Shown in pieces: positions 1 to 64,000 of a stretch of 64,000 nucleotides of DNA. Made by a program: the position numbers and the translations under genes. Origin of the DNA: Hydrogenophaga sp. BPS33 (GTDB lineage Bacteria > Pseudomonadota > Gammaproteobacteria > Burkholderiales > Burkholderiaceae_C); the NCBI RefSeq assembly GCF_009859475.1, contig NZ_CP044549.1, positions 4,712,001 to 4,776,000 of the forward strand. Direction: 5' to 3'. Below the pieces are notes generated by a model, which did not search any database, was not told the origin of the DNA, and saw only the letters and a list, made by a program, of their open reading frames with translations. Numbering within the stretch: the first letter of the stretch is position 1; each line of letters starts with the position of its first letter.

Positions 1-114
1 CTGTCCGTTGCTGTAGCCGGACTCGACGTCGGTCACGCCCCGCACTTCCTTGTAGACGGACTCGGTGCACCAGAAGCAGCCGCCGCCCAATACCAGCACT
101 TGTCTGTCGCTCAT
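1..114 (-). CDS. msrA: Peptide methionine-S-sulfoxide reductase, N-terminal fragment (cut by window edge)
   Basis: Only the first 38 residues are inside the window. They carry the MsrA signature GGGCFWC, with the catalytic cysteine at residue 13, followed by the family-typical '[11 protein letters not shown]' and 'SGYSNG' stretches. MsrA reduces methionine-S-sulfoxide in proteins using thioredoxin and acts in the cytoplasm. The ATG is read leftwards from position 114. The neighbour to its right is on the same strand but separated by 21 bases and unrelated. The identification is firm from the motif, but the completeness of the gene cannot be judged. Confidence 0.9.
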
Positions 115-135
115 CGTGTTCTCCAGTTGAGCGCC

Positions 136-1026
136 CTACTCTATCGGGACCGCAAAAGCCCGCACGGCGTCCAGGAATGCAAACTGGGCCGTGGTGTGGC
201 GCTCGCCGATCCACAGGCAGTGCGTCTCGTAAGGCGGCGAGTCCACGTCCAGCGGCACGAACACCACCCCCGGCAAACCCGCCTGCCGCATCGCGGCCGG
301 CACCAACGCCACCGCCAGGCCCTGGGACACCAGCGACACCACGCTGAGCCAATGGCGCAATTCGTAGCCTATCTCGGGCACGAAACCCGCGTCCGCACAC
401 AGGCCCAGGAAGCGCTCGTGGTAGTCCGGCGACACCGCGCGCGACACCATGGCAAAGGGCTCTGCGTGCAGGTGCGCGAGCGGCAAGCGCCGGCGTCTGG
501 CCAGCGCATGTCCCGTGGGCAGGCAGGCCACGAAGGGTTGGCGCGAGAGCAGGATCTGCGAGAAACCCGCCGGCACGTGCGTGGTGTGCACGAAGCCCAC
601 GTCCAGCCGCTCGTGCCGCAGGTCGATGAGCTGCTCGCTCGAACTCATTTCCTGCAGCACCAGCCGCAGCCGAGGATGCGCGGCGCCGAACGACTTCAGG
701 ATGTCGGGCAGTCCCCGGTACAACGCCGTGCCCACGAAGCCGATGCGCAAGTTGCCGACAAGCCCCTGAGACACGTCGCGCGCCTCACGCGCCGCCTGTT
801 GCGCCTGGTCCAGCAGCGCCCGCGCCGCCGGCACGAAGGCTTGGCCGGCCGCTGTGAGCTGCACCCCCCGGCTGTTGCGCGTGAACAGCTGCGCCCCCAC
901 CGAGGCTTCGAGCTGCTGGATGTTCAGCGACAGCGGCGGCTGGGTGATCGCCAGGCGCTGGGCGGCGCGGCCGAAGTGCAACTCTTCGGCGAGCACAAGG
1001 AAGTAGCGCAGGTGTCGGAATTCCAT
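136..1026 (-). CDS. LysR-family transcriptional regulator, divergent from gcdH
   Basis: A 296-residue protein of normal LysR length. The N-terminus starts [18 protein letters not shown], the classic start of the winged helix-turn-helix; helices cover roughly residues 1-60 ('[21 protein letters not shown]'). A periplasmic-binding-like effector domain follows from about residue 90. I chose the ATG at 1026 because the reading frame extends upstream only as non-family sequence. The gene is divergent from glutaryl-CoA dehydrogenase with 106 bases between starts, the usual layout for a LysR activator of the facing gene. An inverted repeat lies 13 bases upstream of this start. The effector is unknown; glutarate or glutaryl-CoA is a reasonable inference from context only. 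Confidence 0.9.
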
Positions 1027-1038
1027 AAATTCAAGTTT

Positions 1039-1054
1039 TGTATGGCCGAATACA
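1039..1054. promoter_or_regulatory. Candidate LysR operator (TGTAT-N6-ATACA)
   Basis: A perfect inverted repeat with 5-base arms and a 6-base spacer lies between the divergent lysR and gcdH genes. Its dyad and T/A-rich arms fit the loose LysR box (T-N11-A within a dyad). It is 13 bases from the regulator start, fitting autoregulation, and about 80 bases from the gcdH ATG, fitting activation from upstream. Assignment is by position and symmetry only. Confidence 0.45.
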
Positions 1055-1132
1055 CCATCGATATTAGACAAGTATTCATGTGAAACCGACAATCGCGCCA
1101 TCGCGCCTCGTCCAACCCCGGAGACACACACC

Positions 1133-2320
<1,188 letters not shown>

Positions 2321-2330
2321 GTTGTGAACG

Positions 2331-2346
2331 GGCTGCCATTGCAGCC
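2331..2346. other. Short hairpin between convergent genes
   Basis: GGCTGC-CATT-GCAGCC forms a perfect 6-bp stem with a 4-base loop, 11 bases past the gcdH stop and before the convergent LysR stop. No T-run follows on either strand, so an intrinsic terminator is not supported. It could still stabilise 3' ends. Confidence 0.25.
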
Positions 2347-2387
2347 TACGCCTGCGCCGCTCTCGACTTGCCACATCGGTGCTGCAT

Positions 2388-3326
2388 TCAAACCGCCCCG
2401 TCGTGCGCGCACGAGATGCCTTCACAACACTCGGCCACCAAGGCACGCAACCACTTGTGCGCCGGTGAATCGTCGTCGCGCTGGCTCCACAGCGCGTGGT
2501 AGTGGGCCACCACGCCGTCGAAGGGCAGTTCGAACTGCCGCAGCGGCCAGCGTGTGCACAGCTCGTCGGCGAGGGTACGTGGCAAGGTGCACAGCATCTC
2601 GCTGCCCGTCAGAAGATTGGCGATGCCCGCCAGGAACGGCACCTTGACGGCGACACGCCGCCTTTGTCCGTGCGCCGCGAGCACACGGTCGACGATGCTA
2701 CGCTGCTCGGTTCCCGCGGACACGAGCACGTGGCGCATCTGCAGAAACGCCGGCATCGTCAGACCGCCTTCGATCAGCGGATGGTCGTGCATGGCCACGC
2801 ACACATAGTCCTCCGAAAACAGATGCTGGAGGGAGAAACGCGTGGGGTGATCGCCATTGGCCACCACCGCCAGATCCAGCTGGCCCGTGTCGAGCCGATC
2901 GCGCGCCTCTTCCGGCCCCGCGTGACTGGTTTCGATGTCGATGCCTGGCGCTTCGCGCTCCAGCCGATGCACTAGGCGCGGCAGCAGCACCGATGAGGCG
3001 TAATCCGTCAGGCTGATGCGCAGCTGCATCGTGGCGGTCTCGGGGTCGAATCCGTTCGCCGCGTTCAAGGCCTGCTGAACCGCCGCCACGGCGGGCGAGA
3101 TGAGGCCGGAAAGCTGCACGGCTCTGGGCGTGGGCGTCAGCCCATGGGGTGCCCGCACGAAGAGCTCGTCGTCGAACAACACACGAAGACGCCCCAGCGC
3201 ATGGCTGGTTGCCGATTGGGTCAGGCACAGAAAACTGCCTGCACGGGTGAGGTTGCGCTCCCGGTAGATGACGTCGAACACCCGAAGGAGGTTCATGTCG
3301 ACGGTGGTGATATTAATTTCACGCAT
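2388..3326 (-). CDS. LysR-family regulator (NodD/LeuO-like), divergent from the acyl-CoA module
   Basis: A 312-residue LysR protein. The N-terminus 'DMNLLRVFDVIYRERNLTRAG' and 'QSATSHALGRLR' are typical of the NodD/LeuO subgroup, and 'LFVRAPHGLTPTPRA' ends the DNA-binding domain. The rest is the effector-binding fold. I took the ATG at 3326; a second ATG ten codons in (3296) is equally possible. It faces the six-gene operon beginning at 3460 with 133 bases between them, so it most likely regulates that operon. The ligand cannot be read from sequence. Confidence 0.88.
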   Translation of the reverse strand: MREINITTVDMNLLRVFDVIYRERNLTRAGSFLCLTQSATSHALGRLRVLFDDELFVRAPHGLTPTPRAVQLSGLISPAVAAVQQALNAANGFDPETATMQLRISLTDYASSVLLPRLVHRLEREAPGIDIETSHAGPEEARDRLDTGQLDLAVVANGDHPTRFSLQHLFSEDYVCVAMHDHPLIEGGLTMPAFLQMRHVLVSAGTEQRSIVDRVLAAHGQRRRVAVKVPFLAGIANLLTGSEMLCTLPRTLADELCTRWPLRQFELPFDGVVAHYHALWSQRDDDSPAHKWLRALVAECCEGISCAHDGAV

Positions 3327-3367
3327 CTCGCTGTCTCGAAAAATGAGGTGGCTTCGTGGTCTGCAGC

Positions 3368-3375
3368 TATCGATA
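3368..3375. promoter_or_regulatory. TATCGATA dyad in the LysR/acyl-CoA-operon intergenic region
   Basis: An 8-base perfect palindrome within the 133-base divergent gap, 42 bases upstream of the LysR start. It is the most symmetrical element in the gap and a candidate core of a LysR site. Short palindromes occur by chance, so the support is weak. Confidence 0.25.
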
Positions 3376-3459
3376 CTAGGTTCTCTTGAATGTTCCACCC
3401 AACCGATAGGAGCCCCGAATGTCCCCGAGACCCGCCGACCCCACCACGGAGATTTCCCC

Positions 3460-4449
3460 ATGAAGGCCTGGACGATTCGCGGCGATGCGGCTTCGCCTGA
3501 GCTGGTCCTGGGCGAGAGTCCGCGGCCCGAAGCGGGCCCGAAAGAGCTGCTCGTGCGGGTGCGCGCCATCGGCGTCAACCGTGCCGATCTGGCGCGCCGC
3601 ACCGGTCACTACGAACAGCTGCAGCGGTTGTCGGATGCGCCGATTCCCGGCCTCGAACTGGCCGGCGAAGTGGCCGCCGTGGGTGCGAACGTCACAGGCT
3701 GGCGTGTGGGCGATCGCGTGATGGGCCTGCCTCCAGCCGCGTATGCGGCCTTCGCGCGCCTGCCGGCGGACATGGCGATCCGTGTGCCCTCCTCGCTGAG
3801 CTGGGAGCAAGCCGCCGCGCTGCCCATGGCCTACCTCACCGCGCACAACGCGCTCGTCACCGAAGGGCGCTTCGCGCGTGGGGATCACCTGCTGGTGCAC
3901 GGCGTCTCCAGTGGCGTGGGCTTGGCGACGGTCCAGATCGCACGGCTGCTGGGCGCGGGCGTGATCGCCGGGACGGCGTCGCCGCAGAAGCATGCGGCGC
4001 TGGCGCCCTACGGCGTCGATGTGCCACTCGCCCATGGCGACGCGCAGGCCGCGGAACGCATCGGCATCGCGACCGGCCAACACGGCGTGGACGTGATCGT
4101 CGACATGGCCGGCGCATCGGCAGCCCAGCTTTCACAACAGGCCGCTGGTCTGCGTGCCCGGTGGGTGCAGGTGGGTCGGCTGGGCGGCGCCAAGGCCGAC
4201 ATCGACCTGGACTTGCTGGCGCGAAAGCGCCTGTCGCTGATCGGGGTGACGTTCCGCACGCGCAGCGTGGAAGAGATCGCGGCGCTGGTGCAAGCGGCCG
4301 CGCACGACCTGACCGAGGCCTGGGGCTCCGGACAACTGTCCATGCCGATCGCCAAGGTCTTCCCGTTCGAGCAGGCCGATGCGGCACAGGCGTTCATGCG
4401 ACAGAACGCCCACGTCGGAAAGATCGTGATCGAGGGTTGCCCGGACTGA
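3460..4449 (+). CDS. Zinc-independent NADPH:quinone oxidoreductase-type alcohol dehydrogenase
   Basis: A 329-residue medium-chain dehydrogenase/reductase of the quinone oxidoreductase branch. Visible features: the GroES-like N-domain ('VRVRAIGVNRADLARRTGHY', 'PGLELAGEVAAVG'), then a Rossmann domain with 'LVHGVSSGVGLATVQIARLLG' as the NADP-binding glycine motif. The cysteines that bind structural zinc in true alcohol dehydrogenases are absent, as expected for this branch. The family reduces quinones or enones (crotonase-type acrylyl reduction also occurs). It opens the operon that runs to 10384; the next gene starts 77 bases later. The ATG at 3460 begins the family-typical 'MKAWTIRG'; upstream in-frame sequence belongs to the promoter region. 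Confidence 0.85.
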   Translation: MKAWTIRGDAASPELVLGESPRPEAGPKELLVRVRAIGVNRADLARRTGHYEQLQRLSDAPIPGLELAGEVAAVGANVTGWRVGDRVMGLPPAAYAAFARLPADMAIRVPSSLSWEQAAALPMAYLTAHNALVTEGRFARGDHLLVHGVSSGVGLATVQIARLLGAGVIAGTASPQKHAALAPYGVDVPLAHGDAQAAERIGIATGQHGVDVIVDMAGASAAQLSQQAAGLRARWVQVGRLGGAKADIDLDLLARKRLSLIGVTFRTRSVEEIAALVQAAAHDLTEAWGSGQLSMPIAKVFPFEQADAAQAFMRQNAHVGKIVIEGCPD

Positions 4450-4526
4450 GTCCACGCCCCGGTTCGCGTCACCCAGGGCCGCGCCTCGCTCGGCCCCGTT
4501 CACAACAGTTCAAAAGGAGACTTCAC

Positions 4527-5513
4527 ATGCCGTCATCGCACAGAAGAATTGCGCTTGCCACCGGCCTCGCCGCACTGGTGTTGGCCACCACAGCCACGTG
4601 GGCGCAAACCGCATCGTCCTGGCCCAACCGCCCGGTGCGCATCGTCAACCCGGCCAGCCCCGGCGGCACCGCCGATGCCTTGACGCGCATCGTGGCCGAC
4701 AAGCTGAGCGCGGACCTGGGCCAGCCCTTCATTCTGGATTTCCGCGCGGGGGCCAACGGCATCATCGGCAACGACCACGTAGCCAAAGCATTGCCCGACG
4801 GCTACACGCTGCTGCTGTGCAATTCCGCGATGGTGGCCAACGCCTCGCTGTACACGAAGCTGCCTTACGACACGGCCAAGGACTTCGCGCCCGTGTCGCA
4901 CTTCTTCGAAACGCCGTACTTCCTTTTCGTCAGCACCAAGCTCGAAGCGCGCAGCTTGCGCGAACTCGTGGCCCTGGCGCGCAACGCGCCGGGCAAGCTC
5001 ACCTATTCCTCGTCCGGCATCGGTAGTACCCCGCACCTGACCGGCGTGCAGTTCGCCCAGAAGGCAGGCACGTCGCTGATGCATGTGCCGTACAAAGGAT
5101 CGGCACCGGCAGTGACCGCGACCGCGTCGGGCGAGACCGACCTGCTGTTCATGAGCCTGCCTGCCACCCGCAAGCTCGTCGAAGACGGCCGGCTGCGCCT
5201 GCTGGGCACCACCTCCGCCGAGCGTTCCTCGTTCGCGCCCGAAGCCCCGACGATCGCCGAAGCTGGCCTGCCCCCGCTGGTGGCCAGCGCCTGGTTCGGC
5301 TTCTGCGCACCAGCGGCCACACCCGTGGACGTGCAGGAGCGGTTTGCCGCCGCGCTGGTGCGCGCGATGGCGCAGCCCGACGTGCGGCAGCGTTTCCACG
5401 ACGCGGGCGCCGTTCCCACGGCGAACAACCCTGCGGCGTTCCGCGCCTTCTTCCAGAAAAGCATCACCGACACCGCATCGGTGGTGAAAGCCTCGGGCGC
5501 GCGGCTCGAATGA
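4527..5513 (+). CDS. Bug/TctC-type tripartite tricarboxylate transporter substrate-binding protein
   Basis: A 328-residue periplasmic receptor. Residues 1-27 form a Sec signal peptide ('LATGLAALVLATTATWAQ'). The mature start 'WPNRPVRIVNPASPGGTADALTR' is the Bug family signature, followed by 'NGIIGNDHVAKALPDGYTLL' and the ligand-loop motif 'HVPYKGSAPA'. Bug proteins bind carboxylates or amides and deliver them to TctA/TctB membrane partners, but no tctAB genes adjoin this one. AAGGAGA lies 9 bases before the ATG at 4527. It likely supplies the substrate metabolised by the four downstream enzymes. Confidence 0.92.
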   Translation: MPSSHRRIALATGLAALVLATTATWAQTASSWPNRPVRIVNPASPGGTADALTRIVADKLSADLGQPFILDFRAGANGIIGNDHVAKALPDGYTLLLCNSAMVANASLYTKLPYDTAKDFAPVSHFFETPYFLFVSTKLEARSLRELVALARNAPGKLTYSSSGIGSTPHLTGVQFAQKAGTSLMHVPYKGSAPAVTATASGETDLLFMSLPATRKLVEDGRLRLLGTTSAERSSFAPEAPTIAEAGLPPLVASAWFGFCAPAATPVDVQERFAAALVRAMAQPDVRQRFHDAGAVPTANNPAAFRAFFQKSITDTASVVKASGARLE

Positions 5514-5563
5514 CGCCACGCCCTTCACCCTTTCTCGAACCACACCACCCAAGGAAAATCACA

Positions 5564-7219
5564 ATGCAAGTCATGGACGTCATCGCCGAGATGCTCAAAC
5601 GGGAGGGCATCGACACGATGTTTTGTTACCCCACCACACCGGTCATCGAGGCCGCCGCGCGCGCCGGCATCCGCCCGGTCTTGTGCCGGCAGGAACGTGT
5701 TGGCGTGGACATGGCCAACGGCTACACCCGCACACGCAACGGCAAGCCCTTCAGCGTGTTCGCCATGCAGTACGGGCCGGGCGCGGAGAACGCGTTCTCC
5801 GGTGTCGCCACGGCGTACTCGGACTCCGCGCCGATTCTTCTCCTGCCCCTGGGCCATCGGCGCGAAGTCGCACAGGTGCCGCCCACGTTCCGCTCCTCGC
5901 GCACCTTCTCGACCGTGACGCGATCGGCCGAGGAGTTGCTGGAGCCCCACGAGATCGGCAACGTCATGCGCCGCGCCTTCAACCACCTGAAGAACGGCCG
6001 GCTCGGCCCGGTGATGGTGGAGTTGCCGATGGACCTGGTCGAACACGAGCTGGGCGACTTTCCGATCGTCTATCAACCGGTTCGCGCGACCCGATCGGCG
6101 GCCGATGAACGCGACGTCGACGATGCGGCGCGGCTGCTGCTCGACGCGCGCTGTCCCGTCATCCAGGCCGGCCAGGGCATCCTCTACGCACAAGCCTGGG
6201 ACGAACTGCGGGAGCTGGCCGAGCTGACCTCGATTCCCGTCATCACCACGGTCGAAGGCAAAGGCGCCTTCCCGGAGAACCATCCGCTGTCGCTGGGCAC
6301 GACCGGCGCGGTACTGACCGGCCACGGCCACCACTTCATGGGCGAGTGCGACCTGCTGTTCGGCGCCGGCAGCAGCCTGACGCGGCACTTCCTGACCAAC
6401 CGGGTGTTGCCGGTGTCGGGCCGCAAGGTGATCCAGGCCAGCAACGACCCGCGCGATTTCTACAAGGGGTACGAAATGGACGTCGCATTGCTGGGTGACG
6501 CCAAACTCGTGCTGCGGCAACTGGTCGAGGCGGTTCGGGACCGCTTGAACGGCAAGCCGCGGGTGAACGACACGCCGCATCAGATCGCAAAAATCAAGCA
6601 GAGCTGGCTCGCGGAGTGGGCGGCCAAGCTCACGAGCAACCAGACCCCGATGACGCCCTACCGCGTCGTCGCGGAGTTCAGCAAAGTCGTGGACCACGAC
6701 AAGACCATCGTGACGCACGACTCCGGCAGCCCGCGCGATCAGATCCTGCCGTTCTACGAATGCACCGTGCCCAACGGCTATCTCGGCTGGGGCAAGTCCC
6801 ACGCGCTGGGCACAGGGCTGGGCTTGACGATCGGCGCCAAGCTGGCCGCACCCGACCGCTTCTGCGTCAACTTCATGGGCGATGCGGCGTTCGGCATGAC
6901 CGGCCTGGACTTCGAGACTTCGGTGCGGGTCGATGCGCCGATCTGTACCGTCGTTCTCAACAACTCGACCATGGCGATCGAGACGCGCGCCATGAAGCTC
7001 TCGCATTCGATCTACCGCACGCGCGACATCGGCGGCAGCTACGCGGCACTGGCGCGCGACCTGGGCGGCTGGAGCGAAAAGGTCGAAGACCCCAGCCAGA
7101 TCGCAGCGGCGTTCGAGCGCGCGCGCGAGCAGAACGAGAACGGACGTGCCGCCTTGCTGGAGTTCGTGACCAACGAAGAGACCGACTTCTCCTTCCGCCG
7201 CACCCACTTCAGCCACTGA
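5564..7219 (+). CDS. Thiamine-pyrophosphate-dependent enzyme, acetolactate-synthase/decarboxylase-like
   Basis: A 551-residue enzyme with the three-domain TPP layout (Pyr about 1-165, central about 190-325, PP about 365-540). The activating glutamate is Glu44 in 'VLCRQERVGVDMANG'. The magnesium/TPP motif is GDA-(24 residues)-NN, 'GDAAFGMTGLDFET...VVLNN'; GDA replaces the common GDG, as in many ALS-like paralogues. Family chemistry is decarboxylation or carboligation of 2-oxo acids; the substrate is unknown. AAGGAAAA precedes the ATG at 5564. An earlier ATG at 5510 overlaps the previous stop but has no ribosome-binding site. It sits between a Bug receptor and an acyl-CoA ligase, suggesting a 2-oxo acid or CoA-ester route. 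Confidence 0.85.
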   Translation: MQVMDVIAEMLKREGIDTMFCYPTTPVIEAAARAGIRPVLCRQERVGVDMANGYTRTRNGKPFSVFAMQYGPGAENAFSGVATAYSDSAPILLLPLGHRREVAQVPPTFRSSRTFSTVTRSAEELLEPHEIGNVMRRAFNHLKNGRLGPVMVELPMDLVEHELGDFPIVYQPVRATRSAADERDVDDAARLLLDARCPVIQAGQGILYAQAWDELRELAELTSIPVITTVEGKGAFPENHPLSLGTTGAVLTGHGHHFMGECDLLFGAGSSLTRHFLTNRVLPVSGRKVIQASNDPRDFYKGYEMDVALLGDAKLVLRQLVEAVRDRLNGKPRVNDTPHQIAKIKQSWLAEWAAKLTSNQTPMTPYRVVAEFSKVVDHDKTIVTHDSGSPRDQILPFYECTVPNGYLGWGKSHALGTGLGLTIGAKLAAPDRFCVNFMGDAAFGMTGLDFETSVRVDAPICTVVLNNSTMAIETRAMKLSHSIYRTRDIGGSYAALARDLGGWSEKVEDPSQIAAAFERAREQNENGRAALLEFVTNEETDFSFRRTHFSH

Positions 7220-7234
7220 GCACGCAGGCGCGCC

Positions 7235-8785
7235 ATGCATCTCATCGACTGCTTCGAACGCGGCCATCGGCTGGCGCCGCACGCCCCCTGCTTCGTCGAG
7301 CCGGACGGCCGCACGCTGACCTACCGGGAAACGGCCGACCTGTCCCACCGCGTCTGCAACGGCCTGCACGCCGCGGACGTGCAGCGCGGCGACAAGGTGG
7401 GCCTGCTCGGCGTCAACCACCTGCTGACCTTCCCGGCGGTGCTAGGCGTGATCCGATCCGGCGGCGTGTGGCTGCCGGTGAATGCCCGCAACACGATCGA
7501 AGAAACCATCAACATCTTCGCGCGCAGCGGCTGCCGGTTCCTCTTCGTGCACAGCGCGTTCGCGGAACACTTCGCCTTGCTGCGGGCCTCGCTGCCTTTG
7601 CTGGACATGGTGTGCATCGACGGACCTTGCGCCGGCGTGCAAGGCCTGGAGGCATGGGCAGCGCCCTACGACAACGCATCGCCGCCGCCCACGGCGCAGC
7701 CCGACGACGTGATCGCCATTCGCGGCACGGGAGGGACGACGGGCCTTCCCAAAGGCGTGCAAGCCACGCACCGCATGTACCGCGCCATGCTGGCCAACTG
7801 GTTCGCTTCCATGCCCGTGGTGGAAGCCCCGGTGCATCTGGTGGTGGCGCCCATGACGCACGCGGCCGGCACCATCGTCCTGCCGACCTTGATGTACGGC
7901 GGCTCGAACATCATTGCCCGCTCCACGGACGCGGCGGAAATCCTGGGGCTGATCGAGCGCTACCGCGTCACCCAGCTGTTCCTCACCCCGACGCTCGTCT
8001 ACCGCCTGCTCGATCACCCCGGCATCGAAGACAGGGATCTCAAGTCGCTGCGGTACCTGGTCTACTCCGCCGCGCCCATGTCGGTCCACAAGCTGCGCCA
8101 GGCATTGCGCATTTTTGGCCCGGTGATGGTGCAGCTGTACGGGCAAACCGAAGCCCCCCTCACGATCACCTGCCTCACCGCGTCGGAGCACGTGACGCAC
8201 GGGGACGCGCGGCGCGAGGAACGCCTGGCCAGTTGCGGTAGGCCTTGCCCCTTTGTCGACGTCGAGATCCTGGGGCCCGATGGGCGCTTCCTGGGCACGG
8301 GAGAGCGCGGTGAGATCGTGGTCAAGGGCGAACTCGTGATGGGGGGTTACCACGACAATCCGCAAGCCTCGGCCGCCGCGCTGAAAGACGGCTGGCTGCA
8401 CACCGGCGATGTCGGCTACCGGGACGAGGAGGGTTACCTGTACGTCGTCGACCGCTTGAAGGACCTCGTCATCTCCGGCGGTTTCAACATCTCGCCCAGC
8501 GAGATCGAACAGGTGTTGCTCGGCCACCCCGCCATTGCGGATTGCGCCGTGATCGGCGTTCCCGACGAGACCTGGGGCGAGGCCGTCAAGGCCGTGGTGG
8601 AACTCAAGGCCCATGCGGCCTGGGACGAGCAGGCGGCGCTTGCCACCTTTCGCGCTCAGTTGGGCGGCATGAAGACACCCAAATCCATCGAAGTGTGGGA
8701 ACAGTTGCCCCGCAGCGCCGTGGGCAAGGTGCTCAAGAGCGAGATCCGCAAACGCTATTGGGACGCCACAGGGCGCCAGGTATGA
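7235..8785 (+). CDS. AMP-forming acyl-CoA ligase
   Basis: A 516-residue member of the adenylate-forming family. Motifs in order: phosphate loop '[12 protein letters not shown]' (about 168-179), 'YGQTEAP' for adenine/ATP binding, '[10 protein letters not shown]' and '[16 protein letters not shown]' at the hinge, and the C-terminal catalytic lysine in '[10 protein letters not shown]'. It activates a carboxylic acid with ATP and CoA in the cytoplasm. It starts 15 bases after the TPP-enzyme stop and ends 10 bases before the thiolase gene, so it is part of the same transcript. The acyl substrate cannot be deduced from sequence. Confidence 0.92.
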
Positions 8786-8795
8786 GGACGCCTTC

Positions 8796-9965
8796 ATGAC
8801 CCACGCCGGCCAGGCCTTCGTCGTCGGCGCATTCGAGCATCCACAGCGCCACGCGCCCGACCAATCGGTGGCGCAATTGCACGCGGAGTGCGCCCAGGGT
8901 GCCCTGCGCGACGCCGGTCTGCAGCTGTCCGACGTCGACGCCTACTTCTGTGCTGGCGATGCGCCCGGCGCGTCACCTGCGTTCATGGCGGACTACCTGA
9001 ACCTGCGCTTGAAGCACGTCGACGGCACGGAAGTCGGTGGCTGTTCGTACCTGTCGCACATCGGCCATGCCGCCCAGGCGATTGCGCAAGGGAGCTGCAA
9101 CGTCGCGTTGATCACGCTGGCCGGCAAACCCCGCAGTTCGGGCCAGCGGACCGGCACCGAGCGGCGGCACATGCCGGTCGACCGCCCGAACGCCGCCTGG
9201 GAAGCGGCGTACGGATGGACCGTCGGAACGCTCTACGGCAATCTCGCGATGCGCCACATGCACCTGTACGGCACCACCCCCGAACAACTGGCCTGGATCA
9301 AGGTGGCCGCCTCCGTGCACGCCCAGCACAACCTCCATGCCTTGCTGCCGAACGTCGTCACGGTGGACGAGGTGCTGGCCTCGCCTCTGGTCGCAGACCC
9401 CCTGCACCGGCTGGACTGCTGCGTCATCACCGATGGTGGCGGGGCGCTGGTGATCACCCGGCGGGAGATCGCAAAATCCCTCGACCGGCCCTTGGTGCGG
9501 GTGCGGGGCTGCGGCGAAACGGTGAAGACCAGCGGCGGCGGTTACGGCGACATGCTGCAGACCGGCGCGGCGCAGTCCGGTGCCGAGGCTTTCCAGCAGG
9601 CGGGCGTGCGACCGCAGGACATCCAATACGCCTCGATCTACGACAACTTCACCATCATGGTGTTGCTGCAGTTGGAAGACCTCGGCTTCTGCGAAAAAGG
9701 TCGGGGTGGTCGCTTCGTCGAAGACGGCGGCCTGATCGCCGGGCAGGGCCGCCTGGCCTGGAACACCGATGGTGGTGGACTGTGCAACAACCACCCGGCC
9801 AACCGCGGTGGCATTACCAAGGCGATCGAAGCGGTGAGGCAGTTGCGCGGTGAGGCGGCCGCGCCGCTGCAGGTGCCCGGCTGCAGCCTGGCGCTCGCGG
9901 CCGGGCCGGGCGGCGTCCACGGGCTGGGCCATTCTCATGCGACAGTGATCATGGAGCGCATATGA
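8796..9965 (+). CDS. Thiolase-fold protein of the SCPx/Ltp branch
   Basis: A 389-residue thiolase-superfamily protein. The presumed nucleophile is Cys83 in '[14 protein letters not shown]'. The region normally holding the second, C-terminal cysteine reads '[14 protein letters not shown]' with no cysteine, and the conserved loop reads '[10 protein letters not shown]'. It is therefore not a standard biosynthetic or degradative thiolase. Members of this branch paired with a DUF35 protein include steroid side-chain retro-aldolases. The stop overlaps the next gene, a DUF35 protein, in an ATGA, which supports a heteromeric complex. The reaction may be thiolytic or retro-aldol cleavage of a CoA ester. 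Confidence 0.85.
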
Positions 9966-10384
9966 GCGCGGCGTCGATCGTTGATGAGTTTGCGGATCCG
10001 TATGTGGCGGCATTTCCCGAGACCGCGCCCTTTTGGGAAGCTTCCCGTCGCGGTGCACTGGTGTTGCCCTGGTGCGAGGACTGCGGGCGCAGCCACTGGC
10101 ACCCACGACCGTTCTGTCCCTTGTGCGGGGCATCCCGGCTGGTGTGGCGTCTCTCCACGGGGCGCGGCCAGCTGTATTCCTTCAGTGTCGACAGGAAGGC
10201 AGCGGTACCGGTGGTCGTGGCCTATGTCGCTCTGGACGATGGCCCCCTGCTGATGACGAACATCGTCGGTACCGACCCCGGCGAATTGCAGATCGGGCAG
10301 GCGGTGCAAGTCGCGTTCCGCGCAGCGCCTGAGAGTCGGATGGTGCCGGTGTTTGAGGTTTTCCCACAATCATCACCCGATTGA
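9962..10384 (+). CDS. DUF35 (zinc-ribbon + OB-fold) partner of the thiolase-like protein
   Basis: A 140-residue protein. The N-terminal rubredoxin-like zinc ribbon is visible as 'WCEDCG' and 'FCPLCGASRL' (two CxxC pairs, residues about 38-58). An OB-fold beta domain with 'GRGQLYSFSVDR' and 'GPLLMTNIVG' follows. DUF35 proteins bind acyl-CoA and form complexes with thiolase-like enzymes such as Ltp2 or archaeal HMG-CoA synthase. The 4-base overlap with the preceding thiolase-like gene gives translational coupling and points to such a complex. It is the last gene of the operon. Confidence 0.92.
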   Translation: MSAASIVDEFADPYVAAFPETAPFWEASRRGALVLPWCEDCGRSHWHPRPFCPLCGASRLVWRLSTGRGQLYSFSVDRKAAVPVVVAYVALDDGPLLMTNIVGTDPGELQIGQAVQVAFRAAPESRMVPVFEVFPQSSPD

Positions 10385-10413
10385 CGTCCGGCTCAAGACC
10401 TCTTATCGACGCT

Positions 10414-10677
10414 CTAAAGCCGAGCTTCCAGCATCAACTCCGCCGCCGTCAAGTCCAGCATGGCGGCGATCTTGAACAGCGACATCGCGCCCGGGTTCTG
10501 CTTTCCCCGCTCGATCGAGCTCATGTACGCGCGATCGATATCGCAGCGATTGGCAAGCTCTTCCTGAGAAAGATTTCGCTCCGTGCGAAGCCGGCGAATC
10601 GCGTCTCCCAAGGCAACCAGGGATGGATCGTCAGCGTACCGGGGTGAGGATGAAGGCATCCCGGGATGTTTTTTCAT
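10414..10677 (-). CDS. XRE-family helix-turn-helix regulator
   Basis: A small DNA-binding protein, 87 residues from the ATG at 10677. The core 'LGDAIRRLRTERNLSQEELANRCDIDRAYMSSIERGKQNP' is a canonical Cro/C1-type HTH (residues about 23-65) and little else is present. A GTG at 10725 would add 16 residues. I prefer 10677 because a perfect 12-base palindrome lies 19 bases upstream of it, where an autoregulatory operator is expected. It is convergent with the DUF35 gene (29 bases apart). Its targets are unknown. Confidence 0.8.
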   Translation of the reverse strand: MKKHPGMPSSSPRYADDPSLVALGDAIRRLRTERNLSQEELANRCDIDRAYMSSIERGKQNPGAMSLFKIAAMLDLTAAELMLEARL

Positions 10678-10695
10678 TGATGACGATTTGACTAC

Positions 10696-10707
10696 GGACG
10701 ATCGTCC
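10696..10707. promoter_or_regulatory. GGACGATCGTCC palindrome, candidate XRE operator
   Basis: A 12-base perfect palindrome 19 bases upstream of the XRE ATG. XRE repressors commonly bind such dyads over their own promoter. The remaining sequence to 10920 shows no convincing gene. Confidence 0.4.
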
Positions 10708-10920
10708 ACATACACTTTGAATCACCCACTCTTCACCATCAACAATCCATCACATGACCCATCACGGCCGCACGCGAAACCAAGAAACGTTGACCACTTC
10801 GCCTCGAAAAGATCTGGCTCTAGAGGCGACACAGTTGCTGATGGTGTTCAGGACCCTATCGATACACCATCAAAGCCTCACGATGGAGCTTTTGAGGGCC
10901 TTGCAACAAGCGAAAGCAGC

Positions 10921-11778
10921 TCAATCCAAAGCCTGCCGCGCCAGCCCCGCCACCACCAACTCCTTGTCCGCCTGATCCCGCTCGCCATCCTCCAGAAACC
11001 AGGCGGCCGACAGCGCCGCGTGCGCCATCACCCACTGCAACAAACGACGGCGATCCAGCCCGGCGGTAACGACCACGATGTCAACCTGACGCGCAAAGCG
11101 CACCGGGTCGGTACAGGTTTCCAAATCGGGGTTGCACAACACGTTGACGTGGTCGTAGCACCGCTCGCCGGTCACGCGCTTGGGATCGATCGCCAGCCAG
11201 CCGCGTTCGCCGAAATCCAGGATGTTGCTGTGGTGCGCATCGCCATGCAGCACCACGTGCTCGCGCTGCGAGGCGAGCAGCTCGTCGGCCACTACCGCGC
11301 ACTCGGTCATCAGGCCGCCTTCGCGGCGCGCCATGGGTGCCAGCGATTCGAAGAAGCGCGTCAGCGGCAGCAATTGCTCGGGCGGTGGCGTGGACCGCTT
11401 CAGGTGCAACCGTTCAAGGGTGCGGCACACGATGCGTGTGGCCGCGTCGTCTTCACCCTTCATGGCCATGTTCAGGAGGCGTCTTTGACCGGTGGCACGC
11501 TCCATCAACATCACGCCCGCGTTCCCGTCGAGGGCATAGATGCGCGCCGCACCGTCACCTTCCCACCAACGCATCACTTCACCGCCGATACGCTCATCGA
11601 CGTGCTGTGCGATCTTGATCATGGCAGGGCGGCCATCGTGGCGGACCGGCATCAGGTGGCCGGAATGCGTGGCGAAGGGTTCGCCGTCGGGCTGAGCGTT
11701 CCAGCGTTGAAGATAGGGTTCGAACAGGCTTGCGTGGCGAAGGCTTCCAGCAAGTCGCTCTGATAGGTCTCTCACCAC
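10921..11778 (-). CDS. Aminoglycoside/hydroxyurea phosphotransferase, APH(6)-like
   Basis: A 285-residue kinase of the APH(6)/hydroxyurea antibiotic-resistance kinase family (streptomycin 6-phosphotransferase relatives). The catalytic loop 'VLHGDAHHSNILDF' gives Asp180 and Asn185; the metal-binding Asp198 is in 'LAIDPKRVTGE', a combination typical of APH(6) rather than APH(3'). It starts with GTG (11778, or 11775). It stands alone between an XRE regulator and a phasin-like gene, with no mobile-element remnants, so it looks like an ancestral chromosomal gene. Real resistance cannot be inferred; chromosomal homologues often have other or weak activity. Confidence 0.82.
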   Translation of the reverse strand: MVRDLSERLAGSLRHASLFEPYLQRWNAQPDGEPFATHSGHLMPVRHDGRPAMIKIAQHVDERIGGEVMRWWEGDGAARIYALDGNAGVMLMERATGQRRLLNMAMKGEDDAATRIVCRTLERLHLKRSTPPPEQLLPLTRFFESLAPMARREGGLMTECAVVADELLASQREHVVLHGDAHHSNILDFGERGWLAIDPKRVTGERCYDHVNVLCNPDLETCTDPVRFARQVDIVVVTAGLDRRRLLQWVMAHAALSAAWFLEDGERDQADKELVVAGLARQALD

Positions 11779-11818
11779 GGGCGCAGATCCGCACCTGGAA
11801 TGTCATCGAACCACACGC

Positions 11819-12202
11819 TCAACGAAGCTTCGTCCGCCCCAAGCGTTTCGCATTCGCCACGGCCTTGCGATGAATGGGCGCAAGCCCCGCAGCGGTGATG
11901 CGAGACGCAGCCTTCTTCGCCTGCGCAGAACGCTGGCGGGACGTGGCCGGCAGCCACATCGATAACGCGAGCTGCTGCTGCAAACGCACGCCCTCGGCGA
12001 ACATGTTCATCCATGACTGCGCAAAGGCGACCTGTTTCTCGACCACCATCCCGGTGAATTCCTTGCGGTCGCGCGCGTTCGGCGCCCCCCCGGCCAACGC
12101 CATGCGGGTGACCCGGTGTGCAATCACTTGCGAAGCGGCCACGGACATTTCAGCGAGCTTGGCCGTGGCGGACGTGGAACGGGGGCGTTTGGCTTTGGGC
12201 AT
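11819..12202 (-). CDS. Phasin-like (polyhydroxyalkanoate granule-associated type) small protein
   Basis: A 127-residue basic, helical protein. 'AASQVIAHRVTRMALAGG', 'EFTGMVVEKQVAFAQSWMNMFAEG' and the C-terminal 'GLAPIHRKAVANAKRL' follow the pattern of the small phasin-like family found in alpha- and beta-proteobacteria, which coats PHA granules. The ends are rich in Lys/Arg (N-terminal 'MPKAKRPR'). The ATG at 12202 follows the basic start; an upstream ATG at 12235 would only add low-complexity residues. No other PHA gene is nearby, so the role is inferred from pattern resemblance only. Confidence 0.55.
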   Translation of the reverse strand: MPKAKRPRSTSATAKLAEMSVAASQVIAHRVTRMALAGGAPNARDRKEFTGMVVEKQVAFAQSWMNMFAEGVRLQQQLALSMWLPATSRQRSAQAKKAASRITAAGLAPIHRKAVANAKRLGRTKLR

Positions 12203-12260
12203 GCGCCCACTGTAGCGCGCACAGGGCAATGGCAAACGCCACCCGCCGCCTCGGTTACAG

Positions 12261-12280
12261 TAATAACCCGCCGGTCATTA
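12261..12280. promoter_or_regulatory. Candidate TetR operator upstream of the efflux operon
   Basis: TAATAACC-CGCC-GGTCATTA is an inverted repeat with 8-base arms matching at 7 of 8 positions. It lies 10 bases before the TetR ATG, so a bound repressor would block initiation of the whole tetR-adaptor-pump unit. Spacing and symmetry fit TetR-family dimers. Confidence 0.55.
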
Positions 12281-12290
12281 GCCAGACGCC

Positions 12291-12971
12291 ATGCCTTCCG
12301 CCCCACCCACCCCTTCCTCCGACCACGACGCCGCGCCGCGCCAGCGCCGCGCCCGTCGCAAGGAGGCGCGCCCGGGTGAACTGCTGGACGCTGCCCTGCA
12401 GCTGTTCGTGGAAAAAGGCTTCGCCGCCACACGGGTCGAGGAAGTGGCCGCCCGCGCCGGCGTGTCCAAGGGCACCTTGTTCCTTTACTTCCCCAGCAAG
12501 GAAGAACTGTTCAAGGCCGTGGTGCGCGAGAACCTCGCCGGGCGCTTTCCCGAATGGAGCGAGGAGCTGGACCAGTTCGAAGGCCACAGCGCAGAGCTGG
12601 TGCGCTATTGCCTGCACACCTGGTGGGAGCGCGTGGGCATGACGCCCGCCTCCGGCATCACCAAGCTGGTGATGAGCGAGGCCGGCATGTTCCCCGAGAT
12701 CGCAGCCTTCTACCAGCAAGAGGTGATCGAGCCCGGCCACGCGCTGCTGCGCCGCGTGCTCCAGCGTGGCATGGACCGGGGCGAAATGCGCGTGCTGGAC
12801 CTCGACTACGCGGTGTACAGCCTGATCGCACCCATGATCTTCCTGTTGATGTGGAAACACTCGATGGCGCCCTGCTGCGCCGCCTCCGCACAGATCGAAC
12901 CGCTCACCTTCATCGACAACCAGGTCGACCTGCTGCTGCACGGCATGCTCGTCCCTGGCCCCACGCCCTGA
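12291..12971 (+). CDS. TetR/AcrR-family repressor of the adjacent RND efflux system
   Basis: A 226-residue regulator. Residues about 27-75 form the TetR DNA-binding domain ('[44 protein letters not shown]' pattern). The C-terminal helical domain is the drug/effector pocket. It is the first gene of an operon with the adaptor (7 bases to the next ATG) and the RND pump, and its start is covered by an inverted-repeat operator. Autorepression relieved by a pump substrate is the likely logic. The ligand is unknown. Confidence 0.92.
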
Positions 12972-12978
12972 CCCGCCC

Positions 12979-14130
12979 ATGAACGCTGCCCGCTCCCGCT
13001 CGACCTGGATCCAATGGTTGCTGTTGGCCGCGCTGGTGATCGCGATCGCGCTGGGCGTCGTGCGTGCGCTGGACAAGCGCAAGACCACCGCCGACAACGC
13101 CCGCGCCGCCGCCGAAGCGCTCAAGACGGCGCCCGTGTACACGCTCTCCGAGCAGGACGTGGTGACGGTGCAGGCGCTGGAGCTCACGCAGACCGTGGCG
13201 ATTTCCGGCTCGGTGCAGGCGCTGCAGACCGCGGCCATCAAGGCCCGCACGGCGGGCGAGATCCAGGGTCTGAACAAGCGCGAGGGCGACAGCGTGAAGG
13301 CCGGCGAGGTGGTCGCGCGCATCGACAGCACCGAGGCCCAGGCACGCGTGCGCCAGGCCGAGCGGCAGGCCGCATCGGCCCAGTCGCAGACCGCGATTGC
13401 CCGGCGCACGTTCGAGAACAACCAGGCCCTGGTGAAACAAGGCTTCATCTCGGCCACGGCGCTGGAAACGGCCACCGCCAACCTGGCCGGCGCCGAGGCC
13501 ACGCACCAGGCCGCGCTCGCCGCGCTGGACATCGCGAAAAAGGCCCTGGCCGACACCACCCTGCGCTCGCCGCTCACCGGCCAGATTTCGGCGCGGCTGG
13601 TGCAGAACGGCGAACGCGTGGGCGTGGACACGCGCGTGTTCGACGTGGTCGATCTCTCCGCCTTCGAGATGGAAGCGGCGATCACCCCGGCCGATGCCGT
13701 GGCGGTGAAGGTCGGCCAGGCTGCGCAACTGCGGGTTGAAGGCTTGGGCCAGCCCGTGCAGGCCACGGTCTCGCGCATCAACCCGAGCGTGCAGGCCGGC
13801 AGCCGCAGCGTGCTGGTGTACCTGCGCATGCCGCCCGCCGATGGCATGCGCCAAGGCCTGTTCGCGCAGGGCCAGATCGCTACCGGCACGGTCACCGCGC
13901 CGGCGGTGCCGCAGTCGGCGGTGCGCAACGACAAGCCGCAGCCCTATGTGCAAGTGCTGCGCGAGGGCAAGATCGCGCACCTGACGGTGGAAGGCGGCGC
14001 CACCGGCCTGCGCGGCACCGAGCCGATGCGGGAGGTCAAGGGCCTGAGCGCGGGCACGCAGGTGCTCAGCGCGCAGGCCGGCGCACTGCGCGAAGGCACG
14101 GCCGTGCGCGCTGCGGCCTCCCCGAACTGA
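12979..14130 (+). CDS. RND efflux periplasmic adaptor (membrane fusion protein)
   Basis: A 383-residue adaptor bridging inner-membrane pump and outer-membrane channel. One N-terminal membrane anchor (about 11-28) is present. The lipoyl half-motifs 'AAIKARTAGEIQGLNKREGDSVKAGEVVARID' pattern and 'DTTLRSPLTGQISARLV' flank an alpha-helical hairpin (about 110-185). Beta-barrel and membrane-proximal domains follow. There is no lipobox, so it is anchored by the transmembrane helix. It ends 13 bases before the pump gene. Confidence 0.93.
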   Translation: MNAARSRSTWIQWLLLAALVIAIALGVVRALDKRKTTADNARAAAEALKTAPVYTLSEQDVVTVQALELTQTVAISGSVQALQTAAIKARTAGEIQGLNKREGDSVKAGEVVARIDSTEAQARVRQAERQAASAQSQTAIARRTFENNQALVKQGFISATALETATANLAGAEATHQAALAALDIAKKALADTTLRSPLTGQISARLVQNGERVGVDTRVFDVVDLSAFEMEAAITPADAVAVKVGQAAQLRVEGLGQPVQATVSRINPSVQAGSRSVLVYLRMPPADGMRQGLFAQGQIATGTVTAPAVPQSAVRNDKPQPYVQVLREGKIAHLTVEGGATGLRGTEPMREVKGLSAGTQVLSAQAGALREGTAVRAAASPN

Positions 14131-14143
14131 TTGGCACCAGCGT

Positions 14144-17100
14144 ATGTGGTTCACCCAGGTCTCGCTGCGCAACCCGGTCTTCGCCACCATGGTGATGGCC
14201 GCCTTCGTGGTGCTCGGTCTGTTCTCGTTCAACCGCCTGCAGGTCGACCAGTTTCCGAACATCGACTTTCCCGTGGTCGTGGTGCAGGTGGCCTACCCGG
14301 GCGCATCGCCCGAGATCGTCGAGTCCGAGGTGACGAAGAAGGTGGAAGAAGCGGTCAACGCGATCGCCGGTGTGAACACCCTCACCTCGCGCAGCTACGA
14401 GGGGCAGTCGCTCGTCATCATCGAGTTCCAACTCACGGTGGACGGTCGCAAGGCCGCCGAGGACGTGCGCGAGAAGATCGCCATCCTGCGCCCGGTGTTC
14501 CGCGACGAGGTGGAAGAACCGCGCGTGCTGCGCTTCGACCCGGCGAGCCGCTCGATCTGGTCGGTGGCGGTCATCCCGCAAGAAGTGGATGGCAAGACGC
14601 CGAGCGCCGTCGAGCTCACGACGTGGGCCGAGCAGGTGCTCAAGAAGCGGTTGGAGAACGTGCGCGGCGTGGGCTCGGTGAACCTGGTGGGCGCCACCCG
14701 GCGCGCGATCAACATCGAGCTCGACCCGTCCGCCATGGAAGCGCTGGGCGTGACGACCGAGCAGATCAACACCGCCGTGCGCAACGAGAACCAGGACCTG
14801 CCGGTGGGCACGCTGAAAACCGGCGCGGCCGAGCGTGTGGTGCAAATGCTCTCGCGGCTGCAGAACCCGCAGGATTTCGAGCAGATCATCGTCGCGCGCC
14901 GGGGCGGCCAGGCGGTGCGGCTGGGCCAGGTGGCGCGTGTGAGCGATGCCACGCAGGAAGTGGAGAGCCTGGCGCTCTACAACGGCCAGCGCACGCTGCT
15001 GCTGCAGGTGCAGAAGGCGCAGGACGAGAACACCATCGCCGTGACCGACGGTCTCAAGGCGGCCGTGGCGGGGCTGGGCGCCGAGCTGCCGCCAGGCATG
15101 CGGCTGGAACAGATCGCCGATGGCTCGCGGCCGATCCGCGTGTCGGTGGAAAACGTGCGGCAGACCCTGATCGAAGGCGCGCTGCTCACGGTGCTGATCG
15201 TGTTCCTGTTCCTGAACTCGTGGCGCTCCACGGTGATCACTGGCCTTACGCTGCCCATCGCTTTGATCGGCACGTTTTTCTTCATGAACCTGTTTGGGTT
15301 CACCATCAACATGATCACGTTGATGGCGCTCACGCTCTCGGTGGGTCTGCTGATCGACGACGCAATCGTGGTGCGCGAGAACATCGTGCGCCACGTGCAG
15401 ATGGGCAAGAAGCCTTTTGATGCGGCCATGGACGGCACGCAGGAGATCGGCCTGGCCGTGCTCGCCACCACCTTGTCCATCGTGGCGGTGTTCCTGCCCA
15501 TCGGTTTCATGGGCGGCATCATCGGCAAGTTCTTCCACGAGTTCGGCATCACCATGGTGGCGGCCGTGCTCATCTCCATGTTCGTGAGCTTCACACTGGA
15601 CCCGATGCTCTCCTCGGTGTGGCACGACCCCGAAATTGAAAAGCACGGCAAGAACAACGCTCCGCGCAGCGTCTACGACAAGACCATCGGCCGCGTCACC
15701 GCCTGGTTCGACCGCGTGCAGGACGACCTGAGCCACACCTACCAGGGCACGCTGCGCTGGTCGCTCAAGCACAAGCTGGCCACCCTGGGCGTGGCGCTGG
15801 CGACCTTCGTGGGCAGCCTGTTCATGATGCCGCTGCTGGGCACCGAGTTCGTGCCCACGGCCGATTTCTCGGAAACCTCGCTGAGCTTTCACACCCCCGT
15901 GGGCTCCTCGCTCGAAGCCACCGAGGCCAAGACGCGCGAGGTCGAAGCCATCCTGCGCGAATTTCCCGAGGTGCAGTACACCCTGTCCACGCTCAACACC
16001 GGCAACGCGCAGGGCGCCATGTACGCCAGCATCTACGTGCGCCTGACGGACCGGCACGCGCGCACGCTCAGTGCCCTGGACATGTCGGCCCGCCTGCGCG
16101 AGCGGCTGCGCAGCGTGCCCGGCATCACGGTCACGCACGTCGGCCTGCTCGACGCGGTGGGCGGCAACAAGCAGGTGGAGTTCTCGCTACAGGGCGACGA
16201 CCTGGCCGAGCTGGAGCGCCTGACGCAACTGGTGACGGAGCGCATCCGCCCCATCGTGGGCCTGGTCGACCTGGATGCCAGCGTCAAGCCCAACAAACCG
16301 ACGGTGGACGTGCGCCTCAAGCGCGAACTGGCGTCCGACGCGGGCGTGAGCGTGGCCGCCGTGGGCGCGAGCCTGCGCACGCTGGTGGCCGGCACCACGG
16401 TGGGCAACTGGCGCGCGGCCGACGGTCAGAGCTACGACGTGAACGTGCGCCTCGCCCCCAGCGGTCGCGAGCGCGCGAGCGACCTCGAACAACTGCCGCT
16501 GGTGATCGGCACCGAAGCCGATGGCAGCGCCCGCGTGGTGCGCCTGGGCCAGGTGGCCGACGTGGTGCCCGCCACCGGCCCGAACCAGATCAACCGGCGC
16601 AACCTGAACCGCGAGGTGTCGATCAACGCCAACGTGTATGGCCGCTCGCCGGGCGAGGTGTCCAACGAGATCCGCCAGGTGCTCGACGGCATCGCCTTCC
16701 CGCCCGGCTACCGCTACGAGTTCGGCGGCTCCACCAAGAACATGCAGGAGTCGTTCGGTTATGCGCTCTCGGCGCTGGCGCTGGCGATCATCTTCATCTA
16801 CATGATCCTGGCCAGCCAGTTCCAGAGCTTCCTGCAACCCCTGGCGCTCATGAGCTCGCTGCCGCTCACGCTCATTGGCGTGGTGCTGGCGCTGCTGATG
16901 TTCGGCTCGAGCATGAGCATGTTCTCGGTGATCGGCATCGTGCTGCTGATGGGCCTGGTGACGAAGAACGCGATCCTGTTGGTGGACTTCGCGATCCGCG
17001 CGCGCGAAGGCCGCGCCGGCCAACCGCCGATGGACCGCGAAAGCGCGCTGCTGCTGGCCGCCAAGGTGCGGCTGCGCCCCATTCTCATGACCACCTTGGC

Positions 17101-17317
17101 CATGGTGTTCGGCATGGTGCCGCTGGCCTTCGCGCTCACCGAAGGTTCGGAGCAGCGCGCGCCGATGGGCCAGGCCGTCATCGGTGGCGTCATCACCTCG
17201 TCCCTGCTCACGCTGGTGGTGGTGCCGGTGGTCTATTGTTACCTGGACGACCTGACCCTCTGGCTGCGCCGCCGCTTGGGCCTGCCACCCACCCACCACG
17301 CGGACCCGACTCCTTAA
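14144..17317 (+). CDS. RND multidrug-type efflux pump permease (HAE1 family)
   Basis: A 1057-residue inner-membrane proton antiporter of full AcrB-type length, with the usual two repeats of six membrane helices and two large periplasmic loops. The proton-relay residues are present: Asp405-Asp406 in 'GLLIDDAIVVRENIVRH' (TM4) and Lys941 in 'GLVTKNAILLVDFAIR' (TM10). The N-terminus 'LRNPVFATMVMAAFVVLGLFS' is TM1. It works with the upstream adaptor and probably with the TolC protein at 18466. Substrates cannot be predicted from sequence. Confidence 0.95.
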   Translation: MWFTQVSLRNPVFATMVMAAFVVLGLFSFNRLQVDQFPNIDFPVVVVQVAYPGASPEIVESEVTKKVEEAVNAIAGVNTLTSRSYEGQSLVIIEFQLTVDGRKAAEDVREKIAILRPVFRDEVEEPRVLRFDPASRSIWSVAVIPQEVDGKTPSAVELTTWAEQVLKKRLENVRGVGSVNLVGATRRAINIELDPSAMEALGVTTEQINTAVRNENQDLPVGTLKTGAAERVVQMLSRLQNPQDFEQIIVARRGGQAVRLGQVARVSDATQEVESLALYNGQRTLLLQVQKAQDENTIAVTDGLKAAVAGLGAELPPGMRLEQIADGSRPIRVSVENVRQTLIEGALLTVLIVFLFLNSWRSTVITGLTLPIALIGTFFFMNLFGFTINMITLMALTLSVGLLIDDAIVVRENIVRHVQMGKKPFDAAMDGTQEIGLAVLATTLSIVAVFLPIGFMGGIIGKFFHEFGITMVAAVLISMFVSFTLDPMLSSVWHDPEIEKHGKNNAPRSVYDKTIGRVTAWFDRVQDDLSHTYQGTLRWSLKHKLATLGVALATFVGSLFMMPLLGTEFVPTADFSETSLSFHTPVGSSLEATEAKTREVEAILREFPEVQYTLSTLNTGNAQGAMYASIYVRLTDRHARTLSALDMSARLRERLRSVPGITVTHVGLLDAVGGNKQVEFSLQGDDLAELERLTQLVTERIRPIVGLVDLDASVKPNKPTVDVRLKRELASDAGVSVAAVGASLRTLVAGTTVGNWRAADGQSYDVNVRLAPSGRERASDLEQLPLVIGTEADGSARVVRLGQVADVVPATGPNQINRRNLNREVSINANVYGRSPGEVSNEIRQVLDGIAFPPGYRYEFGGSTKNMQESFGYALSALALAIIFIYMILASQFQSFLQPLALMSSLPLTLIGVVLALLMFGSSMSMFSVIGIVLLMGLVTKNAILLVDFAIRAREGRAGQPPMDRESALLLAAKVRLRPILMTTLAMVFGMVPLAFALTEGSEQRAPMGQAVIGGVITSSLLTLVVVPVVYCYLDDLTLWLRRRLGLPPTHHADPTP

Positions 17318-17368
17318 AATCGTCCAGTTCCGCCTTCCAGAAACACCGTTCTTCAGCGAGTTGATGCC

Positions 17369-18067
17369 ATGACCACCTCCCCCACCGACCTCGGCCTGAA
17401 CCAGGCCCGCTTCAACATGATCGAGCAGCAGATCCGCCCCTGGGAAGTGCTGGACGCGCGCGTGCTGGAACTGCTGAACCACGTGCACCGCGAGCACTTC
17501 GTGCCCGCCGCGCACAAGGCACTGGCGTTTGCCGACCTGGAACTGCCGCTGACCTCGCCAGCGGTCGAGGGCCAGGTCATGCTGGCGCCGCGCGTGGAAG
17601 CGCGCCTGCTGCAGGACCTGCAGCTCAAAGCCACCGACAAGGTGCTGGAGATCGGCGCCGGCAGCGGTTTCATGGCCGCCCTGCTGGCCAGCCTGGCGCA
17701 GCGCGTGGTGTCGATCGAGATCGACGAGGCCCTGGCCCGCACGGCGCGCGAGAACCTGCAGAAAGCCGGCATCGCCAACGCCGAGGTGCGCTGCGCCGAC
17801 GCCACCGCCAACGGCTTTGCCGCCTGCGGCGCCGAGGGCCCGTTCGACGCCATCGTGCTCAGCGGCTCGGTGGCCGAAATCCCCGCCGCGCTGCTCAACC
17901 TGCTGGCCCCGGGCGGCCGCCTGGCCGCCATCGTCGGCTTCGAACCCATGATGCGCGCCACCTTCGTCACCCGCACGGGCGACGCCGCGTTCCAGACCGC
18001 ACAGCCTTGGGACACGGTCGCGCCGCGCCTGCGCAACTTCCCAGCACCCTCGCCTTTCAAATTCTGA
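17369..18067 (+). CDS. pcm: Protein-L-isoaspartate O-methyltransferase-like protein
   Basis: A 232-residue class I SAM methyltransferase. Motif I is 'DKVLEIGAGSGFMAALLASLA' (about 91-111), with an acidic post-I 'VVSIEIDE'. The N-terminal helix 'ARFNMIEQQIRPWEVLD' matches PIMT. The usual substrate loop (GQTIS-QP) reads 'EGQVMLAPRVEARLLQ', so this is a divergent paralogue; whether it repairs isoaspartate or methylates something else is open. It lies in the same direction between the RND pump (51 bases) and a rhodanese gene (13 bases). Confidence 0.82.
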   Translation: MTTSPTDLGLNQARFNMIEQQIRPWEVLDARVLELLNHVHREHFVPAAHKALAFADLELPLTSPAVEGQVMLAPRVEARLLQDLQLKATDKVLEIGAGSGFMAALLASLAQRVVSIEIDEALARTARENLQKAGIANAEVRCADATANGFAACGAEGPFDAIVLSGSVAEIPAALLNLLAPGGRLAAIVGFEPMMRATFVTRTGDAAFQTAQPWDTVAPRLRNFPAPSPFKF

Positions 18068-18080
18068 TCACGAGGCTGCC

Positions 18081-18431
18081 ATGAACGCCATTTCCCCAGG
18101 TCAACTCAGCGACTGGCTGCAACACCACACCGACGCGAACGCGCCCGAGGCCCTGCCCGTGGTACTGGACGTGCGCGAGCCCTGGGAGCTGCAGACCGCA
18201 TCGGTCAAGCCCGAGGGCTTCGAACTGGTCGCCATGCCCATGCGCAGCGTGCCCGCGCGCGTTGCCGAGCTGGACCGTGATCGACCCATCGCCTGCCTGT
18301 GCCACCACGGCGCGCGCAGCGCGCAAGTCGTGCAGTTCCTCGAAGGCCAGGGCTTCACCCACGTCGTGAACATCCACGGCGGCATCCACGCGTGGTCGGC
18401 GGAGCGCGACCCTGGCGTCCCTGTTTATTGA
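18081..18431 (+). CDS. Rhodanese-domain sulfurtransferase
   Basis: A single-domain, 116-residue rhodanese. It carries 'VVLDVREPWE' (CH2A-like strand) and the active-site loop 'CLCHHGARSAQVVQFLEGQGF', in which the cysteine of CHHGARS carries the persulfide, then 'VVNIHGGIHAWS'. GlpE/PspE-type cytoplasmic enzymes of this size move sulfane sulfur from thiosulfate or persulfides to acceptors. It is packed between the PIMT-like gene and tolC. Its link to efflux is unclear. Confidence 0.92.
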   Translation: MNAISPGQLSDWLQHHTDANAPEALPVVLDVREPWELQTASVKPEGFELVAMPMRSVPARVAELDRDRPIACLCHHGARSAQVVQFLEGQGFTHVVNIHGGIHAWSAERDPGVPVY

Positions 18432-18465
18432 CCCGTCCCGGCCTACGCCCTTTGAAGACCCCCGT

Positions 18466-19848
18466 ATGAACGCTGCCCCGACCGTACGCCTCCCCTGCAC
18501 CTCGAACCGCTCGATGGCACCGCGCCATCGCGCCCTGGCCGTGGTGCTGGCCATGTCGGGTCCGTTCTTCGTCGGCGGCGCGCAGGCACAAAGCCTGGTC
18601 GAGCTCTACGAAGCCGCGCGCGGCTTCGACGCCACCTACCTCGCTGCCCGCTCGCAGTACGACGCCAGCCTGGCCCAGGCCGCGCAGGCGCGCGCCGGCC
18701 TGCTGCCCCAGGCCGGCCTGGGCGTGGCGGCCAACTGGGCGCGGCGCGAGGTGCCGCAATACAGCGCACTCGATGGCAACAGCAACAACCAGAGCGCCAC
18801 ACTCTCGGCCAGCCAGCCGCTGTACCGCCCGATCAACAAGCTCACCAACGACCAGGCCGTGCTCAGCACCGACATCGCCCAGGCGCGCCTGGTGCAGGCC
18901 GAGCAGGACCTGATCGTGCGCAGCTCGCAGGCGTATTTCGACGTGCTCGCCGCGCAGGACACGCTGGCTTTCGTGCAGGCGCAGAAGTCCGCCGTGGCCG
19001 AGCAGCTGGCGGCCGCCAAGCGCAATTTCGAGGTCGGCAACGCCACGGTGACCGATTCGCGCGAAGCCCAGGCGCAATACGACCTGGTGCAGGCGCGCGA
19101 GATCGCCGCCGCCAACCAGCTGCGCGTGAAGCAGCTCGCGCTGGACCAGCTGGTGGGCCGCAGCGGCGTGTCGCCGCGCCCCTTGGCCGCGCCGGTCGCG
19201 CTGCCCGAACTCACGCCGGCCGACCCGCAGGCCTGGGTCAACCGCACGGCCGAAACGCACCCGGCCATCCTGCAGGCCACGCGCAACCTGGACATCGCCG
19301 AACTCGAAACCCGCAAGGCCGAAGCCGGGCACAAGCCCACACTGGACCTCGTGGGCCAGTACCAGGTCGCCAAGGGACCGTCCACCGTCCTGCCCGTCAC
19401 CGCGGGCAATGTGCGCACCAACACCGCCAGTGTGGGCCTGCAATTCAACCTGCCACTGTTCGCCGGCTTTGCGGTGCAGAACCGCGTGAAGGAAACGCTG
19501 GCGCTGGAAGACAAGGCCCGCACCGACCTGGAAGCGGCGCGGCGCAACGTCGACCTGGCCACGCGCAGCGCCTACCTGGGCGTGGTCTCGGGCCAAGGCC
19601 AGGTGAAGGCGCTGGAAGCCGCCGAGGCCTCCAGCCAGAGCGCGCTGGACGCCAACCGCCTGGGCTACCAGGTGGGCGTGCGCATCAACATCGACGTGCT
19701 CAACGCGCAAAGCCAGCTGTTCCAGACCAAGCGCGACCTGGCCCAGGCGCGCTACGACGTGCTGGTGAACCAGTTGCGCCTGCGCCAGGCCAGTGGCTCG
19801 CTGCTGCCCGAGGACCTGCGGCCGATCGACGCGCTGCTCGCCAAATAG
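18466..19848 (+). CDS. tolC: TolC-family outer-membrane efflux channel
   Basis: A 460-residue outer-membrane protein. A long N-terminal leader has a hydrophobic core 'ALAVVLAMSGPFFVGGAQAQS' with a cleavage-like AQA-QS site near residue 41; the ATG at 18514 would give a more normal signal peptide. The mature start 'LVELYEAARGFDATYLAARSQYDASLAQAAQARAGLLPQAGL' pattern and 'ITDSREAQAQYDL'-type coiled-coil repeats are characteristic of the TolC subclass used by type I secretion and RND systems. It is probably the exit channel for the upstream pump. Confidence 0.92.
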   Translation: MNAAPTVRLPCTSNRSMAPRHRALAVVLAMSGPFFVGGAQAQSLVELYEAARGFDATYLAARSQYDASLAQAAQARAGLLPQAGLGVAANWARREVPQYSALDGNSNNQSATLSASQPLYRPINKLTNDQAVLSTDIAQARLVQAEQDLIVRSSQAYFDVLAAQDTLAFVQAQKSAVAEQLAAAKRNFEVGNATVTDSREAQAQYDLVQAREIAAANQLRVKQLALDQLVGRSGVSPRPLAAPVALPELTPADPQAWVNRTAETHPAILQATRNLDIAELETRKAEAGHKPTLDLVGQYQVAKGPSTVLPVTAGNVRTNTASVGLQFNLPLFAGFAVQNRVKETLALEDKARTDLEAARRNVDLATRSAYLGVVSGQGQVKALEAAEASSQSALDANRLGYQVGVRINIDVLNAQSQLFQTKRDLAQARYDVLVNQLRLRQASGSLLPEDLRPIDALLAK

Positions 19849-19924
19849 ACCATCCAGGCGCTCCGCTACACTCGACCGCCGGGTGCGCGCCAGCCCACCC
19901 CCGTGCACCGCATCAGAGGAAGCC

Positions 19925-20665
19925 ATGCAAACCGTCAACGTGTTGTGCATCAAATGGGGCAAGAAATACGGCCCCGACTACGTCAACAAACTCCACAGCA
20001 TGGTGTCGCGGCACCTGCACCGGCCCTTCCGTTTCGTCTGCCTGACCGACGACGGCGCCGGCATCGACCCGAGCGTCGAGGTCAAGCCGATTCCCATGGT
20101 GGGCTTTGACGAGTTCGACCATCGCAAGCCCTGGAGCTTCGGCCACGGCTGGCTCAAGCTCACCAGCTTCACCGAGCCGCTGTACGACCTCACCGGCCCC
20201 ACGCTGTTCCTGGATCTGGACATCGTGATCGTCGGCAGCCTGGACGAATTCTTCGAACAGCCGGGCGAGTTCATCGTCATCAAGGAATGGGACAAGAAGG
20301 ACGGCACGGGCAACACCTCGTGCTACCGCTTCACCATCGGCGCGCACACCGACGCGCTGGAACACCTGAAAAACGGTTACCCGCAGTCGATCGCCGACGT
20401 GCGCAACGAGCAGGAATACATCACCGGCTTCCTCAACCAGCAGGGCAAGGTGAGCTACTGGCCCGAGGCCTGGTGCCGCAGCTTCAAGCGCCACTGCATG
20501 CGCCGCGGTCTCATGGGCTGGTTCTCGCCGCCCACCATTCCAGCGGGCGCAAAGATCATCGTGTTCCACGGCAAACCCAACCCGCCGGACGTGATCGCCG
20601 GCGTGAGCGGCAAGTGGTACCGCCGCGTGCTGCCCGCCCAATGGGTGTCCGACCATTGGCGCTGA
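19925..20665 (+). CDS. GT-A-fold glycosyltransferase, LPS core region
   Basis: A 246-residue cytoplasmic glycosyltransferase. 'TVNVLCIKWGKKYGPDYVNKL' begins the nucleotide-sugar-binding strand, 'FVCLTDD' matches family-8-like enzymes, and the metal-binding DxD is Asp97-Leu-Asp99 in 'LFLDLDIVIVGSLDEFF'. GAGGA precedes the ATG at 19925. The gene overlaps the downstream waaA-kdkA start by 25 bases, tying it to LPS core synthesis. Donor and acceptor sugars are unknown. Confidence 0.82.
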   Translation: MQTVNVLCIKWGKKYGPDYVNKLHSMVSRHLHRPFRFVCLTDDGAGIDPSVEVKPIPMVGFDEFDHRKPWSFGHGWLKLTSFTEPLYDLTGPTLFLDLDIVIVGSLDEFFEQPGEFIVIKEWDKKDGTGNTSCYRFTIGAHTDALEHLKNGYPQSIADVRNEQEYITGFLNQQGKVSYWPEAWCRSFKRHCMRRGLMGWFSPPTIPAGAKIIVFHGKPNPPDVIAGVSGKWYRRVLPAQWVSDHWR

Positions 20666-22674
20666 GCGCCGTGTCCTGGCCCCAGCGGGCCTATCGACTG
20701 GCCAGCCGCGCACTGGCCTTGCCCTTGCTGGGCTGGTTGTGGTGGCGCGGACGGCGCGAGCCCGGCTACCGGCAGAACTTGCGCCAGCGGCTGGGCTTCA
20801 TTCCCATCGAGCCCGAATCCTTCGGCTGCATCTGGGTGCACGCGGCTTCGGTGGGCGAGGTGCAGGCGGTGCAACCGCTGCTGCATGCGTTGCTGAAGGA
20901 ATGGCCCGCGCACGCCATCGTGGTCAGCACACAGACCCCCACCGGCGCGCGCGCATTGCACGCGCATTGGGGTGAGCGCCTGCGCCACGTATTCGCCCCG
21001 ATCGACACACCCGGGGCCATGGCGCGGTTTCTCAACCGCCTGCAACCCCGCCTGCTGGTCCTGGTGGAGCGCGAGCTCTGGCCCGAATGGCTGCAGCAGT
21101 GCCGCGCGAACGCGGTGCCGGTGGCGCTCGTCAACGCGCGGCTGTCCGAGCGTTCGGTGCGCACGTATTCGCGGTGGCGCGGGCTGATGCAGCCGGTGTG
21201 GGCGCAGCTCACGGTGCTGGCCGCGGACCCCGAAAGTGCGGCGTGCTTTCGCGCACTGGGTGTGCCCGAAGCCCGGTTGCACGAGACCGGCAACCTGAAG
21301 TTCGACATCGCCGCGCCCGGCGCGCCTGCGGCATTGCCCAGCGCCTTCGACGGCCGCACGCTGATCGTCGCGGGCAGCACGCACGAGGGCGACGAAACCG
21401 CGTGGCTGGACGCCTGGAAAGAACTCGCGTCCGAGCATCCCCAATGGTTGCTGGTGCTGGTGCCGCGCCACCCGCAGCGCTTCGACGCGGCCGCACAGCT
21501 CGTGCAAAGCCGCGGTTTCTCCTTGGCGCGGCGCAGCCGTGGCGAAACGCCCAGCGCCGCCACCCAGGTGATGCTGATCGATGCCATGGGCGAACTCACG
21601 CATTGGTACCAGCACGCCGCTCTGTGCTTCGTCGGCGGCACGCTCGCGCCCATCGGCGGCCACAACCCGCTGGAGCCCATGGCGGTCGGCCAACCCGTGC
21701 TGTTCGGCCCGCACACGCACAACGCCGCCGCGCTGTACAGCGAAATCGAGCGCACGGGCGCAGGGGTCTGCGTGCGCGATGCGCAGGCGCTGGCCCATGC
21801 GGCGCGTCGGTGGTTGACGCAGCCGGCCACGCAGGCGGCGCATGCCGACGCCGCGCGCGCCCTGATCGCGCAACACCAGGGCGCGGCCGAGCGCAGCCTC
21901 GCGCGGTTGCAGCCACTCTTTCGGCCTGCGGGCATCCCGAATGTGTCGCGGGTCGCCACCGCCACGATGGGGAAGAGCACGGCCTGGTTCGACCCCGCCC
22001 TGCTGAACGCGGTGACCGAACAGACCTTCGATCCGCAAGCGCGTGCTGGGAGCACCGCGCTGGCCACCGGCAGCGGCCGTGGCCAGGTCTTGCGGATCGG
22101 CGACGGCGAGCGCGGCCAGGTGCTGCGCCACTACCGGCGCGGCGGCCTGATGGCCAAGCTCAGCAAGGACCGCTTCTGGCGCACCGCGCCGCACGAGAGC
22201 CGCGCCATGCGCGAGTTCGCCCTGTTGCGCCAGATGCGCTCGTGGGCATTGCCGGTGCCCGCGCCCGTCGCCGCCAGCCACCGCCCTCGCGGTGCGTGTT
22301 TCTATGAAGCCGACATCGTGGTCGGCCTCATTCCCGACAGTGCCAACGCCGTGCAGCTGCTGCAGCAACGTGCGCTCACCACCACCGAATGGGCCGCCCT
22401 CGGCCAGGCCATCCGCCGCATCCACGAGCGCCAGGTGTTCCATGCCGACCTGAACGCGCACAACCTGCTGCTCGATGGCGCGGGCCAGGCCTGGGTGGTC
22501 GACTTCGACAAGTGCGAGGTCCGCGCCGGCGAGGACTGGAAGGCGCGCAACCTCGAGCGCTTGCTGCGCTCGCTGCGCAAGGAAGCGGGCCGCGTCACGC
22601 CCTACCACTGGACCGAAGCCGCCGATTGGGCCGCTTTGATCGGCGGCTACCAAAGCATTTCTACATTCCCATGA
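20641..22674 (+). CDS. waaA: Kdo transferase fused to Kdo kinase (WaaA-KdkA bifunctional protein)
   Basis: One uninterrupted 677-residue frame holding two LPS enzymes. Residues 1 to about 435 are WaaA: an N-terminal membrane helix ending 'REPGYRQNLRQRLGF', the catalytic Glu73 in 'HAASVGEV', 'STQTPTGARA', 'VERELWPEW' and 'GGTLAPIGGHNPLEP'. Residues about 443-677 match 3-deoxy-D-manno-octulosonate kinase KdkA: 'LPVPAPVAA', the kinase catalytic loop 'FHADLNAHNLLLD' (Asp603) and metal-binding Asp621 in 'VVDFDKCEVR'. WaaA adds Kdo to lipid IVA; KdkA phosphorylates it at O-4. An internal ATG at 21967 starts the kinase half. The WaaA start could also be GTG at 20671. Confidence 0.9.
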   Translation: MGVRPLALSAVSWPQRAYRLASRALALPLLGWLWWRGRREPGYRQNLRQRLGFIPIEPESFGCIWVHAASVGEVQAVQPLLHALLKEWPAHAIVVSTQTPTGARALHAHWGERLRHVFAPIDTPGAMARFLNRLQPRLLVLVERELWPEWLQQCRANAVPVALVNARLSERSVRTYSRWRGLMQPVWAQLTVLAADPESAACFRALGVPEARLHETGNLKFDIAAPGAPAALPSAFDGRTLIVAGSTHEGDETAWLDAWKELASEHPQWLLVLVPRHPQRFDAAAQLVQSRGFSLARRSRGETPSAATQVMLIDAMGELTHWYQHAALCFVGGTLAPIGGHNPLEPMAVGQPVLFGPHTHNAAALYSEIERTGAGVCVRDAQALAHAARRWLTQPATQAAHADAARALIAQHQGAAERSLARLQPLFRPAGIPNVSRVATATMGKSTAWFDPALLNAVTEQTFDPQARAGSTALATGSGRGQVLRIGDGERGQVLRHYRRGGLMAKLSKDRFWRTAPHESRAMREFALLRQMRSWALPVPAPVAASHRPRGACFYEADIVVGLIPDSANAVQLLQQRALTTTEWAALGQAIRRIHERQVFHADLNAHNLLLDGAGQAWVVDFDKCEVRAGEDWKARNLERLLRSLRKEAGRVTPYHWTEAADWAALIGGYQSISTFP

Positions 22675-23894
22675 CGGTGTCCTCCTTTCTTCAAACGGCC
22701 GCCAAAGCCTCGTTGGTGTTGGTGTTCTTCGCGTTTCCGGTCTCGGTCGCGCTGGCCAATGTCGGCTTGTTGTTCACGCTGCTGTTCTGGCTGCTCGGCT
22801 GCGTGTGGGGCACCTCGTGGCGCGACACCCGCGCGGCGCTCTCCAACCCCGTGGCAGTGCCGGCGCTGGCGCTGTTCGCGTGGATCGCGCTGGCCGCGCT
22901 GTGGTCGCCCGCCGAGGGATCGCAGATCGGCGCGGCGCTGCAGAAGTACACCAAGTTCCTGCTGCTGCCGCTGTTCATCGGCCTGTTGAACGACGCCAGC
23001 ACGCGCCGCCGTTGCTGGCAAGGTTTCGCGCTGGCGATGTTGCTCACGCTCGTGGTCACCTGGCTCAACGTCTGGTTCGACTTCTCCTGGACGCGCACGC
23101 ACAACCAGGGCTTCGGCGAAGACCACACGGTGTTCAAGGACTACATCTCGCAGGGTCTGCTGATGTCGCTCTTTACCATCATGGCCCTGCACCATGCCAT
23201 GAACGCACGCACCCGGCGAGTTCGTGTGCTGGCGGCGGTCATCGCGGGTCTGTCAACGTTCAGCGTGTTGTTTCTATCGTCTGGGCGCACCGGCTACCTG
23301 GCCTTGCTGGTGGCCCTGCTGGTGTATGCAGTGTTCGCTTTTGGGCGGCAATGGCGCAAACTCCTGACCTCCATTGCGGCGGTTGTCCTATTGGCGGCAG
23401 CGACCATCCTCACGTCCACCCAACTGCAATCCCGCATGCAGCAGGCTTGGCAGGAAGCACAGGCCAGTAGCATCCACGTTCCGGTGACATCGACCGGCTC
23501 GCGTGTCGAGATGAGCCGATTTGTGCTCCAGAGCTCGCTGGAGAAACCCTTGCAGGGCCATGGCACGGCCTCGTACCCTTCATTGGCCAAGGGCCATTTC
23601 ACGGGCTTCGGCTGGTGCGCCGTGGTCTGCGTGCACCCGCACAACCAGTTCGCGTTCTTCCTGTTCGAGCAAGGCGTGATCGGCCTGCTGCTGTTCCTCT
23701 GGTTCATGGCCGCCATCGCTCGCCAGGCCTGGCGCGAAGAGGTGCCGCAACGCGCCCTCATGCTGGCGTTTCTGGCCATCATGGCCGCGGCGAACCTGTC
23801 GCACAGCTCGTTCTGGCTCTCGACCGAGAACCACTTCTTCATCCTGATGACCGCGCTGCTCATGGCCGCCGCGCGCCCCCGGCAGCCGGCATGA
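22671..23894 (+). CDS. waaL: O-antigen ligase/polymerase (WaaL/Wzy_C family)
   Basis: A 407-residue polytopic membrane protein with about ten hydrophobic segments (for example 'SLVLVFFAFPVSVALANVGLLFTLLFWLLG' pattern). The Wzy_C region 'FLSSGRTGYLALLVALLVYAV' is followed by the large periplasmic loop with 'GHGTASY' and 'CVHPHNQFAFFLFEQGVIGL', whose conserved His is typical of WaaL. These enzymes join undecaprenyl-linked glycan to the lipid A core in the periplasm. The ATG at 22671 overlaps the waaA-kdkA stop by 4 bases, so the genes are co-translated. Ligase versus polymerase cannot be fully separated by sequence. Confidence 0.85.
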   Translation: MTVSSFLQTAAKASLVLVFFAFPVSVALANVGLLFTLLFWLLGCVWGTSWRDTRAALSNPVAVPALALFAWIALAALWSPAEGSQIGAALQKYTKFLLLPLFIGLLNDASTRRRCWQGFALAMLLTLVVTWLNVWFDFSWTRTHNQGFGEDHTVFKDYISQGLLMSLFTIMALHHAMNARTRRVRVLAAVIAGLSTFSVLFLSSGRTGYLALLVALLVYAVFAFGRQWRKLLTSIAAVVLLAAATILTSTQLQSRMQQAWQEAQASSIHVPVTSTGSRVEMSRFVLQSSLEKPLQGHGTASYPSLAKGHFTGFGWCAVVCVHPHNQFAFFLFEQGVIGLLLFLWFMAAIARQAWREEVPQRALMLAFLAIMAAANLSHSSFWLSTENHFFILMTALLMAAARPRQPA

Positions 23895-24955
23895 AGAAGA
23901 CCATCGCCTTCCACTCCAATCAGCTGTCGATCCGCGGCACCGAGGTCGCGCTGTACGACTATGCGCTGCACAACGAGGCGGTGCTGGGCCACCGCAGCGT
24001 CATCGTCTACAACACCACGAGCCCGCACAACGACGCGGCGGCACTGGCGAAGTTTCAAGCCCGCTTTCCCGTCGCGGGCTACCGCGATCGCAGTGAGCTC
24101 GATCCGCTGCTGGCGCAACACGGGGCCGGTCTGCTCTACACGATCAAGGCCGGCAAGGACGATGGCCTGTGGTCGCGCACGGTGCCCACCATGGTGCATG
24201 CGGTGTTCCCCACGAACCCGTCGCAAGCGCACGGCGCGTCCTACGCCTTCATCTCGGAATGGCTGAGCCGGCACTGCTCGAACGACAAGATTCCCTGTGT
24301 GCCGCACATCGTGGACCTGCCCGACGTGGATGGCGACCTGCGCGCCGAACTGGGCATTCCCGCCGAGGCGAAGGTGCTGGGCTGCTACGGCGGTGCGCAC
24401 AGCTTCGACGTGCCCAGCGCCATCGAGGCGGTGCGCCAGGTGCTCGATCGCACGGCCGACACCTGGTTCGTCTTCCTCAACATTGCCCGCTTCGTCGACC
24501 ACCCGCGCGCGCTGTTCCTGCCGGGCAGCAGCGACATGAACACCAAGACCCGCTTCATCAACACCTGCGACGCGATGCTGCACGCGCGCCTGCAGGGCGA
24601 GTCCTTCGGTCTGGCCTGCGGCGAGTTTTCGATCCGCAACAAGCCGGTGCTCACCTATGCGCGCAGCAAGCACCGGCACCACATCGACGTGCTGGGCGAT
24701 GCGGCCTTCCTGTACACCGACGCGGCGTCGCTGGTGCAGATCATCGAGAAGCTGGACCCGGTAGCCCTGCAGCAACGCTCGTGGGACCGCTACTCAGCCC
24801 GCTACAACCCCGAGGTGGTCATGGACCTGTTCGACCAGCACCTGATCCAGCCCGCGCTGCGCAACCCCGGCCGCGCCAAGCCCCAGCTGGACTTGCGTTG
24901 GGGCGATCGCATTTCTTACTACCGGCTCAAACTGCGCATGCGCCTGGGCAGTTGA
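23891..24955 (+). CDS. Glycosyltransferase (GT-B-like) of the LPS block
   Basis: A 354-residue protein. The N-terminus 'IAFHSNQLSIRGTEVALYDYA' resembles the acceptor-domain glycine loop of GT4 enzymes. The C-terminal half has 'VLGCYGGAHSFDVPSAIEAVRQVL' and the GT4-like 'DAMLHARLQGESFGLACGEF' with the ESFGLA motif that holds the nucleotide-sugar phosphate. It starts in a 4-base overlap with waaL and is the last gene of the block. Its sugar specificity is unknown. Confidence 0.75.
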   Translation: MKKTIAFHSNQLSIRGTEVALYDYALHNEAVLGHRSVIVYNTTSPHNDAAALAKFQARFPVAGYRDRSELDPLLAQHGAGLLYTIKAGKDDGLWSRTVPTMVHAVFPTNPSQAHGASYAFISEWLSRHCSNDKIPCVPHIVDLPDVDGDLRAELGIPAEAKVLGCYGGAHSFDVPSAIEAVRQVLDRTADTWFVFLNIARFVDHPRALFLPGSSDMNTKTRFINTCDAMLHARLQGESFGLACGEFSIRNKPVLTYARSKHRHHIDVLGDAAFLYTDAASLVQIIEKLDPVALQQRSWDRYSARYNPEVVMDLFDQHLIQPALRNPGRAKPQLDLRWGDRISYYRLKLRMRLGS

Positions 24956-24961
24956 TACGCC

Positions 24962-25309
24962 TCAGCGGTGCGCGATCACGTCGATGACGCACTTGCCGCC
25001 ATAGGGATTGGCGGCCACGCCCACCACGGTGCGTGCGGGCCGAGGGTCCTGGAAGCGCGTCTCGAACTGGCGGTTCGCATGCTCGCGCAGGCCCAGGTCC
25101 ACGAGGAAATAAGTGGCTTTGACGATGTGGCGCAGTTCGAGACCCACGCTGCGCAGGCGGCGCTCCACCTCGTCCAGCGCGGCATCCACGGCCTGCGCGT
25201 CACCTTCGACGGGCTGGTGTGTCGCGTAGTCGATCGATGTCGCACCCGAGATGTAGACCACACCGTCTTTTTCGAACGCGAGGCTGTAGGGATGTTGGCT
25301 GGAGCTCAT
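24962..25309 (-). CDS. RidA-family deaminase/imine hydrolase
   Basis: A 115-residue single-domain RidA/YjgF/UK114 protein. Conserved features: 'VVYISGATSID', 'HIVKATYFLVDLG' and 'PARTVVGVAANPYGGKCVIDVIA', with Arg93 in the position of the carboxylate-binding arginine of E. coli RidA; Asp110 stands where Glu is usual. The family hydrolyses enamines/imines, and some members are pathway deaminases (RutC, 2-aminomuconate deaminase). It is the last gene of a seven-gene operon with a ring-opening dioxygenase, so a specific deaminase role is plausible. The gap to the upstream permease gene is 33 bases. Confidence 0.9.
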   Translation of the reverse strand: MSSSQHPYSLAFEKDGVVYISGATSIDYATHQPVEGDAQAVDAALDEVERRLRSVGLELRHIVKATYFLVDLGLREHANRQFETRFQDPRPARTVVGVAANPYGGKCVIDVIAHR

Positions 25310-25342
25310 CGGAATTCCTTGAGGGGAAGTTGAAGAATGCGG

Positions 25343-26137
25343 TCAGTGGCCCGCCGTCGCCACGGCCGGCCGCCACGCCAGCAGGCGCCTGGACAGCATG
25401 CCCAGCAGGCCGTCACTGGACAGCACCAGCGCGGTGACGACCACCAGGCCGGCGTACACACCCACGGTGTCCGAGGTCTGGCGTGAGTGTTCGATGTAGT
25501 AGCCCAGGCCGCTCTCGGCCACCAGGAATTCGCCGACCACCGCCGCACTGATGGCGCGCGGTATGGCCACCTTCAAGCCTGCCAGCAGATAGGGCGTGAT
25601 GGACGGCAGCAGCACTTCGCGGGTCGCTTGCCAGGACGACGCGCCCATCAGCCGCGACATCTGCAGCAAACGGCCATCGACCGCCCGCAAGCCCGAGATG
25701 GCCGTGATGAACACCACGTAGAACACCATCAGGGTCACGACCACCGCCTTGGGGGCATCGCCGATGCCGAACCACAGGATGAGCAGGGGCGCCAGCGCGA
25801 ATTTCGGCACCCCCATGGAGGCCATGATGTAAGGCTCCAGTGCGGCGGCCAGGCGTGCGCTGCGCGCCATGGCCAGGGCCACGAGCAAACCTGCGCACCA
25901 ACCCGCCACCAGACCGATGGCCGACACCCGGGCGGTCGACACCAGGTGCTGCCACACGGTACCGTCCTGCGCCATGTCCCACAGGCGCTCGAACGTGTCC
26001 AGCGGCGAAGCGATGGTGTATGGACCCAGCCACCGATGCGCGCCCTGCCACAGGAACAGCAACACAAGCAGCATGGCCCAACGTCCCGCCACCACCGACC
26101 ACGTTCCACGTCCGGTGTTCGTCGCAGCGCTGCTCAT
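25343..26137 (-). CDS. ABC transporter permease (SsuC/TauC type), second of two
   Basis: A 264-residue inner-membrane permease with six predicted helices. The cytoplasmic EAA-like loop reads 'SRLMGASSWQATREVLLPSITPYLLAGLKVAI', and the N-terminal helix is 'WAMLLVLLFLWQGAHRWL'. The family imports sulfonates, nitrate, pyrimidines or aromatics. Its ATG overlaps the stop of the ATPase gene by 4 bases. It pairs with the other permease gene at 26933. Confidence 0.93.
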   Translation of the reverse strand: MSSAATNTGRGTWSVVAGRWAMLLVLLFLWQGAHRWLGPYTIASPLDTFERLWDMAQDGTVWQHLVSTARVSAIGLVAGWCAGLLVALAMARSARLAAALEPYIMASMGVPKFALAPLLILWFGIGDAPKAVVVTLMVFYVVFITAISGLRAVDGRLLQMSRLMGASSWQATREVLLPSITPYLLAGLKVAIPRAISAAVVGEFLVAESGLGYYIEHSRQTSDTVGVYAGLVVVTALVLSSDGLLGMLSRRLLAWRPAVATAGH

Positions 26138-26928
26138 TGCACCTGCGCCCGGATGCGTTCGTGCAGGTCCGTGAAGCCGGGCTGCCCCAGCAGCGACTCC
26201 AGCGCCCGGGGCCGAGGCAGATCCACCACGTGTTCGCTGGCGATGTGTGTCGGCGCGCGCGACAGCACAAGCACCCGGTCGGCCAGGCCGATCGCTTCGA
26301 TGATGTCGTGCGTGACGAACAGGATGGTCTTGCGCTTGACCGTCCAGAGCTTGAGCAGGTCGCTTTGCAGGTGCAGCCGGGTCTGCGCGTCCAGAGCGCC
26401 GAAGGGTTCGTCCATCAGGATGATGGGCGGGTCGTACACCAGCGTGCGGATGACCGATGCCCGCTTGCGCATGCCGCCCGAGAGCTCGTGCGGGTAGTAC
26501 TTCTCGAAACCCAGCAATCCCACGGCGTCGAGCAATTCGCGCGCGCGTTCCAGGCCCTGGGCGTCCAGGCGGCCCTGCACCTTCAGCGGGAACACCACGT
26601 TGTCGAGCAGGTTGCGCCAGGGCAGCAGGTTGTCGTCTTGCGTGACGTAGCCGATGCGGCAGTTCAGGCCCGGGCTGGCCAGCGGCAGCGAAGCGTCGGA
26701 CACGCGCTCTCCCGCCAGCCAGATCTCACCCTTCGAAGGCAAGTCGATCTGCGACAGCAGATTCAGCAAGGTGGACTTGCCCGATCCCGATGGTCCGATG
26801 ATGGTGACGAACTCGCCCTCGGCCACCGAGAAGTTCATGTCCTCGATCACCCAGCGCACCGATTCTGCGGCGTCGCGCGTCTGGAACGCGCGTCCCAGGG
26901 TTTTGACTTCAAGCAGCGCAGGGGTCAT
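26134..26928 (-). CDS. ABC transporter ATP-binding protein (SsuB/TauB type)
   Basis: A 264-residue ATPase. Walker A is 'GPSGSGKST', the Q-loop lies in 'GYVTQDDNLLPWRN', the signature is 'ELSGGMRKRAS', Walker B is 'IILMDEPFGALD', and the switch histidine is in 'LFVTHDI'. It energises import by the two flanking permeases; as the only ATPase in the operon it probably works as a homodimer under a permease heterodimer. The ATG at 26928 begins the domain; in-frame sequence upstream lies inside the neighbouring permease gene. Confidence 0.95.
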   Translation of the reverse strand: MTPALLEVKTLGRAFQTRDAAESVRWVIEDMNFSVAEGEFVTIIGPSGSGKSTLLNLLSQIDLPSKGEIWLAGERVSDASLPLASPGLNCRIGYVTQDDNLLPWRNLLDNVVFPLKVQGRLDAQGLERARELLDAVGLLGFEKYYPHELSGGMRKRASVIRTLVYDPPIILMDEPFGALDAQTRLHLQSDLLKLWTVKRKTILFVTHDIIEAIGLADRVLVLSRAPTHIASEHVVDLPRPRALESLLGQPGFTDLHERIRAQVQ

Positions 26929-26932
26929 GGCT

Positions 26933-27730
26933 TCATCCGATGGAAGAGATCTTGTGGGCATCCGAAGAGACGGGCGGCCGCCAGGCGAGCAGCCAACGCT
27001 CGAGCAGCGCCACGCAGACATTGGCCACCAGCGAGATCAATGTGATGGCCAGGAGCGCGACGAAGACGCCGCGCGTGTCGAAGTCGGTCGCGCTGGCCTG
27101 CACGAGATAGCCCAGCCCCCGGTTCGACGAAATCAGCTCCGTGATGACCGCGCTGCTGATGGCGTACGGCACCGCCACGCGAAAGCCGCTGAGCACATAG
27201 GGCAGCGCGCCGGGAAGCGTCACGTGCCATGCCACATGGCGCCCGTTGGCCCCCGCGATGCGCGCCATGTTCACCAGGTTGCGGTTCGCCGACTCGATGC
27301 CCGCACGCGTGCTGAACAGCACGATGAAGAACACCGCGCTGGCCACCACGGCAATCTTCGATTCGATGCCGATGCCGAAGACCACGATGAACAAGGGCGC
27401 GATCGCCACCTTGGGAATACCGTAGCCCGCGACGAGGTAGGGCTCCAGCATGTCTTGCAGCTTCGGCCAGTGCTGCAGCAGCAATGGCACGGCGATGCCC
27501 GGCACACCACCGAGCACGATGCCCACGAGCGTGGCCTGCAAGGTGTAGCTGGCCTGGAACGCCAGGGTGCCGTTCGTGGCCACCTCGACGAAGCCCTGCA
27601 CCGTTGACCATGGCGACGCCACCCAGTATCTGCCGGCGGCCCAACTGGCCACTTGCCAGATGGCCACGAGGGCGACCAGCACCCACACGCGGTCCCAGGT
27701 GGCCTGCCGCAACCAGGCGCGCTTGCTCAT
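26933..27730 (-). CDS. ABC transporter permease (SsuC/TauC type), first of two
   Basis: A 265-residue permease related to the one at 25343 but clearly diverged. Six helices; coupling loop 'ARIAGANGRHVAWHVTLPGALPYVLSGFRVAV'; N-terminus 'WVLVALVAIWQVASWAAGRYW'. The ATG at 27730 overlaps the stop of the dioxygenase gene (27727) by 4 bases, so transporter and enzyme are translationally coupled, strong evidence that the imported compound is the dioxygenase substrate or its precursor. Confidence 0.93.
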   Translation of the reverse strand: MSKRAWLRQATWDRVWVLVALVAIWQVASWAAGRYWVASPWSTVQGFVEVATNGTLAFQASYTLQATLVGIVLGGVPGIAVPLLLQHWPKLQDMLEPYLVAGYGIPKVAIAPLFIVVFGIGIESKIAVVASAVFFIVLFSTRAGIESANRNLVNMARIAGANGRHVAWHVTLPGALPYVLSGFRVAVPYAISSAVITELISSNRGLGYLVQASATDFDTRGVFVALLAITLISLVANVCVALLERWLLAWRPPVSSDAHKISSIG

Positions 27731-28800
27731 ACGGCCGTCGCAATGCCAGTGGCGAGATTGAGAACGGGATCGTGGAAACGCCCTCGGTCCATGAGGACTT
27801 CGCCATCGAGGTGCACCGTGCAGTCGCACATAGGCATGTCGATGTGCCCCTTGGTGTCGCGCTTGCCACCCATGTCGGTGTTCGGCCCGGTGGAGAACAG
27901 AAAGTTGCCCGAGAACACGCGCGCCATGATGTGCAGTTCGTCGAAGTCGTTGCCGTGCCGGATGATCTGGTCCCAATGTCCACCGGGGTGCAGACCCACA
28001 CCGAGGTGCGACACCGCATACGGGTCCAGGTCGTCTTCGGCGCGCTTGTTGCTGTCGAGCCAGTAGCGGAAGGCCTTGGCGTCGAGCCCACCGTCCACGC
28101 TGCGGATGAAGCCATCGCGCACCTCGAGCCGCACCGGGTTCTCCACCGCACGGATGTACGGCAGGATCCACATGTCACCCGGTTGCAGCACCACGGTGCC
28201 GTTGGCCGAGCCTTCGTCGGGGAAGTTGGTGATGTGGCCCGCGCCCCAGGCATCGAAGCGCCCCGCCTCCTCGGAGAAGCCGTACTGCTCCTTCACACGG
28301 AACTCGCCGCGGCTCCACGTCAGGTCGGTGCCGGCATCGGAGGTCAGGCGGATGTGCTTCGCCGCGCCCCAGAGCGCGGACGCCCGCTTCACAGCCTCCT
28401 TCAATCCCGGTGGCGACTGCAGCTTGGCCAGCACCTCGGGCGAATCGGCAATGGACAGCACACGGGCACCGGCCGCGCGCACCGTCTTCTGCCAGCCACT
28501 GAAGTTGGGCGGGTGGAACACGCAGATCAGATCGGCACTGCTGAGCGCCTCCAGCATGCCCTTGGCCTTGCCCACCACTTCGACGCCGATGCGCAACCAG
28601 TCGGGCGAGTTGCTCATGCCGATCTCGTAGGCATTGGCACCCAGGTCTTCGGCAGCGGCAAAGCCCGCCTGCACGTAGTCGCGCCGGGTGCTGCCATCGG
28701 TGAGCAGCACCACGGTCTCGCCCGGCGAGACGCGGCAGAGCTCGAACTGCTTGCGAAACAACGCAGGGATGCGAGCGGGGTTGATCTGTTGTTTGCTCAT
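27727..28800 (-). CDS. 2,5-dihydroxypyridine 5,6-dioxygenase homologue (NicX-like, M29-peptidase fold)
   Basis: A 357-residue protein of the NicX family, mononuclear Fe(II) dioxygenases that open 2,5-dihydroxypyridine to N-formylmaleamate. The metal ligands I recall for P. putida NicX (His265, His318, Asp320) have counterparts at His265 ('AVSHLGVGLHP'), His319 and Asp321 ('GHIDMPMCD'), almost in register. The family fold is that of M29 aminopeptidases, not classical ring-cleavage enzymes. The next gene is an alpha/beta hydrolase fitting the following deformylation step. ATG 28800 is chosen over an in-frame ATG at 28824. The pyridine hydroxylases that normally make the substrate are not in this window, so a related N-heterocycle is possible. 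Confidence 0.85.
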   Translation of the reverse strand: MSKQQINPARIPALFRKQFELCRVSPGETVVLLTDGSTRRDYVQAGFAAAEDLGANAYEIGMSNSPDWLRIGVEVVGKAKGMLEALSSADLICVFHPPNFSGWQKTVRAAGARVLSIADSPEVLAKLQSPPGLKEAVKRASALWGAAKHIRLTSDAGTDLTWSRGEFRVKEQYGFSEEAGRFDAWGAGHITNFPDEGSANGTVVLQPGDMWILPYIRAVENPVRLEVRDGFIRSVDGGLDAKAFRYWLDSNKRAEDDLDPYAVSHLGVGLHPGGHWDQIIRHGNDFDELHIMARVFSGNFLFSTGPNTDMGGKRDTKGHIDMPMCDCTVHLDGEVLMDRGRFHDPVLNLATGIATAV

Positions 28801-28843
28801 GCGATCTCTTGTCCTCTCATGCAATGGTGCAAGCCACGGTTCG

Positions 28844-29659
28844 TCACGGGTTCAGATGGGCTTCGACGGCTTGCGCGAACTGCACCGGCTTCTCCAGAAA
28901 GGACCAATGCCCCGCGCCCTCGATGGCGCGGTACTTGGCGCCTGGAATGGCTTGTGCGATGCGCTGGTTGAGCGGCTCGGGCGTAACGCCATCTTCGGTG
29001 CCGCAGATCACGGCGGTGGGCGCTTCGATCTGACCGGCAAAGGCGAACAGGTCCGACCCCGCCACCATGCGCGCCGCCTGGCCAAAGCCCGGCTGCCGCA
29101 GCCGCGCCAGCATCGCGCTGGCATGCTCCAGCAGCTCCGGCGATGCCGAAGCAGAAAGCAACTTCGGCGCCCTCGCCCGGGCATAGACCCAGGGATCGCT
29201 GGCATCCTGCGTGAGACGCGTCGACAGGATCTGGCTGCGCTTTTGCTCGTCGTAGCCCAGGTGACCCGAAGAACAATCGGCCAACACCAGGCGGGCGACG
29301 CGCCGCGGCCAGAGACTGGCCAAGCGCGCGGCGATCAAGCCCCCCATCGAGTGCCCCAGAACGTTCGCACGCTCCAGACCCAGGGCATCCAGCAAGTCCA
29401 AGGCCGCGCGGGCGTAATCGTCCAGCGTCGGGTCCGGCACCGCAAACGGCGTCGATCCGCCATAACCCGGCGCGTTCCAGGCCAGCAGACGCCGCCCCTG
29501 GCCCAGCGCCGAGAAGACGATGTCCCAGGCGTCTGTGCCGCCCCCCACGCCGTGCATCAGCAAGAGCGGCTCCCCTGTACCTTCGTCCCGAACCTCGACA
29601 TCGCCTCCGCGCGACAAGCCCACACGGCGCAAGACTGGCGCTGCGGTTTCAACGGACAT
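28844..29659 (-). CDS. Alpha/beta hydrolase, N-formylmaleamate deformylase (NicD)-like
   Basis: A 271-residue hydrolase. The nucleophile elbow 'NVLGHSMGGLIA' gives Ser104, the oxyanion 'LLLMHGVGGG' is upstream, the catalytic His251 lies in 'EGAGHWSFLEKP', and the acid is expected in 'ICGTEDGVTPE'. Length and architecture match NicD, which removes formate from N-formylmaleamate, the product of NicX. Sequence alone fits many ester or C-C hydrolases; the functional call depends on its position directly upstream of the NicX-like gene (43 bases) in one operon. Confidence 0.8.
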   Translation of the reverse strand: MSVETAAPVLRRVGLSRGGDVEVRDEGTGEPLLLMHGVGGGTDAWDIVFSALGQGRRLLAWNAPGYGGSTPFAVPDPTLDDYARAALDLLDALGLERANVLGHSMGGLIAARLASLWPRRVARLVLADCSSGHLGYDEQKRSQILSTRLTQDASDPWVYARARAPKLLSASASPELLEHASAMLARLRQPGFGQAARMVAGSDLFAFAGQIEAPTAVICGTEDGVTPEPLNQRIAQAIPGAKYRAIEGAGHWSFLEKPVQFAQAVEAHLNP

Positions 29660-30656
29660 ATTGGTTGTTGAAAAGGGTTTCGTATTCCTTGGAGCGGTCT
29701 GCTTCCTTGAGCAGGCCCGCGCGCACGTTGTAGAGCTCGACGTTCTTGAGCTGGTCCACGTTCACCAGGGGCACCTTGGGCGTTGCGCGCTTGAGGTATT
29801 CGACCGATTGCGCCAGCACGTCCTTGGACAGCGCGGGGAAGCGCTTGGCCAGAATGGCCTGCGTCTCGGCCGGCTTGTCGTGGATGAAGGCAGTGGCCTC
29901 CGCGAACACCTTGCCCATGGCTTCGCACAGCTGCTTCTTCTCGGCGCACACCTCGGGACGCGTGACGACAAGTTCGTGCGCGAAGGGCATGAGGTCGGAG
30001 GGGTCGCCATCGGCGCCGCTGGCCAGCATGACAGCCTTCTTTTCCACCACGGGCGGCAACGCCCACGGCAAGGTCATGCCGAATGCATCGATGCGTCCCG
30101 ACTCCAACGCGGTCTGCATGCTGCTCGGGTCCATGGGCACCACCCGCAACGTGGCCGGATTGATGCCGCCGGCCTGCGCCACCAGCATCACATACGCATG
30201 GGCGATCGAGTTGACCGCGTCCACCGCAATGGTCCTGCCGGCGAGCAGCTTGGCCCGTTGTGCCAGCGGTTGCGAAGCCTGGAAGCCGGCCGCATCGGCG
30301 AGATCCTTGCGGAAGGCGATCTGCACGATCGGCCGATCGATCGTGGTGGCGATGGCCAGCATCCGCTGCCCCCGCGCAGCGGCCCGCGTGAACGAACTGC
30401 CTGAAGACTGCGTGAAGTCCGTGGCCTTGGAGACCACGGCGTTGAAGGCGCCCACGCCCTTGATGACGGTCGTCTTCACCGACATGCCGTGCTTGCCCCA
30501 CAGATCGAGGTCGTCGGCGATGTAGCTCACCGTGAAGGCGAGACTGGTCGCGGGAATGGCCATCGTGGTCTCCTCGGCAGCGCTGGCCGCGTGAGGCACA
30601 AGAACACCCCCCAACAGACAACCCGCCGCCAGCCACATGCTGCGCAATAGATTCAT
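29649..30656 (-). CDS. ABC transporter substrate-binding protein (NMT1/THI5-like)
   Basis: A 335-residue periplasmic receptor and first gene of the seven-gene operon. A signal peptide occupies about residues 1-27 ('WLAAGCLLGGVLVPHAASA'). 'IPATSLAFTVSYIADDLDLWGKHGM' is the NMT1/SsuA-like lobe start, and 'FRKDLADAAGF', 'LAGRTIAVDAVNS' continue the fold. A strong GGAGG lies 7 bases before the ATG at 30656. The stop overlaps the hydrolase start by 11 bases. This family binds pyrimidines, sulfonates, nitrate or aromatics; here an N-heterocyclic acid is inferred from the neighbours. Confidence 0.9.
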   Translation of the reverse strand: MNLLRSMWLAAGCLLGGVLVPHAASAAEETTMAIPATSLAFTVSYIADDLDLWGKHGMSVKTTVIKGVGAFNAVVSKATDFTQSSGSSFTRAAARGQRMLAIATTIDRPIVQIAFRKDLADAAGFQASQPLAQRAKLLAGRTIAVDAVNSIAHAYVMLVAQAGGINPATLRVVPMDPSSMQTALESGRIDAFGMTLPWALPPVVEKKAVMLASGADGDPSDLMPFAHELVVTRPEVCAEKKQLCEAMGKVFAEATAFIHDKPAETQAILAKRFPALSKDVLAQSVEYLKRATPKVPLVNVDQLKNVELYNVRAGLLKEADRSKEYETLFNNQYVR

Positions 30657-30747
30657 GTCAACACCTCCATCCACAAAGGAACAAAAAAAATGGACCACGA
30701 ACAACGCCAGGAGAAATCAGTTTCCGGGATCATCGTAGACCAGATAA

Positions 30748-30782
30748 TGGGACACAGCAACAACTGAGTTACGATCGTCCCA
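30748..30782. promoter_or_regulatory. Candidate IclR operator (TGGGAC ... GTCCCA)
   Basis: Two perfectly inverted 6-base arms, 30748-30753 and 30777-30782, are centred 29 bases apart in the 159-base gap between the substrate-binding-protein gene (minus) and the iclR gene (plus). A smaller palindrome ACGATCGT (30771-30778) overlaps the right arm. The dyad lies 34 bases from the iclR ATG and 92 from the operon start, fitting control of both. Confidence 0.4.
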
Positions 30783-30815
30783 ATTTTTGAGACATCTCCT
30801 TTTCGCGTTCACACC

Positions 30816-31586
30816 ATGTCCGATTCGCCCATACTCAAGAAAGGCCTGGAGGCCGTACAGATCGTCGCGCTGCGCGGAGAGGTTTCAGCCCGCGAACTCG
30901 CCGATGCGATGAACCTGCCCAAGAGCACGGCGCATCGGCTGCTGACCAACCTGGTCGGTGTGCGCCTGCTGCAGATGGCGCGCCGCCCCGAAGGCGACCA
31001 CTACGCCCTGGGCTCCCTGGTCGGTGAACTCAGCGGCGCCGCGTTCATGTGGCGCCCTTTGGTGCAACACGCCAAACCCGAGCTGGCCGCGGTGCGCGAC
31101 GACACCGGTGAGACCGTGGCCATCCACATGCTGTACGGCAACCGCCGCGTGCTGCTGGACCAGGTCGTGAGCTACCACCAGTTGCGCTGGGTCTATGGAC
31201 ATCACATGGCGCCCATGCCCTTGAAGGCCGGCGCCACCGGAAAGATGTTCCTCGCGATGCTCGAGCCGCACGAGCTGGAAGAGGTGCTGCGGCGCGAACT
31301 CGGCCAAGCGCAGAAGCGCGATCAGGCCAAAACCCTGGAAGCCTTGCGCGCGAAGATCGACGCCATCCGATCGCAGGGCTATTCGATTTCTGCCGATGAA
31401 CTCAACCCCGGCATCACGTCCATCGCCGTCCCTGTCGTGCAACAGCAGACCGATTCGCTGCCGCGCGCAGTGATCAGCCTGGCGGCACCGAGCCTGCGCG
31501 TCACCGACGCTGCCTGCAAGCAATACGTGCGCCGGCTTCGCCAGGCCGCCAGACGCATCGCAGCATCCATGGCGGCCGCTGCCTGA
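30816..31586 (+). CDS. IclR-family regulator of the NicX/NicD-like operon
   Basis: A 256-residue regulator. The N-terminal winged HTH covers about 8-65 ('EVSARELADAMNLPKSTAHRLLTNL'). The C-terminal GAF-like effector domain includes 'LKAGATGKMFLAML' and 'GYSISADELNPGITSIAVPV', the usual ligand-pocket segments. It is divergent from the ABC/dioxygenase operon, so it most likely controls it. IclR proteins of catabolic clusters often respond to aromatic or cyclic acids. Confidence 0.9.
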   Translation: MSDSPILKKGLEAVQIVALRGEVSARELADAMNLPKSTAHRLLTNLVGVRLLQMARRPEGDHYALGSLVGELSGAAFMWRPLVQHAKPELAAVRDDTGETVAIHMLYGNRRVLLDQVVSYHQLRWVYGHHMAPMPLKAGATGKMFLAMLEPHELEEVLRRELGQAQKRDQAKTLEALRAKIDAIRSQGYSISADELNPGITSIAVPVVQQQTDSLPRAVISLAAPSLRVTDAACKQYVRRLRQAARRIAASMAAAA

Positions 31587-31589
31587 GCT

Positions 31590-32012
31590 TCAGGTCACGC
31601 CGTCCACGCTCGACGCCAACGCCACCGCCTCGTGCAAGGCCGCCAGCTGCGCCGAGTGCTGCGCGGCCAGTTTCGCCAACTTGCGACGCCCCGCCGGCAA
31701 CAGATGCACTTCCACCTGCCGGCGGTCGTGCTCGCTGGGCTTGCGCACCACCAGCCCGTGCTCCTCGCAACGCGTCACCAGCGCCACCGCGCCGTGTACC
31801 TGGGTCTGAAGGCATTCGGCCAGCTCTGAAATGCTCGCCCACTGGCGGCCCGCAAAGCCCTGCGTGTGCAGCATGAGCTGGTATTGAAGCGCGGTAATGC
31901 CTTCTTCTCGCGCCGCGTCTTCGCTGAAGCGCAAGAAACACCGCAGCTTGTAGCGGAAGTCGGACAAGGCTTCGTAACGGTGCTTTTCCAGGGATCGGTC
32001 TTTCGGGGGCAT
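31590..32012 (-). CDS. MarR-family regulator
   Basis: A 140-residue MarR protein. The winged HTH is visible as 'ITALQYQLMLHTQGF', 'SISELAECLQTQVHGAVALVTRCEEHGLVVRKPSEHDRRQVEVHL', with the conserved wing D-RR. It ends 3 bases from the convergent iclR stop and is divergent from tctB-tctA. Direct repeats in the intergenic region are candidate binding sites. NicR of P. putida, which controls nicotinate genes, is also a MarR protein; that may be coincidence. Confidence 0.88.
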   Translation of the reverse strand: MPPKDRSLEKHRYEALSDFRYKLRCFLRFSEDAAREEGITALQYQLMLHTQGFAGRQWASISELAECLQTQVHGAVALVTRCEEHGLVVRKPSEHDRRQVEVHLLPAGRRKLAKLAAQHSAQLAALHEAVALASSVDGVT

Positions 32013-32091
32013 GGTCCTTCCTCATCCACGAGCCGCCGGACTATATCAGCGCGCCCGAAAAAGTTCCCTTGGCGCGCACCAGGGAAATTAC

Positions 32092-32126
32092 TCATGTCAT
32101 GATGCAATTTAGTTCATATCATGATG
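32092..32126. repeat. Two 13-base direct repeats (TCATRTCATGATG) upstream of marR/tctB
   Basis: Copies at 32092-32104 and 32114-32126 differ at one base and start 22 bases apart, about two helical turns. The second contains the palindrome ATCATGAT, a typical MarR-type dyad, and the first contains GTCATGAT. They lie 80-114 bases from the marR ATG and about 100 bases from tctB. Repeated phased sites suggest cooperative binding, probably by the MarR protein. Confidence 0.5.
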
Positions 32127-32226
32127 GACCTGACCAGAACCTGACTCAGCTGTGCACCACAGCAGCAGGTGCCTCCGCAAGCGCCCGACCCAACGGGCCG
32201 CTCTTGTTCACCCATTCCCCTCCACC

Positions 32227-32715
32227 ATGCAAATCAAAAGCCGCAAAGACTTTGCCTCCGGCCTGATGTTCATGTTGATCGGTGCCAGCTTTGCCATCGG
32301 CGCGACCAACTACACCATCGGCAGCGCCGCCCGTATGGGCCCCGCCTACTTCCCCTTGATGCTGGGCATTCTTCTGTGCGTACTGGGCGCAGGCGTGGTC
32401 TTCTTCTCGCTGATCAAAGGGCGGGAGGACGGCGCGCCCATCGGCCGCATAGCCTGGAAACCCGTGCTGCTCATCATCGGCGCGAATCTGCTCTTCGGCA
32501 TCCTGCTCGGCGGCATTCAAACCCTGGGCGTGCCGGCCGTGGGGCTCATCGGCGCCATCGTCGTGGCGGTGGTCATCGCCAGCATGGCGGCCAGCGAATT
32601 CCGCTGGCGCGCCGCCCTGGTGCTGGCCGCGGTTCTGGCCGTGGGCAGCTATCTCGTTTTCGTGCTTGGGCTGAACCTTCAGTTCCAAGTGTGGCCCCAT
32701 TTCCTCGCAGGTTGA
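32227..32715 (+). CDS. tctB: Tripartite tricarboxylate transporter small membrane subunit TctB
   Basis: A 162-residue protein with four predicted membrane helices ('FASGLMFMLIGASFAIGA', 'YFPLMLGILLCVLGAGVVFFSLI', 'VLLIIGANLLFGILLG' and paired C-terminal helices). 'SAARMGPAYFPLMLG' is the TctB signature. It forms the inner-membrane complex with TctA (6 bases downstream). The ATG at 32227 starts the family sequence. No tctC receptor gene is adjacent. Confidence 0.92.
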   Translation: MQIKSRKDFASGLMFMLIGASFAIGATNYTIGSAARMGPAYFPLMLGILLCVLGAGVVFFSLIKGREDGAPIGRIAWKPVLLIIGANLLFGILLGGIQTLGVPAVGLIGAIVVAVVIASMAASEFRWRAALVLAAVLAVGSYLVFVLGLNLQFQVWPHFLAG

Positions 32716-32721
32716 ACCACC

Positions 32722-34236
32722 ATGGAATTGCTTGACCACCTCGCGCTGGGTTTTGGTGCCGCCTTCACGCTGCAGAACGTGCTGTACGCGCTCATCGGCT
32801 GCCTGCTGGGAACGCTCATCGGCGTGTTGCCCGGCATCGGCCCGCTGGCGACCATCGCCATGCTTTTGCCCACCACGTACGCGCTGCCACCGGTGGCGGC
32901 CTTGATCATGCTGGCCGGCATCTACTACGGCTCGCAATACGGCGGATCCACGACCGCGATCCTGGTCAACCTGCCGGGCGAGTCGTCGGCGGTGGTCACC
33001 GTCATCGATGGCCACCAGATGGCCAAGAAGGGCCGCGCCGGTCCGGCGCTGGCAGCGGCGGGCATCGGCTCCTTCTTTGCCGGCAGCGTGGCCACGCTTG
33101 TGCTGGCCGCATTCGCCCCGCCGCTCACCGAGCTCGCCCTGAAGTTCGGCCCGACCGAGTACTTCGCGCTGATGGTGCTCGGCCTGATCGGTGCGGTCGT
33201 GCTCGCCTCCGGCTCCCTGCTCAAGGCGATCTGCATGATCATCACCGGCCTGCTGCTGGGCCTGGTCGGCACCGACGTGAACTCGGGCGTGGCCCGCTTC
33301 TCCTTCGACATTCCCGAGCTCACCGACGGCATCGCCCTGGTCGCCATCGCCATGGGCATCTTCGGCTACGGCGAGATCATCGCCAACCTGGCCAAACCGG
33401 AAGAGCACCGCCAGGTCTTCACGGCCAAGGTCAAGGGTCTGTTCCCGACCGCGCGCGACTTCCGCGACATGGTGCCGGCCATCCTGCGCGGCACCGCGCT
33501 GGGCTCCGCGCTGGGCATTCTTCCTGGTGGCGGCTCGCTGCTGTCTTCCTTCGCGTCATACACGCTGGAGAAAAAGATCAAGAGCCGCCCGGACGAGGTG
33601 CCGTTCGGACAAGGCAACATCCGTGGCGTGGCAGGCCCCGAATCGGCCAACAACGCGGGCGCGCAGACCTCGTTCATTCCCCTGCTCACGCTCGGTATTC
33701 CCGGCAATGCGGTGATGGCGCTGATGGTGGGCGCGATGACGATCCACAACATCCAGCCGGGTCCGCAGGTGATGACCAGCAACCCCGAACTGTTCTGGGG
33801 CCTGATCGCCTCGATGTGGATCGGCAACGCGATGCTGATCATCCTGAACCTGCCGCTGATCGGGGTCTGGGTCAAGCTGCTGACCGTGCCTTATCGCTGG
33901 CTGTTCCCCGCCATCGTGGTGTTCTGCGCCATCGGCGTCTACTCCACCAACAACAACACCTTCGACGTGTGGATGCTGGGCTGGTTCGGCATCGTCGGCT
34001 ACATCTTCCACAAGCTGGAGTGCGAGCCCGCGCCCTTGCTGCTCGGCCTGATCCTGGGTCCGATGATGGAAGAGTATTTGCGCCGCGCGCTGCTCATTTC
34101 ACGCGGGGACTGGAGCGTGTTCGTCACCCGCCCGATCTCGGCCACGCTGCTGGCCGGTGCGGTGTTACTCGCGCTGATCGTGCTGCTGCCCAGCGTGAAG
34201 CAGCGCCGCGAGGAGGCATTCAAGGAAGAAGGTTGA
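32722..34236 (+). CDS. tctA: Tripartite tricarboxylate transporter large membrane subunit TctA
   Basis: A 504-residue, roughly 12-helix permease. Conserved blocks: 'GTLIGVLPGIGPLATIAMLLP' near the N-terminus, 'YYGSQYGGSTTAILVNLPGESSAVVT', and 'GPESANNAGAQTSFIPLLTLGIPGN'. It couples sodium or proton gradients to uptake of carboxylates handed over by a TctC/Bug receptor. Three Bug receptors occur elsewhere in the window (4527, 41699, 56922) without their own membrane subunits and could use this pair. Confidence 0.95.
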   Translation: MELLDHLALGFGAAFTLQNVLYALIGCLLGTLIGVLPGIGPLATIAMLLPTTYALPPVAALIMLAGIYYGSQYGGSTTAILVNLPGESSAVVTVIDGHQMAKKGRAGPALAAAGIGSFFAGSVATLVLAAFAPPLTELALKFGPTEYFALMVLGLIGAVVLASGSLLKAICMIITGLLLGLVGTDVNSGVARFSFDIPELTDGIALVAIAMGIFGYGEIIANLAKPEEHRQVFTAKVKGLFPTARDFRDMVPAILRGTALGSALGILPGGGSLLSSFASYTLEKKIKSRPDEVPFGQGNIRGVAGPESANNAGAQTSFIPLLTLGIPGNAVMALMVGAMTIHNIQPGPQVMTSNPELFWGLIASMWIGNAMLIILNLPLIGVWVKLLTVPYRWLFPAIVVFCAIGVYSTNNNTFDVWMLGWFGIVGYIFHKLECEPAPLLLGLILGPMMEEYLRRALLISRGDWSVFVTRPISATLLAGAVLLALIVLLPSVKQRREEAFKEEG

Positions 34237-34242
34237 TCCTCT

Positions 34243-35163
34243 TCACCATGCGTTCCACAAGCGCAGCTTGAGCTTCTCCCAACCCGACGCCTTGCCGCGG
34301 CGTCGGCGTTCGGCCAACACCACCGCCACATCGTCCACCGGTCGGATCGCGGCCGGTGAAAACAGCTCGGGCCGCTGCGCGAACCACTGCGCCACCACGG
34401 CATTGCCGAAGTCGCCCATGTGCACCCGGCCCCAGCGCTTGGCCCGGCGGTAGATGTCCTTGCCCGCGTAGATGCGGGCCAGGTTCTTCTCGCGGTCCTT
34501 GTACTTGGGCTTGTTCAGGTTCTGGTGCGAGAAGCGCTCGAGCTTGCGCTCGATCATCTCCATGCCGCCGAGGTAGCTGAAGTGCCAGCCGGCGTCCGGC
34601 ACGTCGACGACTTCGGCAGCGGCGTCGCGCAGCTCGCCGCTGTTGCGGATGTCTTCGGCCTCATGCGCCAGCGCATAGGCGCCGCTGACCGCCACGGCCT
34701 TGCACCAGAACGGCTCGGAGACCATCAGGTAGTCGCAGTAGAAGTAGAGCATCAGCATCTCGAACACGTGCACGCTGCCGGGCGCGACCGCGCCGATCTT
34801 CTCCGGGCGGACGATCTCGTCAACGTCGGCGATGATGACCACGTCGTGCGCCGCCGCGTCGGCGTAGCCACGGCGCAAGGCATTGCGCTGGAAGCGCTCG
34901 CGGTCCCACGCGGTCTTGCAGTCCGCGAACTCGGCCGCCGACAAGCTGATGTAGCGGATCTTCGAACGGGCCCAGGCGTATTGCCCGGGATCGAACTGCA
35001 GCGCCTTGGGCGTGCCCGCGAAGGTCAGTTCGGCCTCGACGATGACGAAGTGGTCCACGCGGTCCCAATGGGTGCGCAACCGCAAGTCCAGGCAGTCCTC
35101 GCCGTCGAAGGTGAAGCAGTCGTAGACCTTGTAGGAAGTGGGCATGGGTGGTTCGAAAGCCAT
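34243..35163 (-). CDS. Glycosyltransferase family 17-like protein
   Basis: A 306-residue protein. 'YKVYDCFTFDGEDCLDLRLRTHWDRVDHFVIVEAELTFAGTPK' pattern is the GT17 signature (relatives of beta-1,4-N-acetylglucosaminyltransferase III), and 'DVVIIADVDEIVRPE' supplies an Asp-rich metal site. Bacterial homologues occur in polysaccharide loci. A second ATG at 35145 could be the true start. It is 17 bases downstream of the GT2 gene on the same strand and convergent with tctA. Confidence 0.82.
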   Translation of the reverse strand: MAFEPPMPTSYKVYDCFTFDGEDCLDLRLRTHWDRVDHFVIVEAELTFAGTPKALQFDPGQYAWARSKIRYISLSAAEFADCKTAWDRERFQRNALRRGYADAAAHDVVIIADVDEIVRPEKIGAVAPGSVHVFEMLMLYFYCDYLMVSEPFWCKAVAVSGAYALAHEAEDIRNSGELRDAAAEVVDVPDAGWHFSYLGGMEMIERKLERFSHQNLNKPKYKDREKNLARIYAGKDIYRRAKRWGRVHMGDFGNAVVAQWFAQRPELFSPAAIRPVDDVAVVLAERRRRGKASGWEKLKLRLWNAW

Positions 35164-35180
35164 TCAGAGAAAAGCGCCGA

Positions 35181-36050
35181 TCAGTCGCGCTGCCGCCACT
35201 GGACCAACCCCATCCAGCGCCCGGCCATGCGCGCTAGCAGGCGCGGCGACCACGCGATCGCGCGCAGCGGCAGGGCTACGGTGGTGCCCAGCAACACCGA
35301 CCAGCGCTGGCGCCGTGCCTGCTCATGCGAGCGGTGCTTGGCGGTGTAGATCAGCTTGGACTGCGCGTGGTGGTAGCCGCGCAGGTACTCGCTCTTCCAC
35401 GGCGTCTTGCCCTTGACCGAGCCGCGCGCGCGGTGCACCGCCGCCACGCCCGGCCACACCACGATGGGCCGGCCGTTCTGGAACAGGCGCAGGCACAGGT
35501 CGTCGTCCTCGTAGTAGAGGAAGAAGCGCTCGTCGAAGAAGCCGATGCCTTCGAAACGCGACAGGCGAAACAGCATGGCCGCGCCGACCACGAAGCCCAC
35601 GCAGGCTGGCCCATCGGCCCCGGGTCCGCGCGAGGCCCAGGCGGTGCTCGGCCAACGGTAGTTCACATCGGGCTTGCCCGGTGTGCCTTCCAGTTGCGGT
35701 GCGACGATGGCGGCATCGGGCATGGCCTGGGCCGCGCGCACCAGCTCGCGCAGGCCATCGGGCGTGACCTCGCAATCGGGGTTCACGAGGAACACGAACG
35801 GCGTCTTGGCCACGGCGATGGCGCGGTTGTTGGCCGCACCAAAGCCCAGGTTGCGCCCGTGCTCCAGCACCGTCGCCTGCGGCCAGCTCGCGCGCGCCTG
35901 CCCTGGCGTGCCGTCGGTGCTGCCGTTGTCGGAGATCACCACGTGCGGGCAGTGCGCAAGCAGGTTGTCGAGCGCGGGCAGACAGTGCGCGCTGTGGAAG
36001 GTGACCAGCACCACCGTGACCTGTTTCAGCAGGTCGGCGTCGTTGCTCAT
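35181..36050 (-). CDS. Family 2 glycosyltransferase (rhamnosyltransferase-like)
   Basis: A 289-residue GT-A enzyme. 'TVVLVTFHSAHCLPALDNLL' starts the fold, 'ISDNGSTDGT' binds the nucleotide, 'FLVNPDCEV' is the DxD-equivalent, and 'FFDERFFLYYEDDDLCLRL' is the acceptor/catalytic region typical of the WbbL/rhamnosyltransferase group. It lies 2 bases after the phosphomannomutase gene, so sugar activation and transfer are co-expressed. Confidence 0.88.
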   Translation of the reverse strand: MSNDADLLKQVTVVLVTFHSAHCLPALDNLLAHCPHVVISDNGSTDGTPGQARASWPQATVLEHGRNLGFGAANNRAIAVAKTPFVFLVNPDCEVTPDGLRELVRAAQAMPDAAIVAPQLEGTPGKPDVNYRWPSTAWASRGPGADGPACVGFVVGAAMLFRLSRFEGIGFFDERFFLYYEDDDLCLRLFQNGRPIVVWPGVAAVHRARGSVKGKTPWKSEYLRGYHHAQSKLIYTAKHRSHEQARRQRWSVLLGTTVALPLRAIAWSPRLLARMAGRWMGLVQWRQRD

Positions 36051-36052
36051 GT

Positions 36053-37435
36053 TCAGTGCGCGCTCGCGCCAAGGACCGCGTCGGGCTTCACCTGCTTCAG
36101 GAGATCCAGCATGACCGCCTCGATGCGGTGCAAGGCTTCAGGCGTGTGGCCTTCGAAGCGCAGCACCAGAACCGGCGTGGTGTTCGATGCGCGGATGAGG
36201 CCGAAGCCGTCGGGCCAGTCGATGCGCACGCCATCGATGGTGGACAGCCGGGCCGGCGCGTCCACCTTCGCCAGGGCCACGAGTTTTTCCACGGCCGCAT
36301 GCGGCTCGCCTTCGGCGCAGGCCACGTTGAGCTCGGGCGTGCTGTGGCTGGTGGGCAGCGCGTTGAGCACGGCGCTGGCATCGGGGCTGCGGCTCAAGAT
36401 TTCCAGCAGGCGCGCGCCCGCGTAGGTGCCGTCGTCGAAACCGAACCAGCGCTCCTTGAAGAAGATGTGGCCGCTCATCTCGCCACCGAGCGGGCTGTTC
36501 AGCTCCTTCATGCGCGCCTTGATCAGCGAGTGGCCGGTCTTGTAGATGTGGGCCACGCCGCCGGCCGCTTCGATCGCAGGCGCCAGGCGCTGTGAGCACT
36601 TCACGTCGAACACGATGTCGCCACCGGGCACGCGCGAGAGCACGTCCTGCGAGAACAGGATCATCTGCCGGTCGGGGTAGATGGTCTGGCCGTCCTTGGT
36701 GACGATGCCCAGGCGGTCGCCGTCGCCGTCGAAGGCCAGGCCGAGCTCGGCGTCGGTCTCGCGCAGCGTGCGGATCACGTCCTGCAGGTTCTCGGGCTTG
36801 CTCGGGTCCGGGTGGTGGTTGGGGAAGTTGCCATCGACTTCGCTGTAGAGCTCGATCACCTCGCAGCCCAGCGCGCGGAAGATGCCCGGGGCGGACGCGC
36901 CGGCCACGCCGTTGCCGCAATCCACCACCAGCTTCATGGGGCGCGCGAGCTTCACGTCGGAGACGATGCGGTCGCGGTACGCGGCCGACACGTTGACCAG
37001 GCGCACACGCCCGCCCTCGGCGCGCACATGCGATTCGGCTTCCATGGTCTTGCGCAGGGCCTGGATGTCTTCGCCATAGATCGCGCGGCCGGCCAGCACC
37101 ATCTTGAAACCGTTGTAGTCGCGCGGGTTGTGGCTGCCGGTGACCTGGATACCACTGTGGCACAAGGTTGCCGCTGCGAAGTACAGCATGGGCGTGGTAG
37201 CCAGGCCGATGTCGATCACATCCACCCCGGCGGCCACCAGGCCCCGGATCAGCGCCGCCGAGAGGCCCGGGCCGCTCAGGCGGCCATCGCGCCCCACGGC
37301 AACGGTTTTTTCACCGAGCTTCATGGCCTGGGTGCCGAACGCCAGCCCCAGGGCCTCGGCCACCCCTTCGTTGAGGGCGGTGGGCGTGATGCCCCGGATG
37401 TCGTAGGCCTTGAAGATGGAGGCTGCAACTTGCAT
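36053..37435 (-). CDS. Phosphomannomutase/phosphoglucomutase (AlgC/ManB type)
   Basis: A 460-residue alpha-D-phosphohexomutase with four domains. The phosphoserine is Ser101 in 'VTGSHNPRDYNGFK'. The magnesium loop is 'AFDGDGDRLG' (Asp236, 238, 240), sugar specificity 'GGEMSGHIFF', and phosphate binding 'IRASNTTPVLVLRFE'. It interconverts mannose- or glucose-6-phosphate and the 1-phosphate, feeding GDP-mannose/rhamnose and glucose donors for LPS. The ATG at 37435 begins the conserved 'SIFKAYDIRG' region within a few residues. Confidence 0.95.
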   Translation of the reverse strand: MQVAASIFKAYDIRGITPTALNEGVAEALGLAFGTQAMKLGEKTVAVGRDGRLSGPGLSAALIRGLVAAGVDVIDIGLATTPMLYFAAATLCHSGIQVTGSHNPRDYNGFKMVLAGRAIYGEDIQALRKTMEAESHVRAEGGRVRLVNVSAAYRDRIVSDVKLARPMKLVVDCGNGVAGASAPGIFRALGCEVIELYSEVDGNFPNHHPDPSKPENLQDVIRTLRETDAELGLAFDGDGDRLGIVTKDGQTIYPDRQMILFSQDVLSRVPGGDIVFDVKCSQRLAPAIEAAGGVAHIYKTGHSLIKARMKELNSPLGGEMSGHIFFKERWFGFDDGTYAGARLLEILSRSPDASAVLNALPTSHSTPELNVACAEGEPHAAVEKLVALAKVDAPARLSTIDGVRIDWPDGFGLIRASNTTPVLVLRFEGHTPEALHRIEAVMLDLLKQVKPDAVLGASAH

Positions 37436-37518
37436 GGAATTCCTAAAGTCGGGCAAAAAAGGCATTGTAGGAGGGGGTATTCACCCGCCTTGAAGGACAT
37501 GTCCGAAAACGGCCAGTC

Positions 37519-37526
37519 AAAGCGCG
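37519..37526 (+). promoter_or_regulatory. Possible Ada box upstream of ada-alkA
   Basis: AAAGCGCG matches 7 of 8 bases of the E. coli Ada box AAAGCGCA and lies 24 bases before the start of a gene that itself encodes an Ada DNA-binding domain. A perfect GGACATGTCC palindrome sits just upstream at 37495-37504. In GC-rich DNA a 7/8 match can be chance. Confidence 0.3.
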
Positions 37527-37550
37527 ATCCCGGGCCTACCATGGCAATCC

Positions 37551-39056
37551 ATGAGCCTGACCCACCGCATCGACGACGACGCCTGCTACCGCGCGCTGTG
37601 CGCGCACGACGCACGCTTCGACGGCCGCTTCTTCACCGCCGTCACCTCCACCGGCATTTATTGCCGGCCGGTCTGCCGCGTGCGCACGCCCCGGCGCGAG
37701 AACTGCCGCTTCTTCGAGCACGCGGCACAGGCCGAACATGCGGGTTTTCGCCCCTGCCTGCGCTGCCGCCCCGAACTCGCGCCGCTGGAGCGGCACTGGT
37801 CCACCGAGGACGCCTCCGCCATCCTGGCCCAGCAGGCCACGCGCTGGCTGGACGACCCGCAGCACTGGCAGGACGACGACGCTGCTCCAGTGAGCGAACG
37901 CCTCGCCGCCCGCCTGGGCGTGAGCGACCGCCACCTGCGCCGCGTGTTCGAGGAACGCCTGGGCGTCTCGCCGCTGCAATACCTGCTCACGCGCAAGCTG
38001 CTCACCGCCAAGCAGTTGCTGGCCGACACCGGCCTGCCCATCACCCAGATCGCGCTGGCCAGCGGGTTTGCCAGCGTGCGCCGGTTCAACGCCGCGTTTC
38101 TGGAGCACTACCGCCTGAACCCGACGCAGCTTCGGCGCGAAAGCGTCCGCGTGGAAACCGACGCCGGCACCCCGGTGCGCCTGGGCTACCGGCCGCCCTA
38201 CGACGTGGCGGCCACCCTCGCCTTCTTCCGCCAACGCATGATCGAGAGCGTGGCCTTTCTGGACGGCACCTTGCGCCTGGGCCAGACCCTGCGCATGGAC
38301 ATGGCCGGCCGCACCCACACAGGCTGGCTGCTGGCCACGTTCGACGAAGAGCGCCACCAGCTCGTGCTGCGCGTGAGCGACTCGCTGCGCGAGGTACTGC
38401 CCCAGGTGATCCACCGGCTGCGCGCCGCGCTCGACCTGGATGCCGACCCGGGCGCCATCAACGCCGTGCTGCACAGCGCGTTCCCGCACGGCGACGGCCT
38501 GCGCGTGCCCGGCGCGCTCGACGGTTTCGAGCTGGCCGTGCGCGCCGTGCTCGGCCAGCAGATCACCGTGGCCGCCGCGCGCACGCTGGCGCAGCGCCTG
38601 GTGAACCGCTTTGGCGAACCGATAGACACACCCTTCGCCCCGCTCACACGCCTCTTTCCCACGCCCGCCGCGCTGGCGCAGGCCGAAGGCGATGCGCTGG
38701 GCCAGTTGGGCATCGTCAAGCAACGCCAGGCGGCCATCGTGGCGCTGGCGCGGGGCGTGGCCGAACAAGGCCTGGTGCTCAACGGCAGCGCCGACGTGCC
38801 GGCCACGCTGGCCGCGCTCAAGGCCATGCCCGGCATCGGCGACTGGACCGCGCAGTACATCGCCATGCGCGCGCTGCGCTGGCCCGATGCGTTCCCCGCC
38901 GGCGACGTGGCCCTGCACAAGGCGATGGGCGTGCAAGGCCTGAAACAACCGGCCCGCGAGGCCGAAGCCCTCTCATTGGCCTGGAAGCCCTGGCGCAGCT
39001 ACGCTGTGGTGCGCGCCTGGGCGGCAGGGCAAGTATCTTCTGGAGTTCAAGCATGA
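37551..39056 (+). CDS. alkA: Ada-type regulator fused to 3-methyladenine DNA glycosylase II (AdaN-HTH-AlkA)
   Basis: A 501-residue fusion. Residues 1-80 form the Ada N-terminal zinc domain: Cys38, Cys42, Cys69 and Cys72 fall at the same numbers as in E. coli Ada, and Cys38 is the methylphosphotriester acceptor. Residues about 95-195 are an AraC-type HTH ('LGVSPLQYLLTRKLLTAKQLL', 'ITQIALASGFASVRRFNAAF'). Residues about 205-315 are the AlkA N-domain, and 320-495 the HhH-GPD glycosylase with 'MPGIGDWTAQYIAMRAL' and catalytic Asp in 'FPAGDVALHKAMG'. One protein can sense alkyl damage, activate transcription and excise alkylated bases. It overlaps ogt by 4 bases. Confidence 0.94.
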   Translation: MSLTHRIDDDACYRALCAHDARFDGRFFTAVTSTGIYCRPVCRVRTPRRENCRFFEHAAQAEHAGFRPCLRCRPELAPLERHWSTEDASAILAQQATRWLDDPQHWQDDDAAPVSERLAARLGVSDRHLRRVFEERLGVSPLQYLLTRKLLTAKQLLADTGLPITQIALASGFASVRRFNAAFLEHYRLNPTQLRRESVRVETDAGTPVRLGYRPPYDVAATLAFFRQRMIESVAFLDGTLRLGQTLRMDMAGRTHTGWLLATFDEERHQLVLRVSDSLREVLPQVIHRLRAALDLDADPGAINAVLHSAFPHGDGLRVPGALDGFELAVRAVLGQQITVAAARTLAQRLVNRFGEPIDTPFAPLTRLFPTPAALAQAEGDALGQLGIVKQRQAAIVALARGVAEQGLVLNGSADVPATLAALKAMPGIGDWTAQYIAMRALRWPDAFPAGDVALHKAMGVQGLKQPAREAEALSLAWKPWRSYAVVRAWAAGQVSSGVQA

Positions 39057-39562
39057 AACACGATCCCCTCACCGTCTTCACCACCTGGCAAGGCCCGCTG
39101 GGCGCCATGGTCCTCGCGGCCACGCCGCGCGGCCTGAGCGGCGTCTGGTTCGACGGCCAGCGCCACGGGCCCGACACCTCGGGGTGGCGGCGCGATCCGG
39201 CGCATCCGGTGCTGCTGCAGGCCATCGAGCAACTCGCCCAATACTTTGACGGCCGGCGCACGCAGTTCGAGCTGCCGCTGGACCTGCAAGGTGGCACGCC
39301 CTTCCAGCAGCAGGTGTGGCAGGCGCTGCTGCGCATCGCACCGGGCGATACCACCAGCTACGGCAGCCTGAGCGCGGCCATCGGCAAGCCAGCGGCGGTG
39401 CGCGCGCTCGGCGCGGCTGTGGGGCGCAACCCGATGAGCATCGTCGTGCCCTGCCACCGCGTGCTGGGCGCCAACGGTTCGCTCACCGGCTACGCGGGCG
39501 GGCTGGAGCGCAAGACCGCACTGCTGTCGCTCGAAGGCGCGCGCACGCTTGAAGCGCATTGA
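39053..39562 (+). CDS. ogt: Methylated-DNA-[protein]-cysteine S-methyltransferase
   Basis: A 169-residue O6-alkylguanine-DNA alkyltransferase. The acceptor cysteine is Cys134 in 'IVVPCHRVLG', the DNA-recognition region is 'TPFQQQVWQALLRIAPGDTTSYG', and the tail 'LTGYAGGLERKTALLSLE' is conserved. It supplies the guanine-repair activity of Ada that the upstream Ada-AlkA fusion lacks. Start and stop codons overlap in ATGA, so the two repair proteins are made together. Confidence 0.96.
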   Translation: MKHDPLTVFTTWQGPLGAMVLAATPRGLSGVWFDGQRHGPDTSGWRRDPAHPVLLQAIEQLAQYFDGRRTQFELPLDLQGGTPFQQQVWQALLRIAPGDTTSYGSLSAAIGKPAAVRALGAAVGRNPMSIVVPCHRVLGANGSLTGYAGGLERKTALLSLEGARTLEAH

Positions 39563-39644
39563 GTCGCGGCCCTCATCAATGTCCCGCCGATCCGGCATCA
39601 ATGCGCCCCAGGCCTGGCCCGGGAGCGCGTGCACAATTTGACGC

Positions 39645-40559
39645 ATGAGCCCCCTCCTCGCCCTGGAATTCCTGTTGCTGGCCGCCCTGTGGGGTGCGTC
39701 GTTCCTGTTCACGCGGCTGGGAGCGGCCGAGCTGGGCGCGGTGCCCACGGCGGGCATGCGCGTGGCGCTGGCGGCGCTGTTCCTGCTGCCGGTGTTCCTG
39801 GTCAAGGGGGTGTGGGCCGACTTCCGCCAGCACGCCGGGCGCATCCTCTACATGGGCTTGTTCAACTCGGGCCTGCCCTTCGCCTTGTACGCCTTCGCGG
39901 TGCTGCACATCACCACGGGCTTGAGCTCCATCCTCAACGCCACCGTGCCCCTGTCGGGCGCGCTGGTGGCCTGGCTCTGGCTCAAGGACCGGCCCACCCG
40001 CTCGCGCATGCTCGGGCTGGCGGTGGGTTTCGCGGGTGTCACGCTGCTGGTCATGGGCAAGTCGGGCTTCAGCGCCACCGGCGTGGCCGGGCAAGGCGAC
40101 AGCGCCATCACGCTGCTGGCCATGGGCGCCTGCGTGCTCGCCACGCTGAGCTACGGCTATGCCGCCAGCTTCACCAAACGCTACCTCACGGGTGTGAACC
40201 CCCTGGCCACCGCCACCGGCAGCCAGATCGGCGCGGCGCTCGGCCTGGCCATCCCCACCGCGTGGCTGTGGCCGAGCCAGGCGATCAGCGCCACGGCCTG
40301 GGGCGCGCTGGTGGCCGTGGGCCTGCTGTGCACCGCCATCGCCTACATCCTGTTCTTCCACATCATCGCCAAGGCCGGCCCGAGCCGCGCGCTGGCGGTC
40401 ACGTTCCTGGTGCCGGTGTTCGCCTTGTTCTACGGCGTGGTGTTGTTGGGCGAGGCCATCACGCCCTGGATGATCGGCTGCGGCGTGGTGATCGTGTGTG
40501 GCACGGCGCTGTCCACGGGCCTGGCGAAAGTGCGCTGGCTGGACGCGCGCTCGACCTGA
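39645..40559 (+). CDS. EamA/DMT-family transporter
   Basis: A 304-residue membrane protein with ten predicted helices in two EamA repeats ('LALEFLLLAALWGASFLFTRLGA' begins repeat one; 'ITLLAMGACVLATLSYGYAASFTKRYL' begins repeat two). 'LSSILNATVPLSGALVAWLWL' is a conserved EamA segment. Family members export amino acids or metabolites. It lies 82 bases after ogt and may share its transcript; it is convergent with the LysR gene, one base apart. Substrate unknown. Confidence 0.9.
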   Translation: MSPLLALEFLLLAALWGASFLFTRLGAAELGAVPTAGMRVALAALFLLPVFLVKGVWADFRQHAGRILYMGLFNSGLPFALYAFAVLHITTGLSSILNATVPLSGALVAWLWLKDRPTRSRMLGLAVGFAGVTLLVMGKSGFSATGVAGQGDSAITLLAMGACVLATLSYGYAASFTKRYLTGVNPLATATGSQIGAALGLAIPTAWLWPSQAISATAWGALVAVGLLCTAIAYILFFHIIAKAGPSRALAVTFLVPVFALFYGVVLLGEAITPWMIGCGVVIVCGTALSTGLAKVRWLDARST

Positions 40560-40560
40560 T

Positions 40561-41529
40561 TCACTTCACCGCACGCGATTTCGCGCGGCCCTTGCCCAAC
40601 GCACCCGCACCCGGCAAGGCCAGCGCCACCTCCTCGATGTACCGGGCCAGCACCTGCGCCTCTTCGCTCAAGGGGCGGATGGCCGAGCGGTAGATCTCGG
40701 TCCAGAGTTCCACACGAGGCCGGAACGGGCGCGAGACGATGTCTGGAAAGATGCCCGTGGACAGCAGCATCGGGTTGATCAGGCCGATGCCCACGTTCTG
40801 CTGCACCAGCGCGCACACGCCCATGGACGTGCTGGCCACGATGCCCTTGTCCGGCTGCACGCCGGCTTCCTGCAAGGTCGCGCGCAGCAACAAGGACGTC
40901 GGCGACTCTTCGGGCAGCGCGATCACGTCCAGGCCCACCAGGTCCTCGGGCCGCACGGTGCTGCGGGCCACCAGCGGATGGCGCCGGTGCATCACGGCCA
41001 CCATCAGGTCTTCGGAGATGGTGCGCCGCTCGCACATCTGCACATAGCTGATGGTGTTGGGTGCGGGCGGGTTGGTCACGCCCAGGTCCACCTCGTGGTG
41101 CGCCACCTGCTTGAGCACCTCCGGCGGCCCCACCACCTGCACGCGCACGTTGACATGCGGATGCGACACCTGGAAACGCTGGATCGCCTTGGGCAACAGC
41201 GCCATCAGGGGCGGCGCGTGGGCCGCCACGGTCACGGTGGGCGTGGAGGCCTGCGCGAGCGCGGTGGCTTCTTCCAGGGCCCACGCGAGGTGGTTGGCCG
41301 CCTGCTCGGCGCGCGGCAGCAAACGGCGCGCGGCGGCGGTGGGCACCAGCCGGCCGTGCTCGCGCGCGAACAGCGCCACACCGGTCTCGCGTTCCATCAG
41401 GACCAGCGTTTTGCTCACGGCTGCCTTGGAAATGCCCAGCTTGAGCGCCGCCTCGGCCAGCCCGCGGCTGCGCATGACGGCGGTGAAGATCTGGAAATGG
41501 CGGCCGTTGAGCAAAGAGGAATCGGGCAT
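40561..41529 (-). CDS. LysR-family regulator, divergent from a Bug receptor/ADH/ALDH set
   Basis: A 322-residue LysR protein. HTH 'RHFQIFTAVMRSRGLAEAALKLGISKAAVSKTLVLME' spans about 10-47; note AAVSK instead of the common PAVSR. The effector domain contains 'VDLGVTNPPAPN' and 'LPEESPTSLLLRATLQEAG'. A basic tail 'LGKGRAKSRAVK' ends the protein. It is divergent from the gene at 41699 with 169 bases between, implying control of that operon. Confidence 0.9.
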   Translation of the reverse strand: MPDSSLLNGRHFQIFTAVMRSRGLAEAALKLGISKAAVSKTLVLMERETGVALFAREHGRLVPTAAARRLLPRAEQAANHLAWALEEATALAQASTPTVTVAAHAPPLMALLPKAIQRFQVSHPHVNVRVQVVGPPEVLKQVAHHEVDLGVTNPPAPNTISYVQMCERRTISEDLMVAVMHRRHPLVARSTVRPEDLVGLDVIALPEESPTSLLLRATLQEAGVQPDKGIVASTSMGVCALVQQNVGIGLINPMLLSTGIFPDIVSRPFRPRVELWTEIYRSAIRPLSEEAQVLARYIEEVALALPGAGALGKGRAKSRAVK

Positions 41530-41568
41530 GGCGCTTGCAAGTCGAAGAGGAATCCGACGGCAAAAACC

Positions 41569-41585
41569 GTCAACCGCAGGTTAAC
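41569..41585. promoter_or_regulatory. Candidate LysR operator (GTCAACC-GCA-GGTTAAC)
   Basis: An inverted repeat with 7-base arms (one mismatch) and a 3-base centre lies 40 bases upstream of the lysR start and 114 bases upstream of the facing Bug-receptor gene. Position and dyad fit a LysR recognition site; no other strong dyad is seen in this gap. Confidence 0.35.
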
Positions 41586-41698
41586 AAGAAAACCCACGTC
41601 GAAACACGGTGCTCCCTAGAATTTCCTGTCATCACGCCGTCACGGGCAGTTGTGCCAAGCGACGTGCCACACCCTTCCAACGAACGAGAAAGCCTTCC

Positions 41699-42658
41699 GT
41701 GATCCGCCATTTGATTCCCGCCCTCGCCTTGTCCGCCTGCGCCACCGGCGCTTTCGCACAAGCCTTCCCCAACAAGCCCATCACCATCGTGGTGTCGGTG
41801 CCCGCCGGCGGCACCATCGACGCCATCGCGCGCATGGTCGCCAAGGACATGGGCGAAGCCCTGGGCCAGCCGGTGGTGATCGACAACCGCGCCGGCGCCA
41901 ACGGCAACATCGCCGCCGACTTCGTGCGCCGCTCGCCCGCCGACGGCCACACGCTGCTCATGCTGGCCTCCAGCACGCTCACGCTCGGCCCCTACGTGAT
42001 GGACAAGGTGCCCTTCGACCCGGTGAAGGACTTCGCGCCCGTGGCCATGACCGCCGGCCTCAACATGGCCTTGATTGCCCACCCCAAGGTCGGCGTGAGC
42101 GACGTCAAGGGCCTGGTTGCCGCCATGAAGGCAGCGCCCGGCAAGCTGAACTTCTCCTCCACCGGCAACGGCTCGTTCCCGCACGTGGCCGGCGCGCTGC
42201 TCAACCTGGAGACCAACACCACGGCCACCCACGTGCCCTACAAGGGCCTGGCACCCTCGATCCAGGATCTGCTGGCCGGCGTGGTCGACTTCACCTTCGA
42301 CTCCGGCAGCGCCATCCACGTGAAGAACGGCAAGCTCAAGGCGCTCGCGGTCATCGGACCCAAGCGCGCCGCCGCCCTGCCGGACGTGCCCACCTTCCGC
42401 GAACTCGGCCTGCCCGAGCTGGAGAAGGTGAGCGGCTGGCACGGCGTGTTCGCGCCCGCCGGCACGCCAGCGGCCGTGGTGAACCGCCTCAATGCCGAGA
42501 TCAACAAGAGCCTGAAGAAGCCCGAGTCCGTCGAGCGCGTGCAGGCCATGGGCTTCGAGAGCGTGAGTACCACGCCGGCCGAACTCGGCTCGGTGCTGCA
42601 GCGCGACTTCAAGACCTTTGGCGAGCTGATCACCCGCACCAAGATCAGCGTCAACTGA
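41699..42658 (+). CDS. Bug/TctC-type substrate-binding protein
   Basis: A 319-residue periplasmic receptor. It starts with GTG at 41699 after a GAGAAAG ribosome-binding site; residues 1-21 are a signal peptide ('HLIPALALSACATGAFAQ'). Then come the Bug signatures 'FPNKPITIVVSVPAGGTIDAIAR', 'NGNIAADFVRRSPADGHTLL' and 'HVPYKGLAPSIQDLLAG'. Ligands are usually carboxylates. It is followed by a strong hairpin and then alcohol and aldehyde dehydrogenase genes in the same direction. No tctAB is adjacent. Confidence 0.92.
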   Translation: MIRHLIPALALSACATGAFAQAFPNKPITIVVSVPAGGTIDAIARMVAKDMGEALGQPVVIDNRAGANGNIAADFVRRSPADGHTLLMLASSTLTLGPYVMDKVPFDPVKDFAPVAMTAGLNMALIAHPKVGVSDVKGLVAAMKAAPGKLNFSSTGNGSFPHVAGALLNLETNTTATHVPYKGLAPSIQDLLAGVVDFTFDSGSAIHVKNGKLKALAVIGPKRAAALPDVPTFRELGLPELEKVSGWHGVFAPAGTPAAVVNRLNAEINKSLKKPESVERVQAMGFESVSTTPAELGSVLQRDFKTFGELITRTKISVN

Positions 42659-42677
42659 GCGGCCTCTTGCCCGCTCG

Positions 42678-42701
42678 CACCGAGGGCAGCAGCCCTCGGT
42701 G
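42678..42701 (+). terminator. 10-bp stem hairpin after the Bug receptor gene
   Basis: CACCGAGGGC-AGCA-GCCCTCGGTG is a perfect 10-bp stem with a 4-base loop, starting 19 bases after the stop. A pyrimidine-rich, not pure-T, tract follows. It could terminate most transcripts or protect the receptor mRNA, giving more receptor than the downstream dehydrogenases. Confidence 0.6.
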
Positions 42702-42792
42702 ATCTGTCCTTCTCCCCCCCTCCTTCCTTCACATCGCAGCCCGCCTGCGAGGGGCTTCCTCGCGCGTGGGCTGCGCTCCTTTTTGCCGCGCC

Positions 42793-43947
42793 ATGCTCCG
42801 ATTCCAGTTCGACTCCCCACCCCGCCTCGTCTGCCAGCGCGGCGCGGCCCTGGCGCTTGCCCCGTGGTTGCAGGCCAGGGCGTGCATGCATGCCTTCGTC
42901 GTGACCGACCCGGGCCTGGTGCGCGCCGGCGTGGTCGGTGCGCCGGTGGACGCGTTGCGCGCCGCGGGCCTGCGCGTGACGGTGTACGACCAGGTCGAAG
43001 CCGACCCACCCGAGCACGTGGTGCTGGCCGCCGTGCAAGCGGCGCGTGACGCGGGCGCGGACGGCGTCATCGGCCTGGGCGGCGGCAGTTCGCTGGACAC
43101 GGCCAAACTCGTGGCCCTGCTGGCCGCCACCCCGCAGGCGCTGCCCGACATCTACGGCCCCAACCGGGCGCGAGGACCGCGTTTGCCGCTGGTGCAAGTT
43201 CCCACCACGGCGGGCACGGGCTCGGAAGCCACGCCGACGTCGGTGGTGTCCACGCCGGACCACCAGAAGCGCGGCGTGATCAGTCCGCTGCTGCTGCCCG
43301 ACGTGGCCGTGCTCGACGCCACCCTGACCCTGGGCCTGCCGCCCGCGCCCACGGCCATGACCGGCATCGACGCCATGGTGCACGCCATCGAGGCCTACAC
43401 CACGCGGCACTTGAAGAACCCGGTGTCCGACGCGCTCGCGGTGCGCGCGCTGCAGTTGCTGCACACCCACCTGGGCCGCGCGGTGCAGCACGGCGACGAC
43501 CTCGACGCCCGCGAAGGCATGCTGCTGGGCTCCGCCCTGGCCGGCATGGCGTTCGCGAACGCACCGGTCGCGGCCATCCACGCACTCGCCCACCCCTTGG
43601 GAAGCCACTTCCATGTGCCCCATGGGCTGGCCAATGCCCTGGTGATGGTGCCGGTGCTGCGCTTCAACCTGCCGGTGGCCGGCCACCTGTACGCGGAACT
43701 GGCCCGCGCCCTGGACCCGGCATGGCTGGGCAAGGGCGAGGCCGTCGCGGCCGACGCCTTCATCACCCTGATGGCACAACACGTGTCGCAAGCCCCGATC
43801 CCGCAACGCCTGCGCGACGTGGGCATTGCCGCGCCCGAGGTGCCGACCTTGGCGCAGGCGGCCATGGACGTGCGCCGCCTGCTCGACAACAACCTGCGCG
43901 ACGTGCAAGAAAGCGATGCGCTGGCCCTCTATTCAGAAAGCTTCTAA
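42793..43947 (+). CDS. Iron-containing alcohol dehydrogenase
   Basis: A 384-residue group III alcohol dehydrogenase. The NAD loop is 'VIGLGGGSSLDTAKL', followed by 'LVQVPTTAGTGSEATPTSV'. Iron ligands are expected from 'GIDAMVHAIEAYT' (Asp and His) and 'HALAHPLGSHFHVPHGLANA' (two His). The ATG at 42793 starts the family sequence; an ATG at 42766 would only add nine residues. It ends 3 bases before the aldehyde dehydrogenase start, so the pair probably oxidises an alcohol through the aldehyde to the acid. Confidence 0.93.
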   Translation: MLRFQFDSPPRLVCQRGAALALAPWLQARACMHAFVVTDPGLVRAGVVGAPVDALRAAGLRVTVYDQVEADPPEHVVLAAVQAARDAGADGVIGLGGGSSLDTAKLVALLAATPQALPDIYGPNRARGPRLPLVQVPTTAGTGSEATPTSVVSTPDHQKRGVISPLLLPDVAVLDATLTLGLPPAPTAMTGIDAMVHAIEAYTTRHLKNPVSDALAVRALQLLHTHLGRAVQHGDDLDAREGMLLGSALAGMAFANAPVAAIHALAHPLGSHFHVPHGLANALVMVPVLRFNLPVAGHLYAELARALDPAWLGKGEAVAADAFITLMAQHVSQAPIPQRLRDVGIAAPEVPTLAQAAMDVRRLLDNNLRDVQESDALALYSESF

Positions 43948-43950
43948 GCC

Positions 43951-45423
43951 ATGACCGAACCTCTCAAAGCCTTCATCGCCGGCCAATGGCGCGACGCCAG
44001 CGGCCCCGAATACACCACCGAATACCCGCACGACGGCAGCGCCGTGGCCCGCCTGCACGCGGCCACCGCCGCCGATGTGGACGAGGCTGTGCACGCGGCC
44101 GAGCGCGCGCGCCAGCAACCCGCCTGGGCCAAGCTCAAGCACCACGAGCGCGCCGCCATCCTCTACCGCATCGCGGGCGGCATCCGCGAGCGCAGCGAAG
44201 ACCTCGCCCAGCTGCAACGCCTGGACAACGGCAAGCCCATCAAGGAATGCCGCGCCCTGGTCGCCAGCGCTGCCGGCACCTTCCAGTTCTTCGGCGCCGC
44301 CGCCGAAACCTGGGAAGACACCATCACCCCCTCGCGCGGCGACTTCCTCAGCATGAGCGTGAACGAGCCGCTGGGCGTGGTCGGCGCCATCACGCCCTGG
44401 AACAGCCCCATCGCCAGCGAAGCGCAGAAGCTCGCCCCGGCGCTTGCCGCCGGCTGCGCCATGGTCTTCAAGCCCGCCGAGATCACGCCGCGCATGGCGC
44501 TTGAACTCGCCAAAATCGCGCAGCAGGCCGGCGTGCCCGACGGCATCATCAGCGTGCTGCCGGGCAAGGGCAGCATCGTCGGCGATGCGCTGGTCAAGCA
44601 TCCCCTCATCAAGCGCATCGCCTTCACCGGTGGCACCACCGTGGGCATGGGCATCCAGCGCCTGGCGGCCGAGAAGTTGATGCCGACCTCGCTGGAGCTC
44701 GGCGGCAAGTCGCCCATCATCGTCATGCCCGATGCCGACCTGGACCACGCCGTGGCCGGTGTGCTCTACGGCATCTTCAGCTCCTCGGGCGAGTCCTGCA
44801 TCGCCGGCTCGCGCGCCTTCGTGCACGAGAGCGTCTACAACGAGTTCAAGGCGCGCCTGCTCGAAGGCGTCAAACGCCTGCGCGTGGGCGACCCGTCGAA
44901 GGAAGAGACGCAGATGGGCCCGCTGGTCAACCTGGGCCACCGCGCCTCGGTGGAGAAGTACGTGCAACTGGGCCGCGACGAAGGCGGCACCGTGCTCTGC
45001 GGTGGCGAGCGTCCCAGCGGCGGCTTCTACGACGGCGGCAGCTACTACCTGCCCACCATCTTCGAAGGCCTGCCCAACAGCGCGCGCATGTGCCAGGAAG
45101 AGATCTTCGGCCCGGTGCTCGCGCTGCTGCCCTGGAAGGACGAGGCCGACCTGATCGCGCAGTGCAACGACAACATGTTCGGCCTGGCCTCGGGCATCTG
45201 GACGCGCGACTTCAAGAGCGCCTGGCGCATCGGGCGCGCGCTGCAGACCGGCACGGTCTGGATCAACACCTACAAGGTCTTCTCCATCAGCACGCCCTTC
45301 ACCGGCGTGAAGATGAGCGGCTACGGCCAGGAGAAGGGCCGCCTGGGCATCCTCGAATACACCAGCCAGAAGAGCTTCTACTGGGGCCTGAACGAAGCGC
45401 CCATGCCCTGGGCCACGGCCTGA
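43951..45423 (+). CDS. NAD(P)-dependent aldehyde dehydrogenase
   Basis: A 490-residue ALDH of normal length. The catalytic cysteine is Cys283 in 'SSGESCIAGSRAF', the general base Glu249 in 'LELGGKSPIIV', the coenzyme loop 'FTGGTTVGMGI', and the early motif 'VVGAITPWNSPIASEAQKLAPALAAG'. It oxidises the product of the preceding iron alcohol dehydrogenase. The sequence resembles betaine/aromatic-type ALDHs; the precise aldehyde is unknown. Confidence 0.95.
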   Translation: MTEPLKAFIAGQWRDASGPEYTTEYPHDGSAVARLHAATAADVDEAVHAAERARQQPAWAKLKHHERAAILYRIAGGIRERSEDLAQLQRLDNGKPIKECRALVASAAGTFQFFGAAAETWEDTITPSRGDFLSMSVNEPLGVVGAITPWNSPIASEAQKLAPALAAGCAMVFKPAEITPRMALELAKIAQQAGVPDGIISVLPGKGSIVGDALVKHPLIKRIAFTGGTTVGMGIQRLAAEKLMPTSLELGGKSPIIVMPDADLDHAVAGVLYGIFSSSGESCIAGSRAFVHESVYNEFKARLLEGVKRLRVGDPSKEETQMGPLVNLGHRASVEKYVQLGRDEGGTVLCGGERPSGGFYDGGSYYLPTIFEGLPNSARMCQEEIFGPVLALLPWKDEADLIAQCNDNMFGLASGIWTRDFKSAWRIGRALQTGTVWINTYKVFSISTPFTGVKMSGYGQEKGRLGILEYTSQKSFYWGLNEAPMPWATA

Positions 45424-45429
45424 GAGACG

Positions 45430-46011
45430 TCAGTTCTTGATTGGCGGCGTGGACGAAGGATCCAAGGGCTCCAGCAAGCTCTTGGGCGGGTTGCGCTTCA
45501 TCTCGTCGGCCATCGTGAGCTGCTCGGGGCTCATGCATTCGTCGGCCAGGCGCGCGCCCAGCTTCTGGCTCATGAGCATGGACTTGTTGCCCAGCTGCAG
45601 CCACATGGCACCGCGCTTGGGGTCTTCCAGGCGGATGGCGCCGGTGCGGCTTTCCACCGGGTGCATGTAGTAGCCGCCGCGCTGGTTCTTCACGCGGACG
45701 ATGAAGAACCCTTGGCGCTTGGCGGGCTCGATCTTCACGGAAGCACCGAGCTCGCACGGAATCGCACCCAGGTACACGCGTTGCGCAACCGCCAGATCGG
45801 CCTCTGAGAGAGAGACATTGCTGTCCTCCTCGATCGGCGTCACCTCTTCCACGGCCTTGGCGGCGGAGCGCGCCAGGGGCGCGCGCTTGGTGGTCTGCGT
45901 TTTCGCAGCGGACTTGGCGGCGGCAGGCTTGGGTGTGGTGGTCTGTGCCACGGCAGCGGTGCACACGAGGGCCGCAGCGCTCAGCGAAAGAACGAGGGAA
46001 ATGGGTTTCAT
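45430..46011 (-). CDS. Secreted protein of unknown function
   Basis: A 193-residue protein with a clear Sec signal peptide ('LVLSLSAAALVCTAAVAQ', cleavage near residue 22). A Pro/Ala/Lys/Thr-rich linker runs to about residue 50. The globular part has two cysteines ('GAIPCELGAS' and 'ADECMSPEQL') that could form a disulfide, and 'GFFIVRVKNQRGGYYMHPVESRTGAIRLEDPKRG'-type beta structure. I do not recognise an assigned domain. It is convergent with the aldehyde dehydrogenase gene and stands alone. Confidence 0.85.
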   Translation of the reverse strand: MKPISLVLSLSAAALVCTAAVAQTTTPKPAAAKSAAKTQTTKRAPLARSAAKAVEEVTPIEEDSNVSLSEADLAVAQRVYLGAIPCELGASVKIEPAKRQGFFIVRVKNQRGGYYMHPVESRTGAIRLEDPKRGAMWLQLGNKSMLMSQKLGARLADECMSPEQLTMADEMKRNPPKSLLEPLDPSSTPPIKN

Positions 46012-46120
46012 GGGCTTCCTGGAAAACGGATCAGCAGCAAGTCTGCCCGCACCGGGGTCGAAAGGGTGTTCGCAAATGTTTCACCCCCGGCGCGAGACAG
46101 ATTTTCGCCGAAGCCCCCGC

Positions 46121-47527
46121 TCACCGGTTCGCCGTCACCAGCCACATCGCGATGTCCGGGAACACCAGCAGCAGGCACACCGCCAGAATGTAGACCAGCA
46201 TGAACGGCATCACACCCGAAAACACGTCGGTGATGGGCCCGGCTTGTCGTCGCATGCCTTGCAGCACGTAGAGCACCGTGCCGTCGGGTGGGCTGATCAT
46301 CGCGATCTCCACCAACATGGTGATCACGACACCGAACCAGATCGGGTCGTAGCCCAGCGCCACCACCACGGGAAAGATCAGCGGGATGGTGGTGATCACC
46401 ATCGCCATGCCTTCCATGAACGTGCCCATGGCCAGGTAGAAGCAGATGATGATCAGCATGACGCCCCATCCTGGCAGCGGCAGTTCGGTGAGGAACTTTG
46501 CGAGCATCTGCGGCACGCCGAGCGAGGACAGGATGTAGTTCAGGAAATACGCACCGTAGAGGATGAGCGCGATCATGGAGGTCGTGCGCGCCGTGGCGCG
46601 CATCGAGTCCATCATCATCGACCACTTGAGCTTGCGGTCGACCAGTGAGATGACAACCGCGCCCGCCACGCCCAGGGCCGCCGATTCGGTGGGCGTGGCC
46701 CAGCCGGCGTAGATCGAGCCGAGCACCAGCGCGATCAGGATGACGGTGGGCAACAGATCCGCCAGCGACGCGATGCGGTGCCGCCAGTCGACGCGCTGCT
46801 TCTCGTCCGTGTCTTCGTAGCTTTTGTTCCGGCTGTGGATCAGGATCACCGCCGTGAACAACAGGATCACGAGCAGGCTCGGCCCCACCGCCGCCAGGTA
46901 GAGATCGCCCACGGAGGTCTCGGTGATCAGGCCATAGATGATGAAGGTGATGCCGGGCGGAATGAGGTTGCCCAGGGCGCCGCCGGCGGCCAGGGATCCC
47001 AGCACCATCTTGGGTGAGTAGCGGCTCTTCTCGAAGTACGGCAGGGCCACGGAGCCCATGGTCGCCGCCGTGGCCACGCTCGATCCGGCGATGGCCGAGA
47101 ACACGCTGCAGGATGCAATATTGGTGTGCAGCATGCCGCCCGGCATGCGTCCCATCCAAATGTTGAGCGTGCGGTAGAGCTTCTCGGAGATGCCCGCACG
47201 CAACATCACCTCACCCATCAGCAGAAACAGGGGCACCGAGACCAGCACGAAATTGTTCGACGGCGCCCACAGCATGTCGCCGATGGAATTCCAGAACGGC
47301 CGGTCTGACAGGCCAAAGCCTGCCAGCAGGCCCAACAGACCGAGTGCGGCGCCCACGTACACGCCACCCCCGAAAAACACCACGAAAGCCGCGAGCACCG
47401 CCCCCAGCGCCCACCAGGGGACCGCGGTGGCCGCGCTGGCGGCGGCACCGGCATTGGGCGCAGCACCAAAAAGAGACGCGATGCCCACCACCAGGCCCAC
47501 GATGACAATGAATCCAATGGCCAGCAT
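46121..47527 (-). CDS. dctM: TRAP transporter large permease (DctM type)
   Basis: A 468-residue polytopic permease. Family blocks: 'PLFLLMGEVMLRAGISEKLY', 'ASCSVFSAIAGSSVATAATMGSVALP', 'GNLIPPGITFIIYGLITETSVGDLYLA', and 'PTESAALGVAGAVVI'. It drives sodium-coupled uptake of a carboxylate bound by the DctP receptor. The start codon directly abuts the DctQ stop. It is the last gene of a six-gene operon beginning with the cupin gene. Confidence 0.95.
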   Translation of the reverse strand: MLAIGFIVIVGLVVGIASLFGAAPNAGAAASAATAVPWWALGAVLAAFVVFFGGGVYVGAALGLLGLLAGFGLSDRPFWNSIGDMLWAPSNNFVLVSVPLFLLMGEVMLRAGISEKLYRTLNIWMGRMPGGMLHTNIASCSVFSAIAGSSVATAATMGSVALPYFEKSRYSPKMVLGSLAAGGALGNLIPPGITFIIYGLITETSVGDLYLAAVGPSLLVILLFTAVILIHSRNKSYEDTDEKQRVDWRHRIASLADLLPTVILIALVLGSIYAGWATPTESAALGVAGAVVISLVDRKLKWSMMMDSMRATARTTSMIALILYGAYFLNYILSSLGVPQMLAKFLTELPLPGWGVMLIIICFYLAMGTFMEGMAMVITTIPLIFPVVVALGYDPIWFGVVITMLVEIAMISPPDGTVLYVLQGMRRQAGPITDVFSGVMPFMLVYILAVCLLLVFPDIAMWLVTANR

Positions 47528-48118
47528 TTACAAACCCTTGTTGTCCACACCACGGCCCTGCCCGACCGCTTCCAACGTTTCCGTGGCTTCGTCCACGTAG
47601 CTGCGCGCCACGAGCAGTCGGTCGATACCGTCGTAATCGCGATTGCACATGAGCGAAGCGGCGCGCGCGATGAGCGCCAGCACCCCGAGCAGCAACAACG
47701 CGAAGCCCGCAGCCCAGACACCCTGAGGAATGGCCAAGGGGATATGCCAGATCGACAGATCGGTCGCGCCGATCTCGTAGGTGTCTTTCACCAGGAGCAG
47801 CGCGCCCCAGGCCATGAACGCGCCGAAAATCAGCAGCGCGGCAATCGCCACGCCGTGCAGCCACACACGCACCGACAGGGGTGTCTTCTGTACCAGCACA
47901 TCGATGCGCACATGGGCGCGTTCGATGAGCGTGCCGGCCAGACCCCAACTCATCGCGGCTGCCATGAGATAGCCGGTGAGCTCGGTGGTGGATTCGGTGG
48001 AGAAGCCGAGCAAGCGCCGACCCACGACGTCAAAACAGATCAGTAGCGTGATCGCCAGATAGGCAAACCCCGCGACGGTCAGCGCATGGCTGCTGAGCCA
48101 GGTGATGAGACGCAGCAT
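47528..48118 (-). CDS. dctQ: TRAP transporter small permease (DctQ type)
   Basis: A 196-residue membrane protein with four helices ('LTVAGFAYLAITLLICFDVVGRRLL' first). 'STELTGYLMAAAMSWGLAGTLIERAHVRIDVL' matches the DctQ consensus. A cytoplasmic tail of about 35 residues follows the last helix. It forms the membrane complex with DctM. It is 6 bases downstream of dctP. Confidence 0.93.
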   Translation of the reverse strand: MLRLITWLSSHALTVAGFAYLAITLLICFDVVGRRLLGFSTESTTELTGYLMAAAMSWGLAGTLIERAHVRIDVLVQKTPLSVRVWLHGVAIAALLIFGAFMAWGALLLVKDTYEIGATDLSIWHIPLAIPQGVWAAGFALLLLGVLALIARAASLMCNRDYDGIDRLLVARSYVDEATETLEAVGQGRGVDNKGL

Positions 48119-48124
48119 GCTTGC

Positions 48125-49195
48125 TCAACGCGGTGTGTAGGGGATGCCGGTCACCGGCGCGATCACTTCCTTGTAAGCGGCCAGGCACTTGTCCCCGCAG
48201 CGCTTGAACCAGCCCGGCAGCACCGATTCGGTGAGTTGCTGGTGAACGGTTTGGATGGCTTCGGCCTGCGGCTTGTTCTCCACCATCGGCTTGCGCACCG
48301 GCTTGTGGATCTTGCAGTCGGCATTGCGTCCCACGTTGCAGGCGATGCCATCGGTGTTGGCCTCCAGGCCGAGCGCCCACTGCGCGTTCTGCACATCGGC
48401 AAAGGTCTTTTCCATGAGCGCGCGAACACCCGGATCGAGCTTCTCCCACCAGGCCAGGTTGACGAAGTATCCGGCCACCGACCACGACAGCGGCAGAGAA
48501 TACAGGTGCGAACTGACCTCGGCCCAGTTGGCGCTGCTGCCCGCGCTCGCGCCAGACACGCTGCAGTCCAGCGTGCCGCGTTCCAACGCGGTGTAGACCT
48601 CGCCGAAGGCTATCGAGACCGGCTGCGCGCCAATGCCCTTGAGCAGATCGGAGGTCGACGGGCCGTTGGTGCGGATGCGCAGGCCCTTCAAGTCGTTCAG
48701 GCTGTTGATCGGCTTGCGGCAATAGAACATTTGAGCCGTGAACGGAAAGGTTGCCACCAGCTTGATACCCAGGCGCTGCAGCTCCTTGTTGGCCAGCGGC
48801 ATCATGCCGTCGGCGATGCGGCGCGCCTTGTGGATGTCGGTGCTCAAGCCGGCCAGATCGATGCCATCGAGAATGGGCACATCGCCCGACACCGTCGTGA
48901 GCGGCGAGGTGGAGATGTCGATCTGGCCCGATCGCACCAGACGCAGCACTTCGGGGCCGGACACGTTGCGCTCCGGCCAGGTCGAGAGCACCACTTCGAT
49001 GCGCCCGTTGGAGGCTTTGGCCAAACCATCGCGCAGGATTGGCTGGTCCACGCGGGTGTATTGCGGCAGCGTGGGCGTGGCCTGCGTCACGGCCTGGATC
49101 ACCACTTTGGGTCCCGGCGCGAGCTGGGCAATGGCTGCGCCGGGCAGCAAGGTGGCGGCGAAGGCAAGCGGGAGAAGGGTTTTGAGGTGCTTCAT
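48125..49195 (-). CDS. dctP: TRAP transporter periplasmic solute receptor (DctP type)
   Basis: A 356-residue receptor with signal peptide 'LLPLAFAATLLPGAAIAQ'. DctP features include 'PLANKELQRLGIKLVATFPF', the ligand-contacting 'LNDLKGLRIRTNGPSTSDLLKGIGAQPVSIAFGEVYTALERGTLD' pattern with its carboxylate-binding arginine, and four cysteines toward the C-terminus. Ligand is probably a carboxylic acid. The ATG at 49195 overlaps the NIPSNAP gene stop by 4 bases. Confidence 0.94.
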   Translation of the reverse strand: MKHLKTLLPLAFAATLLPGAAIAQLAPGPKVVIQAVTQATPTLPQYTRVDQPILRDGLAKASNGRIEVVLSTWPERNVSGPEVLRLVRSGQIDISTSPLTTVSGDVPILDGIDLAGLSTDIHKARRIADGMMPLANKELQRLGIKLVATFPFTAQMFYCRKPINSLNDLKGLRIRTNGPSTSDLLKGIGAQPVSIAFGEVYTALERGTLDCSVSGASAGSSANWAEVSSHLYSLPLSWSVAGYFVNLAWWEKLDPGVRALMEKTFADVQNAQWALGLEANTDGIACNVGRNADCKIHKPVRKPMVENKPQAEAIQTVHQQLTESVLPGWFKRCGDKCLAAYKEVIAPVTGIPYTPR

Positions 49196-49566
49196 GTGCG
49201 TACGTCCGTTGAGGTGGGGCCCATCCCGTCGCTGGCGTTGTCCGCCGCCAGTGCGATCGGCGGAGAAAACGGCGCGGGAACCAAGATTTCGTTGTGCATA
49301 TCCCTGATGAGTGGCAACACGGTCGGCACGAAGGCCTGCCATTGCGGGTCCGCGTAGAGGTTTCGCCGCCGCCGCGTTCGCTCGTCGTGCGACTCGAACG
49401 CCCAGAGGTGCATCACCTTGTTGATCGATCCGAATTCGGTGGAATAGAAACCCAGAAGACCGCCCAGATGGCGCTTCTCGATCTCGATGCCACTCTCGGC
49501 CATGAGCTGCATGAAGCGTGCCACTTGACCCGGATGCAAGACGTAGGTGCGGGATTCGACGATCAT
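49192..49566 (-). CDS. NIPSNAP-family protein
   Basis: A 124-residue dimeric alpha/beta-barrel protein. 'MIVESRTYVLHPGQVARFMQLM' is the NIPSNAP start, and 'LLGFYSTEFGSINKVMHLWAFES' and 'DERTRRRRNLYADPQWQAFV' complete the ferredoxin-like fold. Such proteins often accompany catabolic operons but their chemistry is poorly defined; some dimeric barrel relatives are small-molecule isomerases or oxygenases. It lies between the 2OG oxygenase (10 bases) and dctP (overlap). Confidence 0.9.
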   Translation of the reverse strand: MIVESRTYVLHPGQVARFMQLMAESGIEIEKRHLGGLLGFYSTEFGSINKVMHLWAFESHDERTRRRRNLYADPQWQAFVPTVLPLIRDMHNEILVPAPFSPPIALAADNASDGMGPTSTDVRT

Positions 49567-49576
49567 GGCGCGCGCC

Positions 49577-50371
49577 TCACGACCAGAGCACCAGTTCGCC
49601 ATCAGGCATGCGCCCGACAAACGATCCGATGGAGATGCGGCTTCCGCCCGGCTGGGGCGTGCCGCCCGCGATCTCGTGCGGATTGCGGGTGTTGAAGATG
49701 ACCACGTCTCCGGCCGAGGCCTTGTACACCGCCTTGGGCGCTCCTTCGACCAGTTCGCGTGAGAGTCCGTAGCTCTGCGGAATTTCTTCCTCGTCCACCT
49801 CCGGGTCCCACGGTGCGTTGTGCACCGTCGTCTCACCGCCGGACTGCAATTCTTCGGCAAAGAAGTTCCAGCCCAGCTGGCCGTCGATGCGGCCGATGGC
49901 GTAGTGCGGCGAGTTCACCGGCGCCCAGTCCACATGCAGATCCACCCCTTCGCCGGCGAAGCGGATGATGCCCGCGTAGTATGAACCGAGATCTTCCCGT
50001 GCCACGTGCACCGGGTTCGGCCACACCGCCTGCAAGCGGTCGATCAGGCGCTGCAGGGGATCGAACGTGCAGCGTTGCACGACGTCGACCAGATCGCGAT
50101 CCGCCTGGGGAACGGCGGCGAAGAAGTCTTCCTTCTGCCGTCCCCAGCGGTACTCGAACTGCGCCATGCCGATGTAGCCAATGCGCTTGGCCACGCTGTA
50201 GTACTTGATGTTCCCGGTGCGCGCGGCTTCGGTGAAGCTCTTGCACTCGGCGAGCGTGGCAAATCCGGGGATGCGGATCACCGCGATCCGGTTGTCCAGC
50301 AACAGGCGCAGGTTGTCCTGCGTCAGCCCGTGCTCGCCTTCGGTGGTCCAGGTGGGTGCGGTGGAGGCCAT
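49577..50371 (-). CDS. Fe(II)/2-oxoglutarate-dependent oxygenase
   Basis: A 264-residue double-stranded beta-helix oxygenase. The iron triad is His146-x-Asp148 ('VDLHVDWAPVN') and His232 ('TRNPHEIAGG'), and Arg245 ('GSRISIGSF') fits 2-oxoglutarate binding. It hydroxylates or otherwise oxidises a small molecule with release of succinate and carbon dioxide. It is 12 bases downstream of the cupin gene and upstream of a NIPSNAP gene. The substrate is unknown but should be the compound imported by the TRAP system or a close product. Confidence 0.85.
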   Translation of the reverse strand: MASTAPTWTTEGEHGLTQDNLRLLLDNRIAVIRIPGFATLAECKSFTEAARTGNIKYYSVAKRIGYIGMAQFEYRWGRQKEDFFAAVPQADRDLVDVVQRCTFDPLQRLIDRLQAVWPNPVHVAREDLGSYYAGIIRFAGEGVDLHVDWAPVNSPHYAIGRIDGQLGWNFFAEELQSGGETTVHNAPWDPEVDEEEIPQSYGLSRELVEGAPKAVYKASAGDVVIFNTRNPHEIAGGTPQPGGSRISIGSFVGRMPDGELVLWS

Positions 50372-50383
50372 GGCTTGCGCTCC

Positions 50384-50800
50384 TCAATCCTGCGACACCC
50401 AGGTCTTGCGGACCGGCGATTTGATCTCGAGCTGCTCGCAGTCCTCCAGCGCCTCGCTGAAGTGCGGCACACCACGGGGATGCCGCCAGGAGGTGCCCGG
50501 GCCTGCGATGAACTCCTCGCCCCCGATCACCAGACGGAGCTTGCCGCGGATCAGGTAGGCCACGGTCTCGTGGTCGTCGTGCTGGTGCACCGGATCGATC
50601 AAGCCCTTCTCGCGCAGCACGTGGAGCATGAGGATGTCCTCACCCACCATGGCGCGTCGCACTTCGACGACGCCCTTGGGCTTGACGCCCTCGACGGCGG
50701 CAAGGCGCTCGGGCGCGATGGCCGCCAGGGTGGTGAAAAAGCTCGCGGTGGGCGCGATGTAGCGGGGGTCGGTTGCCGTGGTCATCGTGGTGTCGTGCAT
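50384..50800 (-). CDS. Small cupin-domain protein
   Basis: A single cupin of 138 residues. Motif 1 is 'HQHDDHETVAYLIRGKLRLVIGGEE', with the His/Asp cluster able to bind metal; motif 2 is 'GPGTSWRHPRGVPHFSEAL'. It may be an isomerase, dioxygenase or ligand-binding protein. The ATG at 50800 was chosen; 50785 and 50836 are alternatives. It is the first gene of the minus arm, starting 40 bases from a perfect palindrome. Confidence 0.85.
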   Translation of the reverse strand: MHDTTMTTATDPRYIAPTASFFTTLAAIAPERLAAVEGVKPKGVVEVRRAMVGEDILMLHVLREKGLIDPVHQHDDHETVAYLIRGKLRLVIGGEEFIAGPGTSWRHPRGVPHFSEALEDCEQLEIKSPVRKTWVSQD

Positions 50801-50839
50801 CGGATTGCAGAAGCCCGCAGCGTAACAGCGATGCATTCA

Positions 50840-50851
50840 ATTGTCGACAAT
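50840..50851. promoter_or_regulatory. Candidate GntR operator 1 (ATTGTCGACAAT)
   Basis: A perfect 12-base palindrome in the 159-base gap between the cupin (minus) and racemase-like (plus) genes. TTGT-N2-ACAA dyads are typical of FadR/FCD-type GntR regulators, and such a gene lies in the plus arm at 51718. It is 40 bases upstream of the cupin ATG, over the expected promoter. Confidence 0.65.
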
Positions 50852-50913
50852 CAACGGCGATTTTTTTGAAATCGCTTTTCATACTCCCTTGAACCACATC
50901 AAAACGGAACTTG

Positions 50914-50925
50914 ATTGTGTACAAT
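50914..50925. promoter_or_regulatory. Candidate GntR operator 2 (ATTGTGTACAAT)
   Basis: The same ATTGT-N2-ACAAT dyad as operator 1, with only the central two bases differing. Its centre is 74 bases from that of operator 1, close to seven helical turns, so both face the same side of the helix. It contains TACAAT, a good -10 element for the plus arm, 35 bases before the TTG start at 50960. Confidence 0.65.
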
Positions 50926-50959
50926 TCGACCAAATTTTCCGACGTCTCAGGAGAACACT

Positions 50960-51703
50960 TTGGGCGACTCACTCGGCTGGCGGCAGAAGTTCGCCGTCCT
51001 CATTCCCTCCACCAACACCAGCGTGCAACCCGAGTTCGATGCCATGCGCCCGGTCGGCGTCACGAACCACATCAGCCGCATCCGCATTCCCAACATCGCG
51101 TTGAACGGCGACGCCGATTTCCAACGCCTGATCACCCTGATCGCCGATGCCCAGGACGAAGCGGTGGACGCCGTGATGTCCTGCGAACCCGACCGCCTGG
51201 TGCTGGGCATTTCCGCCGAAACGTTCTGGGATGGCCTCAAGGCCAGCCGCGATCTGAAAAAGCACCTGGAAGAGCGCACGAAGCTGCCGGTTTCCATGGG
51301 CTCCGAAGCCTGTGCCGCCGCGTTCGCCGCCTTGGGAATGCGGCGCCTGGGTGTGATCACGCCCTACCAGCCCGTGGGTGACCGCAACGTGCTGCGTTTT
51401 TTCGAGGAATCGGGATTCGAGGTCCGACGCATCAAGGGCCTGAAGTGCGAGAGCCCGGTGAAGATCGCTCACGTGACAGAGACCGAGCTGCGCGACGCCC
51501 TGATCGAAGTGGACGGCGACGATATCGACGGTATCGTGCAGGTCGGCACCAACCTGGCGATGGCGCGTCTGGCGGCCAGCGCGGAGATCTGGCTCAAACG
51601 CCCGGTGGTCGCCATCAACACCGCCATCTATTGGCACGCGCTGCGCGAGTCCGGCATCACCGATCGGGTGAGCGGCTTCGGCGCTCTGCTGGAACGACAC
51701 TGA
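50960..51703 (+). CDS. Asp/Glu-racemase-superfamily protein (maleate isomerase/arylmalonate decarboxylase-like) without the usual cysteines
   Basis: A 247-residue protein. TTG at 50960 is the likely start, six bases after AGGAGA. The fold is shown by 'FAVLIPSTNTSVQPEFDAM', 'GMRRLGVITPYQPVGDRNVLRFFEESGFEV' and 'AINTAIYWHALRESGI'. In maleate isomerases two catalytic cysteines flank the substrate. Here the first position falls in 'LGISAETFWDG' and the second in 'VQVGTNLAM', neither with cysteine. The protein may use Ser/Thr/Glu chemistry or do a different reaction. It heads the plus arm and is 14 bases from gntR. Confidence 0.78.
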   Translation: MGDSLGWRQKFAVLIPSTNTSVQPEFDAMRPVGVTNHISRIRIPNIALNGDADFQRLITLIADAQDEAVDAVMSCEPDRLVLGISAETFWDGLKASRDLKKHLEERTKLPVSMGSEACAAAFAALGMRRLGVITPYQPVGDRNVLRFFEESGFEVRRIKGLKCESPVKIAHVTETELRDALIEVDGDDIDGIVQVGTNLAMARLAASAEIWLKRPVVAINTAIYWHALRESGITDRVSGFGALLERH

Positions 51704-51717
51704 AAGTAGCCGCGAGC

Positions 51718-52377
51718 ATGACCATGGAAACCGTTGCAGGGCGTATCTACGGCGCCATCAAGGAAAAGATCATCGATGGCCGCTACCCGCCCGGAGGCCG
51801 CATCACCGAGCAGCAGGTCGCGGCCGAATTCAACACCTCTCGCACTCCCGTGCGCGAGGCCATGCGCCAACTGGTCGCCGATGGCTTCGCGCGTTTCAAG
51901 CCCAACAGCGGCACCGTGGTACGCGAGTGGTCGGCCGAAGAAATGCGCCAGATTTTCGAGCTTCGGGTGTTGATCGAAAGCGAAATCGCCGGATATGCCG
52001 CCACACGCATCACCGCCGAAGAGCTGGCGGAGCTGGTGCGCATCCAGGACGACATCGAACGCAACGGGCCCGACATCGGCACGGAGAACACTGCGCGCAT
52101 CGGTCGGCTCAACCGCGAGTTCCACCGCATCGTCGCCCAGGCCAGCCGCAACGAACGGCTGGTGTCCATGCTGGCCAGCGCGATCGAGGTGCCCATCGTG
52201 CAGCAGACCTTCCGCCAGTACACCAGCAAGCGGCTGGCGCGCAGCTTCGGCCATCACCGCGAACTCATCGACGCCTTCCAGACCCGGGACAGCGCATGGG
52301 CGCAAAGCGTGATGAGCAGCCACATCCACTCGGCCAAGCAGACCCTGCTCGCGGAGAAGCTCCATGACAACGCCTGA
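51718..52377 (+). CDS. GntR-family regulator, FCD (FadR/VanR) subfamily
   Basis: A 219-residue regulator. Winged HTH residues about 5-70 ('GRIYGAIKEKIIDGRYPPGGRITEQQVAAEF', 'SRTPVREAMRQLVADGF'). The all-helical FCD domain has the metal/ligand residues in 'RLNREFHRIVAQASRNERL' and 'FGHHRELIDAF'. ATG 51718 or 51724. It lies inside the plus arm, and the two ATTGT-N2-ACAAT dyads upstream fit its family. It probably represses both arms until the substrate or an intermediate binds. Confidence 0.93.
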   Translation: MTMETVAGRIYGAIKEKIIDGRYPPGGRITEQQVAAEFNTSRTPVREAMRQLVADGFARFKPNSGTVVREWSAEEMRQIFELRVLIESEIAGYAATRITAEELAELVRIQDDIERNGPDIGTENTARIGRLNREFHRIVAQASRNERLVSMLASAIEVPIVQQTFRQYTSKRLARSFGHHRELIDAFQTRDSAWAQSVMSSHIHSAKQTLLAEKLHDNA

Positions 52378-52975
52378 GGCCACTTCCAGCGCCTTCGGCG
52401 CCTCCGTGGGATATGGCAGCCGCCAGGCGTTGTTGATGATCGACTTCGCGCAGGCCTACTTCATGCCGGATTCGCCCTTGTTCGCCAACTGCCCCGCGGT
52501 GGCCGAGCAGGCCGCGCGCCTGCTGGCCTGGGCTCGCGCGCGACGGATGCTGGTGTGCCACACGCGCGTGAGCTACCGCGCGGACGGTCTGGACGGCGGC
52601 GTCTTCTTCCGAAAGATCCCGGCCCTGCGCGTGTTCTGCGAAGGCCATCCGCTCGCCGCCTTCGTGCCCGCGGTGGCCCCGCGCGACGACGAACCCGTGG
52701 TCACCAAGCAATACGCCAGCGCCTTCTTCGGTACCTCGCTGGCGAGCCTGCTGCGGGCACAAGGCGTCGACGCCGTGTTGATCGCAGGCATGAGCACCAG
52801 CGGCTGCGTGCGCGCTAGCGCGGTCGATGCCATCCAGCACGGCTTCATGCCGGTGGTGGTGGGCGATGCCTGCGGCGACCGCCAACCGGCGCCTCACGAA
52901 GCCAACCTGTTCGACCTGGACGCGAAATACGCCGATGTGCGCACCCTGGCCCAGGTCCAGACCTCTCTTTCCTGA
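52364..52975 (+). CDS. Isochorismatase-family cysteine amidohydrolase (maleamate amidase/N-carbamoylsarcosine amidase-like)
   Basis: A 203-residue cysteine hydrolase. The triad is Asp27 ('LLMIDFAQAY'), Lys115 ('VVTKQYASAFFGT') and Cys148 ('GMSTSGCVRASAVDA'). Cysteine at the end of the T-S-G-C motif marks amidohydrolases such as maleamate amidase (NicF), N-carbamoylsarcosine amidase and ureidoacrylate amidase, not isochorismate lyases. It should release ammonia from an amide or ureido compound. It overlaps gntR by 14 bases. Confidence 0.88.
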   Translation: MTTPEATSSAFGASVGYGSRQALLMIDFAQAYFMPDSPLFANCPAVAEQAARLLAWARARRMLVCHTRVSYRADGLDGGVFFRKIPALRVFCEGHPLAAFVPAVAPRDDEPVVTKQYASAFFGTSLASLLRAQGVDAVLIAGMSTSGCVRASAVDAIQHGFMPVVVGDACGDRQPAPHEANLFDLDAKYADVRTLAQVQTSLS

Positions 52976-52989
52976 ACACCCTTCGACCC

Positions 52990-54186
52990 ATGGCACTCGA
53001 ACACATCACCGTCCTCGACCTGACCCACATGCTCTCGGGGCCTTACGGCACCATGCTGCTGGCCGACCTGGGCGCACGCACGATCAAAGTGGAGCCTCCC
53101 GGTTCGGGCGAAGGCACGCGCCGCCTGCTGGAGCACGACCCGGACTATTCGCGCCATGGCATGGGGGCCTATTTCCTCACGCTCAATCGCAACAAGCACA
53201 GCGTCTGCATCGACCTCAAGAGCGAGGGCGGGCGCGCCGTTTTTCTCGATCTGGTGCGCCATGCCGACGTGGTGTTCGACAACTTCAGCGTCGGCGTGCC
53301 GCAGCGCCTGGGCATCGACCATGCAACGCTCGCGGCGGTGAACCCGCGCATCGTCACCTGCAGCGTCACGGGTTTTGGCGAAACAGGCCCCGACACGCAG
53401 CGGCCCGCTTTCGACCAGGTGGTGCAGGCCATGGGCGGCGGCATGTCCATCACCGGCACGCCCGAAACCGGCCCCGTGCGCAGCGGCATTCCCATTGGCG
53501 ACCTCGGCGGCGGACTCTTCGGCGCCATCGGCGTGTTGTCCGCCCTGGCCGAACGCGAGCGCACCGGCTTGGGTCAGCATGTGGACGTGTCGATGCTGGA
53601 CGTGCAGATCTCCATGCTCAACTACATGGCCACGATGCACCTCATGTCGGGCCACGTGCCCGAAGGCATCGGCAATGGCCACTTCGTGCACGTGCCCTAC
53701 AACTGCTACCCCACCTCTGACGGTCATGTCATCGTGGCCTGCATCGGCGACGCCTTCTTCGAACGCTTCGCCGCCTTCAGTGGCATTCCCGAGCTGCAAG
53801 CCCCCGCCCTGAAAAAGCAGCCAGCGCGCTACGCCGCCAAGGCGCGCATCGACGCCTTGATCACCGAGCAGTTCCGCCAGCAGCCCACGGTGCATTGGGT
53901 GGCCCGCCTGCAGGAAGCGCGCATTCCGTGTGCACCCGTCAACAACTTCGCGCAGGCCTTGTCCGACGCCCAGGTGCGCGCGCGCGAGATGGTGAAAGAC
54001 GTCACCCTGCACACCGGCGAGGTGCTGCCGATGCCGGGAAATCCGATCAAGCTCTCGGCCGCCCAGCCAGGCGAGTGGACCGCGCCGCCCACGCTGGGCC
54101 GCGATACCGATCGCGTGCTGCACGAACTGATGGGCTATGACGCGCAACAAGTGGCCGCGCTGCGCGCCGCTGGCGCGGTGGGATGA
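52990..54186 (+). CDS. CaiB/BaiF (family III) CoA-transferase
   Basis: A 398-residue CoA-transferase. The catalytic aspartate that forms the aspartyl-CoA thioester is Asp171 in 'SGIPIGDLGGGLFGAIG'. The N-terminus 'ITVLDLTHMLSGPYGTMLLADLGARTIKVEPPG' is characteristic. It moves CoA from a donor such as succinyl-CoA to a carboxylic acid. Its stop overlaps the following HMG-CoA-lyase-like gene, so CoA activation is coupled to C-C cleavage, as in itaconate/citramalate-type pathways. Confidence 0.93.
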   Translation: MALEHITVLDLTHMLSGPYGTMLLADLGARTIKVEPPGSGEGTRRLLEHDPDYSRHGMGAYFLTLNRNKHSVCIDLKSEGGRAVFLDLVRHADVVFDNFSVGVPQRLGIDHATLAAVNPRIVTCSVTGFGETGPDTQRPAFDQVVQAMGGGMSITGTPETGPVRSGIPIGDLGGGLFGAIGVLSALAERERTGLGQHVDVSMLDVQISMLNYMATMHLMSGHVPEGIGNGHFVHVPYNCYPTSDGHVIVACIGDAFFERFAAFSGIPELQAPALKKQPARYAAKARIDALITEQFRQQPTVHWVARLQEARIPCAPVNNFAQALSDAQVRAREMVKDVTLHTGEVLPMPGNPIKLSAAQPGEWTAPPTLGRDTDRVLHELMGYDAQQVAALRAAGAVG

Positions 54187-55121
54187 TGGAGCGCATCCAC
54201 ATCACCGACGTCGCCCCCCGCGACGGTCTGCAGAACCAGGCGGTGCCGGTTTCCACGGCGCAGAAGCTTGCGCTGGTGGAACGCCTGGTGGCCGCCGGTG
54301 TGAACAGCGTGGAGATCACCAGCTTCGTCTCGCCCAAGGCCGTACCCCAGATGGCCGATGCGGCCGAACTGCTGCCGCAGGTGCTCGACCGGTTTGGCGC
54401 CTTGCGCAGCTCCGTGCTGGTGCCCAATCTCAAGGGGCTCGAGCGCGCGCATGCCGCGGGAGCGCGCGAGATCGCGGTGGTGCTCTCGGCCACCGAGACC
54501 ATGAACCGCAAGAACATCAACATGGGCCTGGACGAGGCCACCGCGGTGAGCGAGCAGACCCTGCAAGCGGCGCTGGCGCTAGGCCTTCGCACACGCGCCT
54601 ACGTGGCGGTGGCGTTCGACTGCCCCTTCGAAGGTGAGACACCGCTGGAGCGTGTCATCGCGCTGTCGCGGCGCATGGCCGAGGCCGGCGCCCACGAAGT
54701 CGTGATCGCCGACACCATCGGGGCCGCCTCTCCCGGCATGGTCAAGGAGCGCCTGAACGCGCTCACCCAAGCCATGGCGGCCGACCAGCTCGCGGTGCAT
54801 TTCCACGACACGCGCGGCATGGGCGCCGCCAACGCCTGGGCCGCGCTGGAGGCCGGCATCCGCCGCTTCGACGCCAGTGTGGGCGGCATCGGCGGCTGCC
54901 CGTTCGCACCCGGTGCGGCGGGCAACCTCGCCACCGAAGACCTGGTGCTGCTGGCCGAGCGCAGCGGCTTTTCCACCGGCGTGTCGCTCCCCGGCCTGCT
55001 ACAGGCGATCGATCTGGCGCAGGACGTCTTGCAGCGTCCGCTGGGCGGACGTTCCATGGCCTGGTTGCGCCGGCAACAGGCGCATGCGCGCGACGGCGCA
55101 AAAGGCGCCACCACCCGCTGA
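54183..55121 (+). CDS. HMG-CoA lyase-like aldolase
   Basis: A 312-residue TIM-barrel lyase of the DRE-TIM family. The metal/catalytic motif is 'DVAPRDGLQNQ' (Arg13, Asp14), with 'HFHDTRGMGAANAWAALEAG' for metal His ligands and the flexible-loop signature 'GGIGGCPFAPGAAGN' holding the catalytic cysteine. The standard reaction cleaves 3-hydroxy-3-methylglutaryl-CoA to acetyl-CoA and acetoacetate; paralogues cleave related 3-hydroxyacyl-CoAs such as citramalyl- or malyl-CoA types. Coupling to a CoA-transferase supports such a role here. Confidence 0.92.
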   Translation: MMERIHITDVAPRDGLQNQAVPVSTAQKLALVERLVAAGVNSVEITSFVSPKAVPQMADAAELLPQVLDRFGALRSSVLVPNLKGLERAHAAGAREIAVVLSATETMNRKNINMGLDEATAVSEQTLQAALALGLRTRAYVAVAFDCPFEGETPLERVIALSRRMAEAGAHEVVIADTIGAASPGMVKERLNALTQAMAADQLAVHFHDTRGMGAANAWAALEAGIRRFDASVGGIGGCPFAPGAAGNLATEDLVLLAERSGFSTGVSLPGLLQAIDLAQDVLQRPLGGRSMAWLRRQQAHARDGAKGATTR

Positions 55122-55136
55122 GCATCACGGAGTTCG

Positions 55137-55559
55137 TCAGGCGGCTGGCGCGCGCCGGGATGTTTCTGGTGGCGGCGTCAATCCCAGCTGCACCTCGATG
55201 CTGCGCGCGTCGAAGTAGTCGCGCTGGCGAAACATCTTGCCGTCCTTGAACTCGATCACCGAGGTGTACGGCAGCGTCACGTGGTGGCCGTTCTTGTCGT
55301 AACTCTCCACGCCTTCGCAGACCAGCACATCGCCCTGGCACAACAGGTTGAGCACCGTGAGGTGGTGGTTGCTCATGCCCTTGCCGAACCACTCGAAGAA
55401 CTTGCGCCGGTCCTGCTTGCGCATCACGCGGTCGTAGGGCATGTTGCGGTACTCGACGTCGTCGTGCAGCTCGGCGATCAGCGCGTCGGCGTCGCGCCGG
55501 TGCACCGCGTCCATGTAGCGGTGGAAGGTGTCCAGATGGGATGGCGACATGGTGTTCAT
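55137..55559 (-). CDS. SnoaL-like/NTF2-fold protein (first)
   Basis: A 140-residue cone-shaped alpha+beta barrel. 'MDAVHRRDADALIAELHDDVEYRNMPYD' and 'NGHHVTLPYTSVIEFKDGKMFRQRDYFD' are typical of the SnoaL/limonene-epoxide-hydrolase-like family. Members are isomerases, hydrolases or binding subunits; catalytic residues are not diagnostic here. It is the last gene of the minus arm, overlapping the ferredoxin reductase gene by 4 bases, and is convergent with the HMG-CoA-lyase-like gene. Confidence 0.82.
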   Translation of the reverse strand: MNTMSPSHLDTFHRYMDAVHRRDADALIAELHDDVEYRNMPYDRVMRKQDRRKFFEWFGKGMSNHHLTVLNLLCQGDVLVCEGVESYDKNGHHVTLPYTSVIEFKDGKMFRQRDYFDARSIEVQLGLTPPPETSRRAPAA

Positions 55560-56329
55560 TTCTCGGCGAAGGCGCGCTCGATGACGAAGTCACCCGGCGT
55601 GCTGGTGTTTCCCTCACGAAAGCCCCGCCCCTCCAGGATGTGCTTGAGGTCCGCCAGCAGGCCCGGACTGCCGCACAGCATGACGCGGTCTTCGGCTGGA
55701 TCGAGCGGCGGCAACCCCAGGTCGGCACTGAGCTTGTCCGTCTCGATCAACTCGGTGACGCGCCCCTGGTTGCGGAACACCTCGCGCGTGACGGTGGGGT
55801 AGTACAGCAGCTGGTTCGCGATCGTCTCGCCCAGCAGTTCGTGCCGCGGCAGGTGGTCGGTCACCAGGTCGTGGTACGCGAGCTCATCCACCTGGCGCAC
55901 GCCGTGCACCAGCACCACCTGTTCGTATTTCTCGTAGGTGTCGGGGTCGCGGATGATGCTCATGAAAGGCGCCAGGCCGGTGCCCGTGCCGACGAGGTAG
56001 AGGCGGCGGCCCGGCAGCAGGTAGTCGATCAACAGCGTGCCGGTGGGCTTGCGGCCGACGATGACCGTGTCGCCCACCTGCACGTGCTGCAGGCGCGAGG
56101 TGAGCGGTCCGTCTTCCACTTTGATGCTGAGGAACTCCAGGTACACCTCGTGGTTGGGGCTGACGATGCTGTAGGCGCGCAACAGCGGCTTGCCGTCCAC
56201 ACGCAGACCCAGCATGGTGAAGTGGCCGTTGGAGAAGCGCAGACTCTCATCGCGCGTGGTGGTGAAGGTGAACAGGCGGTCCGTCCAGTGGTGGACGGAC
56301 AGCACCTTTTCTTCGCTGAAGGCGCTCAT
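55556..56329 (-). CDS. fpr: Ferredoxin/flavodoxin-NADP+ reductase
   Basis: A 257-residue flavoprotein of the bacterial Fpr type. FAD binding 'LRAYSIVSPNHE' (R-x-Y-S), NADP binding 'LVGTGTGLAPFMSII' and 'VMLCGSPGLLADLK', ending with the short 'VIERAFAEK' tail. It moves electrons between NADPH and ferredoxin or flavodoxin. In most genomes fpr is a housekeeping gene; here it is embedded in an operon with a molybdopterin enzyme, so it may serve as that enzyme's redox link. No ferredoxin gene is present in the cluster. Confidence 0.94.
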   Translation of the reverse strand: MSAFSEEKVLSVHHWTDRLFTFTTTRDESLRFSNGHFTMLGLRVDGKPLLRAYSIVSPNHEVYLEFLSIKVEDGPLTSRLQHVQVGDTVIVGRKPTGTLLIDYLLPGRRLYLVGTGTGLAPFMSIIRDPDTYEKYEQVVLVHGVRQVDELAYHDLVTDHLPRHELLGETIANQLLYYPTVTREVFRNQGRVTELIETDKLSADLGLPPLDPAEDRVMLCGSPGLLADLKHILEGRGFREGNTSTPGDFVIERAFAEK

Positions 56330-56397
56330 GGAGTACCTTCGCCCTGCGGGCTGCGGGCTGCGGTGCGAGCTTGCTTGGGAACGGCCCGGCGCTGCGC

Positions 56398-56925
56398 TCA
56401 TATCTGTGGTCGGGCGGTGTAGAGCAGATCGTCGGGCTTGCGCCGGCCGCGCACCAGCTTCTCTGGCGCGGGAGCCACCAGGCCGCGCCCCCAGGTCTCG
56501 GTGAACGGCATCTCGTGGTTCCAGTCGTAGGCGACGCGGTGCACCGCGATGCGCCATTCGCCGCCGCGCCGCTCGAAGCGGTCCACGAAACGCGACATGG
56601 TGAGTGTGTCGAACTTCTCGCCGTCCTTCTTCAAGCGGGTGAAGTTCAGCACGTGCGCCTCGGCGTGCGCGGCGTCGCCATCGATCTCGATCAGCACGTT
56701 GCTCAGCGAATGCGTCACCACGCGCGCCGGATGCACGATCAGCGCGGCCCACTTCTCGATGTACTCGGCCATGGGCAGGCGCGTGTGCCCTTCGTCGCGC
56801 ACGGCGTCGGGGTGGAAGCAGGCGCGCATGAGGTCCAGGTCGCCCCGGTCCGAGGCACGCGCGTAACGGTAGAACACCTCGGTGATGGCCTGCTTGTCCA
56901 GCAGCGCCTGCACGGGGTCCGTCAC
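56398..56925 (-). CDS. SnoaL-like/NTF2-fold protein (second)
   Basis: A 175-residue protein of the SnoaL-like ring-hydroxylating-dioxygenase beta/dehydratase-like family. 'DKQAITEVFYRYARASDRGDLDLMRACFHPDAV' is the family start, and 'HSLSNVLIEIDGDAAHAEAHVLNF' and 'WRIAVHRVAYDW' complete the barrel. Start is GTG at 56925, overlapping the Bug-receptor stop as GTGA. The tail after about residue 140 is basic. It may dehydrate or isomerise the substrate. Confidence 0.84.
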   Translation of the reverse strand: MTDPVQALLDKQAITEVFYRYARASDRGDLDLMRACFHPDAVRDEGHTRLPMAEYIEKWAALIVHPARVVTHSLSNVLIEIDGDAAHAEAHVLNFTRLKKDGEKFDTLTMSRFVDRFERRGGEWRIAVHRVAYDWNHEMPFTETWGRGLVAPAPEKLVRGRRKPDDLLYTARPQI

Positions 56926-57920
56926 TTGAGGCCGCTGCGCTTGATCAGCGCGCCCAGTTGTGCCGAGTCGTTGCGTCCGAGTTCGGCGAACCGGGCTTCG
57001 GTGAGCGTACCGGGGTCGTAGCCCATGGCGAACAGTTTCTCGACGACGCTCGGTTGCGCCAGCACCTTCATGGTCTCGTCGGCCACGCGTTTGACCACTT
57101 GCGGCGGTGTCTTCGCGGGCATGAACAGGCCGGCCCACGAATACGTGGTGAAACCCGGGTAGCCCGATTCGCCGAAGGTCGGTACCTGGGGCATGGCTTT
57201 GGAGCGCGCCGCGCCCGAGACGGCGATGAGCCTGACCTTGCCCGCGTCCACCATGGGCTTGATGCCGGCGAGATCGAGAATGGCCATCGGTATCTGGCCG
57301 GCCCCGAGATCGGTCGCCGCCGGTGTCGCGCCCTTGTAGAGCACGTGTTCCAGGCTCAGTCCCGCGGTCTCGGCGAGGTTGAAGCCCATGAGGTGGCCCA
57401 GCGAGCCCTTGCTGGCCGAGGCATAGAAGCGCATTTGCGGATCGCGCTTCATGTGTGCGATGAGTTCGGCGACCGTGGTGGCGTCGGTGCGCGCGGTGCT
57501 CACGCCCATCCACAACTGCGCCTTCACCATTTCGGCCACGGGCGCGAAATCGTCCAGCGGCTTGTAGGGCAGCGTGTCGTTGAGAAACGCGTTGAGCAGC
57601 AAGGCCTGGTTGTTGAGCAGGATGGTGTGGCCATCGGGCGCGGCGCGCGCCACGTATTCGCTGGCGATGATGGTGCTCGCACCGGGCTTGTTCTCCACCA
57701 CGATGGGCTGGTTGAACACCGGGCGCAACCCGTCGGCCAGCAGGCGGCCCAAGGCGTCGCCGCCGCCACCGGCCGCGAACGGCACGACCAGCTTGATCGG
57801 CTGGCTGGGCCAGGCGGTCTGCGCGGCGGCGGGTCCACGCGCCAGGCCACTGGCCGCGAGCGCGGACCAGGCCAGCACGTGTCGGCGGCTGAGCGGGCGT
57901 GAAGGTGCATTGAAAGCCAT
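56922..57920 (-). CDS. Bug/TctC-type substrate-binding protein with twin-arginine-like leader
   Basis: A 332-residue periplasmic receptor. The leader has 'LSRRHVLAWSALAASGLARGPAAAQ', with an RR pair before the hydrophobic core, so Tat export is possible. The mature part has 'WPSQPIKLVVPFAAGGGGDALGR', 'STIIASEYVARAAPDGHTILL' and 'HVLYKGATPAATDLGAG'. It shares the minus arm with the molybdopterin enzyme (48 bases) and the SnoaL-like gene (overlap), so it likely collects the substrate for this pathway. No membrane subunits adjoin. Confidence 0.9.
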   Translation of the reverse strand: MAFNAPSRPLSRRHVLAWSALAASGLARGPAAAQTAWPSQPIKLVVPFAAGGGGDALGRLLADGLRPVFNQPIVVENKPGASTIIASEYVARAAPDGHTILLNNQALLLNAFLNDTLPYKPLDDFAPVAEMVKAQLWMGVSTARTDATTVAELIAHMKRDPQMRFYASASKGSLGHLMGFNLAETAGLSLEHVLYKGATPAATDLGAGQIPMAILDLAGIKPMVDAGKVRLIAVSGAARSKAMPQVPTFGESGYPGFTTYSWAGLFMPAKTPPQVVKRVADETMKVLAQPSVVEKLFAMGYDPGTLTEARFAELGRNDSAQLGALIKRSGLK

Positions 57921-57968
57921 GGTGCGTGTCTCCAGTGGGGTTATCGGTCTTGGGGAGGCGGATGAGGT

Positions 57969-59999
57969 TCAGGCTGGCGAGACATCCACGGGGATACCGC
58001 CCTGGTGGACCATGCCGGTCAGCGGGTCGACGCGCGCGCGGCTGCTGGTGAGCGCGCAGACATTGGCGTCGATGTAGCCGTGCGGAAAACTGACCACGCC
58101 CCGGCGCAAGGCGCTGCTCGTGCGCACCGTGCCGGTCACGCTGCCGGTGTCGTTGGAGAGGCGTGCGGCCATGCCATCGTTCAGGCCCGCGGCGGCGGCG
58201 TCTTCCGGGTTCATGAGAATGTCGGGCTCGTCGCGCCCGCCGCCCACCAGCGCCATGCCGGCCAGTTGCGAGTTGTAGTGGCGGAACTGGCGGCGCGGAA
58301 TCATGCGCAGGCCGTCCACGCGGTGCTCGCTGCGCGCGCGCAGCTGGTCCACCAGCAGTTGGGGCGCGAGCGTCCAGCGGCCACCGGGCAGCATGTGTTC
58401 ACGCACCCAGCCGAAGGTGGCGTGCTCCGACACCACGGCCGTGGGGGCGTCGCGCAGCGCATTGAAATCCACGCGTCCACGGTCGGCCATGAGCCGCAGG
58501 ATGTCGTCGTTACGCGCGGTGGCCGCGTCCAGGTCTTTCGGCGCCACGCGCAGGCCCAGTTCCTCGCCCAGGCGCACCATCACCTGCCACATGGGCCGAC
58601 GCTCTGCGCTGGGTTCGAAGATGGCGGGCGTGTAGGAGCCCGACACGGCCTGGCCCAACCGGCCGAGGTAGAAGTTCACGTCGGAGCGTTCCAGCGGACC
58701 GAGCACCGGCGCCACGTGCGTGGCCAATGCGGTGGTGGCGTTGTCGCGCAGCTCGGCGACGATCAGCACGTCCAGCTGGGCCAGGGCCGCGCGGGTGCGC
58801 GCCACGTCGGGGTACGAGGTGAGGATGCTGTTGCCGATCAGCACGACCGCGCGCACGTGGCCGGCCTCGATCTCGTCGCACAGGGCCGCGCCGGGGTGCT
58901 CGAAACCGATCGAAGGAATGTCGGGCCGGCTCGAGGGGCCGCCGCGCTCCACCGTCTCGGGCGCCGTCTCCATCGCGCGCGCGGGCGGGCGGCGGTCCAT
59001 CTGCGAGAAAAAGCCCGGGTTGAACCACATGCCGCCCTCGGTGTCGTACGACCCGGTCACGATGGACAGCGCCCAGGTGAGCCATTCGGTGAGGTTGGCC
59101 GTCTCGGCAAACGTGACCCCGGTGCCGGTCTGGATGGCCACGCGGCGGTGGCGGCGAATGGCCGCGAGCAGTTGCCCGGCCTGCGCGGCGGGGATCTGCG
59201 TGAGTGCCACCACGCGCTCCAGGTCGTAGCTTTGCACGGCTGCGCGCAGGCCGTCCACACCGCGTGCGTGGCGCTCCAGGTAGTCCATGTCCGCGCCCTC
59301 TTGCAACAACTCGCGCACCAACCACGCCAGCAGCGCGTACTCGGTGCCGGGCACGGGCGCCACGTGCGCGGTGGCGAGCTTGGTGGACTCGGTCTGGCAG
59401 GGGTCGATGATCCACAACTCGCCTTGCGCGGCCAGCTTCTTCAACTGCACCACCGGGTTGCAGAAGGCGTTGCAGTGCCCATGCGAGACCACCGGGTTCA
59501 TGCCGATCAGCACCACCAGCGTGGCGTTCTCGTGGTCCAACATGGGCGCGAGCCCATAGGTGCCGCCGACCAGCCGCGACACCAGCGGCTTGCAGGGCGT
59601 GTCCACCGTCATGTGGCTGTAGCGGCTGCGGCTGCCCAGGGCCTTGTGGAAGCGGTCGGTCATCCAGCGCCCGGTGGCGTCCGAACTGAGTGCGGCGCCG
59701 GTCACTACCGCGATCGCGTCCGCGCCGTGCGCCTCGCGCACCCGCCGCAGTCCCTCGCCCGCCGAGGCGTACCAGGTGTCCCACGCCACCTCGCCCTCGC
59801 CACGGATGCGTGGCCGGTTCAAACGGTCGGGATGCGCATGGTCCAGCCCCATGGCCAGACCCTTGGGACAGGAGTGCCCTTGCGACAGCGGATGGGCCTT
59901 GTCGCCACGCACCTTGGTGACGACGCCGTCCTCCACCGTGACGAACATGCCGCAGGTGGCAATGCAGTAGCGGCAGAACGTCTTGTGCTCGGTCTTCAC
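57969..59999 (-). CDS. Molybdopterin-dependent oxidoreductase, single large subunit with [4Fe-4S] site
   Basis: A 676-residue protein of the DMSO-reductase superfamily. The N-terminal cluster motif is Cys9-x2-Cys12-x3-Cys16-x27-Cys44 ('FCRYCIATCGMF', 'GHSCPKGLAM'). Cys136 in 'TVDTPCKPLV' is a candidate Mo/W ligand. 'LVVLIGMNPVVSHGH', 'ELWIIDPCQTESTKLA' and the C-terminal 'LMNPEDAAAAGLNDGMAARLSN' are cofactor-binding blocks. There is no Tat leader, so it is probably cytoplasmic. GTG at 59999 with GGAG five bases upstream is the likely start. It is the first gene of the minus arm. The substrate is unknown; oxidation, hydroxylation or hydration are all possible in this family. Confidence 0.88.
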   Translation of the reverse strand: MKTEHKTFCRYCIATCGMFVTVEDGVVTKVRGDKAHPLSQGHSCPKGLAMGLDHAHPDRLNRPRIRGEGEVAWDTWYASAGEGLRRVREAHGADAIAVVTGAALSSDATGRWMTDRFHKALGSRSRYSHMTVDTPCKPLVSRLVGGTYGLAPMLDHENATLVVLIGMNPVVSHGHCNAFCNPVVQLKKLAAQGELWIIDPCQTESTKLATAHVAPVPGTEYALLAWLVRELLQEGADMDYLERHARGVDGLRAAVQSYDLERVVALTQIPAAQAGQLLAAIRRHRRVAIQTGTGVTFAETANLTEWLTWALSIVTGSYDTEGGMWFNPGFFSQMDRRPPARAMETAPETVERGGPSSRPDIPSIGFEHPGAALCDEIEAGHVRAVVLIGNSILTSYPDVARTRAALAQLDVLIVAELRDNATTALATHVAPVLGPLERSDVNFYLGRLGQAVSGSYTPAIFEPSAERRPMWQVMVRLGEELGLRVAPKDLDAATARNDDILRLMADRGRVDFNALRDAPTAVVSEHATFGWVREHMLPGGRWTLAPQLLVDQLRARSEHRVDGLRMIPRRQFRHYNSQLAGMALVGGGRDEPDILMNPEDAAAAGLNDGMAARLSNDTGSVTGTVRTSSALRRGVVSFPHGYIDANVCALTSSRARVDPLTGMVHQGGIPVDVSPA

Positions 60000-60019
60000 A
60001 GGTGCTCCAGAATTTTCAA

Positions 60020-60035
60020 CTATCGTAATGAAAGT
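60020..60035 (-). promoter_or_regulatory. Candidate HxlR operator, copy 1 (ACTTTCATTACGATAG)
   Basis: Read on the minus strand, this 16-base element matches copy 2 at 14 of 16 bases. Its core CTTTC-N5-GATAG is an imperfect dyad. It lies 20 bases upstream of the molybdopterin-enzyme GTG, where bound protein would block or position polymerase. Confidence 0.6.
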
Positions 60036-60118
60036 GAATTTTGAGCCAAGCCGCCACTTTTTCCACAAGGGTTTACTCCAATATGGCGAGTGATTCGGTA
60101 TTTCAAAGGCGCCCATAT

Positions 60119-60134
60119 ACTTTCATTAGGAAAG
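60119..60134 (+). promoter_or_regulatory. Candidate HxlR operator, copy 2 (ACTTTCATTAGGAAAG)
   Basis: A perfect CTTTC-N5-GAAAG dyad lies within the element, 24 bases before the acyl-CoA-ligase ATG. It is in opposite orientation to copy 1, so each divergent gene has the site the same way round relative to its own start. The first 10 bases form an exact inverted repeat with copy 1. Confidence 0.6.
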
Positions 60135-60158
60135 CTATCAACCCCAAACCAAAACCCC

Positions 60159-61844
60159 ATGATCCTGTACCTCGCCGATCAGATCGAGGCTTTCGAGCAC
60201 GCCGGCTGGTGGCGCGAACGCACGCTGGCCGATGTGTTTTTCGCCCACGCCCAGGCGCATCCCACTCGCCTGGCGATCGTCGACGCGCCGAACCGCGAGG
60301 CCCTGGTGGGCACGGCGCCACGGCGGCTGGACTACGCCACGCTGGCGCGCGAGGTGCGCGAGACCGCCGCGCGCCTCTGGGGTGTGGGTGTGCGGGCCGA
60401 CGATGTGGTGGTGCTGCAGTTGCCCAACATCCTCGAACTGCCAGTGATGTACCTCGCATGCGCCACGCTGGGCGCCATCGCCAGCCCCATGCCCGTGCAA
60501 TACCGCGAACACGAAATGCGCGAGGTGTTCGCGACGCTGGGCGACGCGGTGCGCGCCGTCGTCTCCACCGCCACCTTCAAAGGCGCGCCCCTGGCCGATG
60601 CGTTGTTCGAGACGGCGCGCTCTCTGCGCCCGGGCGTGCCGTTGCTGCACGTGGGCAGCCCGGGCGAGGTGGCGGGTGGCACTGCGCTGGCGCGCCTGCC
60701 GGCCGCGCCGCTGCCGGCCTCGAACGTGGGCGGCAACGATGTCTGCACGCTGTGCTGGACCTCGGGCACCGTGGCCCAGGCCAAGGGCGTGCCGCGCACG
60801 CACAACAACTGGCTGCTCAGCGGCGAAGGCCTGGCCGAAGTGGCCGGCCTGGTCGATGGCGACCGCGTGCTGTGCCCGTTCCCGATGGTCAACATGGGTG
60901 GCATCGCCTCCTCGCTCACCACCTGGCTCACGGTCGCCGGCACGCTGGTGTTGCACCACCCGCTGGACATCGAACTGTGCCTGCGACAGATCCAGGACGA
61001 ACGCGTGAACTTCACCGTGCTCGGCCCCTCGCTGCTCAACAGCGTGCTGCAGGACGAAGCGCTGCTCACGCGCTACGACCTGCGCTCGCTGCGCTGCGTG
61101 TTCTCGGGCTCCGCCCCCCTGTCACCCTGGATGATCGAGCAGTACCAGGCGCGCCTGGGCATCGAGATCGTCAACTCCTTTGGCTGCAGCGAGGGCCTGT
61201 CGATGCACGCCACCGCGCGCGACGTGCCCGACCCGCGCGAGCGCGCCGTGCTGTTCCCCCGCCTCGGCCACGACCCGCGCTGGCAATCGCGCCTGGCGCA
61301 ACGCATGGTCACGCGGCTGGTGGACCCGCTCACCGAGCGCGAGATCACCGAAGCGGGCATTGCGGGCGAGCTGCGCGTGCGCGGACCCAGCGTGTTCTCG
61401 GGCTACTACGGCCGGCCCGACCTGAACGCGACGGCCTTCGACGCACAAGGCTGGTTCCGCACCGGCGACATGTTCGAGATCGCGCCCGACGCGAGTGGTG
61501 CGCTCGCTTACTATCGCTTCGTGGAACGGCTCAAAGATCTGATCATTCGCGGCGGCATCAACATCGCGCCCGCCGAACTCGAGGCACTGATCCTCACGCA
61601 CCCGCAGGTGCGCGACGCGGCGGTGGTGGGCTACCCCGACGCCATCCTGGGCGAGCGCGTGTGTGCCGTGGTGGTGCCCGCGCCCGGTGCGACGCCCGAC
61701 CTGGCCAACCTCCAGCAGCACCTCAGCCACGCCGGCCTGGCCCGCTTCAAATGGCCCGAGCGCGTGGTGCTGCGCGAGGCGCTGCCGCGCAACCCCATGG
61801 GCAAGGTGCTCAAGCGCGAACTGCGCCAGGAGATCGCCTGCTGA
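60159..61844 (+). CDS. AMP-forming acyl-CoA ligase with atypical phosphate loop
   Basis: A 561-residue adenylate-forming enzyme. The phosphate loop reads 'TSGTVAQAKGVPRTH' instead of TSGTTG-PKG, keeping the Lys but losing the central Thr-Gly. Other motifs are normal: 'NSFGCSEGLSMHAT', 'QGWFRTGDMFE', 'ERLKDLIIRGGINIAPAELE' and 'NPMGKVLKREL'. It presumably activates the acid made or imported by the minus arm. ATG 60159 begins the family sequence. Its stop shares one base with the HxlR start. Confidence 0.9.
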   Translation: MILYLADQIEAFEHAGWWRERTLADVFFAHAQAHPTRLAIVDAPNREALVGTAPRRLDYATLAREVRETAARLWGVGVRADDVVVLQLPNILELPVMYLACATLGAIASPMPVQYREHEMREVFATLGDAVRAVVSTATFKGAPLADALFETARSLRPGVPLLHVGSPGEVAGGTALARLPAAPLPASNVGGNDVCTLCWTSGTVAQAKGVPRTHNNWLLSGEGLAEVAGLVDGDRVLCPFPMVNMGGIASSLTTWLTVAGTLVLHHPLDIELCLRQIQDERVNFTVLGPSLLNSVLQDEALLTRYDLRSLRCVFSGSAPLSPWMIEQYQARLGIEIVNSFGCSEGLSMHATARDVPDPRERAVLFPRLGHDPRWQSRLAQRMVTRLVDPLTEREITEAGIAGELRVRGPSVFSGYYGRPDLNATAFDAQGWFRTGDMFEIAPDASGALAYYRFVERLKDLIIRGGINIAPAELEALILTHPQVRDAAVVGYPDAILGERVCAVVVPAPGATPDLANLQQHLSHAGLARFKWPERVVLREALPRNPMGKVLKRELRQEIAC

Positions 61845-62827
61845 TGGTTCCCGCCGGCATCTGCTCCAGCGCCTTCGCGCGCGCCTTCGCCGAACTGGCC
61901 GCCGACCGCTGGGGGTTTCTGGTGATCCTGGGCGCCTTCCGGGGCAACCGCCGCTTCCAGGACTGGGAACGCAGCGCCGGCTTCACGCCCAGCGTGCTCG
62001 CCAACCGCCTGCGCCACATGGTCGAGGTGGGCGTGCTGCGCCAGCGTCCCATCGACGGCAACGGCGACCGCCTGGAATACCGGCTCACCGACAAGGGCCT
62101 GGGCCTGCACGCCTGGGCCTTGGCCGTGTGGCGGTGGGAACGCGATTGGCACGAGATCGCATCCGTTGCCGACGACGGCCGCTTCCCCGTGCTGGTGCAC
62201 CGCAGTTGCGAAGCCGAGACCACGCCGCAATTCGTGTGCGACTGCTGCGCCGCACCGCTCGAACCCGAAGCCGTGCGCTGGCGCGCCGGGCCTGGGCTGG
62301 ACGACCACAACTACCTGGCGGGCCTCACCTCGCGCCGCGCCGAAAGCAGCGCGAGCGATGCGCGCCCGAAGTACGCGGGCGGCGCGTTCGACCTGATCGG
62401 CGACCGCTGGACGCTGGCCCTGACCGTGGCGCTGTTCCAGGGCATCCGCCGCTACGAAGCGCTGCGCACGGAGGTGGGCGTGTCCACCAACATCCTCGCG
62501 CTGCGGCTCAAGCGCATGGTGGAAGACGGACTTATCGCGCGCGAACGGCAAGGCGAACACTCGGAGCGCTTCGAATACACGCTGACCGACAAGGGCCGTG
62601 CGCTCTACCCCGTGGTGCTGGGCCTCACGCAATGGGCCGACCGCTGGCTCAGCGGCAAGGATGGCATTCGTTTTCGCATGCACCACATGGGCTGCGGCGC
62701 GGACTGCCGCACGGAAGTGCGCTGCGACGTGTGCGCACAACCGCTCACGCCACACGATGTGGCGGTGCGCCTGGTCAGCGGCAAAGAACTGGAGCGTGCG
62801 CGCCGACGAAGGAAGAAGAACATCTGA
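61844..62827 (+). CDS. Tandem double-domain HxlR-family regulator
   Basis: A 327-residue protein containing two HxlR winged-helix domains in one chain; typical HxlR proteins are 100-150 residues. Domain 1 covers about 7-105 ('LAADRWGFLVILGAFRG', 'LANRLRHMVEVGVL', 'YRLTDKG') and domain 2 about 177-270 ('LIGDRWTLALTVALFQG', 'LALRLKRMVEDGLI', 'YTLTDKG'). Each is followed by a similar cysteine cluster: 'CDCCAAPLEPEAV' (132-144) and 'CDVCAQPLTPHDV' (294-306), which may bind zinc. The unit looks like an internal duplication that forms a covalent pseudo-dimer. It is coupled to the ligase gene. Confidence 0.9.
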   Translation: MVPAGICSSAFARAFAELAADRWGFLVILGAFRGNRRFQDWERSAGFTPSVLANRLRHMVEVGVLRQRPIDGNGDRLEYRLTDKGLGLHAWALAVWRWERDWHEIASVADDGRFPVLVHRSCEAETTPQFVCDCCAAPLEPEAVRWRAGPGLDDHNYLAGLTSRRAESSASDARPKYAGGAFDLIGDRWTLALTVALFQGIRRYEALRTEVGVSTNILALRLKRMVEDGLIARERQGEHSERFEYTLTDKGRALYPVVLGLTQWADRWLSGKDGIRFRMHHMGCGADCRTEVRCDVCAQPLTPHDVAVRLVSGKELERARRRRKKNI

Positions 62828-62878
62828 AGGCCAGAGCACGAATAGACCGAGACTGCTGCCACGGCGTGCGGACGGTCG

Positions 62879-63649
62879 TCACACTTCAAGCGACAACGCC
62901 CCACACTCAAAGCCCCGCAAAGCCGTCACCAGCACACCACCCAACTCGCGCTGCCGCGCACGCGACATGCGCACATTGCGCGCGGCCACGCTCACGCCGA
63001 CGAAACCCGTGTCGGACAGACGCACCGCGCAGCCCACGCCACGCGCTTCGCCGGTTCGGTGGTCCGACGCCTGCGCATAGCCCAGCGAGCGCGTTTGCGC
63101 CACGCCATCGTGCAGCCACGCCAGCGAAATGCCGGCAGTCCGGTATTCCGCCTGGTGGCGGTCGTAGGTGGTGGCGATGTCATCGTCGGACCAGCGCGCC
63201 AATACGCCCATGCCCACCGCGCTCACGCCCAGCACGCGCCGAATGCCCGGCGCGACGATCAAGGCCTCTTCCGGTTGGTGTGCCTCTTCGCGGTGCAGGC
63301 ACAGCGCATGGTCGCCGCTGCGCACCATGAGGAACACGGTGTCGCCCGACTGCCGCGCCACGTCTTCCATCAAGGGCCGGAAGCGTTGCACCAGGTGTGC
63401 GCTGGCCGAGGGTGCCACACCCAGTTGCATGGCTTCGATGCCCAGGCGGTAGCGCTTGCTGTCGGGCGCGCGGTCCACGAAACCTTCTTCGATCAGGCAC
63501 GCAAGCTGGCGGTGCACGGTGGAGCGGTCCAGGCCACTGAGCACGATCGCGTCCGTCAGGCGCAGCCCTTGGGGATGGTGGCGCGCCACCAGGCGCAACA
63601 GCTCCAAAGCCTTGCCGGCGCTGCGCGCGCCCATCACGCGCCGGGTCAT
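62879..63649 (-). CDS. IclR-family regulator
   Basis: A 256-residue IclR protein. HTH 'SAGKALELLRLVARHHPQGLRLTDAIVLSGLDRSTVHRQLACLIEEGFV' spans about 10-58. The effector domain contains 'LGVSAVGMGVLARWSDDD' and 'GVGCAVRLSDTGFVGVSVAA', the usual pocket strands. Start ATG 63649 (or 63634). It overlaps the end of another IclR gene by 4 bases. Its target is not obvious within the window; the convergent double-HxlR regulon is next to it. Confidence 0.88.
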   Translation of the reverse strand: MTRRVMGARSAGKALELLRLVARHHPQGLRLTDAIVLSGLDRSTVHRQLACLIEEGFVDRAPDSKRYRLGIEAMQLGVAPSASAHLVQRFRPLMEDVARQSGDTVFLMVRSGDHALCLHREEAHQPEEALIVAPGIRRVLGVSAVGMGVLARWSDDDIATTYDRHQAEYRTAGISLAWLHDGVAQTRSLGYAQASDHRTGEARGVGCAVRLSDTGFVGVSVAARNVRMSRARQRELGGVLVTALRGFECGALSLEV

Positions 63650-64000
63650 TCCTTGCGCTCCCCGGGCCAGGCGTGCGGCCCCAGTTCGTGCGCCAGCAGC
63701 GTGCCGAGTTCGTGGCGGCGCTCTGGCGGCATGCGCGCGTCCAGGGCCACGATGCTCATGCCGACCAGGCTGTTGGCCGAGAGGTGAACCGCGCCGCCGA
63801 CGCCGCGCAACAAGGTCTGGCGGTGGTCCTGCCGGTCGGCAAAGCCCGCGCTGCGCGCCTGCCGCCACGCCTTGTGCAGCACGCCGAACGGCATGGCCAC
63901 GCGTTCGTATGCGGTCAACTGGCGTTGGTGCGACGCGGCCAACTCGGCCTCTTCCAGCTGCGCCAGCATCGCCAGGCCCGCAAGGCTGCGCCCCAGCAGC
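63646..64000 (-). CDS. IclR-family regulator, C-terminal part (cut by window edge)
   Basis: The last 117 residues of a second IclR-type protein, open to the window edge at 64000. 'LLGRSLAGLAMLAQL' aligns with the effector-domain 'GAS-GKA-LA' region, 'VLHKAWRQARSAGFADRQDHRQTLLRGVGGAVHLSANSLVGMSIVALDARM' with the C-terminal pocket strands, and 'RRHELGTLLAHEL' with the terminal helix. The DNA-binding domain lies outside the window. It is translationally coupled to the downstream iclR by a 4-base overlap. Confidence 0.78.
   Translation of the reverse strand, partial: LLGRSLAGLAMLAQLEEAELAASHQRQLTAYERVAMPFGVLHKAWRQARSAGFADRQDHRQTLLRGVGGAVHLSANSLVGMSIVALDARMPPERRHELGTLLAHELGPHAWPGERKE

Follow-up and report, generated by a model that had tools for sequence, protein, structure and literature searches.

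An operon with a proposed role in import and opening of an N-heteroaromatic ring in Hydrogenophaga sp. BPS33

Which compound might be taken up and opened by a seven-gene operon that combines an ABC importer with a relative of the dioxygenase NicX? Open reading frames and Pfam profiles across the 64-kb stretch of the Hydrogenophaga sp. BPS33 genome analysed here (the window) place seven tightly packed genes on the minus strand, spanning exactly 24962-30656. Neighboring genes overlap by 4-11 nt or are spaced by 4-43 nt, in agreement with the tightly overlapped operon described in an earlier sequence-only reading. The genes, in the order of their transcription, and the divergent regulator are as follows:

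29649..30656, minus strand: ABC substrate-binding protein (receptor), NMT1/THI5-like (PF09084, E 6.6e-13)
28844..29659, minus strand: alpha/beta hydrolase (PF00561, E 3e-32)
27727..28800, minus strand: NicX-superfamily protein, putative Fe(II) ring-opening dioxygenase (7cn3, E 1.4e-49)
26933..27730, minus strand: ABC permease (PF00528, E 2.5e-27)
26134..26928, minus strand: ABC ATPase (PF00005, E 3.2e-29)
25343..26137, minus strand: ABC permease (PF00528, E 9.5e-29)
24962..25309, minus strand: Rid-family (RidA/YjgF) protein, putative enamine/imine deaminase (PF01042, E 2.5e-16)
30816..31586, plus strand: IclR-family regulator, divergent from the operon (PF01614 and PF09339)

We propose, with a probability of roughly 0.6, that the operon serves to take up a hydroxylated N-heteroaromatic compound other than 2,5-dihydroxypyridine and to open its ring oxidatively, with deacylation and perhaps enamine deamination to follow. 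Homology supports the ring opening well, while the nature of the substrate is what we infer. The operon is probably catabolic and is rarely met among the genome samples searched.

The importer and the outer genes of the operon

As the sequence-only reading had it, the NMT1-type receptor, two permeases, and one ATPase make up a complete ABC importer by Pfam. The receptor has no PDB relative at E<=0.001; it has relatives at 32% identity elsewhere in the same genome (L086) and at 31% on a plasmid from Variovorax (L085), in both cases accompanied by FAD monooxygenase and VOC/glyoxalase-fold genes. The operon ATPase is 61% identical to the ATPase in L086. The same transporter type is found with ring-hydroxylase and VOC/glyoxalase-fold genes. 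Genes in the fetched loci come from a simple GC-based caller that misses some, such as the annotated ATPase of L085.

The last gene encodes a member of the Rid/YjgF family, and in PDB alignments its Arg93 falls on the arginine of the PAR segment in Rid proteins of solved structure, a residue that we take to be catalytic. The divergent IclR protein, 50% identical to the IclR protein of a related locus (L004), is likely the local regulator and probably controls the operon. A candidate IclR operator common to the window and L004 was rejected: the window has two copies of the half-site ATGGGACA, a count also reached by 45 of 100 shuffles.

The NicX-like dioxygenase and its substrate pocket

The assignment of the central protein as a NicX homologue is secure, with a phmmer match to PDB 7cn3 over residues 6-348 that is far beyond chance (E-value in the list above). 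In a fold search, its structural model (mean pLDDT 89.1) gave TM scores of 0.88-0.92 to 7cn3/7cup, with 29-30% identity to NicX in the structural alignment. The alignment places His265, Ser303, His319, and Asp321 at the iron ligands of NicX, His265, Ser302, His318, and Asp320 (PMC7910607). Three of these had been named before as metal ligands, to which Ser303 is now added, and all four are kept in 128/128 sequences of the protein's group. That the protein is instead an M29-type aminopeptidase or another hydrolase has a negligible probability: the M29 peptidases PepS and AmpT are the next structural matches, but at TM 0.50-0.62 compared with about 0.9 for 7cn3, PF02073 has no match at E<=10, and the full NicX iron set, including the serine, is present. 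From homology, the protein is very probably a ring-opening dioxygenase.

Phylogeny and pocket residues set this protein apart from NicX. The homologue search scored 7997 candidates, and the best 120 of 3441 were considered. In a tree that does not include L043_nic, the group of the window protein is separate from the NicX/NdpE group and from a third group (supports 100/100, 98/91, and 100/100), and judged by its sequence the protein is not NicX proper. An AU test gave p 2e-6, but its constraint moved only the window row into the NicX group and left its kin behind, so the value adds little. L005 and P0009 are near-copies, and the 210 plasmid records that match the dioxygenase are all below 60% identity. 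The NicX residues Leu104, His105, Val175, Glu177, His189, and Phe194 correspond to Asn99, Phe100, Lys170, Gln172, Ala184, and His189 in the window protein, so that the substrate-binding pair Glu177/His189, which is kept by both NicX of strain KT2440 and NdpE, is here Gln172/Ala184. Asn, Phe, Lys, Gln, and His at NicX positions 104, 105, 175, 177, and 194 are each present in 56/56 of the nearest sequences, and in the NicX group Glu177 is found in 10/12 members and His189 in 11/12 (counts exclude P0053 and P0055, which are shorter than 330 aa).

In NicX, the E177A mutant retains 2.7% and the H189A mutant 6.9% of activity (PMC7910607). Because the residues that grip the ring nitrogen and the 2-oxygen in NicX are changed, the substrate is probably something other than 2,5-dihydroxypyridine. 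The changes fall short of proving loss of activity on 2,5-dihydroxypyridine, since two of the 12 NicX-group members (L081 and L082) also have Gln at position 177 and 70/128 sequences of the protein's own group have His at position 189. Two other residues were considered as marks of the substrate. Phe in place of His105 was rejected as the sign of a new substrate, as Phe also occurs in 11/12 NicX-group members. Lys170 as the sign of an anionic substrate was reduced to a hint, as PMC7910607 assigns Val175 of NicX to channel I, remote from the active site; Lys at this position is found in 64/128 of the group and in all of the nearest 56.

Among the matches listed, one public source calls many group members ‘2,5-dihydroxypyridine 5,6-dioxygenase’, a name that is opposed by the changed pocket and the separate group and that knowledge of the substrate would correct. 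The titles and abstract beginnings listed in searches of open-licence PMC papers contain no mention of this dioxygenase group. In PMC7910607, activity of the NicX fold is reported on 2,5-dihydroxypyridine alone, so identifying the substrate could add a reaction to this fold and would reveal how one more ring compound is opened by bacteria.

The alpha/beta hydrolase and related gene sets

The suggestion that the hydrolase fits N-formylmaleamate deformylase (NicD) holds at the level of fold but no further. Alignment indicates Ser104, Asp223, and His251 as its likely triad, and the NicD group has no acid at the place of Asp223. The NicD/NdpF group of 10 rows splits off at 100/100 with the window hydrolase outside it, and the motif DPPxSGPG is present in 10/10 sequences of the NicD group and in 0/12 of the other hydrolases in an alignment that leaves out L006 (partial) and L080_b. 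By these comparisons the hydrolase is not NicD. A reading of the operon as built on NicX and NicD themselves is thus not supported: both enzymes lie outside those groups, two substrate residues are changed, and the seven operon genes include no amidase, maleate isomerase, isochorismatase-family gene, or hydroxylase.

A hydrolase gene is linked to the dioxygenase gene in 4/10 loci of the group (the window, L004, L005, and L006), and the four hydrolases form one branch of the tree, although the L004 protein is only 34-35% identical to that of the window. No hydrolase lies beside the dioxygenase in the more distant loci L007, L008, L039, L040, L074, and L075. Distances between dioxygenases correlate with those between hydrolases over 27 pairs (r 0.81), and over 9 pairs within the window's group (r 0.66), with 0/5000 permutations in each case. 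The L004 dioxygenase has genes for an IclR regulator, an NMT1 receptor with no match to the window receptor, a permease, an ATPase, and a hydrolase nearby, plus a Rieske oxygenase. In both close relatives, L004 and L005, a Rieske oxygenase gene is adjacent to the dioxygenase gene or separated from it by a single gene. Among relatives with long flanks these two are the closest, and such a gene is absent here, which makes the earlier description of the operon as self-contained doubtful. Any hydroxylation of the ring that the route requires would be supplied by another part of the genome, perhaps by the Rieske oxygenase at C1:2556065.

The best PDB match of the L004 and L005 Rieske oxygenases is a putative phthalate 4,5-dioxygenase, and the best NCBIfam model of the window hydrolase is the enol-lactonase PcaD (136 bits, under the cut-off of 255.85). 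Both matches would suit a carbocyclic hydroxylated or aminated aromatic as the substrate, with the hydrolase acting on a lactone or another bond, as would the change of all three residues, His105, His189, and Glu177, to which the specificity of NicX is credited (PMC7910607). We consider such a substrate unlikely, because the characterised relative NicX cleaves a pyridine (PMC7910607) and the Rid gene of the operon is in keeping with nitrogen chemistry.

That the known nicotinate hydroxylases are missing is true of the operon but not of the genome, which has a fuller nic-type cluster at C1 about 606.6-614.2 kb (L009) with a molybdenum hydroxylase, an FAD monooxygenase, an isochorismatase, and NicD-like and NicX-like proteins. 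An isochorismatase (maleamate amidase-like) gene is near the dioxygenase in 10/11 NicX-group loci searched and in the query source L079. The window has an isochorismatase gene at 52364-52975, about 22 kb away, with a product 39% identical to NdpG and best matched in the PDB by 3ot4/3uao, presumably Bordetella NicF. A maleate-isomerase-like protein (4fq5, E 5.1e-9) is encoded at 50915-51703, and the two genes lie about 20-22 kb away. A genome search with NdpH, run without a positive control, gave no match. The apparent absence of a maleate isomerase carries little weight, as local blastp matched NdpH in only four NicX-group loci (L042, L043, L044, and L053) and not in the other 7/11, and the remote relative at 50915-51703 exists.

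These distant genes, together with the NicX-like fold and iron ligands, could speak for a second nicotinate-type set, in which the operon enzymes act as NicX and NicD on 2,5-dihydroxypyridine and the amidase and isomerase come from elsewhere. This is distinctly improbable given the separate groups of both enzymes, the changed substrate residues, the missing DPPxSGPG motif, and the L009 cluster already present; moreover, the 50-55 kb gene set has its own GntR-family regulator and TRAP transporter, and unrelated glycosyltransferase and DNA-repair genes lie between it and the operon. The same separation over about 20 kb makes it quite unlikely that the 50-55 kb set completes the operon's own pathway as its lower part, where a substituted dihydroxypyridine would be opened and then deamidated, isomerised, and split, for example via a methylated maleate. 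The enzyme families of the set are compatible with this (isochorismatase, maleate-isomerase-like, CoA-transferase, and HMG-CoA-lyase-like) and both sets lie within one 64-kb window, but no NdpG- or NdpH-like gene was found in L004 or L005.

A proposed route and its counterparts in known systems

In the pathway we propose, the receptor, permeases, and ATPase would import a hydroxylated or hydroxylatable N-heteroaromatic. By analogy with NicX, the dioxygenase, with one Fe(II) at its four ligands, would insert O2 and open the ring, and the hydrolase may then strip an N-acyl (formyl) group, a step for which NicD and, probably, KpiB offer precedents. If the ring carbon across the nitrogen carries no oxygen, the product would be an enamine or imine instead of an amide, which could account for the operon ending in a Rid gene and not in one for the amidase NicF. 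The full enamide/Rid route is less likely than not, as no Rid match was found in 24 loci searched and its linkage elsewhere relies on one common contig size. For homologues of the dioxygenase, hydrolase, and Rid protein from Hydrogenophaga sp. (87, 69, and 85% identity), the reported contig size is 230424 bases in every case, with the size for the Rid homologue P0243 equal to that for P0001, and among the matches listed this is the only size common to Rid and dioxygenase matches. The equal sizes suggest that one contig carries all three genes; two other dioxygenase/hydrolase size coincidences (1340 and 1610 bases) are too short for both genes, so chance matches occur. More doubtful is a new enzyme class, in which a NicX-fold Fe(II) dioxygenase would open a pyridine or related N-heteroaromatic without a 2-oxygen to an N-formyl enamide, a dedicated non-NicD hydrolase would deformylate it, and conversion to an oxo-acid and ammonia would, in this genus, fall to a dedicated Rid protein, with NicD, amidase, and maleate isomerase all bypassed. 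Linkage of the hydrolase in only 4/10 loci of the group counts against this class.

Among known systems, pyrimidine catabolism also combines a Rid-family protein (RutC) and an alpha/beta hydrolase (RutD) in one operon. In contrast to the Rut system, the window operon has no RutA or RutB gene, and the RutC and RutD models score far under their cut-offs here (26.5 of 169.1 and 65.8 of 238.5 bits). A further alpha/beta hydrolase, likened here by description and not by sequence, is KpiB of Arthrobacter sp. IN13, a 3-(N-formyl)-formiminopyruvate hydrolase. According to PMC7356986, KpiB is thought to hydrolyse an N-formyl enamide after opening of a pyridine ring, and its dioxygenase partner KpiC is of the amidohydrolase family and not NicX-like. 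NicD/NdpF is likewise an alpha/beta hydrolase encoded beside a NicX-superfamily dioxygenase, but on another branch and without an acid at the place of Asp223. The closest counterpart of the dioxygenase is NicX of Pseudomonas putida KT2440 (7cn3, 7cnt, and 7cup), which it resembles in fold, length, and iron ligands, and an alpha/beta hydrolase gene adjoins the dioxygenase gene in the window as it does in 9/11 NicX-group loci searched.

The operon and its probable ring-opening enzyme

The window corresponds to positions 4712001-4776000 of contig C1 in a 6.77 Mb genome of three contigs (G000). The seven-gene operon proposed in the sequence-only reading is borne out, with a regulator gene facing away from it:

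30656-24962, minus strand, seven tightly packed genes: NMT1-type receptor, alpha/beta hydrolase, NicX-like dioxygenase, permease, ATPase, permease and Rid-family protein
30816-31586, divergent from the operon, IclR gene

The catabolic operon is real and apparently uncharacterised. Its dioxygenase matches NicX (7cn3) at E 1.4e-49, retains all four NicX iron ligands, and has an AlphaFold model (mean pLDDT 89.1) that in a fold search gave TM values of 0.88-0.92 to NicX but 0.50-0.62 to M29 peptidases. The higher TM to NicX, along with the lack of any M29 profile match at E≤10, upholds the earlier assignment of the protein as a NicX homologue rather than an M29 aminopeptidase. The fold of this probable ring-opening enzyme is a known one, yet the protein falls in a separate group. 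A 42-row dioxygenase tree resolves into three groups: 20 rows form the window's group (100/100), 12 rows that of NicX/NdpE (98/91) and 10 rows a third one (100/100). Among the matches listed, the closest named homologue is a Hydrogenophaga sp. protein (87%), which makes it probable that the host belongs to this genus or to a close one.

PMC7910607 shows Glu177 and His189 of NicX to be substrate-binding residues, with alanine forms retaining 2.7% and 6.9% of activity, respectively. At these positions the window's dioxygenase has Gln172 and Ala184. Of 128 sequences in its group, 118 carry Gln, nine Tyr and one His at NicX position 177; at position 189, 70 carry His, 22 Ala, 20 Gln, 13 Met and three another residue. 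Position 194 is His in 117/128, position 104 is Asn (73/128) or Leu (54/128), and position 175 is Lys (64/128) or Met (54/128). In window numbering, Asn99, Phe100, Lys170, Gln172 and His189 are each present in all 56 nearest sequences. In the NicX group position 177 is Glu in 10/12 and Gln in two (L081 and L082), both of which have a 4-hydroxyphenylacetate-hydroxylase-type gene nearby.

Partner enzymes and distribution

In a 24-row hydrolase tree the NicD/NdpF group (10 rows) splits off at 100/100, and the window's hydrolase groups with those of L005 and L006 (99/97) and next with that of L004 (100/98). The motif DPPxSGPG occurs in 10/10 members of the NicD group versus 0/12 other aligned hydrolases. 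Distances between dioxygenases correlate with those between hydrolases over 27 pairs (r 0.81; 0/5000 permutations), as they do within the window's group (r 0.66, nine pairs; 0/5000), the third group (r 0.92, nine pairs; 0/5000) and the NicX group (r 0.84, nine pairs; 2/5000). Five of the nine window-group pairs were inferred from both proteins being reported from the same sources on equally long contigs (230424, 14767, 41304, 5535 and 2803); chance pairs of equal length do occur, as shown by two more coincidences (1340 and 1610) on contigs that could not hold the two genes together.

The hydrolase is linked to the dioxygenase in 4/10 loci of the window's group, all at its near end. Which oxidising partner is present differs from locus to locus. 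In L004 (dioxygenase 81% identical to the window's), genes for IclR (50% to the window's), permease, NMT1 receptor, ATPase and hydrolase lie on one strand and those for a Rieske oxygenase and the dioxygenase on the other. L005 (79%) has the order TctC, hydrolase, dioxygenase, FAD protein, Rieske (73% to that of L004), TctC, and L006 (76%, a 5 kb contig) has a partial hydrolase followed by the dioxygenase. Neither hydrolase nor Rieske was found at L007 (56%), where an FMN-dependent dehydrogenase adjoins the dioxygenase, or at L008 (48%), with a luciferase-like monooxygenase and a P450 in the neighbourhood. L039, L074 and L075 (50-53%) have molybdenum-hydroxylase genes near the dioxygenase and lack the hydrolase. 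In L040 (51%) the sole hydrolase match adjoins a third-group dioxygenase ~7 kb away. The 51% relative in this locus (G180 C4) sits next to genes for a cupin and for an FAD-binding/FMN-oxidoreductase fusion, a neighbourhood that possibly supplies another ring-activating partner.

The own genome has a homologue of the L005 Rieske at C1:2556065, scoring 580 bits (58%) against 152 bits for the second-best hit and adjoining a 2Fe-2S-domain gene, an MmgE/PrpD gene and a short-chain dehydrogenase. Separately, contig C2 has five Rieske-oxygenase matches with identical scores (169571, 180380, 191193, 223257 and 234066), three of the four gaps being ~10.8 kb, and this array looks like a tandemly amplified unit.

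In the order sample 26/399 genomes match the dioxygenase at 1e-30, the window-group members among them being the own genome, G175 (53%) and G180 (51%). The family sample gave 3/399 at 1e-65 (own, 53%, 51%), and the phylum (398 genomes) and class (369) samples gave no match beyond the own genome at 1e-75. In the genus sample 38/67 genomes match at 1e-30, counting any NicX-superfamily group and mostly unsorted by group, with 37% the best outside the own genome. One GTDB scan found five loci. This patchy occurrence suggests that the operon was acquired horizontally.

Other catabolic loci in the genome

A fuller nic-type gene set lies elsewhere in the genome:

C1:598000-616000, genes at ~606.6-614.2 kb, locus L009

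L009 carries the same kinds of genes as the Variovorax SRS16 plasmid locus L080: a dioxygenase (46% to NdpE) that retains Glu177 and His189, a NicD-like hydrolase (56% identical to its SRS16 counterpart), an isochorismatase (61%), an FAD monooxygenase (42%) and a molybdenum hydroxylase (30%). Within this genome, L009 is thus more likely than the window's operon to act on 2,5-dihydroxypyridine. The dioxygenase of L010 belongs to the third group, which (L010; loci L040, L045-L052) has alpha/beta-hydrolase branches of its own.

A second catabolic set at 46121-55121 of the window comprises a TRAP transporter, a cupin, a maleate-isomerase-like (Amdase) protein, a GntR/FCD regulator, a NicF-like isochorismatase, a CoA-transferase III and an HMG-CoA-lyase-like protein, and might process a substituted maleamate. 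Putative TctB and TctA genes at 32152-34236, read from the sequence letters, follow a MarR gene; an NCBIfam search at 1e-25 gave no match for TctA. No TctC adjoins them, and one lies at 41609-42658.

Uptake, the Rid protein and a proposed route

The receptor has a relative in the own genome (L086, 32%), where the accompanying permease, ATPase and second permease are 51, 61 and 52% identical to the window's. Another is on a Variovorax plasmid (L085, 31%), together with an annotated ATPase and two permeases at 39-40%. Genes for an FAD monooxygenase and a VOC/glyoxalase-fold protein accompany both. Of the 66 proteins listed as Rid matches, counting the window's own, one (85%, Hydrogenophaga sp.) is reported on a contig as long as those of the 87% dioxygenase and 69% hydrolase homologues. 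None of the 24 loci searched gave a Rid match.

With a ring that lacks a 2-oxygen, C-C cleavage next to the nitrogen would give an N-formyl enamide, and deformylation would leave an enamine, of the kind discussed for KpiB (PMC7356986), that the Rid protein could hydrolyse. The changes at Glu177 and His189, which contact the 2-oxygen in NicX, would agree with such a substrate. We offer this route as a tentative hypothesis, with roughly one chance in four of being correct. In the nic route NicX and NicD leave an amide, and therefore the amidase NicF comes next; the window's operon has a Rid protein instead.
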